DNA of 64,000 nucleotides, taken from NCBI GenBank assembly GCA_030374765.1, contig JARGXX010000100.1:1426001-1490000 (forward strand), written 5' to 3'. The position numbers and the translations under genes were made by a program. Positions 1 to 64,000 of this stretch are shown here, piece after piece. The notes under the pieces were generated by a model. The model ran no database searches and was not told the DNA's origin. It worked only from the letters and a program-made list of their open reading frames with translations. This stretch comes from Agarophyton chilense. Taxonomy: Eukaryota > Rhodophyta > Florideophyceae > Gracilariales > Gracilariaceae. Every line of letters begins with the position of its first letter. Position 1 is the stretch's first letter.

Positions 1-377
1 CTGGTATCATCACCGCTGAAGTCGAGATACTCGTTATCCGGGTTGCATTTCCATCCAACATTTCCGTTTAAGAAGCGAGTGCTGGTATCAAGATCGGACT
101 GGGTGGAGCCCCAGGAGTATTCCAGAACCAATTCGACGAGCGGCAGATGAGTGTTGGCGATAATGAACGAGTCTTCCAGCATCTTACAGGCGAAACCACC
201 TTCAGGTGGGGAACAAGGTGCCACGGCACAAACACCTTGGGTGACAGCGTGATTGCATTCACTCTCGGCATTGGCGCGGTTTGCATTGCAACGATTGGGG
301 CACATATCAACCGTGATTATTGCACTGGCGCAAGCTGCCATGGCAATGAGAACGACGGATACAAAGAAAGCCTTCAT
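1..377 (-). CDS. Small secreted cysteine-containing protein, 3' part beyond window edge
   Basis: An open frame begins at the ATG complementary to 375-377 and stays open to base 1, so about 125 codons are visible and the C-terminus lies outside the window. The first ~20 residues form a signal peptide (MKAFFVSVVLIAMAACASA). Then follow a cysteine-rich segment with CPNRCNANR and ECNHAV, and a conserved segment with LDTSTRFL, VGWKC and FSGDDT. All these line up, in order, with the gene at 2800-3462 (CQNRCNADR, ECNHPA, LDTSTRFL, VGFSC, FGGDNT), so the two are paralogues placed head to head. A TATA box lies ~85 bp upstream. I do not recognise a named family; extracellular or vacuolar location is inferred from the signal peptide. 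Confidence 0.85.
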   Translation of the reverse strand, partial: MKAFFVSVVLIAMAACASAIITVDMCPNRCNANRANAESECNHAVTQGVCAVAPCSPPEGGFACKMLEDSFIIANTHLPLVELVLEYSWGSTQSDLDTSTRFLNGNVGWKCNPDNEYLDFSGDDT

Positions 378-460
378 TGTAGTTCGATGATAAATAGTAA
401 GGTTGAATGAGGTGGTTCTTGTGGGAAGAAGATTGTGGAGACCTTGGTCGAATCGAGACT

Positions 461-468
461 CTTTTATA
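461..468 (-). promoter_or_regulatory. TATA box of the leftmost secreted-protein gene
   Basis: Read on the minus strand this is TATAAAAG, 84 bp upstream of the ATG at 377. The spacing suits a TATA box with a short 5' leader. Confidence 0.6.
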
Positions 469-2799
469 CCACCTTGGTCCAGGACGGGGTGCCGAAGCAT
501 ATGGGCTCCGAGTAAGAGATCAGTGCGGCTTAGCTGTGTGCTGAAGCTGACGCAGAGCAACACGAAGGGTGACAATGAAAGAGTTCGTATTATTTTCAAA
601 ATGCCTTGCAATCAGTTCCAAGCATGTTCTTTCCCAACATTCTTGTTTCATTGTGAGGGATTGGGATTCTTTGCATCAGAGATAAAACAACGCTTACCAT
701 TGATGATGCTTGGCGGGTTTGTTACCTCAACACTTCTTATTTTATTGTCTCCTTATGTTCAAAACTTCCTTGTGGTGCCCCGTTGCCGGATTGTATTGCA
801 TTGTGCTCAGGTGATGATCATTTCGTTAAACGGAAGGAGGAGCCTAAATATGAAGGCAGGACTGAAACAGAAGCAAACATGCTTTGCATGTTCCAGGGAA
901 AAAGGAATAAAACAGCTGGTTTCCGGAGTATTGAGGATTTGGTTTTTATATATTAAACTTTCCAAAATGCGTGCAGAGCCCGACATGAAATCATTCGAAG
1001 GGTCTCGAAGCTTTCAGACCCATGGACAGCGCTCCTATTACCTGGCCTAAAGTTCCCCCAAAATTCTCAAGTGGATCGCAGATGTCGTACAGTGCGTAAG
1101 CAATTCCTCATTGTTTGGGATGGGGCAATGTGCCTTGGGGTTTACAGAAGAAGAACTCGCAACGAAATGTCAGGACACCCCTGTTGTTCTAAAAATAAAC
1201 TGCCATGCCCAAATCCGATGTATTGACTCTCATTTTGGCTTTTGTGTGTATGACGGGATTGGTACTGTCAACAAGACTCTGAACAGCGGGGACAATAATG
1301 TGATGACAAGGTGCTACAGAAAGACATACACTACAAATGCTAATACCCAGAGGTTATTTAGTACAAACTATGTACAAAGCAAAGCAGATACTACGTGAAG
1401 AGTCGAGCAGCACACAATCGGCCATGAAGTTGATAATATACGTCAACATGCTGTTGGCAAGACGATGGCGAAACGGTATAGGAAAATGGATATAAAAGGG
1501 GAAGCCAGAAGTAGGTAGAGAGAAGAAGAGGAACGAGAAGGTTCTAATATATATATTTGATATTTGGAGACGAAGCTAAGTCTCCGGGCGCCTCTGTGCT
1601 CTATCCTGTGTCTGTAGAGTAGAGCTCTGTCATCTTTCTTTCACCAACCAACAATGTCGCTTCAGAAGCTTCCCACAACAGGACAGTACTGCACTTTCTG
1701 AATTCCCCTTGTTGAGCCATATGTCTACACATTAGATCCCCGCTGTTCTTGTCCGGGAGCTAGGTATTGAATGGTATTTAACAACTCCTCACCAATCCTC
1801 TCTGTCCTGTTCGCAAAAAGAGTGGGAACTCGAAGATTTCCGTGCTGTGGTAGGTGATCAGTTAGGGGTTTGTATGGAGGCGCTTTTGCAAATGGGCCGA
1901 CTTTTAGAAACAGGACGTTCCGCAGGCCCTGCCATCTATCGTCTTTAGAAATTCAATTCTTTAGGGCGATATATATTAAACAAAACTGCCCAAGAAGCCT
2001 CTCTTGCGTAATCCCTTGCTTTCACCCAAAACGGCTTCAAAAGCTTTTACCGAGTGATGAAAAGGAAATTCGATCAATTCTCTGAAGCCAACAGCGTCTA
2101 CATGGGTTATGCCACAACGAATTTTATGCAGCATCCATGTCGACGATTTTGCACGGCGTGGAATGAGATGCTGTGGGAGGTCCATGAATGCTCAGTTTGT
2201 TCTATTTGTGGATTGAAAATCACACTCATCAACAATGCTCATTGGTATACTTGAAATTTCCCTTTTTGCATGCAGCTATGATCGCGCTCCCTTCCGACCG
2301 AAGCTGGAGATTGTAAGATTTGTGTGTTGTTGGCCCAGATCGTATTAACAACACGAATCTGAAAGAAACGCAATATCCTACCGCACCTGAAATGTAATGC
2401 AGAAAGCTATTGGTGAATTGATTTCGTGAAACATCCGCAGCTTTCCATGTGGGCCTCTAATGTGCTCCTAGGACAACAAAAGAGTCGAGAAAGACAACAA
2501 TCAGCGTACTTTCATATTTGACTCTCTTGTCTCGAAAGACACCAACATTTTTTATCGTTGCCGTCAATTCACGTCTATGTGTAAAATCGTAGAGCATATG
2601 CTTTAGTTGGTGCATTCTGCAGCTCGTATTCATCTAAGAGTCTCACTGTCGTATTGTTTCATCGATACAGCATCAGTAACTGGCTTTCGTGACGACTACT
2701 TAAGGTTGTAAATTGCAACTACTCCTCCGGTTCTGAGATATTCACCGGGCTTTCTATTCGCTAAAACCTTTCAACTACTCGGCCATTAAGTTCACCAAG
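469..2799. other. Intergenic region between divergent paralogues
   Basis: I find no convincing gene here. Open frames (such as those near 403-1050, 1111-1398, 1870-2254) are of mixed composition, lack homology I can recognise and do not conserve motifs. The right end must hold the promoter of the 2800 gene; I see no clear TATA box there. Confidence 0.5.
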
Positions 2800-3462
2800 A
2801 TGAAGGTTTTCTACACTTTCCTCTTTGTGGCGATGCTTGGATCTGCTCTTGCGCAGCATGTGAGCAACCACATTTGTCAGAACCGCTGCAACGCCGATCG
2901 CACCCTCTCAGTCCGAGAGTGCAACCATCCTGCCACTCGCACCCTCTGCGAGTTGAAGGAATGCGACACAGGTTTCTCGTGCTCTCTTCCTGAAAACTCG
3001 TTCCTGATCCCCAATATTCAACTTCCGCTTCTTGAAATGGTGGTCGAGTACGTATGGTCTCCCGAACAACGAGATCTGGATACCAGCACCAGATTCTTGG
3101 AGGCCAATGTTGGATTCTCGTGCAACAATCCATCCCCGTATGTCGGATTTGGTGGAGATAACACGAGTCATGGAGGCAGCGAAGTGGTCGTGATCGACTT
3201 TGAAAGCGCCCGGGAAGCTGGCTTATGGGAAACCACCACCTCCATCTCAGCCCGTGCTGGATGGTTTGACTCTGACAACCAAGGCACAGCTCAAATGAAG
3301 ATTTCCCTGCGTAGAAAGAGTGATGGCGGTGTAGCTGGAGGTGCTACACTGTCTACACGCATCAATCCGGGCACTCAGGATGATTGCTCGTCTACGAATG
3401 TGGCTGAAGTGAAGATCGTGCGCGGTGCGCTCCATACCAGAGTGTTGCTTGAAATTGCGTAA
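2800..3462 (+). CDS. Small secreted cysteine-containing protein
   Basis: A single-exon frame of 220 codons starts at an ATG in good context (caccaagATG). Residues 1-19 are a typical signal peptide ending in SALAQ. Residues ~25-75 hold eight or so cysteines (CQNRCNADR, ECNHPA, LCELKECD, FSCSLP), probably disulphide bonded. From ~90 onward comes a domain with LDTSTRFL, a VGxxC motif, GGDNTSHGGSE and VIDFESAREAGLW, rich in alternating hydrophobics and likely a beta-sandwich. The visible part of the gene at 1-377 is a clear paralogue in opposite orientation. The role is unknown; a cell-wall or extracellular protein is an inference from the signal peptide. An AATAAA signal lies 57 bp after the stop. 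Confidence 0.9.
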   Translation: MKVFYTFLFVAMLGSALAQHVSNHICQNRCNADRTLSVRECNHPATRTLCELKECDTGFSCSLPENSFLIPNIQLPLLEMVVEYVWSPEQRDLDTSTRFLEANVGFSCNNPSPYVGFGGDNTSHGGSEVVVIDFESAREAGLWETTTSISARAGWFDSDNQGTAQMKISLRRKSDGGVAGGATLSTRINPGTQDDCSSTNVAEVKIVRGALHTRVLLEIA

Positions 3463-3518
3463 GCAGGAATTGTGATGTGTGTTTCCCTTTCTGAGCGCAT
3501 TCGTTTGACTTTGCAATT

Positions 3519-3524
3519 AATAAA
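3519..3524 (+). terminator. Polyadenylation signal AATAAA
   Basis: AATAAA lies 57 bp downstream of the stop codon of the secreted-protein gene, at the usual distance for a eukaryotic poly(A) signal. Confidence 0.55.
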
Positions 3525-5705
3525 TATGCCTTCACGTGATACATATTTAGGCCAAAGGTAACCGTCCAGTCGCCAAAAATTTGACAACTGGCTGTCTTTG
3601 ACAAAACACCAGACCCAGGTCCTGTTGAAGCCATCCTTCTCTTCTATTTCGGGTGGATACCGTGCTCTGTGTCCAGGTTTACTTCCAAAATTCTCGAGAC
3701 AAACATGCTCAAGCTTTTCCGAGCATTTCAGAATGCCCGAATATACGCAACGCAAAACTGCACGTAGAAAACAATGTGCAGAGAAGACTGCAACAAAAAG
3801 AAGCACCACAGAACGCTCTCCGATTTCTGAAAGACGGTAAATCAGTGTCAAACATCCTGAACATATGTAATCTATCTTCTACTTTCTTCTACAGCATTCG
3901 TTGAGCCCCTAAACAAACAATACCAGATACTCATACAAATTACTGTCGAAAAACTGTGACTAATTCTGTCACAGAAACACATATCACAGAAACAGACATA
4001 ACCGTAATTGTTGAGCAGCGCAAAGCTCAGATTTCGTCAAAGCCGGAACAGGTATACTGTTCCCAGTGTAGTATTAGTAAAATAGACCGCGCGCGATGGC
4101 CAAAACATAGAAAAAAAGGGCAAGAGACAACGACCGAAAGGCACAACACCGAGTCACTGTGGCATAACTACGGTTTCTGACTTGGTGATTACTCCGGTCA
4201 AACGCGCCGTAAAAACAACCCGACATTGCAGAAGGTCGGCTTTTTGATTACTCCGGGCGACCGCGCCCTGTAATAACGGGTGAAGGGAACACTATGAGTG
4301 GCGAGTACTCCGAGTGACCTATTCTCAACCAACGCGCGCGCAGTAGCGATTAACGCATCGAAGTAAAGATTCTCAACAAACACTGTATCCCGAGAAACTC
4401 TTTGCAGGTCGCCCAACAATTTTGACGGCAATGGAGAGTTCTAATCTGGTTAGTCGGGCTGATTATTCTGCACAACGTGGGTTTGTTTTCGATATTAAGT
4501 GTGCAAAGCAACACATCAGGCAAATAGCAAACGATAGCCGGAACACCTACAAAAACAGCATTCTGTCTGGTGAGGCCTGCCTTATTTTCGTGCACTTTAT
4601 CGAGAATGAACATACAGAAAAGCAGAGAACCACGTCCATAAGTATTTTGCAGGGGAAAACAAAGATCACATTTGCACCCTAGCTAGTATCATAAACAGAA
4701 AATGCAGAAAGAAAACACAGGTTTTTTTGACCACCCAAACCGGGGGTGTAATCTCTATGAAACCGTCGTTTATGCAACAAATGCAAAAGTGCATAAGAAT
4801 CCTTACATCCTCTAAATCCAAATTAAGAAGGCGACGTCAAAACCTGTAGAACAACCGCGCGCATGTAACCTCCCTATTGAATGCGTTGGCGTAAGGTACA
4901 GTTTCTTTTCAGTTCTTTGCCACAGCAAAAAGAAGGTGATTCCGCGTTGGAAGCTTTACAAAGCAGAGACCCACAACACAAAAATTTCATATGTACTACT
5001 GCAGATGATCTTTATTGACTAACTTTCAGGTTGAAGCAAACTTTCGTGCTCCGAAAAATTGTTCATGACGATGCAAGTGATGCCGAATCTCGGTGGCCAC
5101 TTAAATGTCTTTTGTCGAAAACCAGTTGATAAAAGTGCATAGGTCTGGTTCTCTTAGACGAATCCAGTTCTCAAATTGGATATGAAGGGACTCTGTACTG
5201 TCAAGCATAAAGTATTATTGTCATTGAATTCAACATACAGATAATACGCCTTTCTTCTCACGACCTTGTGACTCACACATCAATAAAAAATTCAAAGAAA
5301 TATCGACGGTGGTCAGAGATATGTTGCTGAAGACAGAGCATTAAAGCGACTCAAATATGGCATTCAATTAAAAGCATGACAACGCAGGTTTTGGATAACT
5401 TTCCTCACAAGTTGTGAACAAAATCGTCGTATACATCAAAATGTAGCCCATGCGCTTTCAATTATTCGATATGTTGCGTAAAACGGATTTATTGCAACAT
5501 GATTAGATATTGTTGTAGAAACCTCGAAGAGGTTCTAGAATGCAACTGGAAACTGCTTTATGTTATAGACTTTTGTAGAAGCCTCTAAAACCTTCTCTTA
5601 CAATTTATGTAGAAAATGCAAGAACGATCTTAGAACAAAATGATATGCGTCTAGAACAGTTTAGAAGTGTTTCAAAGCAATACAAAAAAACAGAAAAACA
5701 GAGAC
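3525..5705. other. Gene-free stretch with short imperfect repeats
   Basis: No gene is supported. Two diverged copies of a ~22-bp unit beginning GATTACTCCGG occur at about 4186 and 4247. Around 5510-5610 there are imperfect copies of a TTGTAGAAxCCTC motif. Open frames here are short and without recognisable motifs. Confidence 0.4.
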
Positions 5706-5710
5706 TGAGT
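5706..5710. repeat. E1 target-site duplication, left (TGAGT)
   Basis: TGAGT directly abuts the TG of the 5' LTR and is repeated exactly after the 3' LTR. Confidence 0.85.
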
Positions 5711-5913
5711 TGTAGCGCACGCCACCCACCACAATTAGGATAGCAGCCAAAGGACACACAAGCATTTTGAGTAGTGTCCCATTTCGGGACACAGTAGACA
5801 CCCACGATAAGTATTTAAGACTGCTCTAAGTTACATCTCAGTAAACGGGGGATCGAACCCACAACACTACAACTTGCTTTTTCGTTGACGCCAACCGCTG
5901 CGGCAACAGCACA
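5711..5913 (+). repeat. E1 5' LTR (203 bp)
   Basis: Starts TGTAGCGCAC and ends CAACAGCACA; same length as its partner at 20943. A TATTTAAG sequence near 5811 could be its TATA box. The last ~70 bp are nearly identical between the LTRs (about three changes), while the first 130 bp differ at many sites. Confidence 0.9.
5841..5911 (-). other. tRNA-like sequence inside E1 LTR (antisense)
   Basis: On the minus strand the LTR end reads like a tRNA gene: GCCGCAGCGGTTGGCGTC resembles the D arm and A box of type tRNA-Ser/Leu, and GGTTCGATCCC (5849-5859) is a canonical B box/T arm about 35 nt later. The acceptor halves do not pair, so it is a tRNA relative rather than a working tRNA. It may be an RNA polymerase III promoter or a captured primer tRNA copy. 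Confidence 0.5.
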
Positions 5914-5938
5914 ATGAGCACTGTTTCAACCGTAACGA

Positions 5939-6282
5939 TTGACGTTTTCGATGTTCAACACCTTTCGGTCGATCAACGAAACAATGTCAGCACCCAATAC
6001 GCAACCAAACGCGTCAGCTGGCAGCGATTTGCCCCTCGGACATCCGATCTTCGTCTCGACATCCGTCAGTCACCCGCGACTTACCCGCACCGATGCCGCC
6101 TCCATCCAAAACTTTCGCACCAGTATCATCAATACGCAACTGAAATCCAGGCTCGAGCACTAAAGCTGGCTGTTTTAGACTCCAACACCACACAACCAGT
6201 ACGTCCGATTAATCTTGTGTATTGTGTGGAACCCGAATGGTTAGATTCTACGGTTAAGCTTGATTTCATCGATGATGTAGAG
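5939..6282 (+). pseudogene. gag: E1 gag, N-terminal part (interrupted)
   Basis: The frame with MSAPNTQPNASAGSD runs to about 6163, then the coding sense continues in another frame up to FIDDVE at 6282, where E2 has inserted. Across the insertion the frame resumes as NVENLTDIALRACF at 16468, so one gag gene was cut by E2. There is one frameshift near 6160. I recognise it as gag by position only. Confidence 0.6.
6278..6282. repeat. E2 target-site duplication, left (TAGAG)
   Basis: TAGAG precedes the left E2 LTR and recurs at 16463-16467 after the right one. Confidence 0.85.
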
Positions 6283-7069
6283 TGTGGTATTCCACTGAAA
6301 ACTGTAGAGTTCTCGATGCAGTTGGTCTCCACAGAAATAGCCGCGAAGAGCGAGTGTCACCTTGCGAGCGACGGTTCTTAGATAAGAAGAAAGTGTGCGG
6401 AAAGCAGCCATTTGTGCCTGAACAATGGGGATGGTACGTTTATTCACGATGCGGATGTCCACATGCCGCGGTACGTAAAACACACGAGATCGGCTCGACA
6501 ACCCTTGTGACAACAAAAATAACCAGGTAACAGTAGAGAAAACAACAAAGAAACAACACACACACACACACACAGAAAGCTGTAGAAAAAGGGAGGTAAA
6601 CGCCCAACAGTAGAAGGTATCCTCGGAACAAGAGCTATAGCTCAGAACGGTTAAGAACTGATACTATAGGTGCCTCTTTTTGGTGAACCACTTTAGGATT
6701 TCTAGGACTCACCAAGATGGTGTTTAGGTTGGTTGGTTCTTGGTTGGCCTTTCGCCGTCCTCCCCGGGGCCTTGCGCCCTTTAACGTGCCAAGAGGAAAA
6801 GAAAGTACTGTACAGTAAGTCATACGCGTGGAGTGCCTCTACACAAGTATCTAAATAATACCAAATAAAACATTTGGGGACGGCACCTTACAGTGTACAC
6901 TAAATACAATACTTCTTAATTAAATTTCTCCTGTCCAAACCTTTCCATGAAGTAATTCTTCTCATAACTTCTCTTAATTGAATATAGCCCAAAAAATAGC
7001 TTATGAATGCCGTATCGCGACTTCCTAGTATTTCGATCGGTCGAACTCAGGTGCATCTAGAATGCTACA
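6283..7069 (-). repeat. E2 LTR, left copy (3' LTR)
   Basis: 787 bp, partner at 15676-16462. The middle ~450 bp are almost identical between copies, but the outer ~92 bp at 6283 differ at about 14 sites and the other end differs at about a dozen. It holds a (CA)n microsatellite near 6558-6573. Confidence 0.9.
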
Positions 7070-7084
7070 CATTCCTCCCGTTAA
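7070..7084 (-). promoter_or_regulatory. E2 polypurine tract
   Basis: Read on the minus strand: TTAACGGGAGGAATG, directly before the TG of the 3' LTR. E3 and E4 have TTAAGGAGGGGGAGA and TTAAGGGGGGGGATA at the same place. Confidence 0.7.
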
Positions 7085-7110
7085 GGGCAGAGCCCCCGCG
7101 ACGCATTGTC

Positions 7111-7118
7111 AATAAAAG
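7111..7118 (+). promoter_or_regulatory. TATA-like box upstream of E2 antisense gene
   Basis: AATAAAAG lies ~130 bp upstream of the antisense ATG at 7247, inside the element just beyond its 3' LTR. The E3 copy of the antisense gene has TATATATA at a similar place. Confidence 0.35.
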
Positions 7119-7246
7119 CGATCGCAGCACGCTTCTCGGACATTCCGATTCTTCTTTTCGTATCACAACCTTGTGTTTTCCCAATCCACCTTACGATCAT
7201 CTCGCTAGTCCATCCTTCAAGCTTTTCTTGTATCCCACATCTCTCG

Positions 7247-7940
7247 ATGAGCAAACTTCCGTCTTACGTGGTCAATCCACCCACGTCCTATGAATATCTC
7301 GGCAACCCTCCGATTCAGCAGACTTCTGCAACATTTAGAGGTTCCGCTCCCATATACCGAAATGCCATTTTGCAGCAACCGGCTTCCAGTCCTGGTCCTG
7401 CAAACCTTTCCTCCACAGCAACTGTTCTGCAACCTGCGTCCTCTTCCGTACAGAGGTTCCCACATTACGCGGACTTCTTCGGCCGAGACCCCCTGCAGTA
7501 CTCTGCATTATACGCGTGAGCACCTTGGTTTTTCCCTGCGGCGGTTGGCGACGAAGCTCTGATGAATCAGTATGTGGCCGCCGGTCGCCTTTCCAATGGT
7601 ATCCCATGGCATAAGTTGTTTACAACAGATTGGCTGAGCCATTGCGCCCTTCCAATCACGCCGACTGGACATACACGAGCCAATTGCTCCAAATGCAGAC
7701 GCACTCGTTGACGAGATGCAAGAAACCGATCACGACGAAGAGCCAGAAGAAATCATCCTCGAGGATCCCGCTTTTGGTGAGAACGACGGCATAGAGCTAG
7801 TGTTCCCTGCAGCGATGAAGAGCGCTGTGCCTGAGCCTGTTCGACGCGCAGTGGTTTCCCACGATGCCAAGCTTGGCAATTTGAGGCAGTTCCACGAAAA
7901 CGCTGGGATTCCTTCCCACTTTGTTCAAGGAAATCGATAG
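7247..7940 (+). pseudogene. E2 antisense gene (aORF), internally deleted remnant
   Basis: This runs opposite to E2 gag-pol. From the ATG at 7247 (MSKLPSYVVNPP) the frame reaches SALYA, a TGA at 7517-7519, then continues in frame as APWFFPAAVGDEALMNQYV and TTDWLSHCALP to a stop near 7713. These align with APWFHPTAVRDDELIDSYV of E3 and APWFHPLAVHDED of E4. The ~330-residue middle present in E3 and E4 is missing. A C-terminal piece follows in another frame (7716-7940) with LRQFHENAGIPSHFVQG, matching IARFLREVGLRPSEISG in E4. It is a clear but dead copy of the same extra gene. Confidence 0.75.
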
Positions 7941-8051
7941 TAGATGCTAAATATCTTGCGCTCCTCGATGGGTATCAACTCGGATAACCCAAACCTCTAA
8001 CTTTCTTGCCTGAGGGCACTGTAACAAACCGACTAGCGATATTCTTGAGAT

Positions 8052-8057
8052 AATAAA
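8052..8057 (+). terminator. AATAAA downstream of E2 antisense gene
   Basis: AATAAA on the antisense strand lies ~110 bp after the aORF remnant stop and before the chromodomain end on the other strand, suited to ending an antisense transcript. Confidence 0.35.
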
Positions 8058-8199
8058 ATAAAACGCTTTGATCTTCTGCCACTTCTTTGCTTCTTCTTCT
8101 TTCTGCGAGGCTTCTCCTCTTTTTGCTTCACTTCTAACTTTTTGGGGACGTCCACTTCATTCTTCCTCCTCCTGGAGCTACTTCATACTTCTGTAGGGA

Positions 8200-9564
8200 T
8201 CAGATTCGATCAGGCTCCCCTGACACAACCAAACCGACTAGAGCGTCATCAGTATTGTCTGGGACTTTCAGTCTAGCACTTCGGCAGTACGCGAGCACGT
8301 AGTATCGTGGTAGATTGCGTATCGGCTCCCATGTATCGTCTTCGGGTTGATACACATACCAACGCACTTTAAACAGTAAACTGTTGTCCTCTGAATGCCA
8401 TCCGTGATCTAGAATGCGTTCGATGATGTATTCCATCCGCTCAGTTGCGGACTTCTCAGTCGGGGTGACACTCCTGTCAACAGGTTCCGTAACGTTCGCT
8501 GTAGCGTTTGGAATCTTGTCATCACGTTCTGTCGTCTCATCTACCTCCGGGGTTCTCAAAGCCAGTCGTCTGGTTTCCCTATGTCAATACGGTTTGGCCG
8601 GTGCTTCCAACTTTCTTGTCGGCTTTTCCGAACATAACGGCGAAAACGCGACTTCAGTTGCCACTGTACGCCTTAAGCTTGCCCCGTTGGGCTTATTCTC
8701 TCCCGGATTTAAGATGTCTGGGTGTTCTGGGGGTCGCCCCAAATGCTCGGTATCCGCCGCAAATGGGTCAGCCTATACAGTCATATTGTCTCCATGTGGC
8801 GTCTCCACAACTGCGGTGTCCCTTATGGACTTCTTCTTTTCTTGAGACCTGCTGCGCTCCTCAGGGAGATTTAGGCTCTTCAATCCGTTTTGCGGAATTG
8901 GCTTGCTGATCTCAGCTTCGGTTCCTTCTGATTCTTCTCCAAACGGCGATTCTATTCTGTCATCAGGACTCCCTGTAGAGCCTTCACGACTTCTGATACG
9001 TGAAGTTTCATCCTCAATTTCTTTGGCGTCCACCGCGTGGTCTGAGAGAAGGACTGCAGTTCGCTGCGTGCTCACAGTGCGGGTCGCCATGTCTTCTCTC
9101 ACTGCTACAGTGGGAGCTATAACTATGTCATGGGCGGACGCGCCGTGTGTCGCAGAACTGTTGTTCAGCCCTGTACGTCGGATTTCCGAACTTTTTTCAC
9201 CACGTGGCAGTTTTGGAATTATTTTGCCCTGCGGCGGTATGTCCGCAAGCTCCGGCACAACTAGTGGCTGTGGTGGCTCCTGCACCTCAATATCTCCATG
9301 GGTGGATTCTTCTCGTTGTACGTCAGATTCTCGATCTGGCACACCAACTACTTGATCGCGAGAAATGAGCTCCACCTCAGTACCTCTTCGTATTACCACG
9401 GTGTATTCGTCGAACTCGACAACTTCATGCGGTCCTGTAGCGATTGGTGCTAACTTATGACGGTGTTTACGTTCTTTGTCCTCCCCGGTCTTCTGGCCAT
9501 CTTTCGTTTCCATTCTCACGAAAGCATGTCCTCCGACTCGGATGTCCGGGAGTACCCGTCGCAT
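8200..9564 (-). pseudogene. pol: E2 integrase C-terminus and chromodomain
   Basis: The frame 9564-8773 has the post-core integrase segment with HKLAPIATGPHEVVEFDEYTV, the GPY/F-like module, followed by a long charged linker. A separate frame 8559-8200 holds a chromodomain: YIIERILDHGW, FKVRWYVYQPEDDTWEPIRNL. Chromodomains at the Pol C-terminus define chromoviruses and are thought to direct integration to marked chromatin. The two segments are now in different frames. Confidence 0.85.
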
Positions 9565-10761
9565 TCACGCGTCGTAATTACGCTTGTAGCGCGCTTGGGC
9601 CATTCCCATCTCTTTTGCAGCCTGTGTAATGCGTTTGCGCAACTCATTTCTCCATCGTAGGTGAAACTGAGCCGGCGTCGGCATTGACTCTTCTTCGGTT
9701 CTGTCCGAATCTACCTCGATTGGAAAAGCCGCTGGGCGGCGAGATATTACCAATTCAAAGGGTGTTAGCTTCGTCATCGAATGTTATTGCGTGTTGTACG
9801 CGTAGCAAATCGTGTCTGTATACAGATCTCACTCCTTCGGATGTTCCCCGATGTAGCGCCTAATGGTGACGAGTAGGGTACGGTTGTACCGTTCCACCTG
9901 ACCGTTACATTGCGGATGATACGTCGTGGTGAACACGTTCTTAACTCCAAGTATCCTTCATACGTCTTGAACGAAGCGTGCAACGAATTGCTTGCCATTA
10001 TCTGAGGGCAGAGTATCCGGTGGTTCGTAGTAATAAACCCCATGGTGGATACACGCTCGTGCTATCACAGAAGTAGTAATCCGTTTCCGCGGAACCGTCT
10101 TAACCAGCGTAGAGAATATATCCCTTATTACCAAAAGTTATATGTTTCCCCGCTTCGAGCGGATCAATCCCCCAAGTATGCCAATACTGATATACTGTAG
10201 AGGTGCGATTGCTGGGAACAGCTTCAGTGGCTTCTTCTTTTTCCAGAGCTTCACTCTATTCCCCGTGCACGTTACGCACATCTTAGCTGTGGCATGACAA
10301 TCAATTGCCAAAGTTGGCCAATAAAAGTCCCTTCTGATGGTTAGATACAGCTTCGTACCTTCTGGATGACCAGACATTTGCGAATAATGTGCCAAAAGCA
10401 GTACTATGCTCTTGAGAGCGTGTGGTGTCAAGATTTTCTCATACGATTCAACAGTTCGAACAAAGAATCCTCGATCGTCGAGACGAAAAGGCAAAATCTC
10501 CCCCCCCCCGTTAAGACGAGAGCGGATAGCTGCGCAGAAGGCATCTGCGACTTTTTCACGTAATAGCTCTTCAAGAAAGATTCGTTTGAGTTGATCTTCT
10601 GGATCTGTGTCCGTAGTCTGGGCTAGCAGTAATTCCATTTGATAATCCTCTTCTTCTAGATCTTCTAGTTCTTCTTCTTTCGTTCTCGAATTTTCAGTTA
10701 CCAAACATGGTATCTCATCATCGATTTCCAATTGGGTTTCTCCCAAGGTCTCGAGTCGCAA
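9565..10761 (-). pseudogene. pol: E2 integrase (HHCC and core), decayed
   Basis: 10761-10138 contains the linker and HHCC zinc region (LLAHYSQMSGHPEGTKLYLTIRRDFYWP, then CVTC). The start of the catalytic core (ISIGILGGLIRSKRGN) has a Gly where Asp is expected. The rest of the core (10137-9780) is broken by stops; TPFELVISRRPAA near 9777 marks its end. Not functional. Confidence 0.8.
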
Positions 10762-10775
10762 TAACGCGTCAGAGT

Positions 10776-11162
10776 TTACGTTTGAAGTTCCTTTTTGCAG
10801 TTTATTGTGAAATCAAATTCTGAAAGGTGCAGACGCCATCGCATTAAGCGTCCAGACAGGTCGGTAATCGAAATGAGCCATCTGAGGAATGAATGATCGG
10901 TATTGACCGTAAAGTGAGCCCCCTGTAGGTAAGGTCTGAGGGTCGAAAGAGCCCAAACCATAGCAAGGCATTCCATTTTTGACACAGAGTAGTTCTTTTC
11001 TGCCTGGTGCAGTGTTCTCGACCAGTATCCAATAGGGTGTCGTATGCCGTCTTCGTGCGTTTGAAAAAGGGCACACCCTACCTGATACTCGCTATCGTCC
11101 GTGTCGACGGAGTAAGGAAGATCAGTTTTTGGAAGAGACAACACAGGAGCTGTGGTCAGCAC
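10776..11162 (-). pseudogene. pol: E2 RNase H domain
   Basis: SVDTDDSEYQVGCALFQ, HPIGYWSRTL, EKNYSVSKMECLAMVWAL and FTVNTDHSFLRWL are the usual Ty3/gypsy RNase H blocks. The frame is open for 128 codons but is cut off from RT and integrase by stops. Confidence 0.85.
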
Positions 11163-11972
11163 GTGTTTTAGCTTTCCAAGAGCTTCCGTTTCGATGTCCG
11201 AGGGAATATTTCAATTGCGTCTGCAATCGCGGAGGTTTGAACTCACGAATCGCAGCGGTCTGAACTTCTTCCACTTCCAGTTTCCCTGGCTTTATCTGTG
11301 TCACAGGTATTTCAATTGGTCTGTGAACCATTCACATTTCTTGATCTTCAAGGTAATTCCAGCTTACTGTAACTTCTCGAGGATTCCCTCAACATTCCCG
11401 AAATTGTCTTCCATATTCTTACTGAAAAGGATGATGTCATCCAAGTAGACAAGGCATGTTTTCCAATTATACTGTGATAATATTAGATCTATGACACGTT
11501 CAAAAGTCGCAGAGGCTTTGGTCAAACCAAATGGAATTCGCTTACAGCGATAGAGTTTTGCGTGACACGCAAATGTAGTCTTATCTTGGTCCTCTGGGGC
11601 GACTGGTATCTGCCAGTATCCCGAATTTGCGTCAGGCGTAGTAAAAACATTGCCTTCTCCAAGAATATCGATTCATTCATCCATACGCGGTAATGGGTAC
11701 GTATCCCTCACAGTTACTACATTCAGTTTTCTGAAGTCAACGCAAAAGCGTAGAGAACTATATCCTTTGAGAACAAGGACCACTGAGGATGCCCAAACTG
11801 ATTGAGCTGGCTCAATGATTCCCTTCTCCAACATGGATTCCACGTGTTCTTGCTCGATCTGACGATTTGGCGGGCCTGTCCGATACGGTAATTGAGGGAT
11901 GGGTCCTGTACTCCGTACAACGTCAATATGGTGTTCTGTAGCCGCGATCTGTCCAATGTGTCCACTCCGCAT
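11163..11972 (-). pseudogene. pol: E2 reverse transcriptase, decayed
   Basis: The first third is open (11972-11673): KGIIEPAQSVWASSVVLVL, FCVDFRKLNVVTVRDTYPLPRMDE. The remainder on the minus strand keeps recognisable pieces (YWQ, PFGLTKAS, YLDDIILF) across stops and shifts. No active enzyme can be made. Confidence 0.85.
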
Positions 11973-12948
11973 GTGAAAACCTCAGCAGCAATCTGCGCAA
12001 TCTTCCTTTATACTCCTTAAAAACGTGTTCCATCTTCACGCCCTCGAGTTCTTCTTCCATCTCTTTTTGGGAGATATTCTCTTCCTTCATGTTTTTCATG
12101 TTCTCGACCGCTTCTGTGGCTGTCGACTTCTGCTCGGCTGTGGGCGTTACTCTTAAGACGTCTGTCGTCATAATGTGTGTCGGTATCACAACTGAAGGTT
12201 GTGGCAGTGCCATGCCCAAGAGCTGATGCTTGTGTGAGCAACGCTCTTCAGAGCCAGCATTGCTCACCAATAACCTTAAAGGGATCTTCGGGCTCACTTG
12301 TGCAATGCCGTTAGTGACTAGCAATTCACTGGTGTGGTACAGTGCCGAGTTCGGCTGAATAACGATAAGTCCGTGCTTCTCAGTAACGACTGCTACCGAT
12401 GTTTGACTTTTTGGTGGTATCACCGTTAGTTTACACACTAGAATCTTCGCAGATGTTCTGCCCAGTGGGGATTCGTATTCGAATGGCGGTGGTAATCGTG
12501 CAAATGATGCGGATCGCCGCAGAGGTCTGCGCACGATTGGCACTGTAGAGCCATCGTCCAGTTTCACTTCCCGATTCTTCGAACGAATCGATTCGAAAAA
12601 CTTGTCACAGTAGTCAAAACCCAGCACAACTGGTGCAGCCAATGTGCTACACACAATAAATGTTAACATGAAAACATGATTTCCCAAGCGAACGACAAGT
12701 CGTATTGTTCCATTAGACTTTATCGGTCTCTTGTTCGCACCACGGATATCCGGTATCTGTGCCTGTTGTATTTGAGATCGCTCGTCTTTGCGCAGTTCAG
12801 ACAGCCTGATAAAGTTCGGGCCTGAACCCGTATCCAAAACAGCGAGTCTTCCCGATAACAGCGCTTGAGAATAGCCGACGTCGGCATAGACCTTGTAGTT
12901 CCTTCGGGCCATAATCATGACGTGACTGGTCCTCCTACTTGGCCACAC
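11923..12948 (-). pseudogene. pol: E2 aspartic protease and spacer
   Basis: An open frame of 341 codons. RRNYKVYADVGYS and AVLDTGSGPNFI hold the aspartic protease DTG triad, followed by LRLVVRLG, VCSTLAAPVVLGFDYCDKF and DGSTVPIVRRPLRR, colinear with E3 and E4 pol. The protease would cleave Gag and Pol. The start is not certain, since pol is expected to be reached by frameshifting from gag. Confidence 0.85.
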
Positions 12949-13120
12949 ATATCGTCTCCAAGGACATTTAAAGATTCAGTCAAACTGTATATAGTTTCCG
13001 AAATACGAAGATCTTCCTGGTCTCAGTAGGACCTTCGGTTTAAATTACCGGGAGCGGGGCAATGTCCGTACCCCGATCAGTATGGTGGGTTTGAATCCAC
13101 CCAACCCCCTGTGAGCGCTC

Positions 13121-14986
13121 TCAATTAATTTCCCGATGAAGTGGGTTTCCACCTCGCCGCATCGGCGTTCCTCTGTACTTCTGGGGCTGAACACTGTGAT
13201 CTTCCAGAGTTCTGAGCTCTCGCATGAGTTCTGCGTACCATATCCGCAAGTCCCCAAGCTTTGGCCTTCCAATATGATTGTCACGGTACACGGGTTCGTT
13301 CTGGCTCCGGGAGAGCTTCATAGTTCGAAACAACTCGATGAATCTGTTTAAAGGGCCAAGTGCACTCTGATGACAAATGATGTCTACCAAAGCACCCATA
13401 ACATATCAGGCCGTCCCTGTTCAACCTCAGCTGTGGCTGTTCTGTAACACAGGTATCCAGCCAACAAGGTCTCTAAGAAGTAAATCCATCCGCTGGCGGT
13501 ACCATCGGACTCCTTCTGTAAGGATAACGGCGTGTCTCCAGAGCCAATATATCATCTTTCACATGGGAATCAGTTGATGGAAAATCAGTAGTAGGCACTG
13601 ACCCCCCTGTATCATCCAGATAACTAATTGCGTCTTCTCCAGTATAGTTGGCATCATGAGGCCTAAACGTCGAAACGCGTGATTCCTCTGGCGACTCCAG
13701 ATGAAAAACCTTGCCTCGCTTGATAGAGCGTTTTACATCCCTGTTAGCAACGGGTTATGTCCCTAAACGACGTGTTCCACCTCCGCGACGAGGGCGAACT
13801 GCTTCACCTTTAGCCTGTGCATACTGCACAAATTCCAGAAAACTGATTCTCGAGTGATTCTCCCGATGACGGGCTACCAATGACTTGGTAGTCGGCTCGA
13901 GTCCATCGACAAAGAGTTTCATCTTCTCGTCCGTAGAATGGACATTTCCACAGCGTGTAGCTGCATTATTTACTCTTGAACTGTATTCAACCTCCTTTTC
14001 TCCAGGCTTCTGGGTAATATCTCTGAGATTCAGAATAGCTTCACGAATCGCATTAGACGTTGCGTGACTACGCAGCAAGTACTGCAGGGTTTGGGCCCAA
14101 CTGGTGACTCCACCTTCATCGACGGAAAGTGAATCACTCACGGCACAGTATTGCTCCAATTCAAATCCAACCAATAGTGTGGATGTGCCACGAATGCTTG
14201 AGCTTCACTCATCCCCAGCCTATCGGCTTCGGCTACAAAGTGATTGAGAAATTCAAATATAAGAATGGGATCCTTCCCAGAAAAAGTAAGAATATGGAGG
14301 CCAATCTTCAAACGCTTAATGTGATCTCTCACTTTGGCTGTCTCGCGACCTGTTCGCTTCCCCTTTCGGACCTTCAGCCGACACACACGATAATTTGTAA
14401 TCTTCCTGTAAAGCGGGTTCGTACACGAAAGCGGTTTCACATTTTTGTAGAGCGGTCCCTTCTCGCGGGACAGTAGTGAGCTACCAATTCTTTTCTTTCT
14501 CGAACGGCGAGTGTACTCCTCGCTCGAGGTATCATCAAAAGATGAAATTCCGTTCTCGGAATCGTCCGTATTCGAACTTTCGGAATCCGTATGATCGGAA
14601 ACATATCCGTCTCCATCGGTGTCATGTCTTCTTGCGAGTTTTCTCGATTTAGAGCGTCTTGACGACAACTTCTGTACCTTCGACTTCTTTAGGTCTTTCT
14701 TGCATGTCCGCTCATCAGCAACGGTGAGTCTCACATCCTCTACTTCAGGATGAGGAATTTGCAACAATGCATTAACCGCAGTCTCCAATCGCTCTTAGCG
14801 AGGGTTTACACGTGAAAGAACCTCTTTAGCAGTAGCCGGTATAGCTGATAAGGCCCCTGTGGCATTTTCTTGGTCTTCGAGCAATTTATTTAGATCTTCT
14901 CGGATTGTCCAAACAGTCTCGGCCATCCGATTCATTTCTAGATTTTGATTCTCCAGAGCCGTGTGCTCTCTTCTAACGTCTCTCAT
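13121..14986 (-). pseudogene. gag: E2 gag with CCHC knuckle
   Basis: Gag is in pieces: 14986-14795, 14788-14138 (ILTFSGKDPILIFEFLNHFV, EADRLGMSEAQAFVAHPHY) and 14174-13755 (GGVTSWAQTLQYLLRSHAT, LNLRDITQKPGE, MKLFVDGLEP), matching the E3 and E4 Gag capsid region. A CCHC knuckle, CYGCFGRHHLSSEC, is readable on the minus strand at about 13370-13440, followed by an in-frame TGA within the NYEALPEPERTRVP segment. Several frame changes make this dead. Confidence 0.8.
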
Positions 14987-15652
14987 GACGATTTTAACAA
15001 GCTTACTTGACCTTCCATCTCCTCTAGACGGATCTTCTGCGTCGCAGATTCGGCACGGAGTTGCTGTTATTCAGCTTGCAAGGCTGCACCTTCCGTGATA
15101 TCATGTGTAGATGAGATAGTAGCGTCGAGATCGATCGTTGTCTGAACCTCCGAAGGTGCAGCTGCGCCTCCTGTCGATTTCGACTTCTTCTTCGCCTGAC
15201 GATATAAGCGGTTGCCGGCCTCTGTAGAGGTGGCTAAGCGTGGTGCCGCGTACTCACTTCTATCCGAATCCGGTCAGCTTCTTGTCTGCATGGCGGCAGA
15301 TTATACCTGGCAATCCAGATAACACATGCGGACGACGCATACAAAATTTCTCAATGAAAACAATATATATCGCGATCGATACAACCAATACCGACAGCGA
15401 TAGAAACTTTTAGCAAATAGAACCAAAAAACAGTAAAGATTCAGAACTAATATTCGGGTTGACCGACGACGGTGGCGACGGCTAGATGCGGTTCCAAATG
15501 TCTTCTGAAAATGTAGATTCCGTGATGATGATTCAAGCTTCAGTTCACTGATCTCAGTACAGCGCACGGAAATCCAACTAGAATCAATTGAACGTGCGTA
15601 ACACGATATATGCAGTCAAAGCGACCAATATTCCACACACAGGTGTACTTCT
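14987..15652 (-). other. E2 5' leader
   Basis: The region between primer site and gag. I see no conserved coding motif; the small open frame at 15301-15567 resembles nothing recognisable. It should contain the packaging signal. Confidence 0.4.
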
Positions 15653-15670
15653 TTCTAATTTGGGAGACCA
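15653..15670 (-). promoter_or_regulatory. E2 primer-binding site
   Basis: Minus strand TGGTCTCCCAAATTAGAA begins five bases inside the 5' LTR edge. E3 and E4 have TGGTCTCCCGACTTAGAA, two changes away, so all three use the same tRNA primer, whose 3' end should read ...GGGAGACCA. Confidence 0.8.
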
Positions 15671-15675
15671 ATTTA

Positions 15676-16462
15676 TGTGGTATTCCACTAGAGACTGTAG
15701 AGGTCTCGGTGCAGTGGGTATCCACAGAAATAACCGCAAAAAGCGAGTGTCGCCTTTTGAGAGACGGTTCTTAGATAAGAAGAAAGTGTGCGGAAAGCAG
15801 CCACTTGTGCCTGAACAATGGGGATGGTACGTTTATTCACGAGGCGGATTTCCACATGCCGCGGTACGTAAAACACACGAGATCGGCTCGACAACCCTTG
15901 TGACAACAAAACTAACCAGGTAACAGTAGAGAAAACAACAAAGAAACAACACACACACACACACACAGAAAGCTGTAGAAAAAGGGAGGTAAACGCCCAA
16001 CAGTAGAAGGTATCCTCGGAACAAGAGCTATAGATCAGAACGGTTAAGAACTGATACTATAGGTGCCTCTTTTTGGTGAACCACTTTAGGATTTCTAGGA
16101 CTCACCAAGATGGTGTTTAGGTTGGTTGGTTCTTGGTTGGCCTTTCGCCGTCCTCCCCGGGGCCTTGCGCCCTTTAACGTGCCAAGAGGAAAAGAAAGTA
16201 CTGTACAGTAAGTCATACGCGTGGAGTGCCTCTACACAAGTATCTAAATAATACCAAATAAAACATTTGAGGATGGCACCTCACAGTGTACACTAAATAC
16301 AATACTTCTTTATTAAATTTCTCCTGTCCAAACTTTCCCATGAATTAATTCTTCTCATAACTTCTTTTAATCGAGTATAGCCCAAACAATAGCTTATGAA
16401 TACCGTATCGCGACATCGTTGTATTTCGATCGGTCGAACTCAGATGCATCCAGAATGCTACA
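15676..16462 (-). repeat. E2 LTR, right copy (5' LTR)
   Basis: 787 bp, same length as 6283-7069, TG...CA ends, with a (CA)n run at 15951-15966. It is followed by TAGAG (16463-16467). Confidence 0.9.
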
Positions 16463-17025
16463 TAGAGAATGTGGAAAATCTTACGGACATTGCTCTTCGA
16501 GCGTGCTTTGAGTCTAAATCAAAAGAGCGCAGAGAAGTTCTCACGACTTCTGCTCTGGCTGGGCTAGTAGACAAGAATTTGAAGATGGATATGTCAGACA
16601 GGTCTGCCCGATCCAGAATGGAATCCCTTCTCACTTCATACATATCAATCTTGCGTAGACATGGGTTGAGTTGGGTAGTCACGTCCAACTAGAGGACGGC
16701 CTTATCGCACATTATATGTGCAGTAAGGCCCAAATCGCTTCGTATACGATTGGAGACGGACGTTCAATTTGCGTATGCAGATCTCAGGAAGATTTTTCGT
16801 GATTTCATGCAACACGCCCTCCGTGTGTCAGATGCGTTTGTGATGAACGATACAGTACCAGTTCCAAGCACGAAGCATGGTTATCGGAAATCAGAATCGC
16901 CTAGACCCAGCAAGCTACCCGAAACGGACTACTTGCAGATGGAACGGAAGGAGAACACGTCGAGGGAGGCGAAGTCGAAACGCTCCGCCCTACCATGCTC
17001 CTTCGATCCATGCAAACAGCAATGA
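16463..17025 (+). pseudogene. gag: E1 gag, continuation after E2
   Basis: The E1 gag frame resumes at 16468 (NVENLTDIALRACFESKS) and runs to a stop at 16692. A further piece, 16750-17025, carries LETDVQFAYADLRKIFRDFM and a Lys/Arg-rich tail. The TAGAG at 16463-16467 is the duplicated target. There is no intact zinc knuckle. Confidence 0.6.
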
Positions 17026-17597
17026 CTCCTGCTTTGGATTGACGACTGCACCAAGTCTGCAAATGAGCAGACGAAGGCCATGAAATCCGAGCTTGGTGCC
17101 CTCAAGAACGCTGACGGTCCAGCACGTTCTACAAGTTCCCAGAAACAGAAGCCATGTAACAGTTCTGGCGCCATAAAGTCTCATGGTAACGCAGTAAATC
17201 TACTACAGGACCCTCATGAATCCAATTAAGATGCCCCATCCTGTATTCTCACCGTGTCAGACGGCAGCTCGTTCCTACAGGCTACCAGAGGGTGCGATAA
17301 TGGAAGTGGGGACAGCATTGTTTCCCCTGGTTTCGCCGAGCGAGCTGCCCTTCAGGGATGGATAGAATCAAGTCAATCGTACGCGTGCACCTCAAAGTGG
17401 ATCTCAGGAGAGGAGCTCAGCCTCAGACATTCTAGTTTTCACGGACATGGAAAGTTCCATGCACAGTATTCCAACTTGTCTCTGGAAGCCTTGCCCTGGC
17501 CAACATCACCTACCTCATTTCCGATGATGACCTCTCCTTTGAGGAGCTTCTGAATGGCTTGGCTGTGATACAAAACCTTCGGGTGGACACATAGACT
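17026..17597 (+). pseudogene. pol: E1 protease region, decayed
   Basis: LTVSDGSSFLQATRG and CDNGSGDSIVSPGFAERAAL look like an aspartic protease with DNGS in place of the DTG/DSG triad. The rest is split over two frames (HLKVDLRRG, ISDDDLSFEELL). Assignment rests on position before RT and on the triad-like motif. Confidence 0.5.
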
Positions 17598-19415
17598 TTG
17601 CTTGACAACAATCGCAGCCAACTGGATGAAACTGATTGCTCGAGAGTAGGAAACACAACAATACGCCCCAATGGCGGTTACGTCAGTCGACTCATGAACT
17701 CAGAAGAACCCACAAGCAGTAGCGATGACTCCAGCTCCAGGATACGCTTTGACCCGAACAGACCCCGCGCGAATTACCACGTCGAGCGTTCTGAGGATGA
17801 CCCATTCCCAGACCCATCTTTGCTTGAACCAATTGACTCTGAACAGCATGCGGACGTCGTGAAAGCGATCAATGCAATCATATCCGCCGCTCTATCAAGT
17901 GGAATGCCAGCATCTCAGGTAACTTCTCTGCAAGGCTTCGTACAGGACCACGTTGACAATTTTCGCACCTCGTTATCAGCTGGTCCATCGGCAAAACTCA
18001 AACCGCTAAAGATTGACCTCACACCCAATGCAACCCTTATTTGCGTCAAACTGCGGAATTACTCCCAAGAACATATTCAATTCTTGGACTAATTTGTAGG
18101 AAACGTTGTAAAAGCTGGAATGATGTATTTCAACCCAAGCGCAGCAGGGGCCTCTGCCCCACTCCTCGTCCCCGAACTAAGTCCAGCAGATTTTCGCTTC
18201 ACTGTAGACTTGCGTCCTGTGAACAAGTACACCGTTCGGCATCAATTCCCGATGCCCAACGTCGAACAGGAGCCTTGTAAGCTGGCGGGCTCCCGTTATT
18301 TCGCTACATTTGACCGCTCACACGGATATTGGCAGCTTCCTCTCGCCGAGAGCTCTCAACCTCTCCAGTCGTTCATCACCCCGGATGGGGTATTCACTTA
18401 AACAAGAGTGCTACATGGCACTACACATGCAACCACGCATATGCAGTCTGCCCTGGCCGAAGTCATTTCCGAATGTCTTCGACCTCATCTACTGTAATGG
18501 CTTGATGATATACTCCTTCACCATGCCACCATTGAAGGCCTTTTCAACTGCATCCGCTCTCTGTTAGGGTTGTTTTCTGAGCGACAGATGAAGCTGTACC
18601 CTGCCAAATGCACCCTTTTTGCAACTTCCATCAGGTGGTGTGGGAGGATCATATCTGCTGATGGTGTCAAGTGCGACCCTCGACTGCTCAACGGCCTCCT
18701 TCCCGTAGAACCTCCATCGAGCGGCGCCCACTTACAAAAATTTCTTTGCGCGTTGCGGTGCATGAAAACTGGTATCCCCAATTTTTCCAATCTCATTGAC
18801 TCACTGCATCACTTCATGGAAAATGTGTACCACCAAGCCGGCAAACGCACACCTCGAGCAGTAGCCCGAATTGACTTACGTACCTTCGGATGGGGAGAAG
18901 TCGAATTGCAAGCGTTTGCAGCCTGCAAAGTGGCTCTGGCGAAACTGGTGACATTGTCTCATCGTTGCAACAATCAGCGCTTGTGCATTTTCACTGATGC
19001 ATCGGAAAGCGTCTAGTCAGTAATTGTTACGCAGGTACCCTACGATGATTTGAGCCTGCCACACGCGTGTCAACGCCATAGTCCAATTGCATTCTGTTCC
19101 GGCCGGATCAACAGAACTCAACTTGGCTGGTCCATTCTTGAAAAGGAAGCTTACGCAGTTTTTGCAATACTGGACTGCATGCACCAGCTGATAGCAACCC
19201 CCAATGGTTCTGACCATTTCATAGATCATATCAACCTAATTTTTCTTTTGGATCCACTTGCAGACCCATCTGACCTGTCTCAGACTTCAGTCCGAAAGAT
19301 CCCTAGATGGGCCATACGTCTTAGCATGTACGACTACACCTGCTTCTACATAAAGGGCACGGACAATGTCTGGGCAGGCCTACTGGGAAAATGGTCAGCC
19401 CCAGGCACAGTATGA
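17598..19415 (+). pseudogene. pol: E1 reverse transcriptase and RNase H
   Basis: RT blocks: VVKAGMMYFNPSAAGASAPL, FRFTVDLRPVNKYTV, YFATFDRSHGYWQLPLAES, then WLDDILL around 18500 (the catalytic box, preceded by a stop), and CGRIISADGVKCDPR. RNase H blocks: LCIFTDASES, SPIAFCSGRINRTQLGW, EKEAYAVF and a closing YIKGTDNVWAGLLGKW. At least four stops or shifts break the frame. The CGR-IIS-ADGV block resembles Ty3/gypsy lineages found in oomycetes and algae; this is from memory and not a search result. Confidence 0.85.
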
Positions 19416-19418
19416 CGA

Positions 19419-20947
19419 TTGGTGAGAATCGCCGAGCTTCCATCCTCTTCCACTGAAGACTTCGAGTGCCCATCGCAGAAGAAGATCTTCACAACACAGG
19501 AAGCAAACCGTGACTCCCGACCGCATGACCTACAAGTGAAACACGATCTTTGGAGGAGCTCGAGCACGGACGCCATATGGATACCCGAAAATGCAGGGGA
19601 CCTGCATCTTCGTCAGTGCATCATCGCTCATACTGGACCCACTGGTCATTGCGGCCGCAAAGCTACACTACGTGTACTACAGCAACACTTTTTTTGGTCC
19701 ACCGTGACAGCTGATGTTGCTAACTTCTTTCAGGCCTGTAATCAATGCCTCTCAACAGTTGGCGGTGAAAAGTCCCACGCCCTTTCTGTCCTGCCTTCCA
19801 CGATACAGCGCCAAACGATCTTGTTCAGTTTGAGTTTTTGGAAATAGGGCCGAGCCGCACTGGTGAGAAACACCTCCTACTACTCCGGGATGACCACTGT
19901 GAGTACAAATGGCTTTTTCCATTTCCAAACACTTCAGCCGACAACGCAGCGCACGCTCTCATCGATTAGTGTGCCGCTTTTGCTGTCTCGCACGGGTCCA
20001 TGTCAGACGGTCCAACACACTTCCGAAATGACACATTTCGTTTGGTCTCAAAAGGCCTCAAAGTCCCACATCATTTCACCATACCATATACTCCTTGGAG
20101 CAACGGTGGCGTCGAGCGCTTGGGCAAGAAGGTACATCGTGTTTCCCGCGCTATTGTGTCTGAACTGCGCATGGACATGAAAGAATGGCCTGATCTAGTT
20201 CCTCTCGTTCTGAGTGCTCTGAACAGTACATTATCTCCACATTGCCGCAATGTCCGACCCGTCACAGCTTTCACTGGACTGAAACCAACAAAACCCATTT
20301 ACACCGGTCTACTGACATCCACGGAAACAACAGTGATTCTTGCAGAGGCAGCTGCCGAACGCTTGCTCAACACCAATTCCTTGAAGCAAGCTGTAGCTGA
20401 ATTGAACCCTCTGATAGAGTCCACGCTGCCGAACAACCGGGAAAAATCCCACACATGCGCGTCCAGAGGGAAACTTGAAAATTTTGATGTTGGTGACTTT
20501 GTCTTGGTCGCACGTGACGACTTTCATGCAGGCGCAAAACTTGCGCTCTGCTGGGGAGGTCCACGCAGAGTGGTGAGAGCGCTTTCAGACTATGTTCTTC
20601 AGGTTGATGACTTACGGATCAACACTGTAGAAATCATTCATGGCAGCAGGCTGGAATTCTACAGAGACGCCTCTTTAAAAACTGGAACTATTCTTCCGCA
20701 TGTTCTCGCTTCGGAAACTGGCATGCCTATAGCGCGCTTCCGGAAAATTGTCGAAACCGCAGATGGTTTGAAGGTACGCGTGCGATGGAAAGGACTTCCA
20801 AGCAATGAAGACACTTTGGAATCGACAGAACAAATCAACGAAGACGTTCCAGTCATGGTTTCTGGGTTGTTGACGCGGAACAACTGTCCTGCAGACCTTG
20901 TGGAAAAAGTTCGTGACAAAATTTCTCTCGGAAAGAGGGGAGTGTAG
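19419..20947 (+). pseudogene. pol: E1 integrase with C-terminal chromodomain-like segment
   Basis: 19419-19847 has the HHCC domain (CIIAHTGPTGHCGRKAT, then CNQC). The middle of the core is frameshifted. 20000-20947 is open for 315 codons with the second Asp (SDGPTHFRND), IPYTPWSNGGVERLGKK holding the catalytic Glu, and FDVGDFVLVARD, WGGPRRVVRAL as the post-core module. The end, IARFRKIVETADGLKVRVRWKGLPSNEDTLES, is chromodomain-like. The reading frame stops only 2 bp before the 3' LTR. Confidence 0.85.
20930..20942 (+). promoter_or_regulatory. E1 polypurine tract
   Basis: GGAAAGAGGGGAG directly precedes the TG of the 3' LTR and overlaps the end of the integrase frame. Confidence 0.75.
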
Positions 20948-21145
20948 CGCACGCAACCCACCACAATTAGGATAGCACCCAAAGTACACACAAGCGTTGT
21001 GGGTAGCGTCCCAATCCGGGACTCAGTGGACAGCCACGACGAGTTTTTAAGACTGTTCTAAGTTATATCTCAGTAAACGGGGGATCGAACCCATAACCCT
21101 ACAACTTGCTTTTTCGTTGACGCCAACCGCTGCGGCAACAGTACA
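20943..21145 (+). repeat. E1 3' LTR (203 bp)
   Basis: Same length as 5711-5913, about 22 differences. Its end again contains the antisense tRNA-like stretch (B box GGTTCGATCCC on the minus strand, around 21081-21091). TGAGT follows at 21146-21150. Confidence 0.9.
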
Positions 21146-21150
21146 TGAGT

Positions 21151-21502
21151 CGAGGAAAACAATCTCATCTCAACACTTCACAGAATTAATCGCGCTTGAA
21201 GGTTCTTTGATCTATCATTATTCATGGGCTTAAACTACGTACAGAACTAGTCTACTAACAATGCGGAAAAGAATATTAAAACGAGAAGAGAAGCCTCACC
21301 AGGAAAAGTGACTCTAAATGGAGCAAAATAACGAATCGTTCAAAACTGCAGAAAATCGAACAGTGTATTACATAAACGTGAGAATTCAGATAGCCAAAAA
21401 ACGAAAATCGTACTGTAAAGGTCCAAACTGTAACTGATTTATCATTTGCTTTCATTGACTACAGTGACAGCTCGCTAGGCTCTTACTAAAATGCGTTGCA
21501 AT
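21151..21502. other. Spacer between E1 and the copia element
   Basis: AT-rich sequence with no supported gene. Confidence 0.5.
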
Positions 21503-21617
21503 AGTCAGACTACGCACACGGACGACACATTCCACATGCCTGTAGCCGAGACCGTACATGGACAAGCTGCCCGCTGGTTCAGTCCCGAGTAAACTGAGCT
21601 AGAGCTTCCTCGACACA
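21503..21617 (+). repeat. Copia 5' LTR (115 bp)
   Basis: Matches 26170-26284 over its whole length. It begins AGTCAGAC rather than TG; the boundary is set by where similarity starts, the equal length and the near-matching flanks. Confidence 0.75.
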
Positions 21618-21622
21618 GGATA

Positions 21623-21640
21623 TGGTCCCTACGCTACAAC
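21623..21640 (+). promoter_or_regulatory. Copia primer-binding site candidate
   Basis: TGGTCCCTACGCTACAAC starts five bases after the LTR. It would pair with a tRNA ending ...CGTAGGGACCA. It is different from the primer site of the chromoviruses. Confidence 0.55.
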
Positions 21641-21938
21641 TCGAATAACCTGTCCCCTTCTTGTCCACATTATGACCCTCTATCTCGTCTTATTCCCCCA
21701 TTGAAACGCAACGCACTTGCTTCTTTCTCCCTCCTGTACTCTCTTGTTCAACCCCTACGCTTTCCACTTTCCATTTCCCACCACGGAGCCTCAAATTCTT
21801 CGCACCCATTGCTACAAGCGTCGATAGGATCAAAGTACCGATCGCCATCTTCTGGAACATCTTCTCAGATTAACCCATCTCACAGAATCCGATACTTCCC
21901 AAGCAACAGACACCACACAGCACAATACATCAATCAAC

Positions 21939-23573
21939 ATGGATAACAAATTTCATGTACCCAAGTTAAAAGGCAACAATCCAGTCTTCTGGACAATGAC
22001 GCTTGAGTCCAGCGCAACAACCATGGATGTACTCGATCACCTTACCACCAACCTCGATCAACCCGACAACCCTGCCCAGACTCAGCAGTTTAACAAAAAC
22101 AAGCACACTTTACGCGCTCTTATTCTCTCCAGCGATCCGCCAAGAATATTGAATCTTCTGAATGTTGAAATCGACCCGACTCCCAAAGATCTGCTAACAG
22201 CGATTATGTATCACCTACGAACAAACACAAAGAACGACCACAAATACCTAGAATCTGAAGCGGAAAATCTACACCTCACTTTCAACATGTCCATCGACGA
22301 CTACGTTGAAGAAAACCATTCGCAACGTGCACGAATAATCACAGCATAATACCCAAATGTCTTCAACGATTCCACTTATGTTGAATTGCTCATCGACGGG
22401 CTACGATTCCACCAAGACACTATAGAAATCGGCCGCCAGCTACTGGCTATCAACCATGACACTATCAAAGACTTTCTCCACAACTGTAATCGACTCAAAT
22501 CGTATAACATGGTCACTCCAACCCCTCCATGCTCTACTATTTATGCGACAGCCGCAATCCCCAACACACGCGAAGCCTTCTATCCTGAAGCCATAGTACC
22601 ACGCAGAGGGTCTTACACAGCAAACGCACCATTCCTGCCGCAAAGATATGCTCGAATCCAAGCACCAGCCAGGCCCTGCTCATTTCCCCAACAATTCATA
22701 AGATTCCCTCCCAACCATACATCCGAACAATGCCGAGACATTCACCACTCAAACTTCAACCGCATTCCACCAAACGCCAAGGCAAAACCACCCGCATTTC
22801 GTGTGAACCAAGCATTTTCCGCCCAACCCAACGCCGTACCACCCTACCCACATTTCCCTTTACAACCATTCGCTCTTTTCCAGCCACCGCATTATGCATA
22901 TGCCGCACGACCAGGCGATGTCAAAAAAAGGGAACCACTTCGCGAGGAACACATCAACAACAACGTAGAAGGCACGTTTATCCTTGACTCCGCCGCGCAC
23001 CCCACTCATATACGTTCACCTCCCCCATCTTTGCCTGCAGCACAACAACCAGTCTTTACACTCACTGCCGCTAACCACACAACCCCGTGTACCCATTCCG
23101 GCCCCATACAGATCCACCTGCACCCTAAGCACCCCACACTCCGCGTAAACTGCGTCGCAACTAAATCGCTTCATTTTAACCTCTTGTCTGTCCGCGACAC
23201 AGCTCGTCCATTTGAAGCCATTCTTTACATACCACACTCTAGATATATACTCAATCTGCACAACCCCCTCAAACCGTTCCTTATTGTCACTGATCGCTGG
23301 CGTAAACCTGCATACATACTACACTCACAGGTCTCCTCTCCCCCTCAGCGTGCCCTCGGGGCTCGCACAGTACCTCCCTGCAGTCACAAACCAAAGACGC
23401 GCTTACGAAAGCAACCACCCAAAGCGAAACAACCCACACTTATATTCCGACAAACCCCAGGACTCTCTTCCAAATCACGACCACTTCCATTAAGCGCCCC
23501 ACGTCTCCAACACATTCAGCCCCCCAGCACCACACCCCCCCTTAGTCCCCACGCCCACACCTTCTTCCAATGA
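21939..23573 (+). pseudogene. gag: Copia gag and protease
   Basis: The frame from ATG 21939 (MDNKFHVPKLKGNNPVFW) to 22349 has the copia Gag (UBN2-like) look: LKGNNPVFW, HTLRALILSS, DDYVEENHSQ. After a TAA it continues in frame to 23573. A Pro-rich stretch follows, then FILDSAAHPTHI, the protease active site with DSA for DSG, and LLSVRDTARPFEAILYI, the segment before integrase. I see no intact CCHC knuckle. Confidence 0.75.
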
Positions 23574-24760
23574 CATGTCGTACTGAACCACATAAACCTC
23601 AACAAATTCCAACGCATGGCCAAAACCACCACTCTCCCGATCCTCCCCACATCCCTCAAAAACCCACACCCCCAGATTACCGGCTCCACATGCCCTCCCG
23701 CCAAACAGACCCCCCATCCTCACAAACCTACGAAGCACGAATACCCCTCGGCTCCTTTATCAGCAGTGACACTTGTGAACCATTCAAACCCCCGTCACGG
23801 CACGGCAACATCCACTTCGTCACTTACATAGACGTCAAGAGCCGGTTCCTCATCGCCTTCTTTATCCTCGACCGCTCATCAGTCCAACAAACAACCTCGA
23901 TGGCCATTTCCTTCATAACAAAACAACACCAACACACTCCTACCATCCACCGAACCGACAACGCCAAGGAATTCCCAAGCAACAAAACGAACAATTTCGA
24001 CAACTCCTTTGGGCTCCACTTTCGGTCAAACACCCCGCATCAACCATAAGAAAACTCCATAGCCGAACGTATTAAGCCCACAATTGGCACCGCCATACGC
24101 TCAGCCTTACACCATTCAAACCTGGACCATTTCTTCTGAGAAGACGCTATGAAGGACGTCATATATAAGTACAACATCACAATCTACGACACCACCGTTA
24201 CATCTCCATTCCAATCCTGGTACAATCAAGCCCCTCAAATACCGAAACTCTTTGTCTTCGAACAGCTGGGCAGTATCCCGAATCACCAGCACCACAAGAA
24301 GAACCTCGAAGCGCATGCAGATCCAGCACGTTTTATGCACAATATATCACCGACCCACATATTTGCACTGAACCTCCGCACCAAAAACTACCAACACCTT
24401 CGAGCAATCGACTTTCAACAATACTACCACCAGCTTGACCCCATCTATCACAAAACCCACGCCTTTCATTCTGCCGCCCATATCAGACAACAGGCGCCGC
24501 TCACCGTAGATCCCAACACCCCACCAACGACATCCATTCCACATGCACACCAATACCCGGACTTCACACACTGGGCAGCAGCGCACGATACAGAACTAGA
24601 TACCCTTGGTAACACTGGAACAATTGAATGGACCTCCGATTCGGAATTGCCCCCATACCAAACTCATTCCACTGAAAATGACATACAAGTACAAACGCAC
24701 CGACACCGGCCATATCGATTGATACCGTGCTTGCTGCACAGTCCCGGGGGACAGAATTAA
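23574..24760 (+). pseudogene. pol: Copia integrase and linker
   Basis: FVTYIDVKSRFLIAFFILDR holds the first Asp region, HRTDNAKEFPS the second, and after a TAA the ENSIAERIKPTIGTAIRSAL segment holds the Glu helix. The linker ends in TLGNTGTIEWTSDSELPP, the W-rich part before RT. Two stops and one frameshift. Confidence 0.8.
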
Positions 24761-26169
24761 ACCCCTTTCGTACATTTTGACCCGAACAAAGTAACCACCT
24801 ACACCGCGGAACGCCCCTCTATCCGCACGATATTATGTCTGGCTGCCACTAACAACCTGGTTATGGAACAGTTTGACATTTCATCTGCGTTCTTACATGA
24901 AAATTACCACAACACCTCCGTCATATATGGCCGTCAACTCCCGCACTTTAACGGATCGTTCAAGCACTCATGTAGCGGCGGCGAACTCATCCGGAACCTC
25001 TACAGCACACCCTCTGCATCACACATCTACTTAGAGAGTCTCTCTCAAGTTCTTTTATCCCAAGGGTACACTCAAACACACAGTGATTTTGCCTCTTCCT
25101 CAAACGAACCAGTGCAGGATACATTTTCATCTCTATCACAATCGACGATTTTTTCGTGGCATTCCCATCCAGAACTCCAATCGACGACCTCTACACCGAG
25201 TTACTAACACGATATAACATCAGACTCCTCGGCGAATCCAAACTGTTTCTGAATTGGTCTGTTCGGAGATACCCGGACGGGTCTCTACACATTGAATAAC
25301 CCCACAAAATCCGGAGCATCCTCCACAAACACAAGTTACACCAGTGCAACCCGAAACCTACACCTTCTGTCGACACTTCAACCACTAATTTGGACAAACT
25401 ATCCATTACACTTTCCCCCGAGAACGCCCAAAAATTGAAGCAAACAGTCGCAGAACTCCAGTATATTGCGGACTCTACGCGCCCCGATATCGTCCATGCA
25501 GTCAGCCGGTTAGCCGCAGCCATGCACGCTCCCAAACAGAAAAACTGGGGCCAGGTCCGATATCTCCTCAACTACTTGCGGGGTACAGAAACACACGGCA
25601 TATTCTACAATCATTCTCCATATCAGCCTCTGGTTTCCTACGCGGACGCTGGGTTTGCAAACTCACATGACCGGAAATCGTACAGCGCCATTGTACATCT
25701 CCTCAATTCCAGCCCGATTATGTGGCAATCAACCAAAGAGCAAATCGTAGCTCTTTACACACGCAAAGCCGAGTATGTAGCTGCTTTCTCTGCAGCTCAA
25801 CAGACTCTCTGGCTGTCACGAACCCTTATCGATCTCGGTGTTGTCCCTCCACAACCAACCAAACTACTCGTCGAAAATATGTTCGCTATTCAGGTTGCTA
25901 AGAACACCGCCCCCACCAAGCGACGGAAGTACATAGATCTACGCTTCCATCACCTCCAACACCTTGTGAGACAACAGCGCATCTCCATAGAACACGTACC
26001 GAACTCCGCCAAGCTCGACGACCTCTTAAAAAAGCGGCTGAAGAAGCCCCAATTATTCAAGCTTGTCACCAAACTCAACATCAATTCCCGGCCCCGAGAG
26101 GCCTCTCATCAGCTTACTGGGAACTATCAGACCGCCCAACCTTCTCACGCTTATGAGAGACCTCGCTTC
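24761..26169 (+). pseudogene. pol: Copia reverse transcriptase and RNase H
   Basis: RT: MEQFDISSAFLHENY (copia block QxDVxxAFLxG), then the catalytic box readable as ITIDDFFVA near 25140 in a shifted frame, and LLGESKLFLNW. RNase H (25390-26259): LQYIADSTRPDIVHAVSRLA, YLLNYLRGTETHGIFY, SYADAGFANSHDRKSYSA, ALYTRKAEYVAAFSAAQQTLWL and RRKYIDLRFHHLQHLV. The RNase H part is the best preserved piece, with 289 codons open into the 3' LTR. Confidence 0.9.
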
Positions 26170-26284
26170 AGCCAGACCGCACACACGGACGACACGTGCT
26201 ACATGCATGTAGCCGAGACCGTACATAGACAAGCCGCCCGTTGGCGCAGTCCCGAGTAAACTGAGCTTGAGCTTCCTCGTCACA
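26170..26284 (+). repeat. Copia 3' LTR (115 bp)
   Basis: Partner of 21503-21617. The RNase H reading frame runs on into it. Confidence 0.75.
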
Positions 26285-26289
26285 GCACT

Positions 26290-26810
26290 TAAGTAATTTT
26301 TGCAAGGAAATAATAATTTTTGACAACAACAATTCAATCTTTAATACGAAAGTATAGTGTTTTAAAATACCACTCGATGGCATCCAAACGACTTAACCAA
26401 AAAATAATAAGTCCCAGTCAACTTAACTTCAGTCCCCAGAAACTAATCCTAGACCAAAAACCAATTCCGTTCTAACCACCAGGTCCACTACTACTATTTA
26501 AACTAATCTTCATCTCTTAATATAAGTTTCAAGCTCTAAGTTGATATTCTAATAAATAGTTTTCTGGTATATAGATTTTTTTCAGTAAACTGATTCCAAG
26601 TGTCAAACTTCTGCGAGTATATTGAACAATTGTGACGATCTGACTTTAACATTAAAATTTTGCGGCCTAATTTTCAATATGATGGTCTAGACCCTAAGCC
26701 TCATCTAGAAACGGTACGTTGTAAAATTTGTATGTAGTGGTTGAAACCGCCCAGAATGACTGACACTGGACCAAAGATAATTTAGTAAGCGCTTGGTGTA
26801 ATATGTGTGG
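26290..26810. other. AT-rich spacer without genes
   Basis: I see nothing coding. It may include the 3' end of the DIRS-like element that begins at 26811. Confidence 0.4.
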
Positions 26811-27599
26811 TTAAATACATCCCTTCAAATGATTATCGCTTTGCCAACGTCCTCGGCATTTACTTTTCTGGTCGGAGAAGAGAACATAAAGCTTGTCGGT
26901 AGTCGCCCTGCCGTATCGAAACATGTGTTGAGTACTTGCGAACAGAATCTTTAGACGTTCGACGGCTATACGGAGACTTACCCGAAACCAGGCCGTTTGG
27001 TAAGGAAGAAGAACATCTGCTTTGCCCAACTTCCTCCTCTTAACCAATTTTTTCACAAAAGCCGCCAACAACTACGGCCCTATCGTGAAGAATTCGCCAC
27101 GGCCGAGTTTTTTAATCTCAATATTGGGCTTGCCGGAACGTGGCCACTATTAGGTTAGCTACAGAATGGCGACGTCCGATACTTTTAACTGTCATAAATC
27201 TTCTAGTCTGAGTTACCCGTCAAACAACAGCAACAATCTAATCCCAAGATCTGGATCCCCGTGTTGTAAAAAAATGTAGTGCAAATTCGTAAACAACTAG
27301 AGCCATACATACGCTGAAATGATGGTTAGTGCGTGATGCCGTCCATTTCTGTATGCTTCCATTTTCCAATACCAATTTACCACTGAATTAGGGGAGAAAA
27401 ACTTTTAACACTGATTTATCGTGAGTTACCTCACCTGACTTTAATTGCCGGTTACCGAATAGATCAATGAAATAACTCGTGAACAATTAATCAACTTCTT
27501 TTGCGTTTCTAAATCCATGGCGAGTGATTGGTTGTTGCGCTAGCCCCTCCCTGAAATAACCGATATTCTAAACCGTATCCTTGCGACTTTGCAGCTTTT

Positions 27600-28243
27600 A
27601 CCCGTTTATGATATAGATCAAAAAGCCTTTGCTGGTTCATCGGCGGGATTCTGCCAACTAGGACATAAAATAATCCGTTATTAGATCACAAACAAGTACT
27701 AAGGCGGCAACGCGTCTGCGAATCCGGTTAAAGCTTCGCTTACTGCTACGTTCCTTTAGCAAAGCTCCAAGGAGCTATTGATTTTCAATAAACGTAATAA
27801 CCCGTGTTGGACAATTATTCAGATTTCTAAGAAGCCAACCCAACCAAAGAACGACTTCCTCGCCTTCTCGAAGGTTTATCGGTTGTTTTTTTTCATCTTT
27901 GTCGTATTTCAATTCTTCACTTCTGTTGTCCATAACATTCAATGTATTATAATCTGTCACAGATTTGTAAGGGATCTTGGCACTCGGTATATACTATTCC
28001 TTCACCAATTAAGCTTGCGTCTGTACAAATAGTTGTTTTGTTGAAGGACGTAGCCATATTTTTCCGTATCAACCGTGCTAATTCTAAAATTAAGTCCCGC
28101 TTCTTACGGGTAATCACATCGCCGCCAACATCATCTCTGGTCGGGGACGTAACGATATTTATTGTCTTCCTAAGACTGAAAAAAGGGCTTCTTAAAAGAA
28201 TAAGCAACGCCCATTTTCCAAAGTTGCTGTGTACTTTTTGCAC
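27600..28243 (-). pseudogene. DIRS-like RNase H region
   Basis: ATSFNKTTICTDASLIGEG carries the first RNase H Asp. Further on the minus strand, RIRRRVAALVLVCDLITDYF and a shifted VPSWQNPADEP around 27630-27680 match the domain's end, where NPADEPSR is typical. Broken by frameshifts. Confidence 0.6.
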
Positions 28244-28293
28244 TTACTATGTCTTCATTTTCAGCAAATACTTTGTAACTGTTATCAGCTTTC

Positions 28294-29334
28294 TCATTTT
28301 TTCTCGCTTTGGCACCAGTATGCCATCTTTTCCGACTTCAATTCCCAAGACTTCTGTACTTTCTTCTTCCGCAGGACATGACATTTTGTAGCCTGTGAAG
28401 GCAAAGAGCTACGCTCAGACTCCTTTATCACGGCTCGCAGATTTTTTTGCGACATCTCTTTGCTTGTTCCAAACGAAAAGTAATCGTTCAAATAAGCTCC
28501 AAATTTATATTCGCCAACGGAAATTGAATCCGCTACCCAATCGTCTATGGAAAGCTTAGCGCGAGGCAAGATTTCTAAATCAATTTTCTGAGCCACAAAG
28601 ACAGAGTGTGACCACCCCATTAGCATTGAAAGAATGACGGGGATTATTTTTTTCCGTTTGACTTCGATGGGTGGCAAACCAGAATACGTGTTCATCCATC
28701 CCGGTAATCTCATTCGATGATATTGGTTGTCCATGTCTGAATTTCCAACATAAAGCGTTCGTTCTGCCGAGATGTGTAATCTCGCGAGATGTCATGGGTA
28801 AGGAAGCTCGATTTTTGGTGGATCAATAAACTGAAGATTAGCGTTCCGGGCGTCGATTATGAGCCTTTGTTTGCCCTCTTTTTTAGGGACCTCAAAAACA
28901 TCATTCACAACTTTCGGTTTTCCTTCCCTCAGATGTACTAACCCGCCGTCCATCAGTTTCCTAATCAGTGCACTGTAATCTTTCGCCTTCACTCCACAAA
29001 ACGGCTTCTTGGCTCCCTTCACCTCTTCATCTTCTCGAATAGTTTTCCTATTCATATATAGTAGCTGTATATCCCCAGGTAGTAATGATATAATATCATT
29101 CGAGGCCGCCAGACCATTTTCTGGCGATGATACCCTGTCAGGATTCAGCCAGACCAATTGATGTGGGTCACTGTATTCGAACGTAGAATCAACCTCTCCT
29201 ACGGACTCCTCCGCAACGAAATAAATTCCGCGAAATCGGTCCTCCCCAATCCCTTGGAAGACTTGTCTCGCAAGGCTTTGGACATCGTTTCTCTCTTGTA
29301 CCGATAGAAAGGGGTAGACATGCCAGGCATACAA
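28294..29334 (-). pseudogene. DIRS-like reverse transcriptase
   Basis: 29334-28792: SALIRKLMDGGLVHLREG, EVPKKEGKQRLIIDARNANL and PPKIELPYP, the RT finger region (KxRLIxDxRxxN). 28795-28294: NSDMDNQYHRMRLPGWM, ILSMLMGWSHSVFVAQ and YLNDYFSFG, the catalytic box with N for the first Asp. The MGWSHSVFxAQ block and the NxFYxxxLP-like block are seen in RTs of protist DIRS-like elements. The two parts overlap by a frameshift at about 28795. Confidence 0.75.
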
Positions 29335-29832
29335 GCAATAAAGCCCACTTCGAAGTCCCTCAAGTATACTTAAAATTTTATTCTTGCGTCTCTACAGTTG
29401 TTGTTGTCCTGTATTTGCTTTCTTTGTATCCTCGTCTTTATATCGGAAGCATTTTCAATACGAAGTACGTCCCGCATGTCAACCGAATTAGAAACTGTCG
29501 TTGTAGTTGTCCTTGTTTTTATATCGATTTTCGTTACCATCTCCTTGCATGTGCAAGGCAGATTTATCCTTCTAAAACTCCTTACGAGGTTTTGCCAAAT
29601 TGTGAAGCTTCTGCTTCATTGATTGGCTCATCAAATCTTCGCGCTCTTCTTTGGGTTCTCCGGTCGCTTCCAATTTGCCAGTCTTATCAAGTATTGTCAC
29701 TGCCGCCAACCGACGAATTGCCAACTCCACTGCAAACCAATTTTTAGCGCGCATATCGCCCAACGAATTCTGAAGGCAGTCAATAACCTGATGAAACGTT
29801 GCAGCTTCCCACCGGTTCCGAATGCTCGTCAA

Positions 29833-30059
29833 ATGACGTGCTTAAACTCACGCATAGATTGTCGGATATTTCGTAAAATGCCCCTTCTACTTCTCAGCTC
29901 ATGAAAACTTTGTTCTCCGCGATCTTTTCTTTGTCTGAGTCTATATTAAGGACGTCGTCATTTTCTCGAGAAGTCTTGAAAAAGATGTGAATCACATTAT
30001 ACACACTTTGGAAAGAACGATAAAGCCTGATAATAAGCTGAAATAATCAATGTTTTTTC
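29833..30059. other. Junction between DIRS-like and gypsy remnants
   Basis: No motif recognised; the boundaries of both remnants are uncertain. Confidence 0.3.
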
Positions 30060-32060
30060 CTCGCTGTCTCGAAAGTATGGCTACTCCATCACGTCATCGA
30101 CAAGAACGGTGTTTTCGTGAATAAAGCAAAGATTGGAAGAATTCAAAGAGCACGGACACCTTCAACGATCACTGAACTGAGGTCATTTACTGGTCTAGCT
30201 GGGTACTATCGTCAATTTATAAAAACCTTCGCTGACACTTCAGCTGTGCTTCAAAATGCTACATCCGAAAATAAGAAGGTGACGTGAGCAAATTATATTC
30301 TGGAAGCCTTTTGTGAGTTGGAAAGCTAACCGAACTACCAATTTTGTCATTTCCCAAAAATCGAGAAACCATTCGTTGTAGAAACGGATGCTTCAAGTGT
30401 TTCGTTGGCAGACGTCTTATCGCAGAAAAAGAAAGAGGGTGAAATCCACCGATTGTAATTTTCTAGTCGTGCAATGCCTACAGCGGAAAGAAATTAAAAT
30501 TATTCTGCCTCTGAACGGAGAGATTTAGAAGGCATATTTGCGCTGAAGAATTTCAGGATTTATCTTCTGTCATTCACCTCTATCCCTTTCAAAGTTGTTA
30601 ACGATTCTATGCCACTTTGATATGCTTTCTAGAAACGCGACAAAGATGAGCGTCTACCTAAATGGTTGACTTTCCCGCGGAGTATGACTTCGGGATAGTT
30701 TCCCGAGCTGGAAAAGACAAGGACGCAGCAGACTATCTTTCGAGAAGTGACCATGAAGAACAGATCAGGTCTCACGAAGGCGAAGGGGACCCGTGTGTCT
30801 CACTGCAGACTTCGATCAGTACTCTAAACTTGAACCGTTGTATGCAAGCATTTCTCGCTACCTTGGTCTGGTGCCGTTGAATGAACTCGATGCCTCTGAT
30901 ACTCAAACCGTGAGACGGAATGAAAAACAATTCCTTGTGTGGGGAGGAAAACTTGTTCGATGATCCGCAAATGGCCTACGAGTTGTACTAGATCTCATTC
31001 AGAGAGGGGATATTCTGCGGTGTTTTCATGATGTCATTTGACACTTGGGTTTGAAAGCTACAAAAAGGTTCATCATCGAAAGGTTTTGGTGGCGAAATAG
31101 GTATCGGGAGGTCGGCGAATACGCGAAAAGTTGTGATGCTTGTCAGAGGATTGCTGCGCTTCCCTGATACTACAGCAATTTTTGCAACCGGTTTCTTTTC
31201 TCTTTGATATGTTTCCAATTGACTTTTCAAAACCATTTCAGAAGAATAAGTCTGGAAATCGATTTTTCTTGGTCTGTGTTGAGCATCTCACTGGTCGGCC
31301 GACTGCTGCACCAACAGAGGACTCAACATGAGAAACTGTTTGGGATTTCGTGAAGAAGGGAATCGTCTCTTCTTTTGGCCTTTTTCGTATCTTAGTGTCG
31401 GACAATGCAACTTGTTTAAATTCGCGGTCACTCACATTGTTCATGGAATAAACAAGAATCATATTGAGAACGAAGCTATCCTACGCACCAATGTCCAACG
31501 GTCGGGCACAAAGAATGGTTGGTATACTTGAAAAAGCTCTTGTATAGAATTTTTTGGCCAATTTTCAACTTAGGATTAAGTGTTGTCCTCATTTCTGTAT
31601 GGTAACAGACTTAGAAACCTTGAATGTAGCATGTCACCCTTCGAGTTAGGTAACAGAGTGAAACACAGTATGTCATCGCAAGACTCTTGAAAAACGGTGC
31701 GTTTTGGGCATTCATCCGATACGTTCAGGACTATTTAAAAACTTTGGCGGTATGAAACTCTCGGTCCGGGCGCACGAAATTAAGAGTCACTAAGGATATA
31801 CCGGAGAAGATAAAAAGATTTCATAATGAAGACCAGGTTCTCGGAGCAAAGCGCAAATCACTGCATGCAACAGTCAAGTGGGCAGCTTTCTTTTCGAAAT
31901 TATATGGACCGTGTTGTGTTGTTCGAGCAGATCATCCCAGGTATACTGTAGTCTAACATCATAACCGATAAAATCGTCAAGGCATTCATGCACGTCTTTT
32001 CAAACCCTATAATTCACAACCACTGGATGCTTAGCACTTAATATATATCCGCTACGCAGC
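30060..32060 (+). mobile_element. Decayed Ty3/gypsy pol (RT end, RNase H, integrase)
   Basis: Fragmentary frames on the plus strand give, in order, the RT end (GRIQRARTPSTITELRSFTG, LAGYYRQFIKTFADTSAVL), RNase H (FVVETDASSVSLADVLSQKK, SASERRDLEGIFALKNFRIY, IVSRAGKDKDAADYLSR), the integrase HHCC (LGLKATKRFIIERFWW, then CDACQRI) and pieces of core (FFLVCVEHLTGRPTAA) and C-terminus (GPCCVVRADHPRYTV). No LTRs recognised. The family is not that of E1-E4. Completely inactive. Confidence 0.8.
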
Positions 32061-32282
32061 AAAAGTTCAGTGTGCGGCCATGTGGGTTCTGAAATTTGTA
32101 CAGTGTTCCGGTATTGCTGTACCACACATGTATGGAGTTCCAGCAGGGTCTGCACTTTTTATTCCATCGCCGGCGTCGAAAACCACAATGCCGCATTACG
32201 GAAAAAAATCTAGTTGTGAAATTTCTATTGGTTGATGTGCCGCTTTAAAGTCGGCTACCAGCGACTAGAGTAACCTAAAAGC

Positions 32283-32745
32283 ACATAGTAGTATCTATCG
32301 AGTAGTAATGCGTTATAGCTCAATTCTGGAGGTTCGGAATCTTCATAAAAGAAGCTTTAATGTCTCCAAAGTCTTTCTCGAACAACAATAACCAACATTT
32401 GACGCCCATAAAAATTGTTTTCTCTTGGCTCCGAGCCCTCCAAAAATTTCAAAAGATGAGGCGTCCACCGCCTGGGGTTTAGTGAAATGACTGCAGCTGT
32501 GAGAGAAAATCTAAACATTATAAAAACTCTGGGTCGTATGACGCAGTGCAGGGGACCAGTGAGGCGTTAATCGCTGAACGAAGCACCCCCTCTCAGCTCA
32601 CTGTACCGGTTGAAGTGCCCTCGGTCATGGACAGGAGACGGTCCATGTGTACCAACGGTCCGGGCTCTGCCTAGAAAACCTTCACAGAATGGGAAGCCTG
32701 TAACGGCTGGAAAGACGTGGTCGAGATCTGATATCTACCACTAGA
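32283..32745 (+). repeat. Diverged tandem duplicate, copy 1
   Basis: Aligns by eye with 32803-33262 over its length: GATCGAGTAGTAATGCG-like start, ATAAAAGAAG, GATGTCTC, GAGCCCT, GAGGC-TCCAC-GCCTGGGGTT and the GGCTGG-AAGAC end. Roughly three quarters identical. No coding sense is shared. Confidence 0.65.
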
Positions 32746-32802
32746 CGGCTATTGTTAGTGTAGTGCTTTAAACGTTACAAATAGCGAGGAGTGTGACCGA
32801 GA

Positions 32803-33262
32803 AGCACATTATAGAAACGATCGAGTAGTAATGCGTGTCAGCTCTATTGTGGAGGTCTTAAATCTCTATAAAAGAAGTTCTGATGTCTCAACGTTCTCTC
32901 TTGGATGTTGGTTAACAGAATTTGGTACACAAAAAGATTTTATCTCTTACACTTTGAGCCCTTCATCTTTATCAAAACGTGAGGCATCCACTGCCTGGGG
33001 TTCACTGAGACCACTGTTGCTGGAAGAGAAATCCTGACCATATTAAAAGTCTGTAAGGAGTGCGCCGCAAGGTAAAAGACCAATGAAGCATGATTCGCTT
33101 TATCGAGCACCCACCGTCAGCCCACTGTATCCGTTAAAGTGCATTAAGCGTAAACTGAAGACGGTCTGTGTGTATCAACATATCTGAGTCTATATGGAAA
33201 GTCTTAAGGGAGAGACAAGCCTTTTGCGGCTGGGAAGACTTAGTAACCATCCGGTGTCTATC
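32803..33262 (+). repeat. Diverged tandem duplicate, copy 2
   Basis: Second copy, offset about 520 bp from the first. The open frame 32831-33037 inside it is not open in copy 1, so I do not call a gene. Confidence 0.65.
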
Positions 33263-34831
33263 AATCAATGATATTTTGGCGTAAATAGTTCGGCGGTTTT
33301 TTCGCAAAAGCCTGCTTAAGGTGTAGATAAAAAGCATGTTTTTTCTCTTTGCAGAGTGTTGTAAAGATTTCACACGGCTGCTTTTGGGTAACGCCCAAAT
33401 GAAAAGGCTGAAAATTGTTACGCATAAGCAATGCCTCATCGAAAGCCAGAAAGTTTGACCCAATACTGTGCCAGAATGATATTTTTCTTGAGTGGTTGAA
33501 AACAACGGTTTGCTTAATCTACATTGTTTCTTTTAAAATAAGAATCAATAATCCAAATGCGACAAAAATCCCAATTTCCCTATACTGTTAAAAAAACACA
33601 TTCAAACTAAATAAGATTATTGTTTCTTAACTTAAATGAAAACACTTCATTTCTGCTCTATTTTAAATAGATTTTTTATAATGCTATTTTCTAGTGATTA
33701 CTGACATAAGTCTTTGGTTGCATTGCTTTAAGAAAATTAAGAAGATCAACTCGGCATACTTATATTTCATTCATCTATCTCGGCCAATTAGCAACGGAAA
33801 AGGCTAATGTTCGCCGATGTTTACTGTAACGTCGGGCCCACAGCGTCATACCCAAAAATGGCGCCCACAAACTGCTCTGCTACTCATGTTGTGCTGGAAC
33901 AGTTTTTCGCGAGTAGATACTGTAATATGCAACTGGTAATACACGTGTGTTCTACGTAAGCTGTTATGAGTTGATATAATTGCCTGGAAGGAACTATTTG
34001 TTGGAATTGTATATTGACCTTTTTATTGATTTTTTGTTTAGAATTTGGACTTGCTGGAATATAGTGATGCAGAATAACGTAGGCTTTTATTGTTGGACTA
34101 TTCGGTGTAACTGCTAAGTACTATAACTACCTAATGCAGTACGCCTACTTTATATCTCAAAAGTCTATATAAGCGCTTCTGGAGTCGCAACGGCACTCTC
34201 TTCCTCCCTTGCTAAGTGCAGATCGGAAAGAGTGCCCAGAAGTGCCTCCCCGACAGAAGCACCTGTTGATAAAAGAATTGAATCCTTTTAATTTAATTAC
34301 TTGCATCATTGCACCATCAAAGTAATTAGTAAGTTAAATACATACAAACCTGAAAACCCAATTGCTACATAAGCTCTGGTTGATTCCCCGTGTACCGTCG
34401 TTTTGCACGTGTCATGGTGTCCACCTACTCACATGAAGTGCACTGTGAAAGGACGGCCGTCAGCCGCCGCCGCCGGACTCCCTCGCGGGGTCAAGCGGTG
34501 TCGATCGATATTCCTACAAGCTCTACTTCATATGAGTCATATCGAAAATCGAGTTCAGGTAACGGGATGTGAGACAGTACCAAATCAATCCTGAGCCGTA
34601 GGCGCGGGACCGATCTTGCTGTCGAGTGGCCCGTTATCACGCAAGGTTTTGGATTTATCGTACGAAAAAAGGCCCGATTACATATCACACTTAAACCAGT
34701 GTGATAAACAAGAACAGCTCAGATATAGGAACAGGTACAATATAGATTTCATTTTTCTATCATCATATTTCGGGCAAAATTCACCCCTCGCTCCTGGTGA
34801 AAACGTATACTCAGCTGCTCATGACAGCTAA
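33263..34831. other. Gene-free stretch, possible solo LTR end
   Basis: AT-rich, no supported gene. At 34165-34330 a TCTATATAAGC box is followed ~30 bp later by a C/T-rich start-like region and AATTGAATCC..., an arrangement seen in LTR U3-R-U5 ends, but no partner copy is in the window. A GC-rich patch lies at 34455-34500. Confidence 0.3.
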
Positions 34832-35125
34832 TTAGGGGTATTTGAGTTGTATAATTTCTTTCACAACGTCCGGAGACCTTTTCTCACCATTTTCCTCCTC
34901 ATCCCCTATTGCTCCACTCTCAACAGCCAAAGTTCCTTTTGCAAGCAGAGTAGCAGATGCACCCAGGCCTACGCCCTGCGACGCCGCCCACATCCCGTGT
35001 AATGCACGCGCTTTCAGCACCTTACCTGTATTCAGAGCTTTTTTTAAACTGTCAATGTCCATTCCTAGGCCAGCTACTGCGTTTCTGGCCACTGGCTCTG
35101 ACTTGTTCAGTTTTCTGTTGGCCAT
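34832..35125 (-). CDS. Hypothetical protein, possibly partial
   Basis: From ATG 35125 a 97-codon frame (MANRKLNKSEPVARNAVAGL ...) with LGMDIDSLKKALNTGKVLKA, an Ala/Gly/Leu-rich middle (GVGLGASATLLAKGTLAVES) and an acidic end (GDEEENGEKRS). The frame is open further upstream to 35179 without another ATG. It lies next to the break at 35341 where the E3 5' LTR is cut, so it may be the remaining part of a gene. I recognise no family. Confidence 0.3.
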   Translation of the reverse strand: MANRKLNKSEPVARNAVAGLGMDIDSLKKALNTGKVLKARALHGMWAASQGVGLGASATLLAKGTLAVESGAIGDEEENGEKRSPDVVKEIIQLKYP

Positions 35126-35340
35126 CAAAGAAAACTCGGTACGTTTGCTTTTTCCAGTCAGCTGTATCGCGCTGCTCAATGCGTCAGTCGTTGAATAATG
35201 GCGAATGTCGTTACATCTTCCGGAATGAGAATGCTGTGGCGTCAGCTTCTGCGTAGTGGCACAAAAGTGCCCAAATCAGCGGAAATCTGTGCGACGACGA
35301 TTGGGTAGATAATTAATATCGCTACCGTGTGCGAGATGTA

Positions 35341-35476
35341 CTGCCGGAATCCCCCGTGGGAATTACACCCCACACTACGGGTGGAACGGAGGGCTCTGTC
35401 TCTGAGTCTGCCTCCCCCAGGGAGCAAGGCTTCGAACACCTTGAGAGCACTTCCCGTCGCCGGGTTTTGCTCCACA
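35341..35476 (+). repeat. E3 5' LTR remnant
   Basis: Equals 46199-46334 of the 3' LTR, 134 of 136 bases identical. Similarity stops sharply at 35341, showing a deletion or a 5'-truncated event. Confidence 0.9.
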
Positions 35477-35478
35477 AG

Positions 35479-35496
35479 TGGTCTCCCGACTTAGAA
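35479..35496 (+). promoter_or_regulatory. E3 primer-binding site
   Basis: TGGTCTCCCGACTTAGAA, two bases after the LTR. Identical to that of E4 and two changes from E2. Confidence 0.85.
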
Positions 35497-35703
35497 TCCG
35501 TTCTCGGACTTTTGGGTTGGTCATACACGTGTTGGAATATCTCTTGGAAGAGGAAGCACCGTCATGAAGATTTTTTGTAGTGGTCCCCTTTGGAAAGGGT
35601 GGAATTGGTTTTTATTTTTGTTTCGTGTTACATCATCCATTCTCCGGGAATCTCGTGATCGAATTTCATCGTTACCCCGAATCGTCGGTGTCGTGTCTGC
35701 AGC

Positions 35704-37734
35704 ATGTCGCCGCCTACCCCTGGTTCCAGGACTGGATCGAACCGTCAAGCGAATTCAGTGCCCCTGGCCCCGCCTAGGTCGAGGAGCTCAATTCCCGAAG
35801 ATCGGAACGATTCTGGTATCGATCCGGACACTCGGAGAGCACCCTCAGTGGTTTCAGGTCCTCGAGAGGTCGTGGCTGTGGGCCCAGCTCCAGTGGTGGA
35901 GACCCCCTCAGCAGCACCCCGAAGTCGGGCCGACCCTGAATTACAGCGCCTGGAGACTCGAATCGATATCGCCAACGTGGCTCACGTCGAGCTCCTTCAG
36001 GAGGTTACTACCCTCCGCCGCAAGGTGGAGGACGCCCAGGTGCGGGGAGTCGCCGATGACCTTCGTACCCTGAGGAGGGATGTGAACTCCCTTTTGGAAA
36101 GCTTTGGTACCCCTGGGGTCTTTGTCCAGGAGTACCAGAGCCTCGTGGAGGAACACCGCGTGCAAGCGGAACGCTTCCGAGCTCGGCTGGACACCCTCGA
36201 GGCCATTATCCGTATGGACGGAGACACAGAAGCCTCGAAGGATAAACCAGACGTTTCGGAAGACGAAGAACACCGCTCCGCTAAACGGGACTGCCGCAAG
36301 TCCAAGAAGAGGGTTCACCTCCAAGAGGATTTATCGGATTCCGATCCCAATCGCTCGTCATCGAGTTCGTCGTCCGAATCTTCGGATAGTGAAGAAGGAC
36401 GCCGGTCATCCCGGGCGACTCGGTCGAAGGCTACTTACACCTCTCAAGGGGCAATCCGTACCCGGAAGAAGGGTAGGAAACACCTTGGATTAAGGGAGCT
36501 GAAGCCGACAAATCCTCTCTATCGGAAGCTGCTATCGTACCGCTATTACCGGTTGGATAACCCTTCGGGAAATTGAACATCCCGCAGAACGGGTAAGGTC
36601 AAGGACTACATCAAAAGACTGAGCATCACCCTACAGAAGAGGGAGTTCACAGGAACAGACCCAATTCTGGTGCTCGATTTCCTTGCGAGGTTCGTCCAGG
36701 AGGCTGACATCCTCGGTATGAGTGAAGCGCAAGCGTGTCTTGCATTACCCTATTTCTTAAAGGGGATGGCTGAAGACCAGTTCAACTCCGTCCGTGGATC
36801 ATCCCGAGCCTCGGAAAGAGGAGTCACGTGCTGGCCCGAAGCGGTGCTGTACCTCTTGAGGTCATACGCTACTGGAAATGCGATTCAGGAAGCAATCCTT
36901 GCATTAAGGGATACGCGGCAGAAGCCGATGGAAACCGAAACGGTGTATTCAACTCGCTTGAATAAAGCGTTTCACCGATGCGGGAATGTATTACCCGCCT
37001 ACGAGAGATGCACCATGTTTGTGGATGGTTTGGACCCCTCGATAAGGGCATTGGTTGCCCGACATCGGGAAGAGAAGCGCAAGCTGACCTACTTGGAACT
37101 GGTTCAGTACGCCCAGGGTGAGGGAGATCCTCTCCATGCCCGGCAGAACCGAAAGAGTCGGCCGACACATGCACTCCTCGCCGATGGAGGTAACTCGTCT
37201 TTGTCACTCGCAGGAGGCCCTGCCCCTGTGGGGGTCAATGATAACATTCATTTCATGGGAAGTAACCCCGAATCTATGGGTACGTCTGAGTTGCCGTCGA
37301 CATCTGCTCCGACTACGGATGAAGACCCTGCGCTCTTTACCCAAGGACGGAGGGTGCCAGCCGCATCGCTACCTTTTGCGAATACCGCTGCTCGGTTCTC
37401 TCGCCCGGGATGGAGGGATACAGCACCACGTCGCGTGGATTCACGTCCACAACCGAACCCGGCAGAGCTGATTTGCTATTTGTGTTACCTCCGTGGTCAC
37501 AAAGCACCAGACTGCACATTTCCCCTGCGGGAGGGTTCAAGAATTATCGCTCAGTACGAGGCTCTGACCCCTGAGGAGAAAGCTCGGGTCCCGAGTAGGT
37601 CCTTTGAGGAACAAAGGATACTCCGAGCTCACCTTGCTGACAGGGATACAGAACTTGTACCCGCGAACGGGGAACAACCGGTCCCCTTCGAGGCAGCTGC
37701 ACCGAATTCGGTGGGGTCCGCTTCGAAAAACTAA
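35704..37734 (+). CDS. gag: E3 Gag (one in-frame stop)
   Basis: A single frame from ATG 35704 (MSPPTPGSRTGSNRQ) to TAA 37732-37734, broken by TGA 36574-36576; 677 codons in all. Domains: coiled coil around residues 80-180 (LETRIDIANVAHVELLQEV), Ser/Asp-rich basic stretch, capsid region (FTGTDPILVLDFLARFVQEA, DILGMSEAQACLALPYFL, GVTCWPEAVLYLLRSYAT, CTMFVDGLDPSIRALVARH) and a CCHC knuckle CYLCYLRGHKAPDC. It would form the virus-like particle and bind RNA. Colinear with E4 gag, where the TGA position is not a stop. The gene ends in a frameshift signal. Confidence 0.88.
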
Positions 37735-37759
37735 ACTTGGGAGTCTCCCCTGCGGGAGG
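37725..37759 (+). promoter_or_regulatory. E3 -1 frameshift signal between gag and pol
   Basis: The last gag codons read TCG AAA AAC TAA; GAAAAAC (37725-37731) can serve for -1 slippage. Twelve bases on lies the hairpin TCTCCC-CTGC-GGGAGG (37744-37759). Pol is in the -1 frame and starts at this point. E4 has the same design with the canonical GGGAAAA. Confidence 0.65.
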
Positions 37760-40700
37760 GGCGTCTTCTAAGCCGGAGTTGAAGACGCCCGAGGCGCTCC
37801 AGCTTCGCTCCCGAGCTGTGACTATCCTTTCAAGGAGAACGGCTGACACCGACGTTAACTCGGGATACTTTAGTGTCCTCCGTCGCCTGTGGATACGGTC
37901 CCGTAATCTCCGTATTCCGGATCGAGTTATGGTAATGGCCAAGCGGAATTATAAAGTATTCGCCGACTTCGACCTGTCCAACCAGTTTATGGTTCGTCAA
38001 ATATCTGTCCTGGATACAGGAGCCGCTCCTAACTTAATTCATGTTGAATTGTTACCCTCGCTGCTCCGGGTTCAAGTTCGTACCGGTCCACGTTTGGATA
38101 TCGCCGATGCGAACAACAACCCGCTACGGACACTGGGTACAATTTCCCTCATGGTGAGGTTAGGCTCCTATCTCGTTCAGCTAGAGTTTATTGTATGCAA
38201 GTCACTTGCAGTACCAGTCATACTGGGTTGTGACTTTTGCGACCGCTTCGTGGAAGCCATCCGTCCTCGGAATAGAACTGTGGAACTCGAAGACGGGTCT
38301 ACGATCCCAATCGTTCGTAAACCCTTACAGGGAGCAGCGCTAACACGCGTTCCTCTCCCTGTCGCGCAGGAATCTGTGCAGAAGGACCCGGTGTCTACAC
38401 GGGTAAAGGTTGGGAAGTCAGTGGCTATCCCGCCAGAAACCCAGGTTTGGGTCACAGTTGTTACCAAGCAAATTGGTGTGCATGTGGTACAACCGAACCC
38501 GTCTCTGTATACGCGGCGTCAACTCGCCCTTGCGAATGGGGTTGTCTCCGTGGAACCGGATAAACCTTTCCAGGTTCTGGTAGCCAACTTTGGAAAGACA
38601 ACGCAGCATTTGGTCAAACACCAGATCCTGGGTTCTGTTCTTCCACACCCGCATGCGGTCGTACCTACAAAGATCTCTATCGCAGAGGTCCTTGGTGTGG
38701 CGGACCCTAAGGAGGGGGAGGACACTGCCGAAATCGCGGAAGACGGTGAGCATACGACTGCAGCTCCACACGCTGAACACTTTAAACCTCAGGAGGTTAC
38801 GGCCCCTATCACAGGAGCAGACCAGACGGATCCTGGTCAGGAATTGGAGAAATGGGATCTCAACCATGTACCCGCATCTCATCGGGAGAAGCTGAGGCAC
38901 ATGCTTCGTGAATTTACCCCCATGTGGGATGGTTCCCTTGAAACTATTGGGACTACAGAACACCGCATCGACTTGTTACCGAACACTCGGCCTATTGCCC
39001 AACACCCTTACAGGGCTGGACCGAAAGCTTGGGAAGAGGAGAAATCTCAGGTGGAGAAGATGCTTCAAGCGGGCGTAATTGAACCTGCCCAGTCCGCTTG
39101 GGCCTCACCAGTGGTGTTAGTTCCGAAACCGGATGGATCGTGGCGTTTCTGCATCGATTACAGACGCCTGAACGAGGTAACCATTAAGGACGTGTACCCG
39201 ATCCCTCGGATGGACGAATACATCGACTCCCTTGGGAGCGCTACTGTTTTCTCTACCCTCGACGCCAATTCGGGCTACTGGCAAGTCCCTATTAGGGAGG
39301 AGGATCGAGACAAAACGGCTTCCGTGTGTCATCAAGGACTTTTCCGATTCCGGAGGATGCCTTTTGGGTTGACAAATGCCCGCGCAACGTTTCAACGGGC
39401 GATAGACATTCTGTTGGCTCCCTTCAAGTGGAGGACGTGTCTAGTGTATTTATACGACATTATTGTCTTCTCCAATAACCTGGATGACCACCTCGAACAC
39501 GTCAGGGACGTAATGAAGATACTCCGCGACGCGGGAATCACCTTTAAACTCACGAAGTGCGAGTTTTTCACGGATTCGGTTAAGTATCTGGGTCATATCA
39601 TCCGTCACGGACAGCTTCCAATCGATGAAGTACGACTGAAATCCTTGAAGGAAGCAAAACACCCAAAAACTCAAACGGAGTTGCGATCCTTCTTAGGTCT
39701 GTGTAACGTGTATCGCCGATTCGTCCCGAACTTTGCGGATATTGCCACCCCCCTCAACAGGCTCCTGACGAAGGGACAACCAGTTGAACTGGAACCTTTT
39801 GGCGACGCGGAATCGTCTGCCTTCACGGCACTGGTGAATGCCGTAACATCACCGCCAATCTTGGCTCTACCCAATCCTGGGCTCCCTTACGAAGTGGACA
39901 CCGATGCTAGTGCAAACCAAGTAGGGTGTGCACTGTTCCAATCCTCTGAGGATGGTGAACGTCACCCTATTGGGTACTGGTCACGTTCCCTGAATGTCCA
40001 TGAAAGGAACCACTCGGTCTCCGAGAAAGAATGTTTAGCCGTTGTGTGGGCCTTAGCTACACTTCGCCCCTATCTGATGGGTACTCGTTTCAAAGTCCAT
40101 ACGGACCACGCATGCTTGCGTTGGCTCCTGGAGATCTCCGAACCCTCGGGCCGCCTTATGCGCTGGCGTCTCCGACTGTCGGAATTCGACTTTGAGATCC
40201 TGTACAAGAAAGGGAAGCTGAACACTTAGGCTGATGCATTATCCTGCTTGGGAACCACAGCGGAAACGGAACCCTACGAGGACGATGACATCCCATGTTT
40301 TATGGTATCGGACCTTGAGGGAGGAGCTCAACCGCTGACGGATGATGTTTGTGACGATATACTCGTCAACGAGAGTCTGGATTCGCCGACCGGCTCTTTT
40401 ATACCTATCTCTCCAGAGGAGATGATACTCCAGCAACAGCTCGACCCATTCTGTACACGGATTCGGGCTCGCCTCAACGGAGGATTTCAGTTACCTTTCG
40501 AGGACGACGATCAGGGTTACCTAATCAGGACAGTCGGACCTCGCCCGAGGATAGTGGTGCCGCACACCCTACAACAGAGGGTATTAGACCTCACTCACTA
40601 TGTGAAGGTTGGCGCCCACCCCGGGGGAAGAAAACTGTACCTCACGTTGAGAAGGGACTTTTACTGGCCGGCAATGGCATTCGATTGTTACGCCGTCAGA

Positions 40701-42269
40701 CGGGCCTGCGCCAATTGCGCCAAGAATGACGTCAAACTTCGGAAGCACTCTAAGAAGTTGACGCTGTTCCCGGCACGGGCTCCACTCGAATTCGTGGCCA
40801 TAGACATCCTAGGGGAGTTTATCAGGACGCCCCGAGGTCATCGGTATCTGCTTGTCATTTCTGACAGATTCTCTAAGCTAACGAGAACTGTGCCGCTGAA
40901 GCGGATCACCGCCGCTACCGTCGCGCAAGCGTTCGTGACCCATTGGGTGTTCGTATATGGACCGCCGGTGCAGTTGTTATCCGACAACGGAGGGCAATTC
41001 GCATCAAAGTTCTTTCAGGATGTATGTCGAATCCTTGATGTAAGGAATTTATTTGTTACTACGTATCACCCTCAGGGGAATGGCTAGGTTGAGAGGTTTA
41101 ACCGCACGATACTCAACGCTTTGAGATCGTATGTTGCCGATCACCCCGAAAATTGGGACTTGTACACAGACGCTATCACGTATGCATACAACACCCAGGT
41201 ACATCGGGTTACATCGTTATCCCCATTCGAACTGGTACTGTCGAGGACACCGCCGCCGGTCGCCATCGAGGCTCAACCGACGCTGTCAACGTACCCGTCA
41301 CCGGGATTGTACCGAGAAGCCTGCAAGGAATGGCTTACGAAGATGGTGCCGATAGCCCGGAAAGCAATGGACAAAGCTCAACGCGCCTACAAGAAGGACT
41401 TTGACAATCGGGTTCGCAAACCTCTACCTCAGGTGGAGCCCGACGACTTCGTCTTCCTTCGAAAGGAATACTACAATCCTGGAAAGGAACGTAGGCACAA
41501 GCTTTCGCCAATTGTGGACGGACCCTATCGGGTGGTTTCTGTAGACCCGGACACGGTGGTATTGGATATCGCTAACCGCCACGATTGGATCTCCAGGGAC
41601 CGCATCACACGAGCGCCCAACCCAAATGTGGAAGTGGTGTCAGCACCAACGCCCTCCACAGGGGATGATTCAACGAAAGTTAACCCGTCAGGCGGAGATT
41701 CGAACACCCGCCCCGTTATACTTCCGCACCCGGAACGTGGTTTAACCGACCTACCAGAAACTTCGGATACTACCGAACCTGGGCCCGCTCCCTCAAGGGC
41801 CCATTCAACGAACTCTTACAGAGTTACTGCCCCACCGGAGGTAATCAAGCCTCCTGGCTCTCCGCCTGAGGAGGGGGAGGAGGACTTAGTTCCTTCGCAG
41901 GACGATGTTTCGGCGTCAGCCAGTCGCCTTAACAGGGAATCTAGTTCTCACAGTGAGACGGCGAGCCCGACCGAGCCAGCGACAGAGAAGTCACAACCCC
42001 GGCGTATGGGTAGCGACATCACCGCCGACCCAGCCGAGCACGACGTCAGAAAAGATGACGAAACCCCGCCTAGGGAGAGTCGTGTGGAGAACTTCGCACC
42101 CGGAACGCCTACAGAGCCGACGATCACCCGCCGCCGCGGACGAGACACTGAGGTGTCGCACACTCAAACACCGCTTTCTCGGGAACGAGCTGTGTCAGCG
42201 AACCCGCACGGAGAAGATCTCGACGACGAGGTTGACCAAATTTGGCTCTCCGTTATGGAATGGGAATAG
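37735..42269 (+). CDS. pol: E3 Pol: protease, RT, RNase H, integrase (two in-frame TAG)
   Basis: One frame from the gag overlap to 42269, with TAG at 40227-40229 and 41085-41087, each in place of a Gln codon. Domains in order: protease (VLDTGAAPNLI, VPVILGCDFCDRF), RT (FCIDYRRLNEVTI, STLDANSGYWQVPI, RMPFGLTNARATFQ, and YLYDIIVF where YLDDIIVF is expected), RNase H (EVDTDASANQVGCALFQ, EKECLAVVWAL), integrase HHCC (HPGGRKLYLTLRRDFYWP, CANC), core (AIDILGEFI, SDNGGQFASKFFQ, HPQGNG) and GPY/F-like HKLSPIVDGPYRVV. The D-to-Y change in the RT catalytic box would inactivate it. No ATG is needed: the start is by frameshift from gag. Confidence 0.9.
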
Positions 42270-42794
42270 GAACTCCTATGGAGACCCTGGAACCCTCAGG
42301 AATGGGAAAGAAATGAGTGAGACCCGTCGGGGACAGCGCAGGAGAGTGCTAGCGCGTGTCGAAAGCGCCACCTCACATCCGCATATGCAGATTTTCCCGC
42401 ACAAGGAACGGGCACCCCACACGGGGCGCCCACGCATTTGTGTGGCACACGTCGAATGGCACCGAGCCAATCAAAAGGCTCTGACGACCAACCGTCGCGC
42501 AAACCGCCTCCGTCGCACGGCGCGTTTCACGGGAGCAACCCTCGTCCCCGTAGCTCGGGTTGACGTTGAAGTCTTACCCCCCTGAGATTGGAGACGCTAC
42601 CGCGTCGCAGTTTCTCAACCGTCACGGAATCTAAGAACACCGTTGTTATTGGGAAGATCTCTGCTTTAAGAATAACTCAAAACTGGGCCGTGTTGACTCC
42701 GTAGACGGAAGTTACAACGTAGCCCACAGGCCACTCGGCGCCGTTTGGACGAAGTGCGGAGACCCGCTCGCAACACCGAAAAGAACCCACCGGG

Positions 42795-43085
42795 GTGTGT
42801 CTAGACTTTACGTTGATACCCTCAAGGGAACTAGAGCGTTCCAAGATGGAAGAGAAGCCCGAACAGGGAAAAGTGTACCTGCAGGAATTCGTTATCGATC
42901 GCATCGTGCGTCACATCTACACCCCCGAGGGAGAAGTTCGCTACCAAGTCCGATGGTACGGATTCTCGCCTGATGAGGATACAGTGGAACCCATTGAGCA
43001 CCTTCCGAGGTCTAAGGTTTTATCCTATCACCGACGCGCTCGGGTAACCTTGCCTCCAAATCTGGATCGTGCCCAAGTCGGGTAA
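42795..43085 (+). pseudogene. pol: E3 chromodomain end of Pol
   Basis: Same frame as pol but 525 bp after the 42269 stop, with further stops between. VYLQEFVIDRIVRHIYTPEG, VRYQVRWYGFSPDEDTVEP and IEHLPRSKVLSYHRR are a chromodomain with the aromatic and acidic residues in place. In E4 the same domain is fused at the Pol end. Confidence 0.85.
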
Positions 43086-43473
43086 GCCACCACGGGAACT
43101 GGTGTGGATGGGACCTCGAAGTGAAGAAAATGTTGGACCTCTGAAGAGGAATTGAGGAGAGTATCCGAAGAACACGTATTGAGAGGGAATGTCTACTGGC
43201 CCTCGGCCTAGCGCCGTTAACCGGGGAACACAGCACCAGTTATCGGGACAGTTTATGATGAAAAAGGAAAAGAAGACCCACGAAGTGGAGAAGAAGATTA
43301 GGAAGAAGATTGGACCCTAGAAAAGGAAGAAGATGAAGAAGATCCTAAGAAGGAATGAAGAAGATGAAGTAGAAGTTAAGATCCTAGGAAGGAAGAAGAA
43401 AAGAAGTTATGCAAATATCAGAAGTTTACTATTGTCGCCAAGCTATGGACTCTACATTTGCCCGAAGGCGGAA
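43086..43473 (+). other. E3 spacer, purine-rich low-complexity tract
   Basis: From about 43256 to 43420 the plus strand is nearly pure purine (repeats of GAAGAAGAT, AGGAAG). E2 has a similar purine tract on its coding strand at 8090-8160. It lies between the convergent ends of pol and the antisense gene. Confidence 0.5.
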
Positions 43474-45201
43474 CTACGGAAAGCCCGAGGAGGGACCCGC
43501 CCCACCGTTGGGATTCTGACCCTGATGGTACGCCGAGGCGAAAGCCAACATCTGGCTCACATCCGTCATACCCGGGAGAATAGAAATGCCTGCGTTCACG
43601 AGGCCTTGTCGCACACTATCCGCTTGCGGAGTGGCAACCGGCGCCTGCGCAAGGGTGTCACACCCCACCCGGGGGGAGCAGATGGACCGCCACCGGATGC
43701 ATTCGCCGCCGCAGCTGAGGTCGTTCCCACTGGTTGGAAGGGTGCAGATGGCTCCACAGGCAGTACTCCACTAGGAGCTGGCATGTCGTTATCCAACACT
43801 GGATCGTCCAGGTCTACTGGAGGCTCGTACTCGTAATCGTCGGTATAAATGAACCCCGTCGGGTGTCCCACCGGCATCGGTCGAGGCAAGTCCATCAGCG
43901 CCCGTGCTTGCGCCACGCTGATGCGAACCCCTTCGAAGGGATTGTAATAGACCCAGTTACCGGAGCCCGGATCGTACCGGCCAGGAGACTTGTCTCGCGC
44001 GGGTCCTTCCCCTGCGGGCTGATTTTCCACTGGAACTCGATCCCATTGGGTGTTGTCGATCACGTCCAAGATTGGATACAGGTCTTGCACGTGGCTGACC
44101 AAACCCAACGCTGGGACAAGGTCGATCTGAAGGGATGATGGTTCGTAGCATCGGAGGAATATACCAGATATGGAAATGGTCATGAGCATCCCAGAGGAGG
44201 TGCGCCGCTACGCGAACTGCCCACTCGGCTGCAACGAGGACCCAGTATCCCGAGTTCGGGTCGTGCATCAAACGAGACCCGATATAGTAGAGGCACGGGG
44301 GCAGTTCAGCAAAGCACCCTCGGGGGACCTCGACCTTACTCCACCAAGCTGGAAGGTGCACGAATCGCCCAACCTTCGCCGTGTTATGGGTACGCTCCAT
44401 TTCCACGTGAGGATACGGGACAAGGAACCCGAAACGGGAGCGCGAGCGGCGCTCGAAGCGCACGCGTCGATCGAACCCATACTGGGGAAACTGCCGTTGA
44501 AGGTACCTGAATTCAGCCCGAAGGATGGGACGACTCCATTGGAGCATATCTTCTCGGAGAGGAAAACCCGGTCCGCGGAACTCAGCTTCGGGAAAGGCTG
44601 CCAGGTTATCCCCGTAGGAGACCTCACCGTACGTGCGGTAATAGGCGACATCGAACCCGTACTCCGGGGGAACCAGATGGTCAAAGCGTGACCTCTCCAA
44701 TCGCTGGTAGGCCAGAGCCGCCATCGCTGCGCGCGCCTTGTCCAGGGACTCCCCGCAACCGCGGTATAGATACTGAGGCTCTATGGCTACCCGCGCCCTC
44801 CAATCGGGAGAACGTACAACCTCGACAGGTAGGCCAACCGGCAATAAGCCGTTCTCCACGTAGGAGTCGATGAGCTCATCGTCACGAACCGCGGTCGGAT
44901 GGAACCACGGAGCGCGGGAATATATCACCGGACCGGTAAGGGGATTCCACCTTCGAAAGGATCCGTTTGAGATCCAACCTCTGGAGTTTGCTACCAGGGG
45001 CATCGCATGAGCGGAGTTCCACGCCACCGCTTTAATGTCCAAATCCTCCTGAGGATGTCGGTTGCTCGCCGAGGCGGGAGGTTCGGTACCTAACGGAGCC
45101 GCATCAAAACCGGAGAAATATCCACCCTGTTGGGGAGGTTCGTTGTCCGCCGGCGCGGAGACCGACGGCCCCAAGAGTGGGTTGATGACGTATGGGTTCA
45201 T
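43474..45201 (-). CDS. E3 antisense gene (aORF), one frameshift
   Basis: Starts at ATG 45201 (MNPYVINPLLGPSVSAP) and stays open to 43596; the conserved end continues in another frame to 43474 (VRQGLVNAGISILPGMTDVS), so one frameshift lies near 43660. About 575 codons. Conserved with E4: APWFHPTAVRDDELIDSYV, FDVAYYRTYGEVSYGDNL, RPILRAEFRYLQRQF, GRFVHLPAWWSKVE, CFAELPP, SGYWVLVAAEWAVRVAA and IWYIPPMLR, then an acidic Tyr-rich segment (DDYEYEPPVDLDDPVLDN). Rich in Trp, Tyr and Arg; no signal peptide or membrane segment is obvious. I recognise no family. It lies antisense between chromodomain and 3' LTR; a TATA box is 140 bp upstream. Confidence 0.85.
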
Positions 45202-45340
45202 TCCCTTGAGAGGGCTGGTTGAGACTGCTGTTGCGAGAAGTTGCTAATCGCCGAAGGTCGGAGGAGTAGAAGAAAGTTGTACCGATGTGCCGGTTTTATG
45301 GCGATCCTCAGAAGTGGTGAAGGACCCCATTGGGAGAGAA

Positions 45341-45350
45341 GTATATATAG
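45341..45350 (-). promoter_or_regulatory. TATA box of E3 antisense gene
   Basis: Minus strand CTATATATAC, 140 bp upstream of the antisense ATG and outside the LTR, so the antisense gene probably has its own promoter. Confidence 0.55.
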
Positions 45351-45396
45351 TGACCGGAAAGCGAGACACCCGCGGCTCGGAATGTTCTTCCTCGTC

Positions 45397-45411
45397 TTAA
45401 GGAGGGGGAGA
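45397..45411 (+). promoter_or_regulatory. E3 polypurine tract
   Basis: TTAAGGAGGGGGAGA directly before the TGTAGAAC start of the 3' LTR. Confidence 0.85.
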
Positions 45412-46334
45412 TGTAGAACAACGCCCAGTTAGGGGATACTTGAAGATGCAACTCATAGAATGAGGGTTGAACCCTCCGAGGGTTATGACTATGATCCCCT
45501 CTAAGGTGTGCTGAGGTGGCACTGTTTTCTGGTTAGAGTTCGCCTATGAAGGGAAGATTCGGATGGCCCATGGTTGGATTGGCCCCGCTATACACGTGGC
45601 TTAATTTCGGCACCGATTTTCGGATATTTGTTAGAACGTTGGACTTTTGGGCCCTGACAGTGGGATCTCCACGTGTATGGCCCTGAGCAGGTGTGCACTA
45701 CTGTAATTTGTAGAGTTTAGTTAGTGGGCCCTACTTAGGGAGGCGAGATCTGGCAGTCCGAAGCTCAGAGTAAATAGGAACCAAGGTTGGTCTTCGATAC
45801 CTTTAGAGGTTCTTCGTCGCCATCGTTTCGGCCTTACAACCCGGAACGGGCTCAGGTTAGCAACGCCTGCGTAGAGACACGACTCCACTTGGAGAGTGCC
45901 CACGTTTGGGTTCCGTGCAACCATCGCCTTGGGACCGCTCAGACGACCTGCGTGCACGATACCCCATGGGGGTTCTGCTTACTTGTTGCGTGCTTTTTGT
46001 GTTTCCTTTCGAGGACAGGTTTTCGCCCCTGTATTGGGTTTCTTTTGTTGTTTCGCCTCTTTTCTGGTTCTCGGGTCCGGTGCCTGTTAGTGCCCGACCC
46101 TCGCCCCGTTTTTCCTCTTCGCCGGATTTTCCCCCATTCTTTGGGATACCCAGACCCATTCCCGACCCAACGGTTTCTACCCCTCACCTCCGTCGGTGCT
46201 GCCGGAATCCCCCGTGGGAGTTACACCCCACACTACGGGTGGAACGGAGGGCTCTGTCTCTGAGTCTGCCTCCCCCAGGGAGCAAGGCTTCGAACACCTT
46301 GAGAGCACATCCCGTCGCCGGGTTTTGCTCCACA
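45412..46334 (+). repeat. E3 3' LTR (923 bp)
   Basis: Begins TGTAGAACAACGCCC after the purine tract and ends GCTCCACA at the junction with E5 gag. Several long open frames here are LTR shadows. Confidence 0.88.
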
Positions 46335-46923
46335 TCTTGCCCTTACGGGATTTCGGAGGTTGAAGAATTTTCCCGGGCTTGACGCGCTGCCTCGCCGTCT
46401 CAGTAAGATTGAGCTCCACAGCGAGGGTAGACACCTCGTTCTTGAAGAACTTGATGTCGGCGAGTTGATCTTTGGTCCAGCCACGGCGGCGCATCCTGAT
46501 GCGGTCCTGCAGTACCGTGTCCTTGAACTTGTCCACGACCCGGTTGAGAAAGAATTTAGCGAGGTCCTTCTCCCTGAGAACTTCCGATGCGTTTTTCTGA
46601 TCCAACGCAGTGATTATCTTGACTATGAAGTCCGTGACACCACCAGCAGGATCGTCTCCGTTTGCGACGTATGCGACGAACGCCAGAGCAGCGTCGATAC
46701 GTTTGGAGAGATCCTTCGGAGCCTTGGTAGAGGCGTTGTCGAACCAAGCATGGACGGACTCCACAGTCGCCTCCTCGACAGAGTTGGCGTCTTGGATCTC
46801 ACCCATGATACACAGTGCATGCAACGTCGCAGGATCCAGGCAATTCTTGATAGAGGCGACGTGCATCTGCTCATCATCGTTGCGGTCTTGGTTTATATCG
46901 TCGACCTTAGCCTTGTACGCCAC
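46335..46923 (-). pseudogene. E5 gag-like gene, C-terminal part, cut by E3 and E4
   Basis: Minus strand coding: YVAYKAKVDDINQDRNDDEQ, CLDPATLHALCIMGEIQDA, VESVHAWFDNASTKAPKDLS, DFIVKIITALDQKNASEVL, LAKFFLNRVVDKFKDTVL and NEVSTLAVELNLTETARQRV. The reading continues exactly from the N-terminal exon-like piece at 58339-58431 on the other side of E4. The mainly helical, Lys/Asp-rich sequence and the promoter arrangement suggest the Gag of another retroelement; I do not recognise the family. E3 truncates its end at 46335. Confidence 0.75.
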
Positions 46924-46928
46924 ATAGT
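46924..46928. repeat. E4 target-site duplication, left (ATAGT)
   Basis: ATAGT precedes the left E4 LTR and recurs at 58339-58343. On the minus strand it is ACTAT inside the E5 codons for Asp-Tyr. Confidence 0.9.
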
Positions 46929-47790
46929 TGTAGGACAATGCCCACAAGGAGGAAAACCTACGAAGACGTCCGGATCTTCCTCTCACGAGGTAACCGGCGC
47001 GGTAGAGCCCTCCCAGGGATTGGCGCGCAATGCCGGGTGTAAGCCGGAGCCGAACCGTCGCGACGGGCGCAGGGAGGCTGAAAGAAGCCGAGAATATCCG
47101 CCGAAGCGGTGCTTGCGTATCCTCTGAGGAGGCAAAACCCACGAGAGTGGCGAGCACGACAGGTGTCAGTGCGAGCCGCAAGAGCGGGAGTAGCCCAATG
47201 AAGGGGAGGAAAAGGGAAGGAAAATGGGAACGGAGGCAAGAGGGCGAGGTTGACCACGAGTCGCAAGAGGGGACTCGGGAATAGCCGGCATTGCCGGGTG
47301 TAGCAAACTGTATACACGGGCGGAACCACGAAAGCGGGAATAGATACCCAGCACACGAAGGCTGCTTGAACGTCCAAGGGGGTTGGGAAGCCGTCCACCA
47401 CGGGAAATTCCTCCGTAAGGAGCTGTATATCCGCGCAGGCGGTTCGACCCAGAGCCAAGATCTGGAAGACCAAGATCACCCTTGTTGGGGAGACTTTACT
47501 GGACCGGCGGCCGCGAGGCCGGCGGCCTAAGTACTGTAGTCACCGTAGAATAGAATAAATAAAGTCTATCCTAAATAGCTAAATGTCCGTCTACAAAGGG
47601 GCCAATCTGGCGGCCACGTGTCGCGCGGGCGCTGCGGCCACGTGTATGGCACCCGGTTTCGCCGGTGCATCACCGGCGTTCCGGCAACGCCGTGAAAACG
47701 GATTACTCCTACTCATAACGAGGTTGCACGCCGGAGGCTCCGGAAAAAACTTAAGTCCCCAAAAACCTCCCTGGAGGACGTTGCTCTTCA
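46929..47790 (-). repeat. E4 3' LTR (862 bp, left copy)
   Basis: Ends TGTAGGACAATG and CTCTTCA on the plus strand. It contains AATAGAATAAATAAAG on the plus (antisense) strand near 47550. Confidence 0.93.
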
Positions 47791-47805
47791 TATCCCCCCC
47801 CTTAA
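47791..47805 (-). promoter_or_regulatory. E4 polypurine tract
   Basis: Minus strand TTAAGGGGGGGGATA directly before the TGAAGAGC start of the 3' LTR. Confidence 0.85.
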
Positions 47806-47960
47806 GACAGGGCGAACACCTCGAAGAGGAAGTCGGCATTGCAGCTCGTCATGATAAGAGCGCGTCCGACACCGGGTCTCCGGAAACCAACACACCTTCA
47901 CCAAGGATCCCACGCACGCCCTCCGCCTCCGATTCCCACCACAGCACACCAACGCGCACT

Positions 47961-49630
47961 ATGTCCAACCCCGATCGTCATAACACATCCGCGACTCCCG
48001 CCCTTGGCGGTTCCACCGGCTTCCGGTCCGCGCCCCACCCTGGGGATGTTACCAACCGAACTCCGGCCGTAAACCTCGCGTACGAAGACCGCTGTATTGG
48101 CGCCCGCTTTCGCGGACAGGCGGACCCACCGCAGTGGCCGACCTACGACGCCCTTGTGGGTGCAAATCCGAGAACTCGGCATGGCTCCGCGATGTTGCGG
48201 TATGCGCCTTGGTTTCACCCATTGGCTGTCCACGACGAGGATTGATCCAGTCCTACACCGATAATTTGGAGATGCTCCCGGGCGACCTGCCCGGCGTGGT
48301 GACCATGTCCTGGGATTGGCGTAATCGTATCGCCATCCCGGTACACCACATACTCCGCCGACGCGGTGTATCCTCTGCGGAGGCTCAGGCCGCGCTCGTG
48401 CGGATCGGTTATCTCAGGCACCATCGGGCGCCTTTCGAGTTCCCGATACCGCCAGAGGTCGAATTCGACGTCCACCTTTACCGCACTCGCGGGGAAATGT
48501 CGTACTGTGACCGTCTAAACGGATTGGAAACCCTCGCTTGGAGGGGCACACCGATCGCTCGGCAAGAAGCCCTTTGCTGGGTACGACCGATTCTTCGGGC
48601 AGAGTTCCGCTACCAACCGCGGCAGTCGCGCTCGAACTTCGTTCAGAACTTCATCCGCGATGAGCGGCGTTGGCGGGCCCGGACCGGGTATTTCGTACCG
48701 TACCAGAACACGGAGATTGAGCGCATCGCGCCTGCTCACCGACGTGGTCGGTACGTCAGTCTCCCAGACTGGTGGTCCTCCTTGGAGGCGTGCTGGGGTT
48801 GCTTCATTGAGCTGCCCCCAGTCTTCACCTATGTAGGGTCGTCGTTCTTGAACGATCCCCAGTCGGGGTGGTGGTTCGTCGTGGTAAGCGAATGGGCCGT
48901 CCGCACTGCGGCTTTTATCCTCGCTGAGGCGTACGACCAATACCGATTGTGGTACGTGCCACCGCGTGTGCGGGCTGCGATCCGCCGTTTGGACATGCGC
49001 ATCCCCCTCGGGGGCGAGGCGAACGAAGAAGAGATGCTGGGCCTCCTCGACTTTGTGGAGGGGGTCCAGTGGGATGAGGTCCCGCTGGAGAACTCCCAAC
49101 GCATTCAACCGCGTCGCAGGTCTGGCCCCGGACTCGGGAGGAATACAGCGCTAGCGGGGTATTTCATCTACTTCGACCCCTGGGATTACCACGAGAGCAG
49201 CTGCGAGGAAGCGGAAGCCAACCGGCATGCGCCGCGTGAAGTCCCGGCCGACCACCCGCGAGGGTATGTCGACTCGAGTGACTATTACCGCGACTATGCG
49301 GATGGTGACCCGATGGTCGACAACGAACCGGAGGATCTGGGTTATGCTCCGATGGAGGGTGACGAGTCCGGCGAGGCCGGTGAGGAGTCCGTTGAATACG
49401 GTGGTGCGGCTCCACCCGGGGCTGCTGATGCCGTGCGAACGGATTCCTATCCGACTCCATCGGTGGCGGGCCCGCCCGCAACTGTCGCTGACGCGGGGCG
49501 GGGCGAGGTCATCGCGCGCTTCCTTCGGGAGGTGGGGCTTCGCCCTTCCGAGATCTCGGGTGATGTGGCCGCCATGCGGGATGCCTTAGCCAACCGCCTG
49601 GGCGGGGGTCCACCTCGTGCGGAGGAATGA
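47961..49630 (+). CDS. E4 antisense gene (aORF), one 1-bp frameshift
   Basis: From ATG 47961 (MSNPDRHNTSATPALGG) the frame runs to 48245; a 1-bp loss at about 48241 moves the coding sense to the frame that ends at 49630. About 556 codons. Blocks shared with E3: APWFHPLAVHDE, LIQSYTDN, FDVHLYRTRGEMSYCDRL, RPILRAEFRYQPRQS, GRYVSLPDWWSSLE, CFIELPPVFTYVGSSF, SEWAVRTAAFILAEAYD and LWYVPPRVR. The C-terminal third is acidic and Tyr-rich (DSSDYYRDYADGDPMVDNEP) and ends in a helix, EVIARFLREVGLRPSEISGD. The frame is open upstream into the LTR. Function unknown. An AATAAA follows 60 bp after the stop. Confidence 0.85.
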
Positions 49631-49689
49631 CCGGAGCTTCCGGTAGAATGTAGGGCGGCGCCACTAGGGCGCCCTTGCCAGTAGTGAGA

Positions 49690-49695
49690 AATAAA
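49690..49695 (+). terminator. AATAAA after E4 antisense gene
   Basis: Poly(A) signal on the antisense strand 60 bp after the stop, before the convergent pol end at 49963. Confidence 0.5.
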
Positions 49696-49962
49696 CGAAG
49701 AGGGTCGCCTTTCCGACGCCCTTTCCCAAGTCCACTTCTTTCTTTCCGGGGTACCGGCCTTCAACCGGAGTTCCGGCAATGCAGGGAACCAGTCTAGCTG
49801 GGAGTTCCGTGTTTAACGGTGGGCGCTTCGCGCGCGGACCAGGTAACTGGCACGACCACCAACGACGTTGGGATAGGGTGAGCGGTTGCTTCCTTCCCCG
49901 CGTTGGGGCATGGACGGAGATGGCGCGTGGCGCCACCAGCCATTCCATTCCGTGTTCACGGT

Positions 49963-52900
49963 TTATCCCTCTTGGGCGTTTACCAGCGTGGCTGGGAGTG
50001 CGGTCCCCGCAAGGCGGTGGTATCGCATTACCGCGGAGCGCGGGAGGTGCTCGATGGGCTCCGGGGTGTCCCACTCCGGCCCGTATCCGTACCAGCGGGT
50101 CCGGTACTGGAGCACCCCGTGCCCATCGTAGCTATGTCCGACGATTCGGTCGAGGACGTACTCCTGCACGTAAACTTGCCGGCCTTGCCGGGTGGTGGTG
50201 ACCCGAGCCTCAGCGCTGCGTGGTGCTGGGCTCGTTGTCACCTGTTCCGGGTCACCCGGTTTGTCATTCCGCTCTGCGGTTGTTGCCGGGTTGCCGGGGC
50301 TGCCGTACCGCTTCGGGGAAGTTGCCGGCGCGGCCGGGTTGTGTTTCCGCTGAGCGGTAGGGGCTTCCCTGAAGTCCGCTCTTACCGCGAGTTGGCGGGG
50401 GTCCTTCCGTCTTGGTGACGGTTCGCGGGAGGCCTCCGCTTGATTTGCAGCATGCGGCGTTCCCATTGGTGGGCAGTTTCCGCTGTGCGGTGCGCCGTGG
50501 GCGGTGATTGGTTCACCGTCCCGGCAATCCGCCTCCGCGGGGTGGCTGTCAGCCAATGACCGGGATGCCGGGTGCCCATTGGTCCGATCTCCCGCCCGGG
50601 TCACGTGACCTTGAGGACGAGTGGTCGGGCCGTCGCGGACGGTTGGCTCCGATTGTTCGGCAAAGAAGGCGGTTTTCGACTTGTCGTTGCGCCCCTTTTG
50701 CCCCATGGGGTTCGTACCGTTCTCAACGGAGTGGCTCGCTAGACCTGCTTGCGCAGCGCCCGCCGGAGTACCGGTATCGACCGAAACGCTAGGTGTGTGA
50801 CCGCGAATGTGCGGGGAGCCCTCAGTTGCTCCCACGCGATGCGGAGCGTCCGTAGGGTCTCGCTTCCCGGCTTCGGGTCTTCGAGCGCCTTGGTCCCCCT
50901 TTCGGGGTTGCGTGGCGGTCGGGTTGACCGCCGCGTCCCGCGGGAGCGGATTGGCGTCCGGCGACGGTGCCGGTTGCCCGCTCGGGGGCCTTGCCCGGGG
51001 TGTCCGGTTAAACTTCCGTTGCGACAGCGATGCTTCCGTGATTGAGCGGGTCCCCTCCCCCTCCTTAGACGGAGCGACGGGTGATGGTGGGCTAACCGCA
51101 TGGCGGGTATAAATACCGCTGCGCGGCGCCCGTAAAGGTAGCTGGCCGCGAGGGCCAGGTGTTTCCGGCATTGCCGGTGGTTCCGATAGAGTCGGTATAT
51201 CGGAGAGACCCCGTGAGGGGTGCGGTACCACGGCGGGGCGTGGTGCCACCATTGTACCCGTGGTATCCGAGGCCGTTTCGACGGGGGCTGATGCGTTTTC
51301 CGCCTGCGGTGGTGGGGCGGCTACGATGCGGTCTTGTGAAAGACGTTCGTGGTCGCCGTTCTTGTCCACCACAACGATGCCGGGGAGGGAGAACACGACC
51401 CGGAACGGACCTTCAGTGACAGGCGAGAGCTTGTGACGCTTGTCGGTCCGGGGGTTGTAGTACTCCCGGCGAACGAACACGTAGGTTCCCGGCTTGGGCG
51501 GTGCCGGTAGTGGTCCGCGTAAGCGGTTATCAAAATCCCGCTTGTAGGCGGCCTGGGCACGTTCCATGGACTTCCGGGCGACCGGTACGAGCTTGGTAAT
51601 CCAGTTCTTCCACTTGAGGCGGTATTGACCCACGGATGGGAAAGAGTTGACCCTGTGTTGGGGTTCGACCGCCACTGGCGGGGGTGTCCTGGAGAGCACA
51701 AGCTCGAAGGGAGTCAGACCGGTTGTCCGGTGAACCTGCGTGTTGTAGGCGTAGGTGATAGCATCAGAATAAATGTCCCACGTCATTGGGTGATCGGATA
51801 CGTAGGAGCGTAGCGACGCGAGTAGGGTGCGGTTGAAGCGTTCCACCTGCCCGTTTGTTTGCGGGTGGTAGGTGGTAGAAAACAGGTTCTTGACGTCGAG
51901 GATGCGGCAGACGTCCTGGAAGAACTTAGAGGCGAACTGCTTACCGTTATCGCATAGAACCTCTATCGGAGGGCCATAAACGAACGCCCAGTGCGTAACG
52001 AAGGCGTTAGCAACCGTGAAAGCGGTGATCTTCCGTAAAGGTACGGTGCGCACCAGCTTCGAAAAGCGGTCAGTGATAACCAAGAGGAACTTGTTTCCCT
52101 TGCGCGTCTTGAGTAGAGGCCCGAGAATGTCGATTGCGACAAACTCGAGGGGCGCCCATGCGGGGAAAAGCTTCATCCGTTTGGAGTGCTTCCGGAGTTT
52201 CACCCGGTTCTTTGCGCATTGGGTGCCGAACTGCACCGTAGCGTAGCAATCCACCGCCAAAGCGTGCCAATAAAAGTCCCTTCGCAGGGTTAGATAAAGT
52301 TTTCTCCCACCGGAGTGTCCTCCGAGGGTCGGGTAGTGTGAGAGGTGGAGCACCCTGGTTTGCAGGGTGTGCGGGACCACGATCTGGGATCGGTGGTCCA
52401 CCGTCCGTACGAGGTACCCGATGTCGTTTACCTCGAACGGGAGGTCCTCTCCACCGTTTAGGCGGGCCCGTATGCGCGTGCAGAACGGGTCGCCGAACTG
52501 TTCTCGGATCATCTCCTCGGTGGAGATGGGTACAAAGGTCCCGGGTACGGGTGTTTCATTCTCGCGCGCTGCGAGTAGCTCATCCATTTCCATGGTGTCT
52601 TCCCCGGTTTCGGGCCAATCCGACTCCGTCGGTGTTTCCCCTTCCAAGGTAAAGCACGGGATCTCGTCGACCTCCGGGTCGGCAAGTGCTTCACCTGTGG
52701 TAGGTAATCGAGAGAGGGCGTCTGCTTGGGTGTTCTGGACACCCTTTTTGTAGACGACCTCGAAGTCGAGTTCCGCTAAGCGGAGGCGCCACCGCATTAA
52801 GCGGCCAGAAGGATCTGCGATGTTCAGCAGCCACCTCAGCGAGGCATGGTCCGTGTACACGGTGAAATGAACGCCCATGAGGTATGGGCGCAGAGTGGAT

Positions 52901-55206
52901 AGCGCCCAGACCACTGCGAGGCACTCCTTCTCGGAGACCGAGTAGTTGCACTCGTGGACGTTCAGCGTGCGGGACCAATAGCCAATTGGTTTGCGTTCCC
53001 CCTCGGGGGTGGTTTGGAACAGTGCGCCGCCCACCTGGTGGTCGCTGGCGTCGGTGTCGATGGAGTAGGGAAGCCCAGGTTTGGGCAAGGATAGGATGGG
53101 AGCTGTCGTAACTGCCTTAATCAAGGAGCGAAAAGATTCCGACTTATCGGTGGTAAATGGCGCAAGCTTTGGTGGTTGGCCCTTCTGCAGTAGCGCGTTT
53201 AGCGGAGCGGCGATATCCGAGAAACTTGGTATAAACCGTCGATAGACGTTGACCAGACCTAAAACGGATCGGAGCTCCGTTTGAGTACGGGGCTCCTTCG
53301 CCTCACTGAGGGACTTGATACGAACTTGTTCGATCATTAACCGTCCTGGACGGATGACGTGCCCGAGATACTTCACCGTGTCGGTGAAGAACTCGCACTT
53401 CCTCAACTTGAGGGTTATTCCTGCGTCTCGCAGTACGGTCATCACGTCCCGCACGTGGGTCAGGTGATCGTCCAGGTTTCTGGATAAGACAATGATGTCG
53501 TCCAAGTAGACAAGGCACGTGCGCCACTTGAAACGCGACATCAGTATGTCTATTGCCCTTTAAAAGGTGGCCGGTGCATTTGTTAAACCAAACGGCATCC
53601 GCTTGAAGCGGTAGGAACCCGAGTGGCAAACAAACGCGGTTTCGTCTCGGTCCTCTTCCCGGACTGGGACTTGCCAGTAGCCCCAGTTAGCATCCAGAGC
53701 CGTAAACACGGTAGCGTCCCCGAGCGAGTCTATACACTCGTCCATGCGCGGAATCGGGTAGGTGTCCCTCACGGTGACGGCATTGAGGCGGCGGTAGTCA
53801 ACGCAAAACAGCCACGTGCCGTCAGCCTTGAGAGCCAGCACCACCGGTGAAGCCCAAGGAGATTGGGCGGGCTCGATGACTCCAGCACGGAGCATCTTGT
53901 CCACCTGAAATTATTCCTCCTCCCGAGGTTTCGGTCCCGCCCTGTAAGGGGGTTGTGCAACCGGACGTGCGTCCGGTAGCAGGTCTATCCGATGTTCGGT
54001 TGTATTGATCTCACCCAGTGAGCCGTCCCACATTGTGGTAAACTCTCGTAGCATTCCGCGTAAGCGGTCCCGGTGTGAGACCGGTACATGACTCAGGTCC
54101 AGGTCCTCGAGGGCCTTGATCGGGTCTATCTTATCGTAGCTCGTAGTCTGTGCCCTGGTGTCAGGTGTGTGAACCGACGAGGTCGGAAATGCATCCGTCT
54201 TGACGGTTTTATCGAGCGCCAACTGCTGTGCCTCCCCGGAGGTTTCTGCACCGGATACCGGGAGACCATCCTTGGTAGAGGGAGTTATTCCGAGTACTTC
54301 GGCAGCCGTCACCTTTGTAGGGAGCATCGCGAGCGGGTGCGGCGTCACAGACCCAATTACATGGTTCTTTGCCAGCGTCTGGGGAGCCTTTCCCAGATTG
54401 GCAACCAACACCCTGAAGGGGGAATTCCGCGTGACTTGCACGATTCCGTTCGCAACGGTTAACTGAAATTTCTCGTACAACGAGGGCAAGGGCTGAACAA
54501 CCCGAAGACCGTGTTGACGGGAATTGACTGAAACCATAACCTGGCTCTCCGGGGGTATGGTGTCTGACGGGGCAACGCGTAGCTTCGTAGAATCCCGGTT
54601 CGCCGGTGTGGGTTCCTGCGCAGCAGGTAGAGGAACGTGTTTCCTCGATGCCCGCTTCAGCGGTTGACGAACAATGGGGACGGTCGATCTGTCCTCAAGT
54701 TCCACCTGCTTAAGGCGTGGGCGGATGGCGTCGACAAACCTGTCGCAGTAGTCACATCCCAGTATAACTGGCGCGGCCAGCGAGCGGCACACAATAAAAG
54801 TTAGTTTAACCACAATCCGCCCTAGCCTAACGACCAGGTCGATCACACCAGCCGTTTTCAACGGGTTGTTATTGGCGTCTGTGACGTCGGGTACCGTTTC
54901 AGAACGGATGAGTGACCGCAATGGCGGGGGTAAACCCGATTCCACAATAAAGTTCGGCCCAGCACCTGTATCCAGGACAGTGAGATGTCTCACCATAAAC
55001 TGCGTGTGCAGACCAAGGTCAGCGTAAACCTTGTAGTTACGCTTGGCCATTACCAAGACTCTATCCGGGATCCGGTTATTTCTAATCCGTATCCACGGTC
55101 GACGCAAAACACCGAGGTGTTTAGAGTCCGCGTCTGCGGTGTCCTTCCTTGTCAGGATTTTCACCGGGGAGCGAGGCATCGGCGCCTCGGGCGTCCTCAG
55201 CCTCAA
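49963..55206 (-). CDS. pol: E4 Pol with chromodomain (two in-frame stops)
   Basis: One frame of about 1748 codons with TAA at 53911-53913 and 53557-53559 only. Protease: VLDTGAGPNFI (~residue 78). RT: FCVDYRRLNAVTV, TALDANWGYWQVPV, RMPFGLTNAPATF, YLDDIIV intact. RNase H: SIDTDASDHQVGGALF, EKECLAVVWAL, YTDHASLRWLL. Integrase: HHCC (HLSHYPTLGGHSGGRKLY ... CAKN), D-D-E (IDILGPL, LCDNGKQFASKFFQ, TNGQVERFNRTL), GPY/F module HKLSPVTEGPFRVV. A Pro/Ser-rich linker of ~330 residues follows, then the chromodomain (YVLDRIVGHSYDGHG, QYRTRWYGYGPEWDT, IEHLPRSAVMRYHR). The N-terminus is made by frameshift from gag. Confidence 0.93.
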
Positions 55207-55219
55207 CTCTGAGGACGCC

Positions 55220-55254
55220 TCTCCCGAAGGGGAGACTCCCTCTATTCTTTTCCC
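55220..55254 (-). promoter_or_regulatory. E4 -1 frameshift signal between gag and pol
   Basis: On the minus strand the gag end reads CAG GGA AAA GAA TAG, giving the canonical heptamer G GGA AAA (55248-55254). After a 12-nt spacer comes the hairpin TCTCCC-CTTC-GGGAGA (55220-55235). Slippage by -1 leads straight into pol (RIEGVSPSGEASSELRLRTP), aligned with GVSPAGGASSKPELKTPEA of E3. Confidence 0.8.
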
Positions 55255-57353
55255 TGTACAGGGTCCTGGTCGGGCGAAGGCCCGACTTCCTCGGCAACGA
55301 GTGCATGATTCCGTTGCACGGTAGCTACCGCAGGAGCGGGTTGAGATCCACCAGCGTGGTTTGGCGCTGGTGCAGCGCGTGCCGGCTGAGCCGGTTTGTA
55401 CCGAGAATTCGGAGTGTGAGCCAATGCATTGGGGAAGTCCGTCTTCGCGCGGAGATATGACGTGAGTGGCACGGAGCCCTTCTCATGCGGGGAGAGGGCT
55501 TCGTAATTATCCACCACTTGCGCCATATCGCGTAGCGATAAAAGGCATTGCGGGGAGGTGTGCCCGCGCTCGTAGCACAAGTGGCACACCAACGTCACTC
55601 CCGCGTTTCGCGGTACGGCATTCCGAGCATCGGTGTATCTTCCGGGTTCCCGGTTCCCAACCCATCCAGGGCGCTGACTTCGTGTCATTCCGTTCGAGTA
55701 CGGCATACGGGGGGCCGGAGTGCGGCGGTCATTAAGATAAAAGACCTGCCCGTTCTCCGTGTCCCTTGCGGTTGAGTCAACCGAGCCATCCGTCGTAGAC
55801 GGTTATTCCGTTGTCGGAATAGATAAACCATCGTGATGGATGACATTCATATTGTCATAACCCTGTTTGGGGATGCCATCCGTCGCAAATGACGGTGAAG
55901 AAGAGTCCGACTCAAGCAGAAATGCCTTAGCGGCCTTCGACCGGGTTCCCGGATTGCGTGCACGTAGTGCATCTCCCTCTGCGCGGGCAAACTGTACGAG
56001 TTCAAGGTAGGTCACCTTCGGCTCTTGTTCCCTGTAACGGGCGACAAGAGTCTTGATGGCTGGATCCAAGCCATCAATGAACATCGTACAGCGTTCCCCA
56101 GTGGGGTATACATTACCACAACTGTGGAAAGCCTTATTCAGGCGTACCGAGTAATCGGTCTCGAGCTCGCCGGAGCGTTGTCGAGTGTCTCGCAAAGCGA
56201 GTATTGCCGCTTGTATCGCGGAGTTGGTTGCGTAGGAACGCAGGAGGTACTGCACGGCCTCGGGCCAGCAGGTCACACCTCCTTCGGAGGCTCGCGACGA
56301 GCCCCGAACCGACAAAAACTGATCTTCAGCGACACCCCGTAGAAAGTAGGGTAGCGCCACGTAGGCTTGCCCTTCGTTCATTCCGAGTATATCGGCTTCC
56401 GCGACAAAGCGGTGTAGGAAATCCAAGACCAGAATTGGATCATCCCCAGTAAACGACTGGTTACGAAGTGAAAGCTGAATCCGCTTGATGCAGTCTTTCA
56501 CATTACCCGTGTCACGTGGTGTCCGACCTAAAGAGGAATCTTCTAGCCGGTAATACCGGTAGGACAGGAGTGTCCTGTACAGAGAGTTGGTGGGCTTCAA
56601 GGGTTTGAGGCCCGGATGTCGCCGACCCTTGGGGCGCGACCGAATGGCCCCGTAGGTGGCAGAGGACCGCTTTGAGCGGGAAGAGCGCCCATAACGATCC
56701 TGTGGGTCATCGCTCACCGACGAATCGGAACTCTCCGAGTAACTCGGTTTACCGTCCGACTCAGATGATGAGTCGGACGGGTGTCCGTGCTTACGGTTAG
56801 AATCCCGGTTCTTCCGGCTCTTCCGGTTCCGCGACTGGGTCTCTCGATGAGAGAGAACCGGTCTAGCCGCGTTCGCGGGCGAGGTTACCGTCCTCTCGAC
56901 CGACTCAAGTCGGCTTCGGAGACGCTCGAAGCGATTCTCCATACCTTCTGCGAAGGAAGACGGAGCGCCAGAACACTTGAGTAGTGTATTGACGTCCGAC
57001 CGCAATACGCGGATATCCTCGGCTAACTCACTTGGAGGGGGGTTAGCGAGGCTTCCTCGTAAAGAGGTGAACTCCCTCGAGAGGGTATTGTGAGCAGCCC
57101 GCAGGGAGCGGAGCTGCTCTTCCAAGCGTACAATTCGCGCTTGGTCGACCAACCGCGGAGGCGGAGAAACCACCGTTGCGACGGTCGTTAACCCGGAATC
57201 GGGCTGCGGGTCTTCAGTGCCGGTGACCGGTATCTCCCGGGAATCCGGTGTTGGAGCCAGGGCCTGTGGAACATCAGTGCCACTGGCATCACCGCTTAGG
57301 CGGGAACGGCTGCGTGTTGCAGGAAGCTCCATGCTAGGCGGTTTCCTTGGCAT
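55242..57353 (-). CDS. gag: E4 Gag (one in-frame stop)
   Basis: ATG 57353 (MPRKPPSMELPATRS) to TAG 55242-55244, one frame of about 703 codons with a TAA at 55803-55805. A coiled coil near residues 75-150 (LEEQLRSLRAAHNTLSREF), a Ser/Lys/Arg stretch, the capsid region (FTGDDPILVLDFLHRFVAEA, EADILGMNEGQAYVALPYFL, GVTCWPEAVQYLLRSYAT, CTMFIDGLDPAIKTLVARY) and the knuckle CHLCYERGHTSPQC. Colinear with E3 Gag. The TAA lies between capsid and knuckle, so a shortened capsid without the knuckle could still be made. Confidence 0.9.
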
Positions 57354-57455
57354 TGGCCAAACCGTCTCGACGGAAGAATAGAAAGCAAACCGGTGAGACC
57401 GGAGAAAACCCGTTAAACGGAAAACAACCTCAGAGAGGACACAAGCGGTCTTGAC

Positions 57456-57473
57456 TTCTAAGTCGGGAGACCA
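57456..57473 (-). promoter_or_regulatory. E4 primer-binding site
   Basis: Minus strand TGGTCTCCCGACTTAGAA, three bases inside the 5' LTR end; identical to E3. Confidence 0.88.
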
Positions 57474-57476
57474 ATT

Positions 57477-58338
57477 TGTAGGACAATGCCCCGAAGGGGG
57501 AAAACCTACGAAGACGTCCGGATCTTCTTCTCACGAGGTAACCGGCGCGGTAGAGCCCTCCCAGGGATCGGCGCGCAATGCCGGGTGTAAGCCGGAGCCG
57601 AACCGTCGCGACGGGCGCAGGGAGGCTGAAAGAAGCCGAGAATATCCGCCGAAGCGGTGCTTGCGTATCCTCTGAGGAGGCAAAACCCACGAGAGTGGCG
57701 AGCACGACAGGTGTCAGTGCGAGCCGCAAGAGCGGGAGTTGCCCAATGAAGGGGAGGAAAAGGGAAGGAAAATGGGAACGGAGGCAAGAGGGCGAGGTTG
57801 ACCACGAGTCGCAAGAGGGGACTCGGGAATAGCCGGCACTGCCGGGTGTAGCAAACTGTATACACGGGCGGAACCACGAAAGTGGGAATAGATACCCAAC
57901 ACACGAAGGCTGCTTGAACGTCGAAGGGGGTTGGGAAGCCGTCCACCACGGTAAATTCCTCCGTAAGGAGCTGTATATCCGCGCAGGCGGTTCGACCCAG
58001 AGCCAAGATATGGAAGACCAAGATCACCCTTGTTGGGGAGACTTTACTGGACCGGCGGCCGCGAGGCCAGCGGCCTAAGTACTGTAGTCACCGTAGAATA
58101 GAATAAATAAAGTCTATCCTAAATAGCTAAATGTCCGTCTACAAAGGGGCCAATCTGGCGGCCACGTGTCGCGCGGGCGCTGCGGCCACGTGTATGGCAC
58201 CCGGTTTTGCCGGTGCATCACCGGCGTTCCGGCAACGCCGTGAAAACGGATTACTTCTACTCATAACGAGGTTGCACGCCAGAGGCTCCGGAAAATACTT
58301 ATGTCCCCAAAAACCTCCCTGGAGGACGTTGCTCTTCA
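57477..58338 (-). repeat. E4 5' LTR (862 bp, right copy)
   Basis: Partner of 46929-47790; ends at CTCTTCA before ATAGT. Confidence 0.93.
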
Positions 58339-58431
58339 ATAGTCAACCTCGAACTTGATGAGCGAAGGTCGGTTCACGAGCTTCAACAAGGGCGGCTGAA
58401 CAACAGACAAGAGACCATAGTTGGAAGCCAT
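58339..58431 (-). pseudogene. E5 gag-like gene, N-terminal part
   Basis: ATG at 58431 (MASNYGLLSVVQPPLLK), open to LIKFEVDY where ATAGT marks the E4 insertion. The next codons (VAYKAKVDD) lie at 46923 on the other side of E4, in frame after removing E4 and one ATAGT. It confirms that E4 jumped into an existing coding gene. Confidence 0.75.
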
Positions 58432-58950
58432 CTTGAACCGGGTTAACCTTCAACAAACAAACTGCTAAACTTGTTGCGATTCGAAATCAAAGCGCTTTGT
58501 TGACGAGTGTAGCGGATTGAGGTTGCAAGAAGGTTGAACGAAGGTTTCACGAAGGTTGAGTGACTGAGGTGACTAGAGAAGAGAGGGAGGCGAGGTTGAG
58601 GTAGAAGAGCAGAGCGAGTTGAGCGGGCGCACCCAAGAATCCGACGATCGATGTCCTGATTCCCTCGTCAGAGGTCCGGCGAGTGCCGGTCCTCCTTTTA
58701 TCTGGGACGAAGTCAGGGTGTGCCCGGCGAAGCCGTAGTCATCCAAACTATAGTGCTCACTACGTCGGGACTAAAAGTAGAATAACTAGAACGGTTACAG
58801 ACAGTACGTAAACATCAATTCGGAAGATCTAAAAAACCCTAAGTAGAAAGTATGTACAACAGGATCCAAGTAGAAAAGATGCACACCCTGACCACTCACA
58901 TCTCGATTCTTAAAGGCAGTACGTAACGGTCATTGGACAGCGAGTCGACC
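58432..58950 (-). promoter_or_regulatory. E5 promoter/leader, probable LTR or U5 region
   Basis: Upstream of the E5 start. Minus strand GATAAAAGG at 58694-58702 is a TATA-like box ~265 bp before the ATG. Near the leader several short direct repeats of GAAGGTT(G) occur (58520-58560). No second LTR copy is in the window. Confidence 0.4.
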
Positions 58951-59370
58951 TACTGTCCAGTACAGAACTGTAAAGGATGAATTACAAAACAAAAAGCAGT
59001 TGCGCAACATTCGCTGCAGAAGAGTAGGAAAGTTGACGAAGAAGAAAGGCGGACTGCATGAATGAGCTCAGTGTACCAGTGTGCACAGTGAGCGCGAAGA
59101 GGCTCGCCCTCTGCCGTTAGTAACCACGCATCCTAGACCCGCACGCTACTTTTTGGTGACCAAGACAGAAGGCCGCCATCCGCCCCCATTCCAATGCAAC
59201 ACATTTCATCCGTGTGGCCGCAGCCCAGCTCATCCACGGACGTTCCACTTAACTCTTACGAGATTCTCACATCGCTGCTGTTCCATTTTTCAACCCCAAT
59301 ATGTCACGACGACCATCTTTGCAACTTAAGAGAACCCATCCCCTAGCCCTCATGTATGCTTGCGGATTGG
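58951..59370. other. Gene-free stretch
   Basis: No supported gene. Confidence 0.4.
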
Positions 59371-60946
59371 TTATTCGCTGCTTCGCCTGTACCACATCCG
59401 CAGCATACCGTCCTTGAACCCCGCACAATATGGTCTCAACCTGTTCACCACCCGCCGTAGAGACCATGGCACACGCCAAACTGGCAGATCGCCGATGAGC
59501 GTGTGCCTGCATGGCGCCACTGCCGTTGCTCGTAGAATGTTGCCAAGCACGGATCGACTGGGCCGCGTGTCGCTCGTGGGTAGCTCTACCACCACCCGTT
59601 CGCTAAAGCCGCCCCACATCACCACCCTGTCGCAGGCAACAGCAGAGGCGGCCCCGTTGTCAACTCGCGTGGTATCTTCCAGTACGAGTGGTTGGAAACG
59701 GTTCATAATGGCTGACATTGCCTTTCCTGCATCGCTGGGTTGCGGTCTTACGGTTATGCTGGCTGCAAACGTGGTTTTGAAACACCAGCTTCGCTACGGA
59801 AACGAGAGGCGTTCTGGAACGGCGTGCTGCACTCATGTGTGAAGCTGCTCTGCCACTGTTCTGTAACTTTTCTGGAAAAAGAGGTATGGGGTTTCTTTTG
59901 CGGTCTACGGCATTCCATGAGAAAGGCAGGGTTCCATGTCCACTTCCATGTCTTCTTACGAGCGCATATATCGTCGGTTTCATCTGGATGAGCTTCAAAC
60001 ACAGGACTCATACCAGTGGCCAACTTGCTCTTTGTTGATATATTCTCAAGTGCATCAGACACCGTCATGTCACAGCAGAGGTCTACATCTTTCGAGTGTT
60101 GGGGGTTCTAATGCATGTCACTTTGCGACTTGTAGTTTCTCAGACTGAATTCGAAACACTCGTAGAGTTCTTCTTCGATGATGTCTATTGAACTTGACCT
60201 TTGTTCGAAGACAGGGCTCCTCCTGGTTTGCCCCTCCGATGAAAATGGCAATCGTTCATGGCAGTCGTGGTATGCACAGAGCTGGTTCCGGCGCACTTGT
60301 GTCAGGGTCTCATCAAAATCTGCAGGCTTAGGCTCGTGCATCGGAGCAACAGAGCATAGCACTCGAAATCAACACGATGAACTTCTGAGAAAGTTCATTT
60401 GTCTTTCGCGATCATGAAGTTCAAGAGGTCGGAGAATTGACATGGGCGATGAACGACATATGAGGGATAATACAAAGTGAAAAACAGATTAAACTTTGAA
60501 ACCATAGAGATCTTCTTGTCAAGCTGCACCGTCAGTGGTTTTCCGTCGAAAGAATATTCAAGTTCATAAGCAGAACTAAACTTAACAATAAAAAACGGAA
60601 AGAAGACTCGAAGGCAATCCCAAGCACTATTCGGGGGCCCAACAAAAAAAGACCAGAGTTTCTACGGGCGCTTGTAACATTTCGAACCGCAAGTGGCTTT
60701 CGGGCGATGACGAGCCAGCAGCCACTTGCGTTGTGACGAAGTCTTTTTTTGTAGCGATGAGGTGGCGCAGCTGTGGCAAATCGGGTACCAGATGTTGCAT
60801 GACGACCCGATGATGTGATTACTGGGGACAGCGCTCATGGCCTTGGCGGTGTCACCAAACCCTTCTTCTGGCGTTGTTCTCGCGTCGGCGTCGTACTCGT
60901 AACCGAAGCGAGGACATGATCGGCGACCGGCGAGGCCAATGCGCAC
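59371..60946 (-). pseudogene. Unidentified decayed coding region
   Basis: Several protein-like minus-strand pieces follow one another. 60946-60662: Cys-rich end with CNIWYPICHSCATSSLQKK and CGSKC. About 60650-60386: an 88-codon piece (PPNSAWDCLRVFFPFF, YELEYSFDGKPLTVQLDKKI, YVVHRPCQFSDLLNFM). 60362-59754: one frame with a single TAG at 60108 (LCAYHDCHERLPFSSEGQ, IIEEELYECFEFSLR, KTWKWTWNPAFLMECRR). 59718-59371: MSAIMNRFQPLVLEDTTRVD and CDRVVMWGGFSERVVVE. The pieces have no intron signals that I can see and I recognise no family. It may be one dead gene or transposon; the Cys pattern could be a zinc ribbon. Confidence 0.35.
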
Positions 60947-62499
60947 AACAGCTTTCCAAATCTCTCAATCGAATGCAGAACACCTCGCTTCGACTAAGAA
61001 TCTGTACATGTATCCGTAGATGCGCCCATTATTTCTGCGGCAGCCTTTTACTTCCTTCTTTTGCCCACCACTCACAGAGGTCTATTTGCCCTCAGTTCCA
61101 TTAGTTCATGAGAGGAGGAATGTATTCAATCAAAGAAAGAAACCAAAACCTAAAATGAACCAAAGCCTAGCGTGATAATATAACTCACAGGCCATACAGT
61201 ACGAGAGGTTGGCTGAGTAGCCGGGAATGTGTATCGAAGTAGTGATTTTAACAAGAGTATAAGACGGAGAACGTATTTGAGCTTCAGAATGTGGTAGGAA
61301 ATGAATACATGTCTAGTTTCAGAATACTCATTCAACGAAAAGCTTTCGATTAGTTTGTGAGAGAGCTACGAATGAAAAGTAAGAACGAAATGTGTTACCG
61401 TGGAGCACAGTTTCCAGATGTACTCGGTCCTAACAGAGTGCATATATTGAAATGAAAATCTGAGGTAAAAGATGATAACCACAAGCCAGCAGGACATGTT
61501 TTGGTGTTTTTGTAGAACAAAATTATACAAGAAGATGGATACATGTACAAACCGGGAAGTATACTGGTCATGTTCATCTAACGAACAATAACACAATTCC
61601 TGGAAACACAGAATGTAGATTGGAAGAATAGCATCAACTCAGAGCAAAGAACCCGCAGACAAAACCAACTGAGATGACAGTCAAAGAATGATTTGGCGAA
61701 GAACTGAATCCCTCGGAGCAGGGCGTACTTAAAAGGTCATGACTCACTGGAGATATAAGAGAACTGGATAGCCTAAGAGTATCCCTATCCCTGATCTGAA
61801 GGATCAGCAGAAAAACGGAATAGGAGTTTAGCAAACCAGATTCGCATGCAACATGTATTCTTGAATGTTCATGAAACCAAGATCCACCTCCCAAAAGCAT
61901 TCATCATAACCCTTTCAAAACATAACGGTGGTTCATCGAACGCAGATGAAAGCCAATGCTCATATTTCGAACTCTAGTGACAACCTGAACCGGAAATCAA
62001 CGGGAAGTTGGCGTGGAGAAACACGTAGATTGTTAAACGAGAAGAAACTCAGAGACATAGAATCGTGAAGATAGTTGTACGTCAATGGTATTCCTTGTAC
62101 AATACACTTCCACTGAAAAATAATTTGCATAGATTAAAGCAGCCCAGAATGAAAATTTTGCAAAGCTATCGATGTGGACTTTTAGGTCTTGGTTTCGTGT
62201 ACAGCCTTCAGCTGTTTGGAAAAAGATAGCAAAGAATGTAGGGAATGAAGATGTCTCTGTTTGCCATCACACGGAAAGAAACTAAGTAGTTGCGAAAAAG
62301 AGGTGTTCAAAACAAATGCATCAAAAACAACGTTGGATATGCATAGTTGGACGTATAAAGTGCTCTACGCTTCGGAGTCGCAACGAGATCGTGAGTTCAT
62401 GATAGTGGTGGCGGAGATGAATTGAAAATCACATTGAGTTCGAAATTCCAACAGTACCAGAACATTATAGCACAGATGTGAAGCTCCATAAGAAGAGAG
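60947..62499. other. AT-rich gene-free stretch
   Basis: Short frames only, none with recognisable features. Confidence 0.4.
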
Positions 62500-62733
62500 T
62501 TAGTTCTCAATCAACAGACCGTGATGTAGGAAAATATACCTTGATACTTGAAAGATCATTCCAAGAATCGATCCAGGGGCAGCCCAAGGATATAGGGATG
62601 CAGCAGTACGTTCTGTGCCTCCACAGAGAAGATAAAGCAGCAGTCTTGGAGAAGTAAGAGAATAGGGCAGCTGTTGGCGTACGCGCCCGTGTAGGAAATC
62701 GTAGAAGCTTAACTTCTTGGTTCGTGTTTCCAT
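62500..62733 (-). pseudogene. Short unidentified frame
   Basis: METRTKKLSFYDFLHGRVRQ to a stop at 62500, hydrophobic middle (LLLYLLCGGTERTAASLYPW). It follows the frame at 62948-63526 on the same strand and could be a further piece of it. Weakly supported. Confidence 0.2.
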
Positions 62734-62947
62734 TGAAACGCGAGAGAGTTTTGGATAGGAATTCTAAAAAACTTCCAGGTTTCAAAAGAAAGTGCATCCC
62801 GCGAAAGCTGTAGATATCATAGGTCTCACCAAGTTTTCGGAGAAGATAAATATGTGAGAGAGAACTTTGTGGTGTTGGTTTCGTAAGGTAATATGAATTC
62901 TTTAGTGCATAAACAAATTAGGTTCGTTTCTCTTTTCTCTTGTTCTT

Positions 62948-63526
62948 CTACACGATCTGTTCTATGACCGATATCTGGTTCAACAACACAGATACTCGCT
63001 CTATCGAAAGTCCACGGAACACTTGTCCTTCTCTTTGATAACCTGTCGAAATTATCTGTCCTTGCTCGCCCTTTTTCAAGGTTTTTGTTGCCCATTGAAT
63101 CAGGCAAAGGAGATTGTTCTCCCCTAAAAACGCATGCTCAAAGAAGAGAAAATTTTTCCCGTAGTACACAAAGACCTCGTTTTCCTCGGATCCGTGAAAG
63201 TGTGCGGCACAAGAGCAAGCGGATCTAGTGTTCTCATGCAACTGACGCATAACACTGCAGCTGTATCTGGTTATGTACTGGTCATTAGCTTTTTCATCAA
63301 GAGGTCGTGCCCATGCTTTAACAATGTCATGTTTCTCAATCTCCAAAGTAATTGTGGCTCTGGATGCTACGGAATCGCCCAAAACTTTTCCACTTCTTTC
63401 ATAGTAGCTCCGTAACAGCCTTAGGATGCTATGATTGATAGATTTTGAAAGAGAAGAATACTTGAAATATTTCTGAGGGTGACAGATTGTAAATCCTTTG
63501 ACTTCGGGAGCTGAGCGTCTTCGCAT
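62948..63526 (-). CDS. Hypothetical protein, possibly transposon derived
   Basis: A 192-codon frame from ATG 63526. The first half is basic (FKYSSLSKSINHSILRLLRS); the second has ENEVFVYYGKNFLFFEHAF, NNLLCLIQWATKTLKK and GQVFRGLSIERVSVLLNQ. The pattern of a YYG-like strand, a hydrophobic strand ending in W and a later R-F/L-x-I strand faintly recalls the small C-terminal domains of CACTA-type transposon proteins (DUF4216-like); this is only a visual resemblance. No partner domains are seen nearby. Confidence 0.35.
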   Translation of the reverse strand: MRRRSAPEVKGFTICHPQKYFKYSSLSKSINHSILRLLRSYYERSGKVLGDSVASRATITLEIEKHDIVKAWARPLDEKANDQYITRYSCSVMRQLHENTRSACSCAAHFHGSEENEVFVYYGKNFLFFEHAFLGENNLLCLIQWATKTLKKGEQGQIISTGYQREGQVFRGLSIERVSVLLNQISVIEQIV

Positions 63527-64000
63527 ACGACTCTGTCTTTAACGTACACTAGCTTCAAGAAGAGGAAGATAAAGGCCATATCTATGACAGTAAAGTTTCA
63601 CCGCCTCCTTCAGCTTCTCTTTCTCGAAGACAGACGCAGCAAACCTGTACGTAAAGTTATACTCCATTGGGACACTAGCGCAAGAGGTCCACAAGATCTG
63701 ACAGATTCCTCAAGGTGCAGGAGAAGATGATATACATATTTGTAGAGGAGGTGTCTTTCTGGTTTGTACTGGAAGTAAGATTGCACAAAGTGGTGGGAAA
63801 ATCAGCGAGCAAGCAACTATATGGTAGCTACGTCCTTTTTGGGCAAAATCCACTGGGAAAGAATTTGGAAGAGATCCACGAAAACCTTCCTTCCCGTCCA
63901 AACATTCGACGGAAGAATGCCTTCAAGGACTACACGAGGTTCAATTGAATTACCTTTGCTTTCCATTCTGTTGCTTTCCAGCTCTTGCGGTGTTCCAGAT
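63527..64000. other. Right-hand end, no supported gene
   Basis: A 77-codon plus frame (63715-63948) is open but has no recognisable feature. Confidence 0.35.

What the first reader, a model, noticed from the sequence alone, without database searches (positions are those of the whole stretch)
43474..45201. Conserved antisense gene (aORF) in a family of chromoviruses
E3, E4 and, in remnant form, E2 each carry an extra gene between the chromodomain and 3' LTR, read against gag-pol. E3 and E4 copies are about 575 and 556 codons and colinear along their length; E2 keeps the APWF block and the C-terminal helix. I recognise no family in it. Known parallels, from established knowledge: antisense ORFs at the same place in plant Tat-lineage elements such as Grande, and HBZ of HTLV-1. 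Those are unrelated as far as I can see, so this could be an independent invention in this lineage.
Basis: partly seen in the sequence, partly recalled or inferred. Interest (0 to 1): 0.93.

Follow-up and report, generated by a model that had tools for sequence, protein, structure and literature searches.

The report
Backward-read gene in red-algal retrotransposons
Many retrotransposons in a red seaweed genome carry a gene read backwards relative to their other genes; it encodes a conserved protein of a new family with no fold match found, so this lineage seems to have evolved its own kind of accessory gene.

Summary
The window lies in a 79.8-Mb genome of a gracilarialean red alga, probably Agarophyton chilense or a close relative. 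Between the chromodomain of pol and the 3' LTR, E3 and E4 carry an antisense gene of about 575 and 556 codons. In the window both copies are broken by frame changes; E2 keeps a remnant.

It is not chance. Of 150 E4-type chromodomains found without using the gene, 133 have it on the opposite strand nearby. Open frames reach 600 codons in 79 of 150 E4-type and 67 of 101 E3-type best-scoring copies. dN/dS among copies is 0.46, against 0.52-0.68 for parts of pol. Relatives down to 26% identity align along the core.

AlphaFold2 models the core confidently (pLDDT 87); no PDB or viral fold match and no Pfam family was found. Best reading: an antisense accessory gene, analogous to plant Retand/Grande aORFs but unrelated as far as tested, probably regulating the element. 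Transcription and function are untested.

The parts
43474..45201 (-). E3 antisense gene (from the downstream ATG); this copy has two frame changes
   Evidence: relative P0004 matches in frames -2, -3, -2
45302..45330 (-). upstream ATG of the E3-type antisense gene (29 bases from it); cut off by a stop in the window's own copy
   Evidence: ATG present in 7 of 7 E3-type copies aligned, in frame in L051, L052, L054, L056
45341..45352 (-). TATA-like box for the antisense direction, between gene and 3' LTR
   Evidence: CACTATA[CT]ATAC in 7 of 7 aligned copies; function not tested
42846..43082 (+). E3 chromodomain at the end of pol (stop 43083-43085), convergent with the antisense gene
   Evidence: PF00385 35.4 bits, cut-off 25.1
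36577..42269 (+). E3 gag-pol in four consecutive open pieces (gag, RT, RNase H, integrase)
   Evidence: the gag profile match, 20.2 bits, is under its cut-off of 24.1
45412..46334 (+). E3 3' LTR (start inferred from TG next to the polypurine tract; end from a 139-bp match to 35338-35476)
47961..49630 (+). E4 antisense gene (from the downstream ATG; one frame change near 48.2 kb in this copy)
46928..47790 (-). E4 3' LTR, 97.9% identical to 57476-58338
47554..47571 (+). AT-rich conserved block inside the E4 LTR, candidate antisense promoter (weak)
   Evidence: function not tested
49963..53559 (-). E4 pol (open frame) with C-terminal chromodomain
7487..7651 (+). E2 remnant of the antisense gene (APWF block); E2 itself is on the minus strand
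   Evidence: E2 LTRs 6283-7069 and 15676-16462

Best explanation
Red-algal Ty3/gypsy elements with a chromodomain carry an accessory protein gene on the strand opposite gag-pol, tail to tail with pol and starting close to the 3' LTR. Shown: the gene, its place in E3-type and E4-type elements, relatives of it in E2-type copies and at least one further group in this genome, its conservation across species, and selection on its protein. Inferred: it is transcribed from its own promoter next to the polypurine tract (E3 type) or in the LTR (E4 type). Inferred, less sure: the soluble protein, with a low-complexity N-terminus, a core of about 330 residues, an acidic linker and a short conserved C-terminal helix, acts in the host cell as a regulator or partner of the element's own RNA or cDNA, as has been proposed for retroviral and plant antisense proteins. 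It may act preferentially on the copy that encodes it, because integrase-deleted derivatives keep the gene under similar constraint. Rough odds: real selected protein-coding gene 0.95; own antisense promoter 0.75; regulatory or accessory role 0.45; preference for its own copy 0.25.
For: Open frames beyond shuffles: 0 of 1000 in both regions. 50 of 50 loci have the gene opposite pol, next to the chromodomain (these were selected by the gene); of 150 chromodomain hits selected without it, 133 have it. dN/dS median 0.46 over 1269 pairs; RT 0.52, integrase 0.61, chromodomain 0.66, linker 0.68; E3-type gene 0.56 over 21 pairs. E3 versus E4 core: 43% amino-acid identity, synonymous sites saturated, differences 140/110/211 by codon position over 313 codons. 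Nineteen aligned members, invariant W177 R213 R232 E236 F274 R275 R294 R297 P305. Tree of 19 cores: host, G. chorda and G. domingensis share the E4-type group at 100/100 support, with the E3-type outside it. AlphaFold2 core pLDDT 87.0, pTM 0.88. TATA-like box in 7 of 7 E3-type copies. Nine of 20 longer loci lack pol residues of about 340-774 yet keep the gene region, dN/dS 0.44 against 0.49.
Against: No RNA or protein data were available. The E4 promoter candidate is weak. E3's TATA-like box lies about 10 bases before the upstream ATG, so only the downstream ATG would fit it. The absence of any known domain gives no direct hint of function. Copies were chosen by best protein score, which biases counts against broken frames. 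Divergence among copies is low, so dN/dS includes neutral decay after insertion. 17 of 150 chromodomain hits had no gene partner in the capped list.
Confidence: 0.75

Rival explanations
1. A chance open frame in GC-rich DNA opposite a spacer.
For: The regions are 56-63% GC, and long antisense frames can arise by chance in such DNA.
Against: 0 of 1000 shuffles reach the length; relatives at 26-62% identity elsewhere align with it; codon-position bias p about 1e-6.
Confidence: 0.02
2. A host gene transduced once and carried as a passenger.
For: LTR elements are known to capture genes (PMC7264820, abstract).
Against: E2, E3 and E4 all carry it and the order of divergence follows pol (E3-E4 closer than E2); no non-element homologue was found in three protein searches, though the genomic surroundings of the relatives could not be seen and each search scored about 8,000 candidates only.
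Confidence: 0.05
3. The antisense RNA, not the protein, is what matters (dsRNA or transcriptional interference), coding being incidental.
For: Proposed for plant elements (PMC7264820 section 8).
Against: Protein-level constraint with saturated synonymous sites is not expected from RNA function alone; both roles could coexist.
Confidence: 0.06
4. It is a diverged relative of the plant Tat/Retand (TRP28) or Grande antisense proteins, hence one ancient origin.
For: Same place and orientation; in Retand, clusters lacking RNase H and integrase also keep the antisense gene (PMC11963269 section 11: the text says one cluster, Table 1 shows two Alopecurus clusters).
Against: No PF04195 match in 19 members; chromodomain elements here, a non-chromovirus lineage there (abstract); PF04195 appears only in flowering plants according to PMC11963269. 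No fold comparison with plant aORFs was possible.
Confidence: 0.07
5. A structural or envelope-like protein.
For: Position between pol and 3' LTR.
Against: Antisense, whereas env-like ORFs are described as sense (PMC7264820 abstract); no hydrophobic segment (highest 19-residue mean hydropathy 1.51 in 19 members).
Confidence: 0.03

Closest known systems
Antisense additional ORFs (aORF-3R) of plant LTR retrotransposons: Grande gene23, RIRE2, Retand ORF4
   Same: [quoted passage not shown] in Retand also kept in clusters without RNase H and integrase.
   Different: No PF04195 match found here; chromodomain elements of red algae; core model without a PDB match. Grande gene23 has a promoter upstream of the gene and a nuclear protein (PMC7264820, sections 5, 7 and 8 read); neither is known here.
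Boty of Botrytis and Sclerotinia (fungal LTR element with antisense ORF)
   Same: Antisense ORF between pol and 3' LTR outside plants (PMC7264820 section 5).
   Different: Its sequence was not compared here.
HBZ of HTLV-1
   Same: Antisense gene of a retrovirus; the review cites an HTLV antisense promoter inside the 3' LTR.
   Different: HBZ is a bZIP protein (recalled); no bZIP profile matched here.

Membership tests
aORF-3R (antisense additional ORF of LTR retrotransposons) | lies between pol and 3' LTR, antisense | tested here: met
aORF-3R (antisense additional ORF of LTR retrotransposons) | present in most copies of the family | tested here: met
   E4 type only: 133 of 150 chromodomain hits, a lower bound
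aORF-3R (antisense additional ORF of LTR retrotransposons) | conservation comparable to other element proteins | tested here: met
   dN/dS 0.46 against 0.52-0.68 for parts of pol
aORF-3R (antisense additional ORF of LTR retrotransposons) | antisense transcript | not testable with these tools
   no RNA data; only a TATA-like box
Retand/Tat TRP28 proteins | Transposase_28 domain PF04195 | tested here: not met
   no match at E 1 in 19 members; the genome search had no working control
Retand/Tat TRP28 proteins | carried by a non-chromovirus gypsy lineage of flowering plants | tested here: not met
   chromodomain present, red-algal host
Chromoviruses | Ty3/gypsy gag-pol | tested here: met
   Ty3 is the best PDB match of the E4 pol; RT, RNase H and integrase profiles
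Chromoviruses | chromodomain at the C-terminus of integrase | tested here: met
   E3 35.4 bits over cut-off 25.1; E4 23.3 bits, just under it
Chromoviruses | RT and integrase fall in the chromovirus clade of a tree | not tested
   no reference set on hand; some chromodomain gypsy elements are not chromoviruses (PMC12477816, passage)
Env-like third ORF | transmembrane segment | tested here: not met
   hydropathy only
HBZ (HTLV-1) | bZIP domain (recalled) | tested here: not met
   no bZIP match in Pfam scans

The most novel reading that the evidence does not exclude
An independently invented antisense accessory gene, older than the split of Gracilaria, Gracilariopsis and the host's lineage, encodes a protein with a fold not seen before. 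It acts preferentially on the element copy that makes it, so that even integrase-less derivatives are selected to keep it.
Probability: 0.3. Interest if true: 0.78.

Novelty: new variant of a known kind. Interest (0 to 1): 0.64.

Why it matters
Antisense genes in LTR elements are described mainly from plants, one fungal element and some retroviruses, and their function in plants is unresolved. Here is a further major eukaryotic lineage, with many open copies, a defined protein family, a confident structure model and naturally occurring integrase-less derivatives. Together these make the question of what such genes do, and whether they arose repeatedly, directly testable.

Tried and rejected
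Pfam, PHROGs, NCBIfam and PDB sequence searches gave no family. Stray weak hits are treated as chance: C_LFY_FLO E 0.31, phrog_7623 E 0.34, TMEM220 E 0.037 in one member, NF003405 E 0.28 in one member, PDB hits at E 0.82-6.2. The first AlphaFold2 job with 18 rows was poor (pLDDT 54.2) and its fold matches, none under E 0.001, carry no weight. The second used 21 rows: eight more divergent relatives added, five rows of the first set (L052, L019, P0008, P0010, P0011) not used; it was good. Foldseek and VIA-align on the good model gave nothing. A viral-contig scan could not start. Ten paper searches listed no paper on this gene among the rows shown; several held more papers than were listed, only open-licence PMC papers are searched, and one search had no hit at all. 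The stop-codon deficit (13 seen, about 30 expected, summed) is not used as evidence because copies were chosen by protein score.

Full report
What is there. The window holds several LTR elements. E3 (plus strand) and E4 (minus strand) each have RT, RNase H, integrase and a C-terminal chromodomain; Ty3 is the best solved-structure relative of the E4 pol. A gag profile matches E3 only below its cut-off, and none matches the E4 piece tested. On the other strand, tail to tail with pol and starting near the 3' LTR, lies a long frame: E3 45201 to about 43474 (minus), E4 47961 to 49630 (plus). In the window both copies are broken: E3 changes frame twice, E4 once. E2 keeps a matching 55-residue block at 7487-7651. 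The longest open stretches were reached in 0 of 1000 shuffles of either region.

Host. The nearest named proteins are from Gracilariopsis chorda (60% over 99% of the E4 query) and Gracilaria domingensis, and three Agarophyton chilense entries (two marked partial, 36-42% of the query covered) 86-94% identical to an E3-type copy. The genome is 79.76 Mb in 135 contigs. I take the host as Agarophyton chilense or a close relative; no tool named the species.

Copies. Searching the genome with the E4 protein, 79 of 79 scored candidates match (1947 first-look candidates). With the E3 protein, 101 of 101 scored match (1983). A 55-residue piece of the E2 remnant brings 150 of 150 scored (983 first-look): 43 at 65% identity or more, the window's own included, and 107 at 47-60%, with open frames up to 611 codons. 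By my count from the translations the E3-type block is only about 39% identical to this piece, so I infer at least one further group beyond E2, E3 and E4. These counts are lower bounds because only best candidates are scored. In 50 of 50 loci the gene lies opposite pol beside the chromodomain, but those loci were fetched by the gene. As a check I searched with the E4 chromodomain alone (150 hits) and with a 67-residue piece of the E4 gene (150 hits). Of 150 chromodomains, 133 have an opposite-strand gene hit within 3 kb, 131 of them with start points 1162-1212 bases apart, and 133 of 150 gene hits have a chromodomain. The 17 without a partner may lie outside the capped lists: one of them, C21:592910, has the gene.

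Intactness and selection. Frames of at least 600 codons occur in 79 of 150 E4-type and 67 of 101 E3-type copies, counted; these are best-scoring copies, so this overstates intactness. Pairwise dN/dS medians: gene 0.46 (1269 pairs), RT 0.52 (120), integrase 0.61 (55), chromodomain 0.66 (1023), linker 0.68 (1171), E3-type gene 0.56 (21); pairs with no synonymous difference were dropped. Variants by codon position are 177/169/264 (p about 1e-6). Between one E3-type and one E4-type core 43% of amino acids agree while synonymous sites are saturated, and third positions differ about twice as often as second ones. I read this as selection on a protein read in the antisense direction.

Age. In a tree of 19 cores, rooted at the midpoint for drawing only, the E4-type group holds the host, G. 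chorda and G. domingensis with 100/100 support. A second G. chorda protein (P0004) lies outside it, near the E3-type group but with a poorly resolved place. The E4 type therefore predates the split of these genera unless elements moved between species. Nine relatives from unnamed contigs form a fully supported group on the other side. Within the window pol and gene show the same order of relatedness: E3 and E4 closest, E2 further.

Start and promoter. In 7 of 7 aligned E3-type copies a TATA-like box (CACTATA[CT]ATAC, 45341-45352) lies between the LTR start (45412) and the gene. It is about 10 bases before the upstream ATG, so a start some 30 bases on (general knowledge of TATA promoters) would use the downstream ATG at 45201, near which the predicted protein P0007 also begins. 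In E4 the upstream ATG position is 48 bases from the LTR end, so a promoter would probably be in the LTR; an AT-rich conserved block at 47554 is only a candidate.

Integrase-deleted derivatives. Of 20 longer loci (L031-L050), 9 lack the pol part around residues 340-774. L041 is missing from the table but has the region. Seven share the same boundary, residues 339/775; L038 and L046 also lack most of the RT part. In 5 of those 7 the antisense frame is open over 619-673 codons. Gene dN/dS is 0.44 among deleted (35 pairs) and 0.49 among undeleted copies (45 pairs). In Retand, too, Alopecurus clusters without RNase H and integrase keep TRP28 (PMC11963269 section 11; text says one cluster, Table 1 shows two). 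Derivatives that depend on others for integrase but keep this gene suggest that it helps the copy that carries it. Recombination with intact copies, or too little time for decay, could also explain it.

Comparison. I read sections 5, 7 and 8 of PMC7264820 and its abstract, section 11 part 1, section 12 and the abstract of PMC11963269, and passages of PMC12477816, PMC5408684 and PMC8220671. The kind, an antisense additional ORF between pol and 3' LTR, is known from Grande, RIRE2, Retand, PvRetro13 and fungal Boty. The protein here fits none of the tested profiles. I found no description of it in the rows listed by the ten paper searches named under Tried and rejected. It works like an aORF-3R by place and conservation; it is not shown to share ancestry with any.

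Noticed in passing
G000 C68:3138541, 3147738, 3156935; C77:296249, 305498: Three copies of the gene exactly 9197 bp apart in succession, and two 9249 bp apart: probably tandem arrays of whole elements sharing LTRs.
   Followed up: no
L032, L033, L034, L039, L040, L045, L048: Derivatives of E4 with one shared internal deletion that removes the RNase H end and integrase, yet keep the antisense gene.
   Followed up: partly
window 22001-26000: Strong strand bias (GC skew -0.46 and -0.33) over frames that read like a different, copia-like element (my reading of the translation; not searched).
   Followed up: no
window 17595-20947: Another, distantly related gypsy-like element; no match to the antisense gene better than E 1 was found there.
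   Followed up: no
L006; G000 C117:1234742 and 1238210: Pol pieces on both sides of one gene copy, and two gene copies on opposite strands a few kb apart, pointing to inverted or nested insertions.
   Followed up: no
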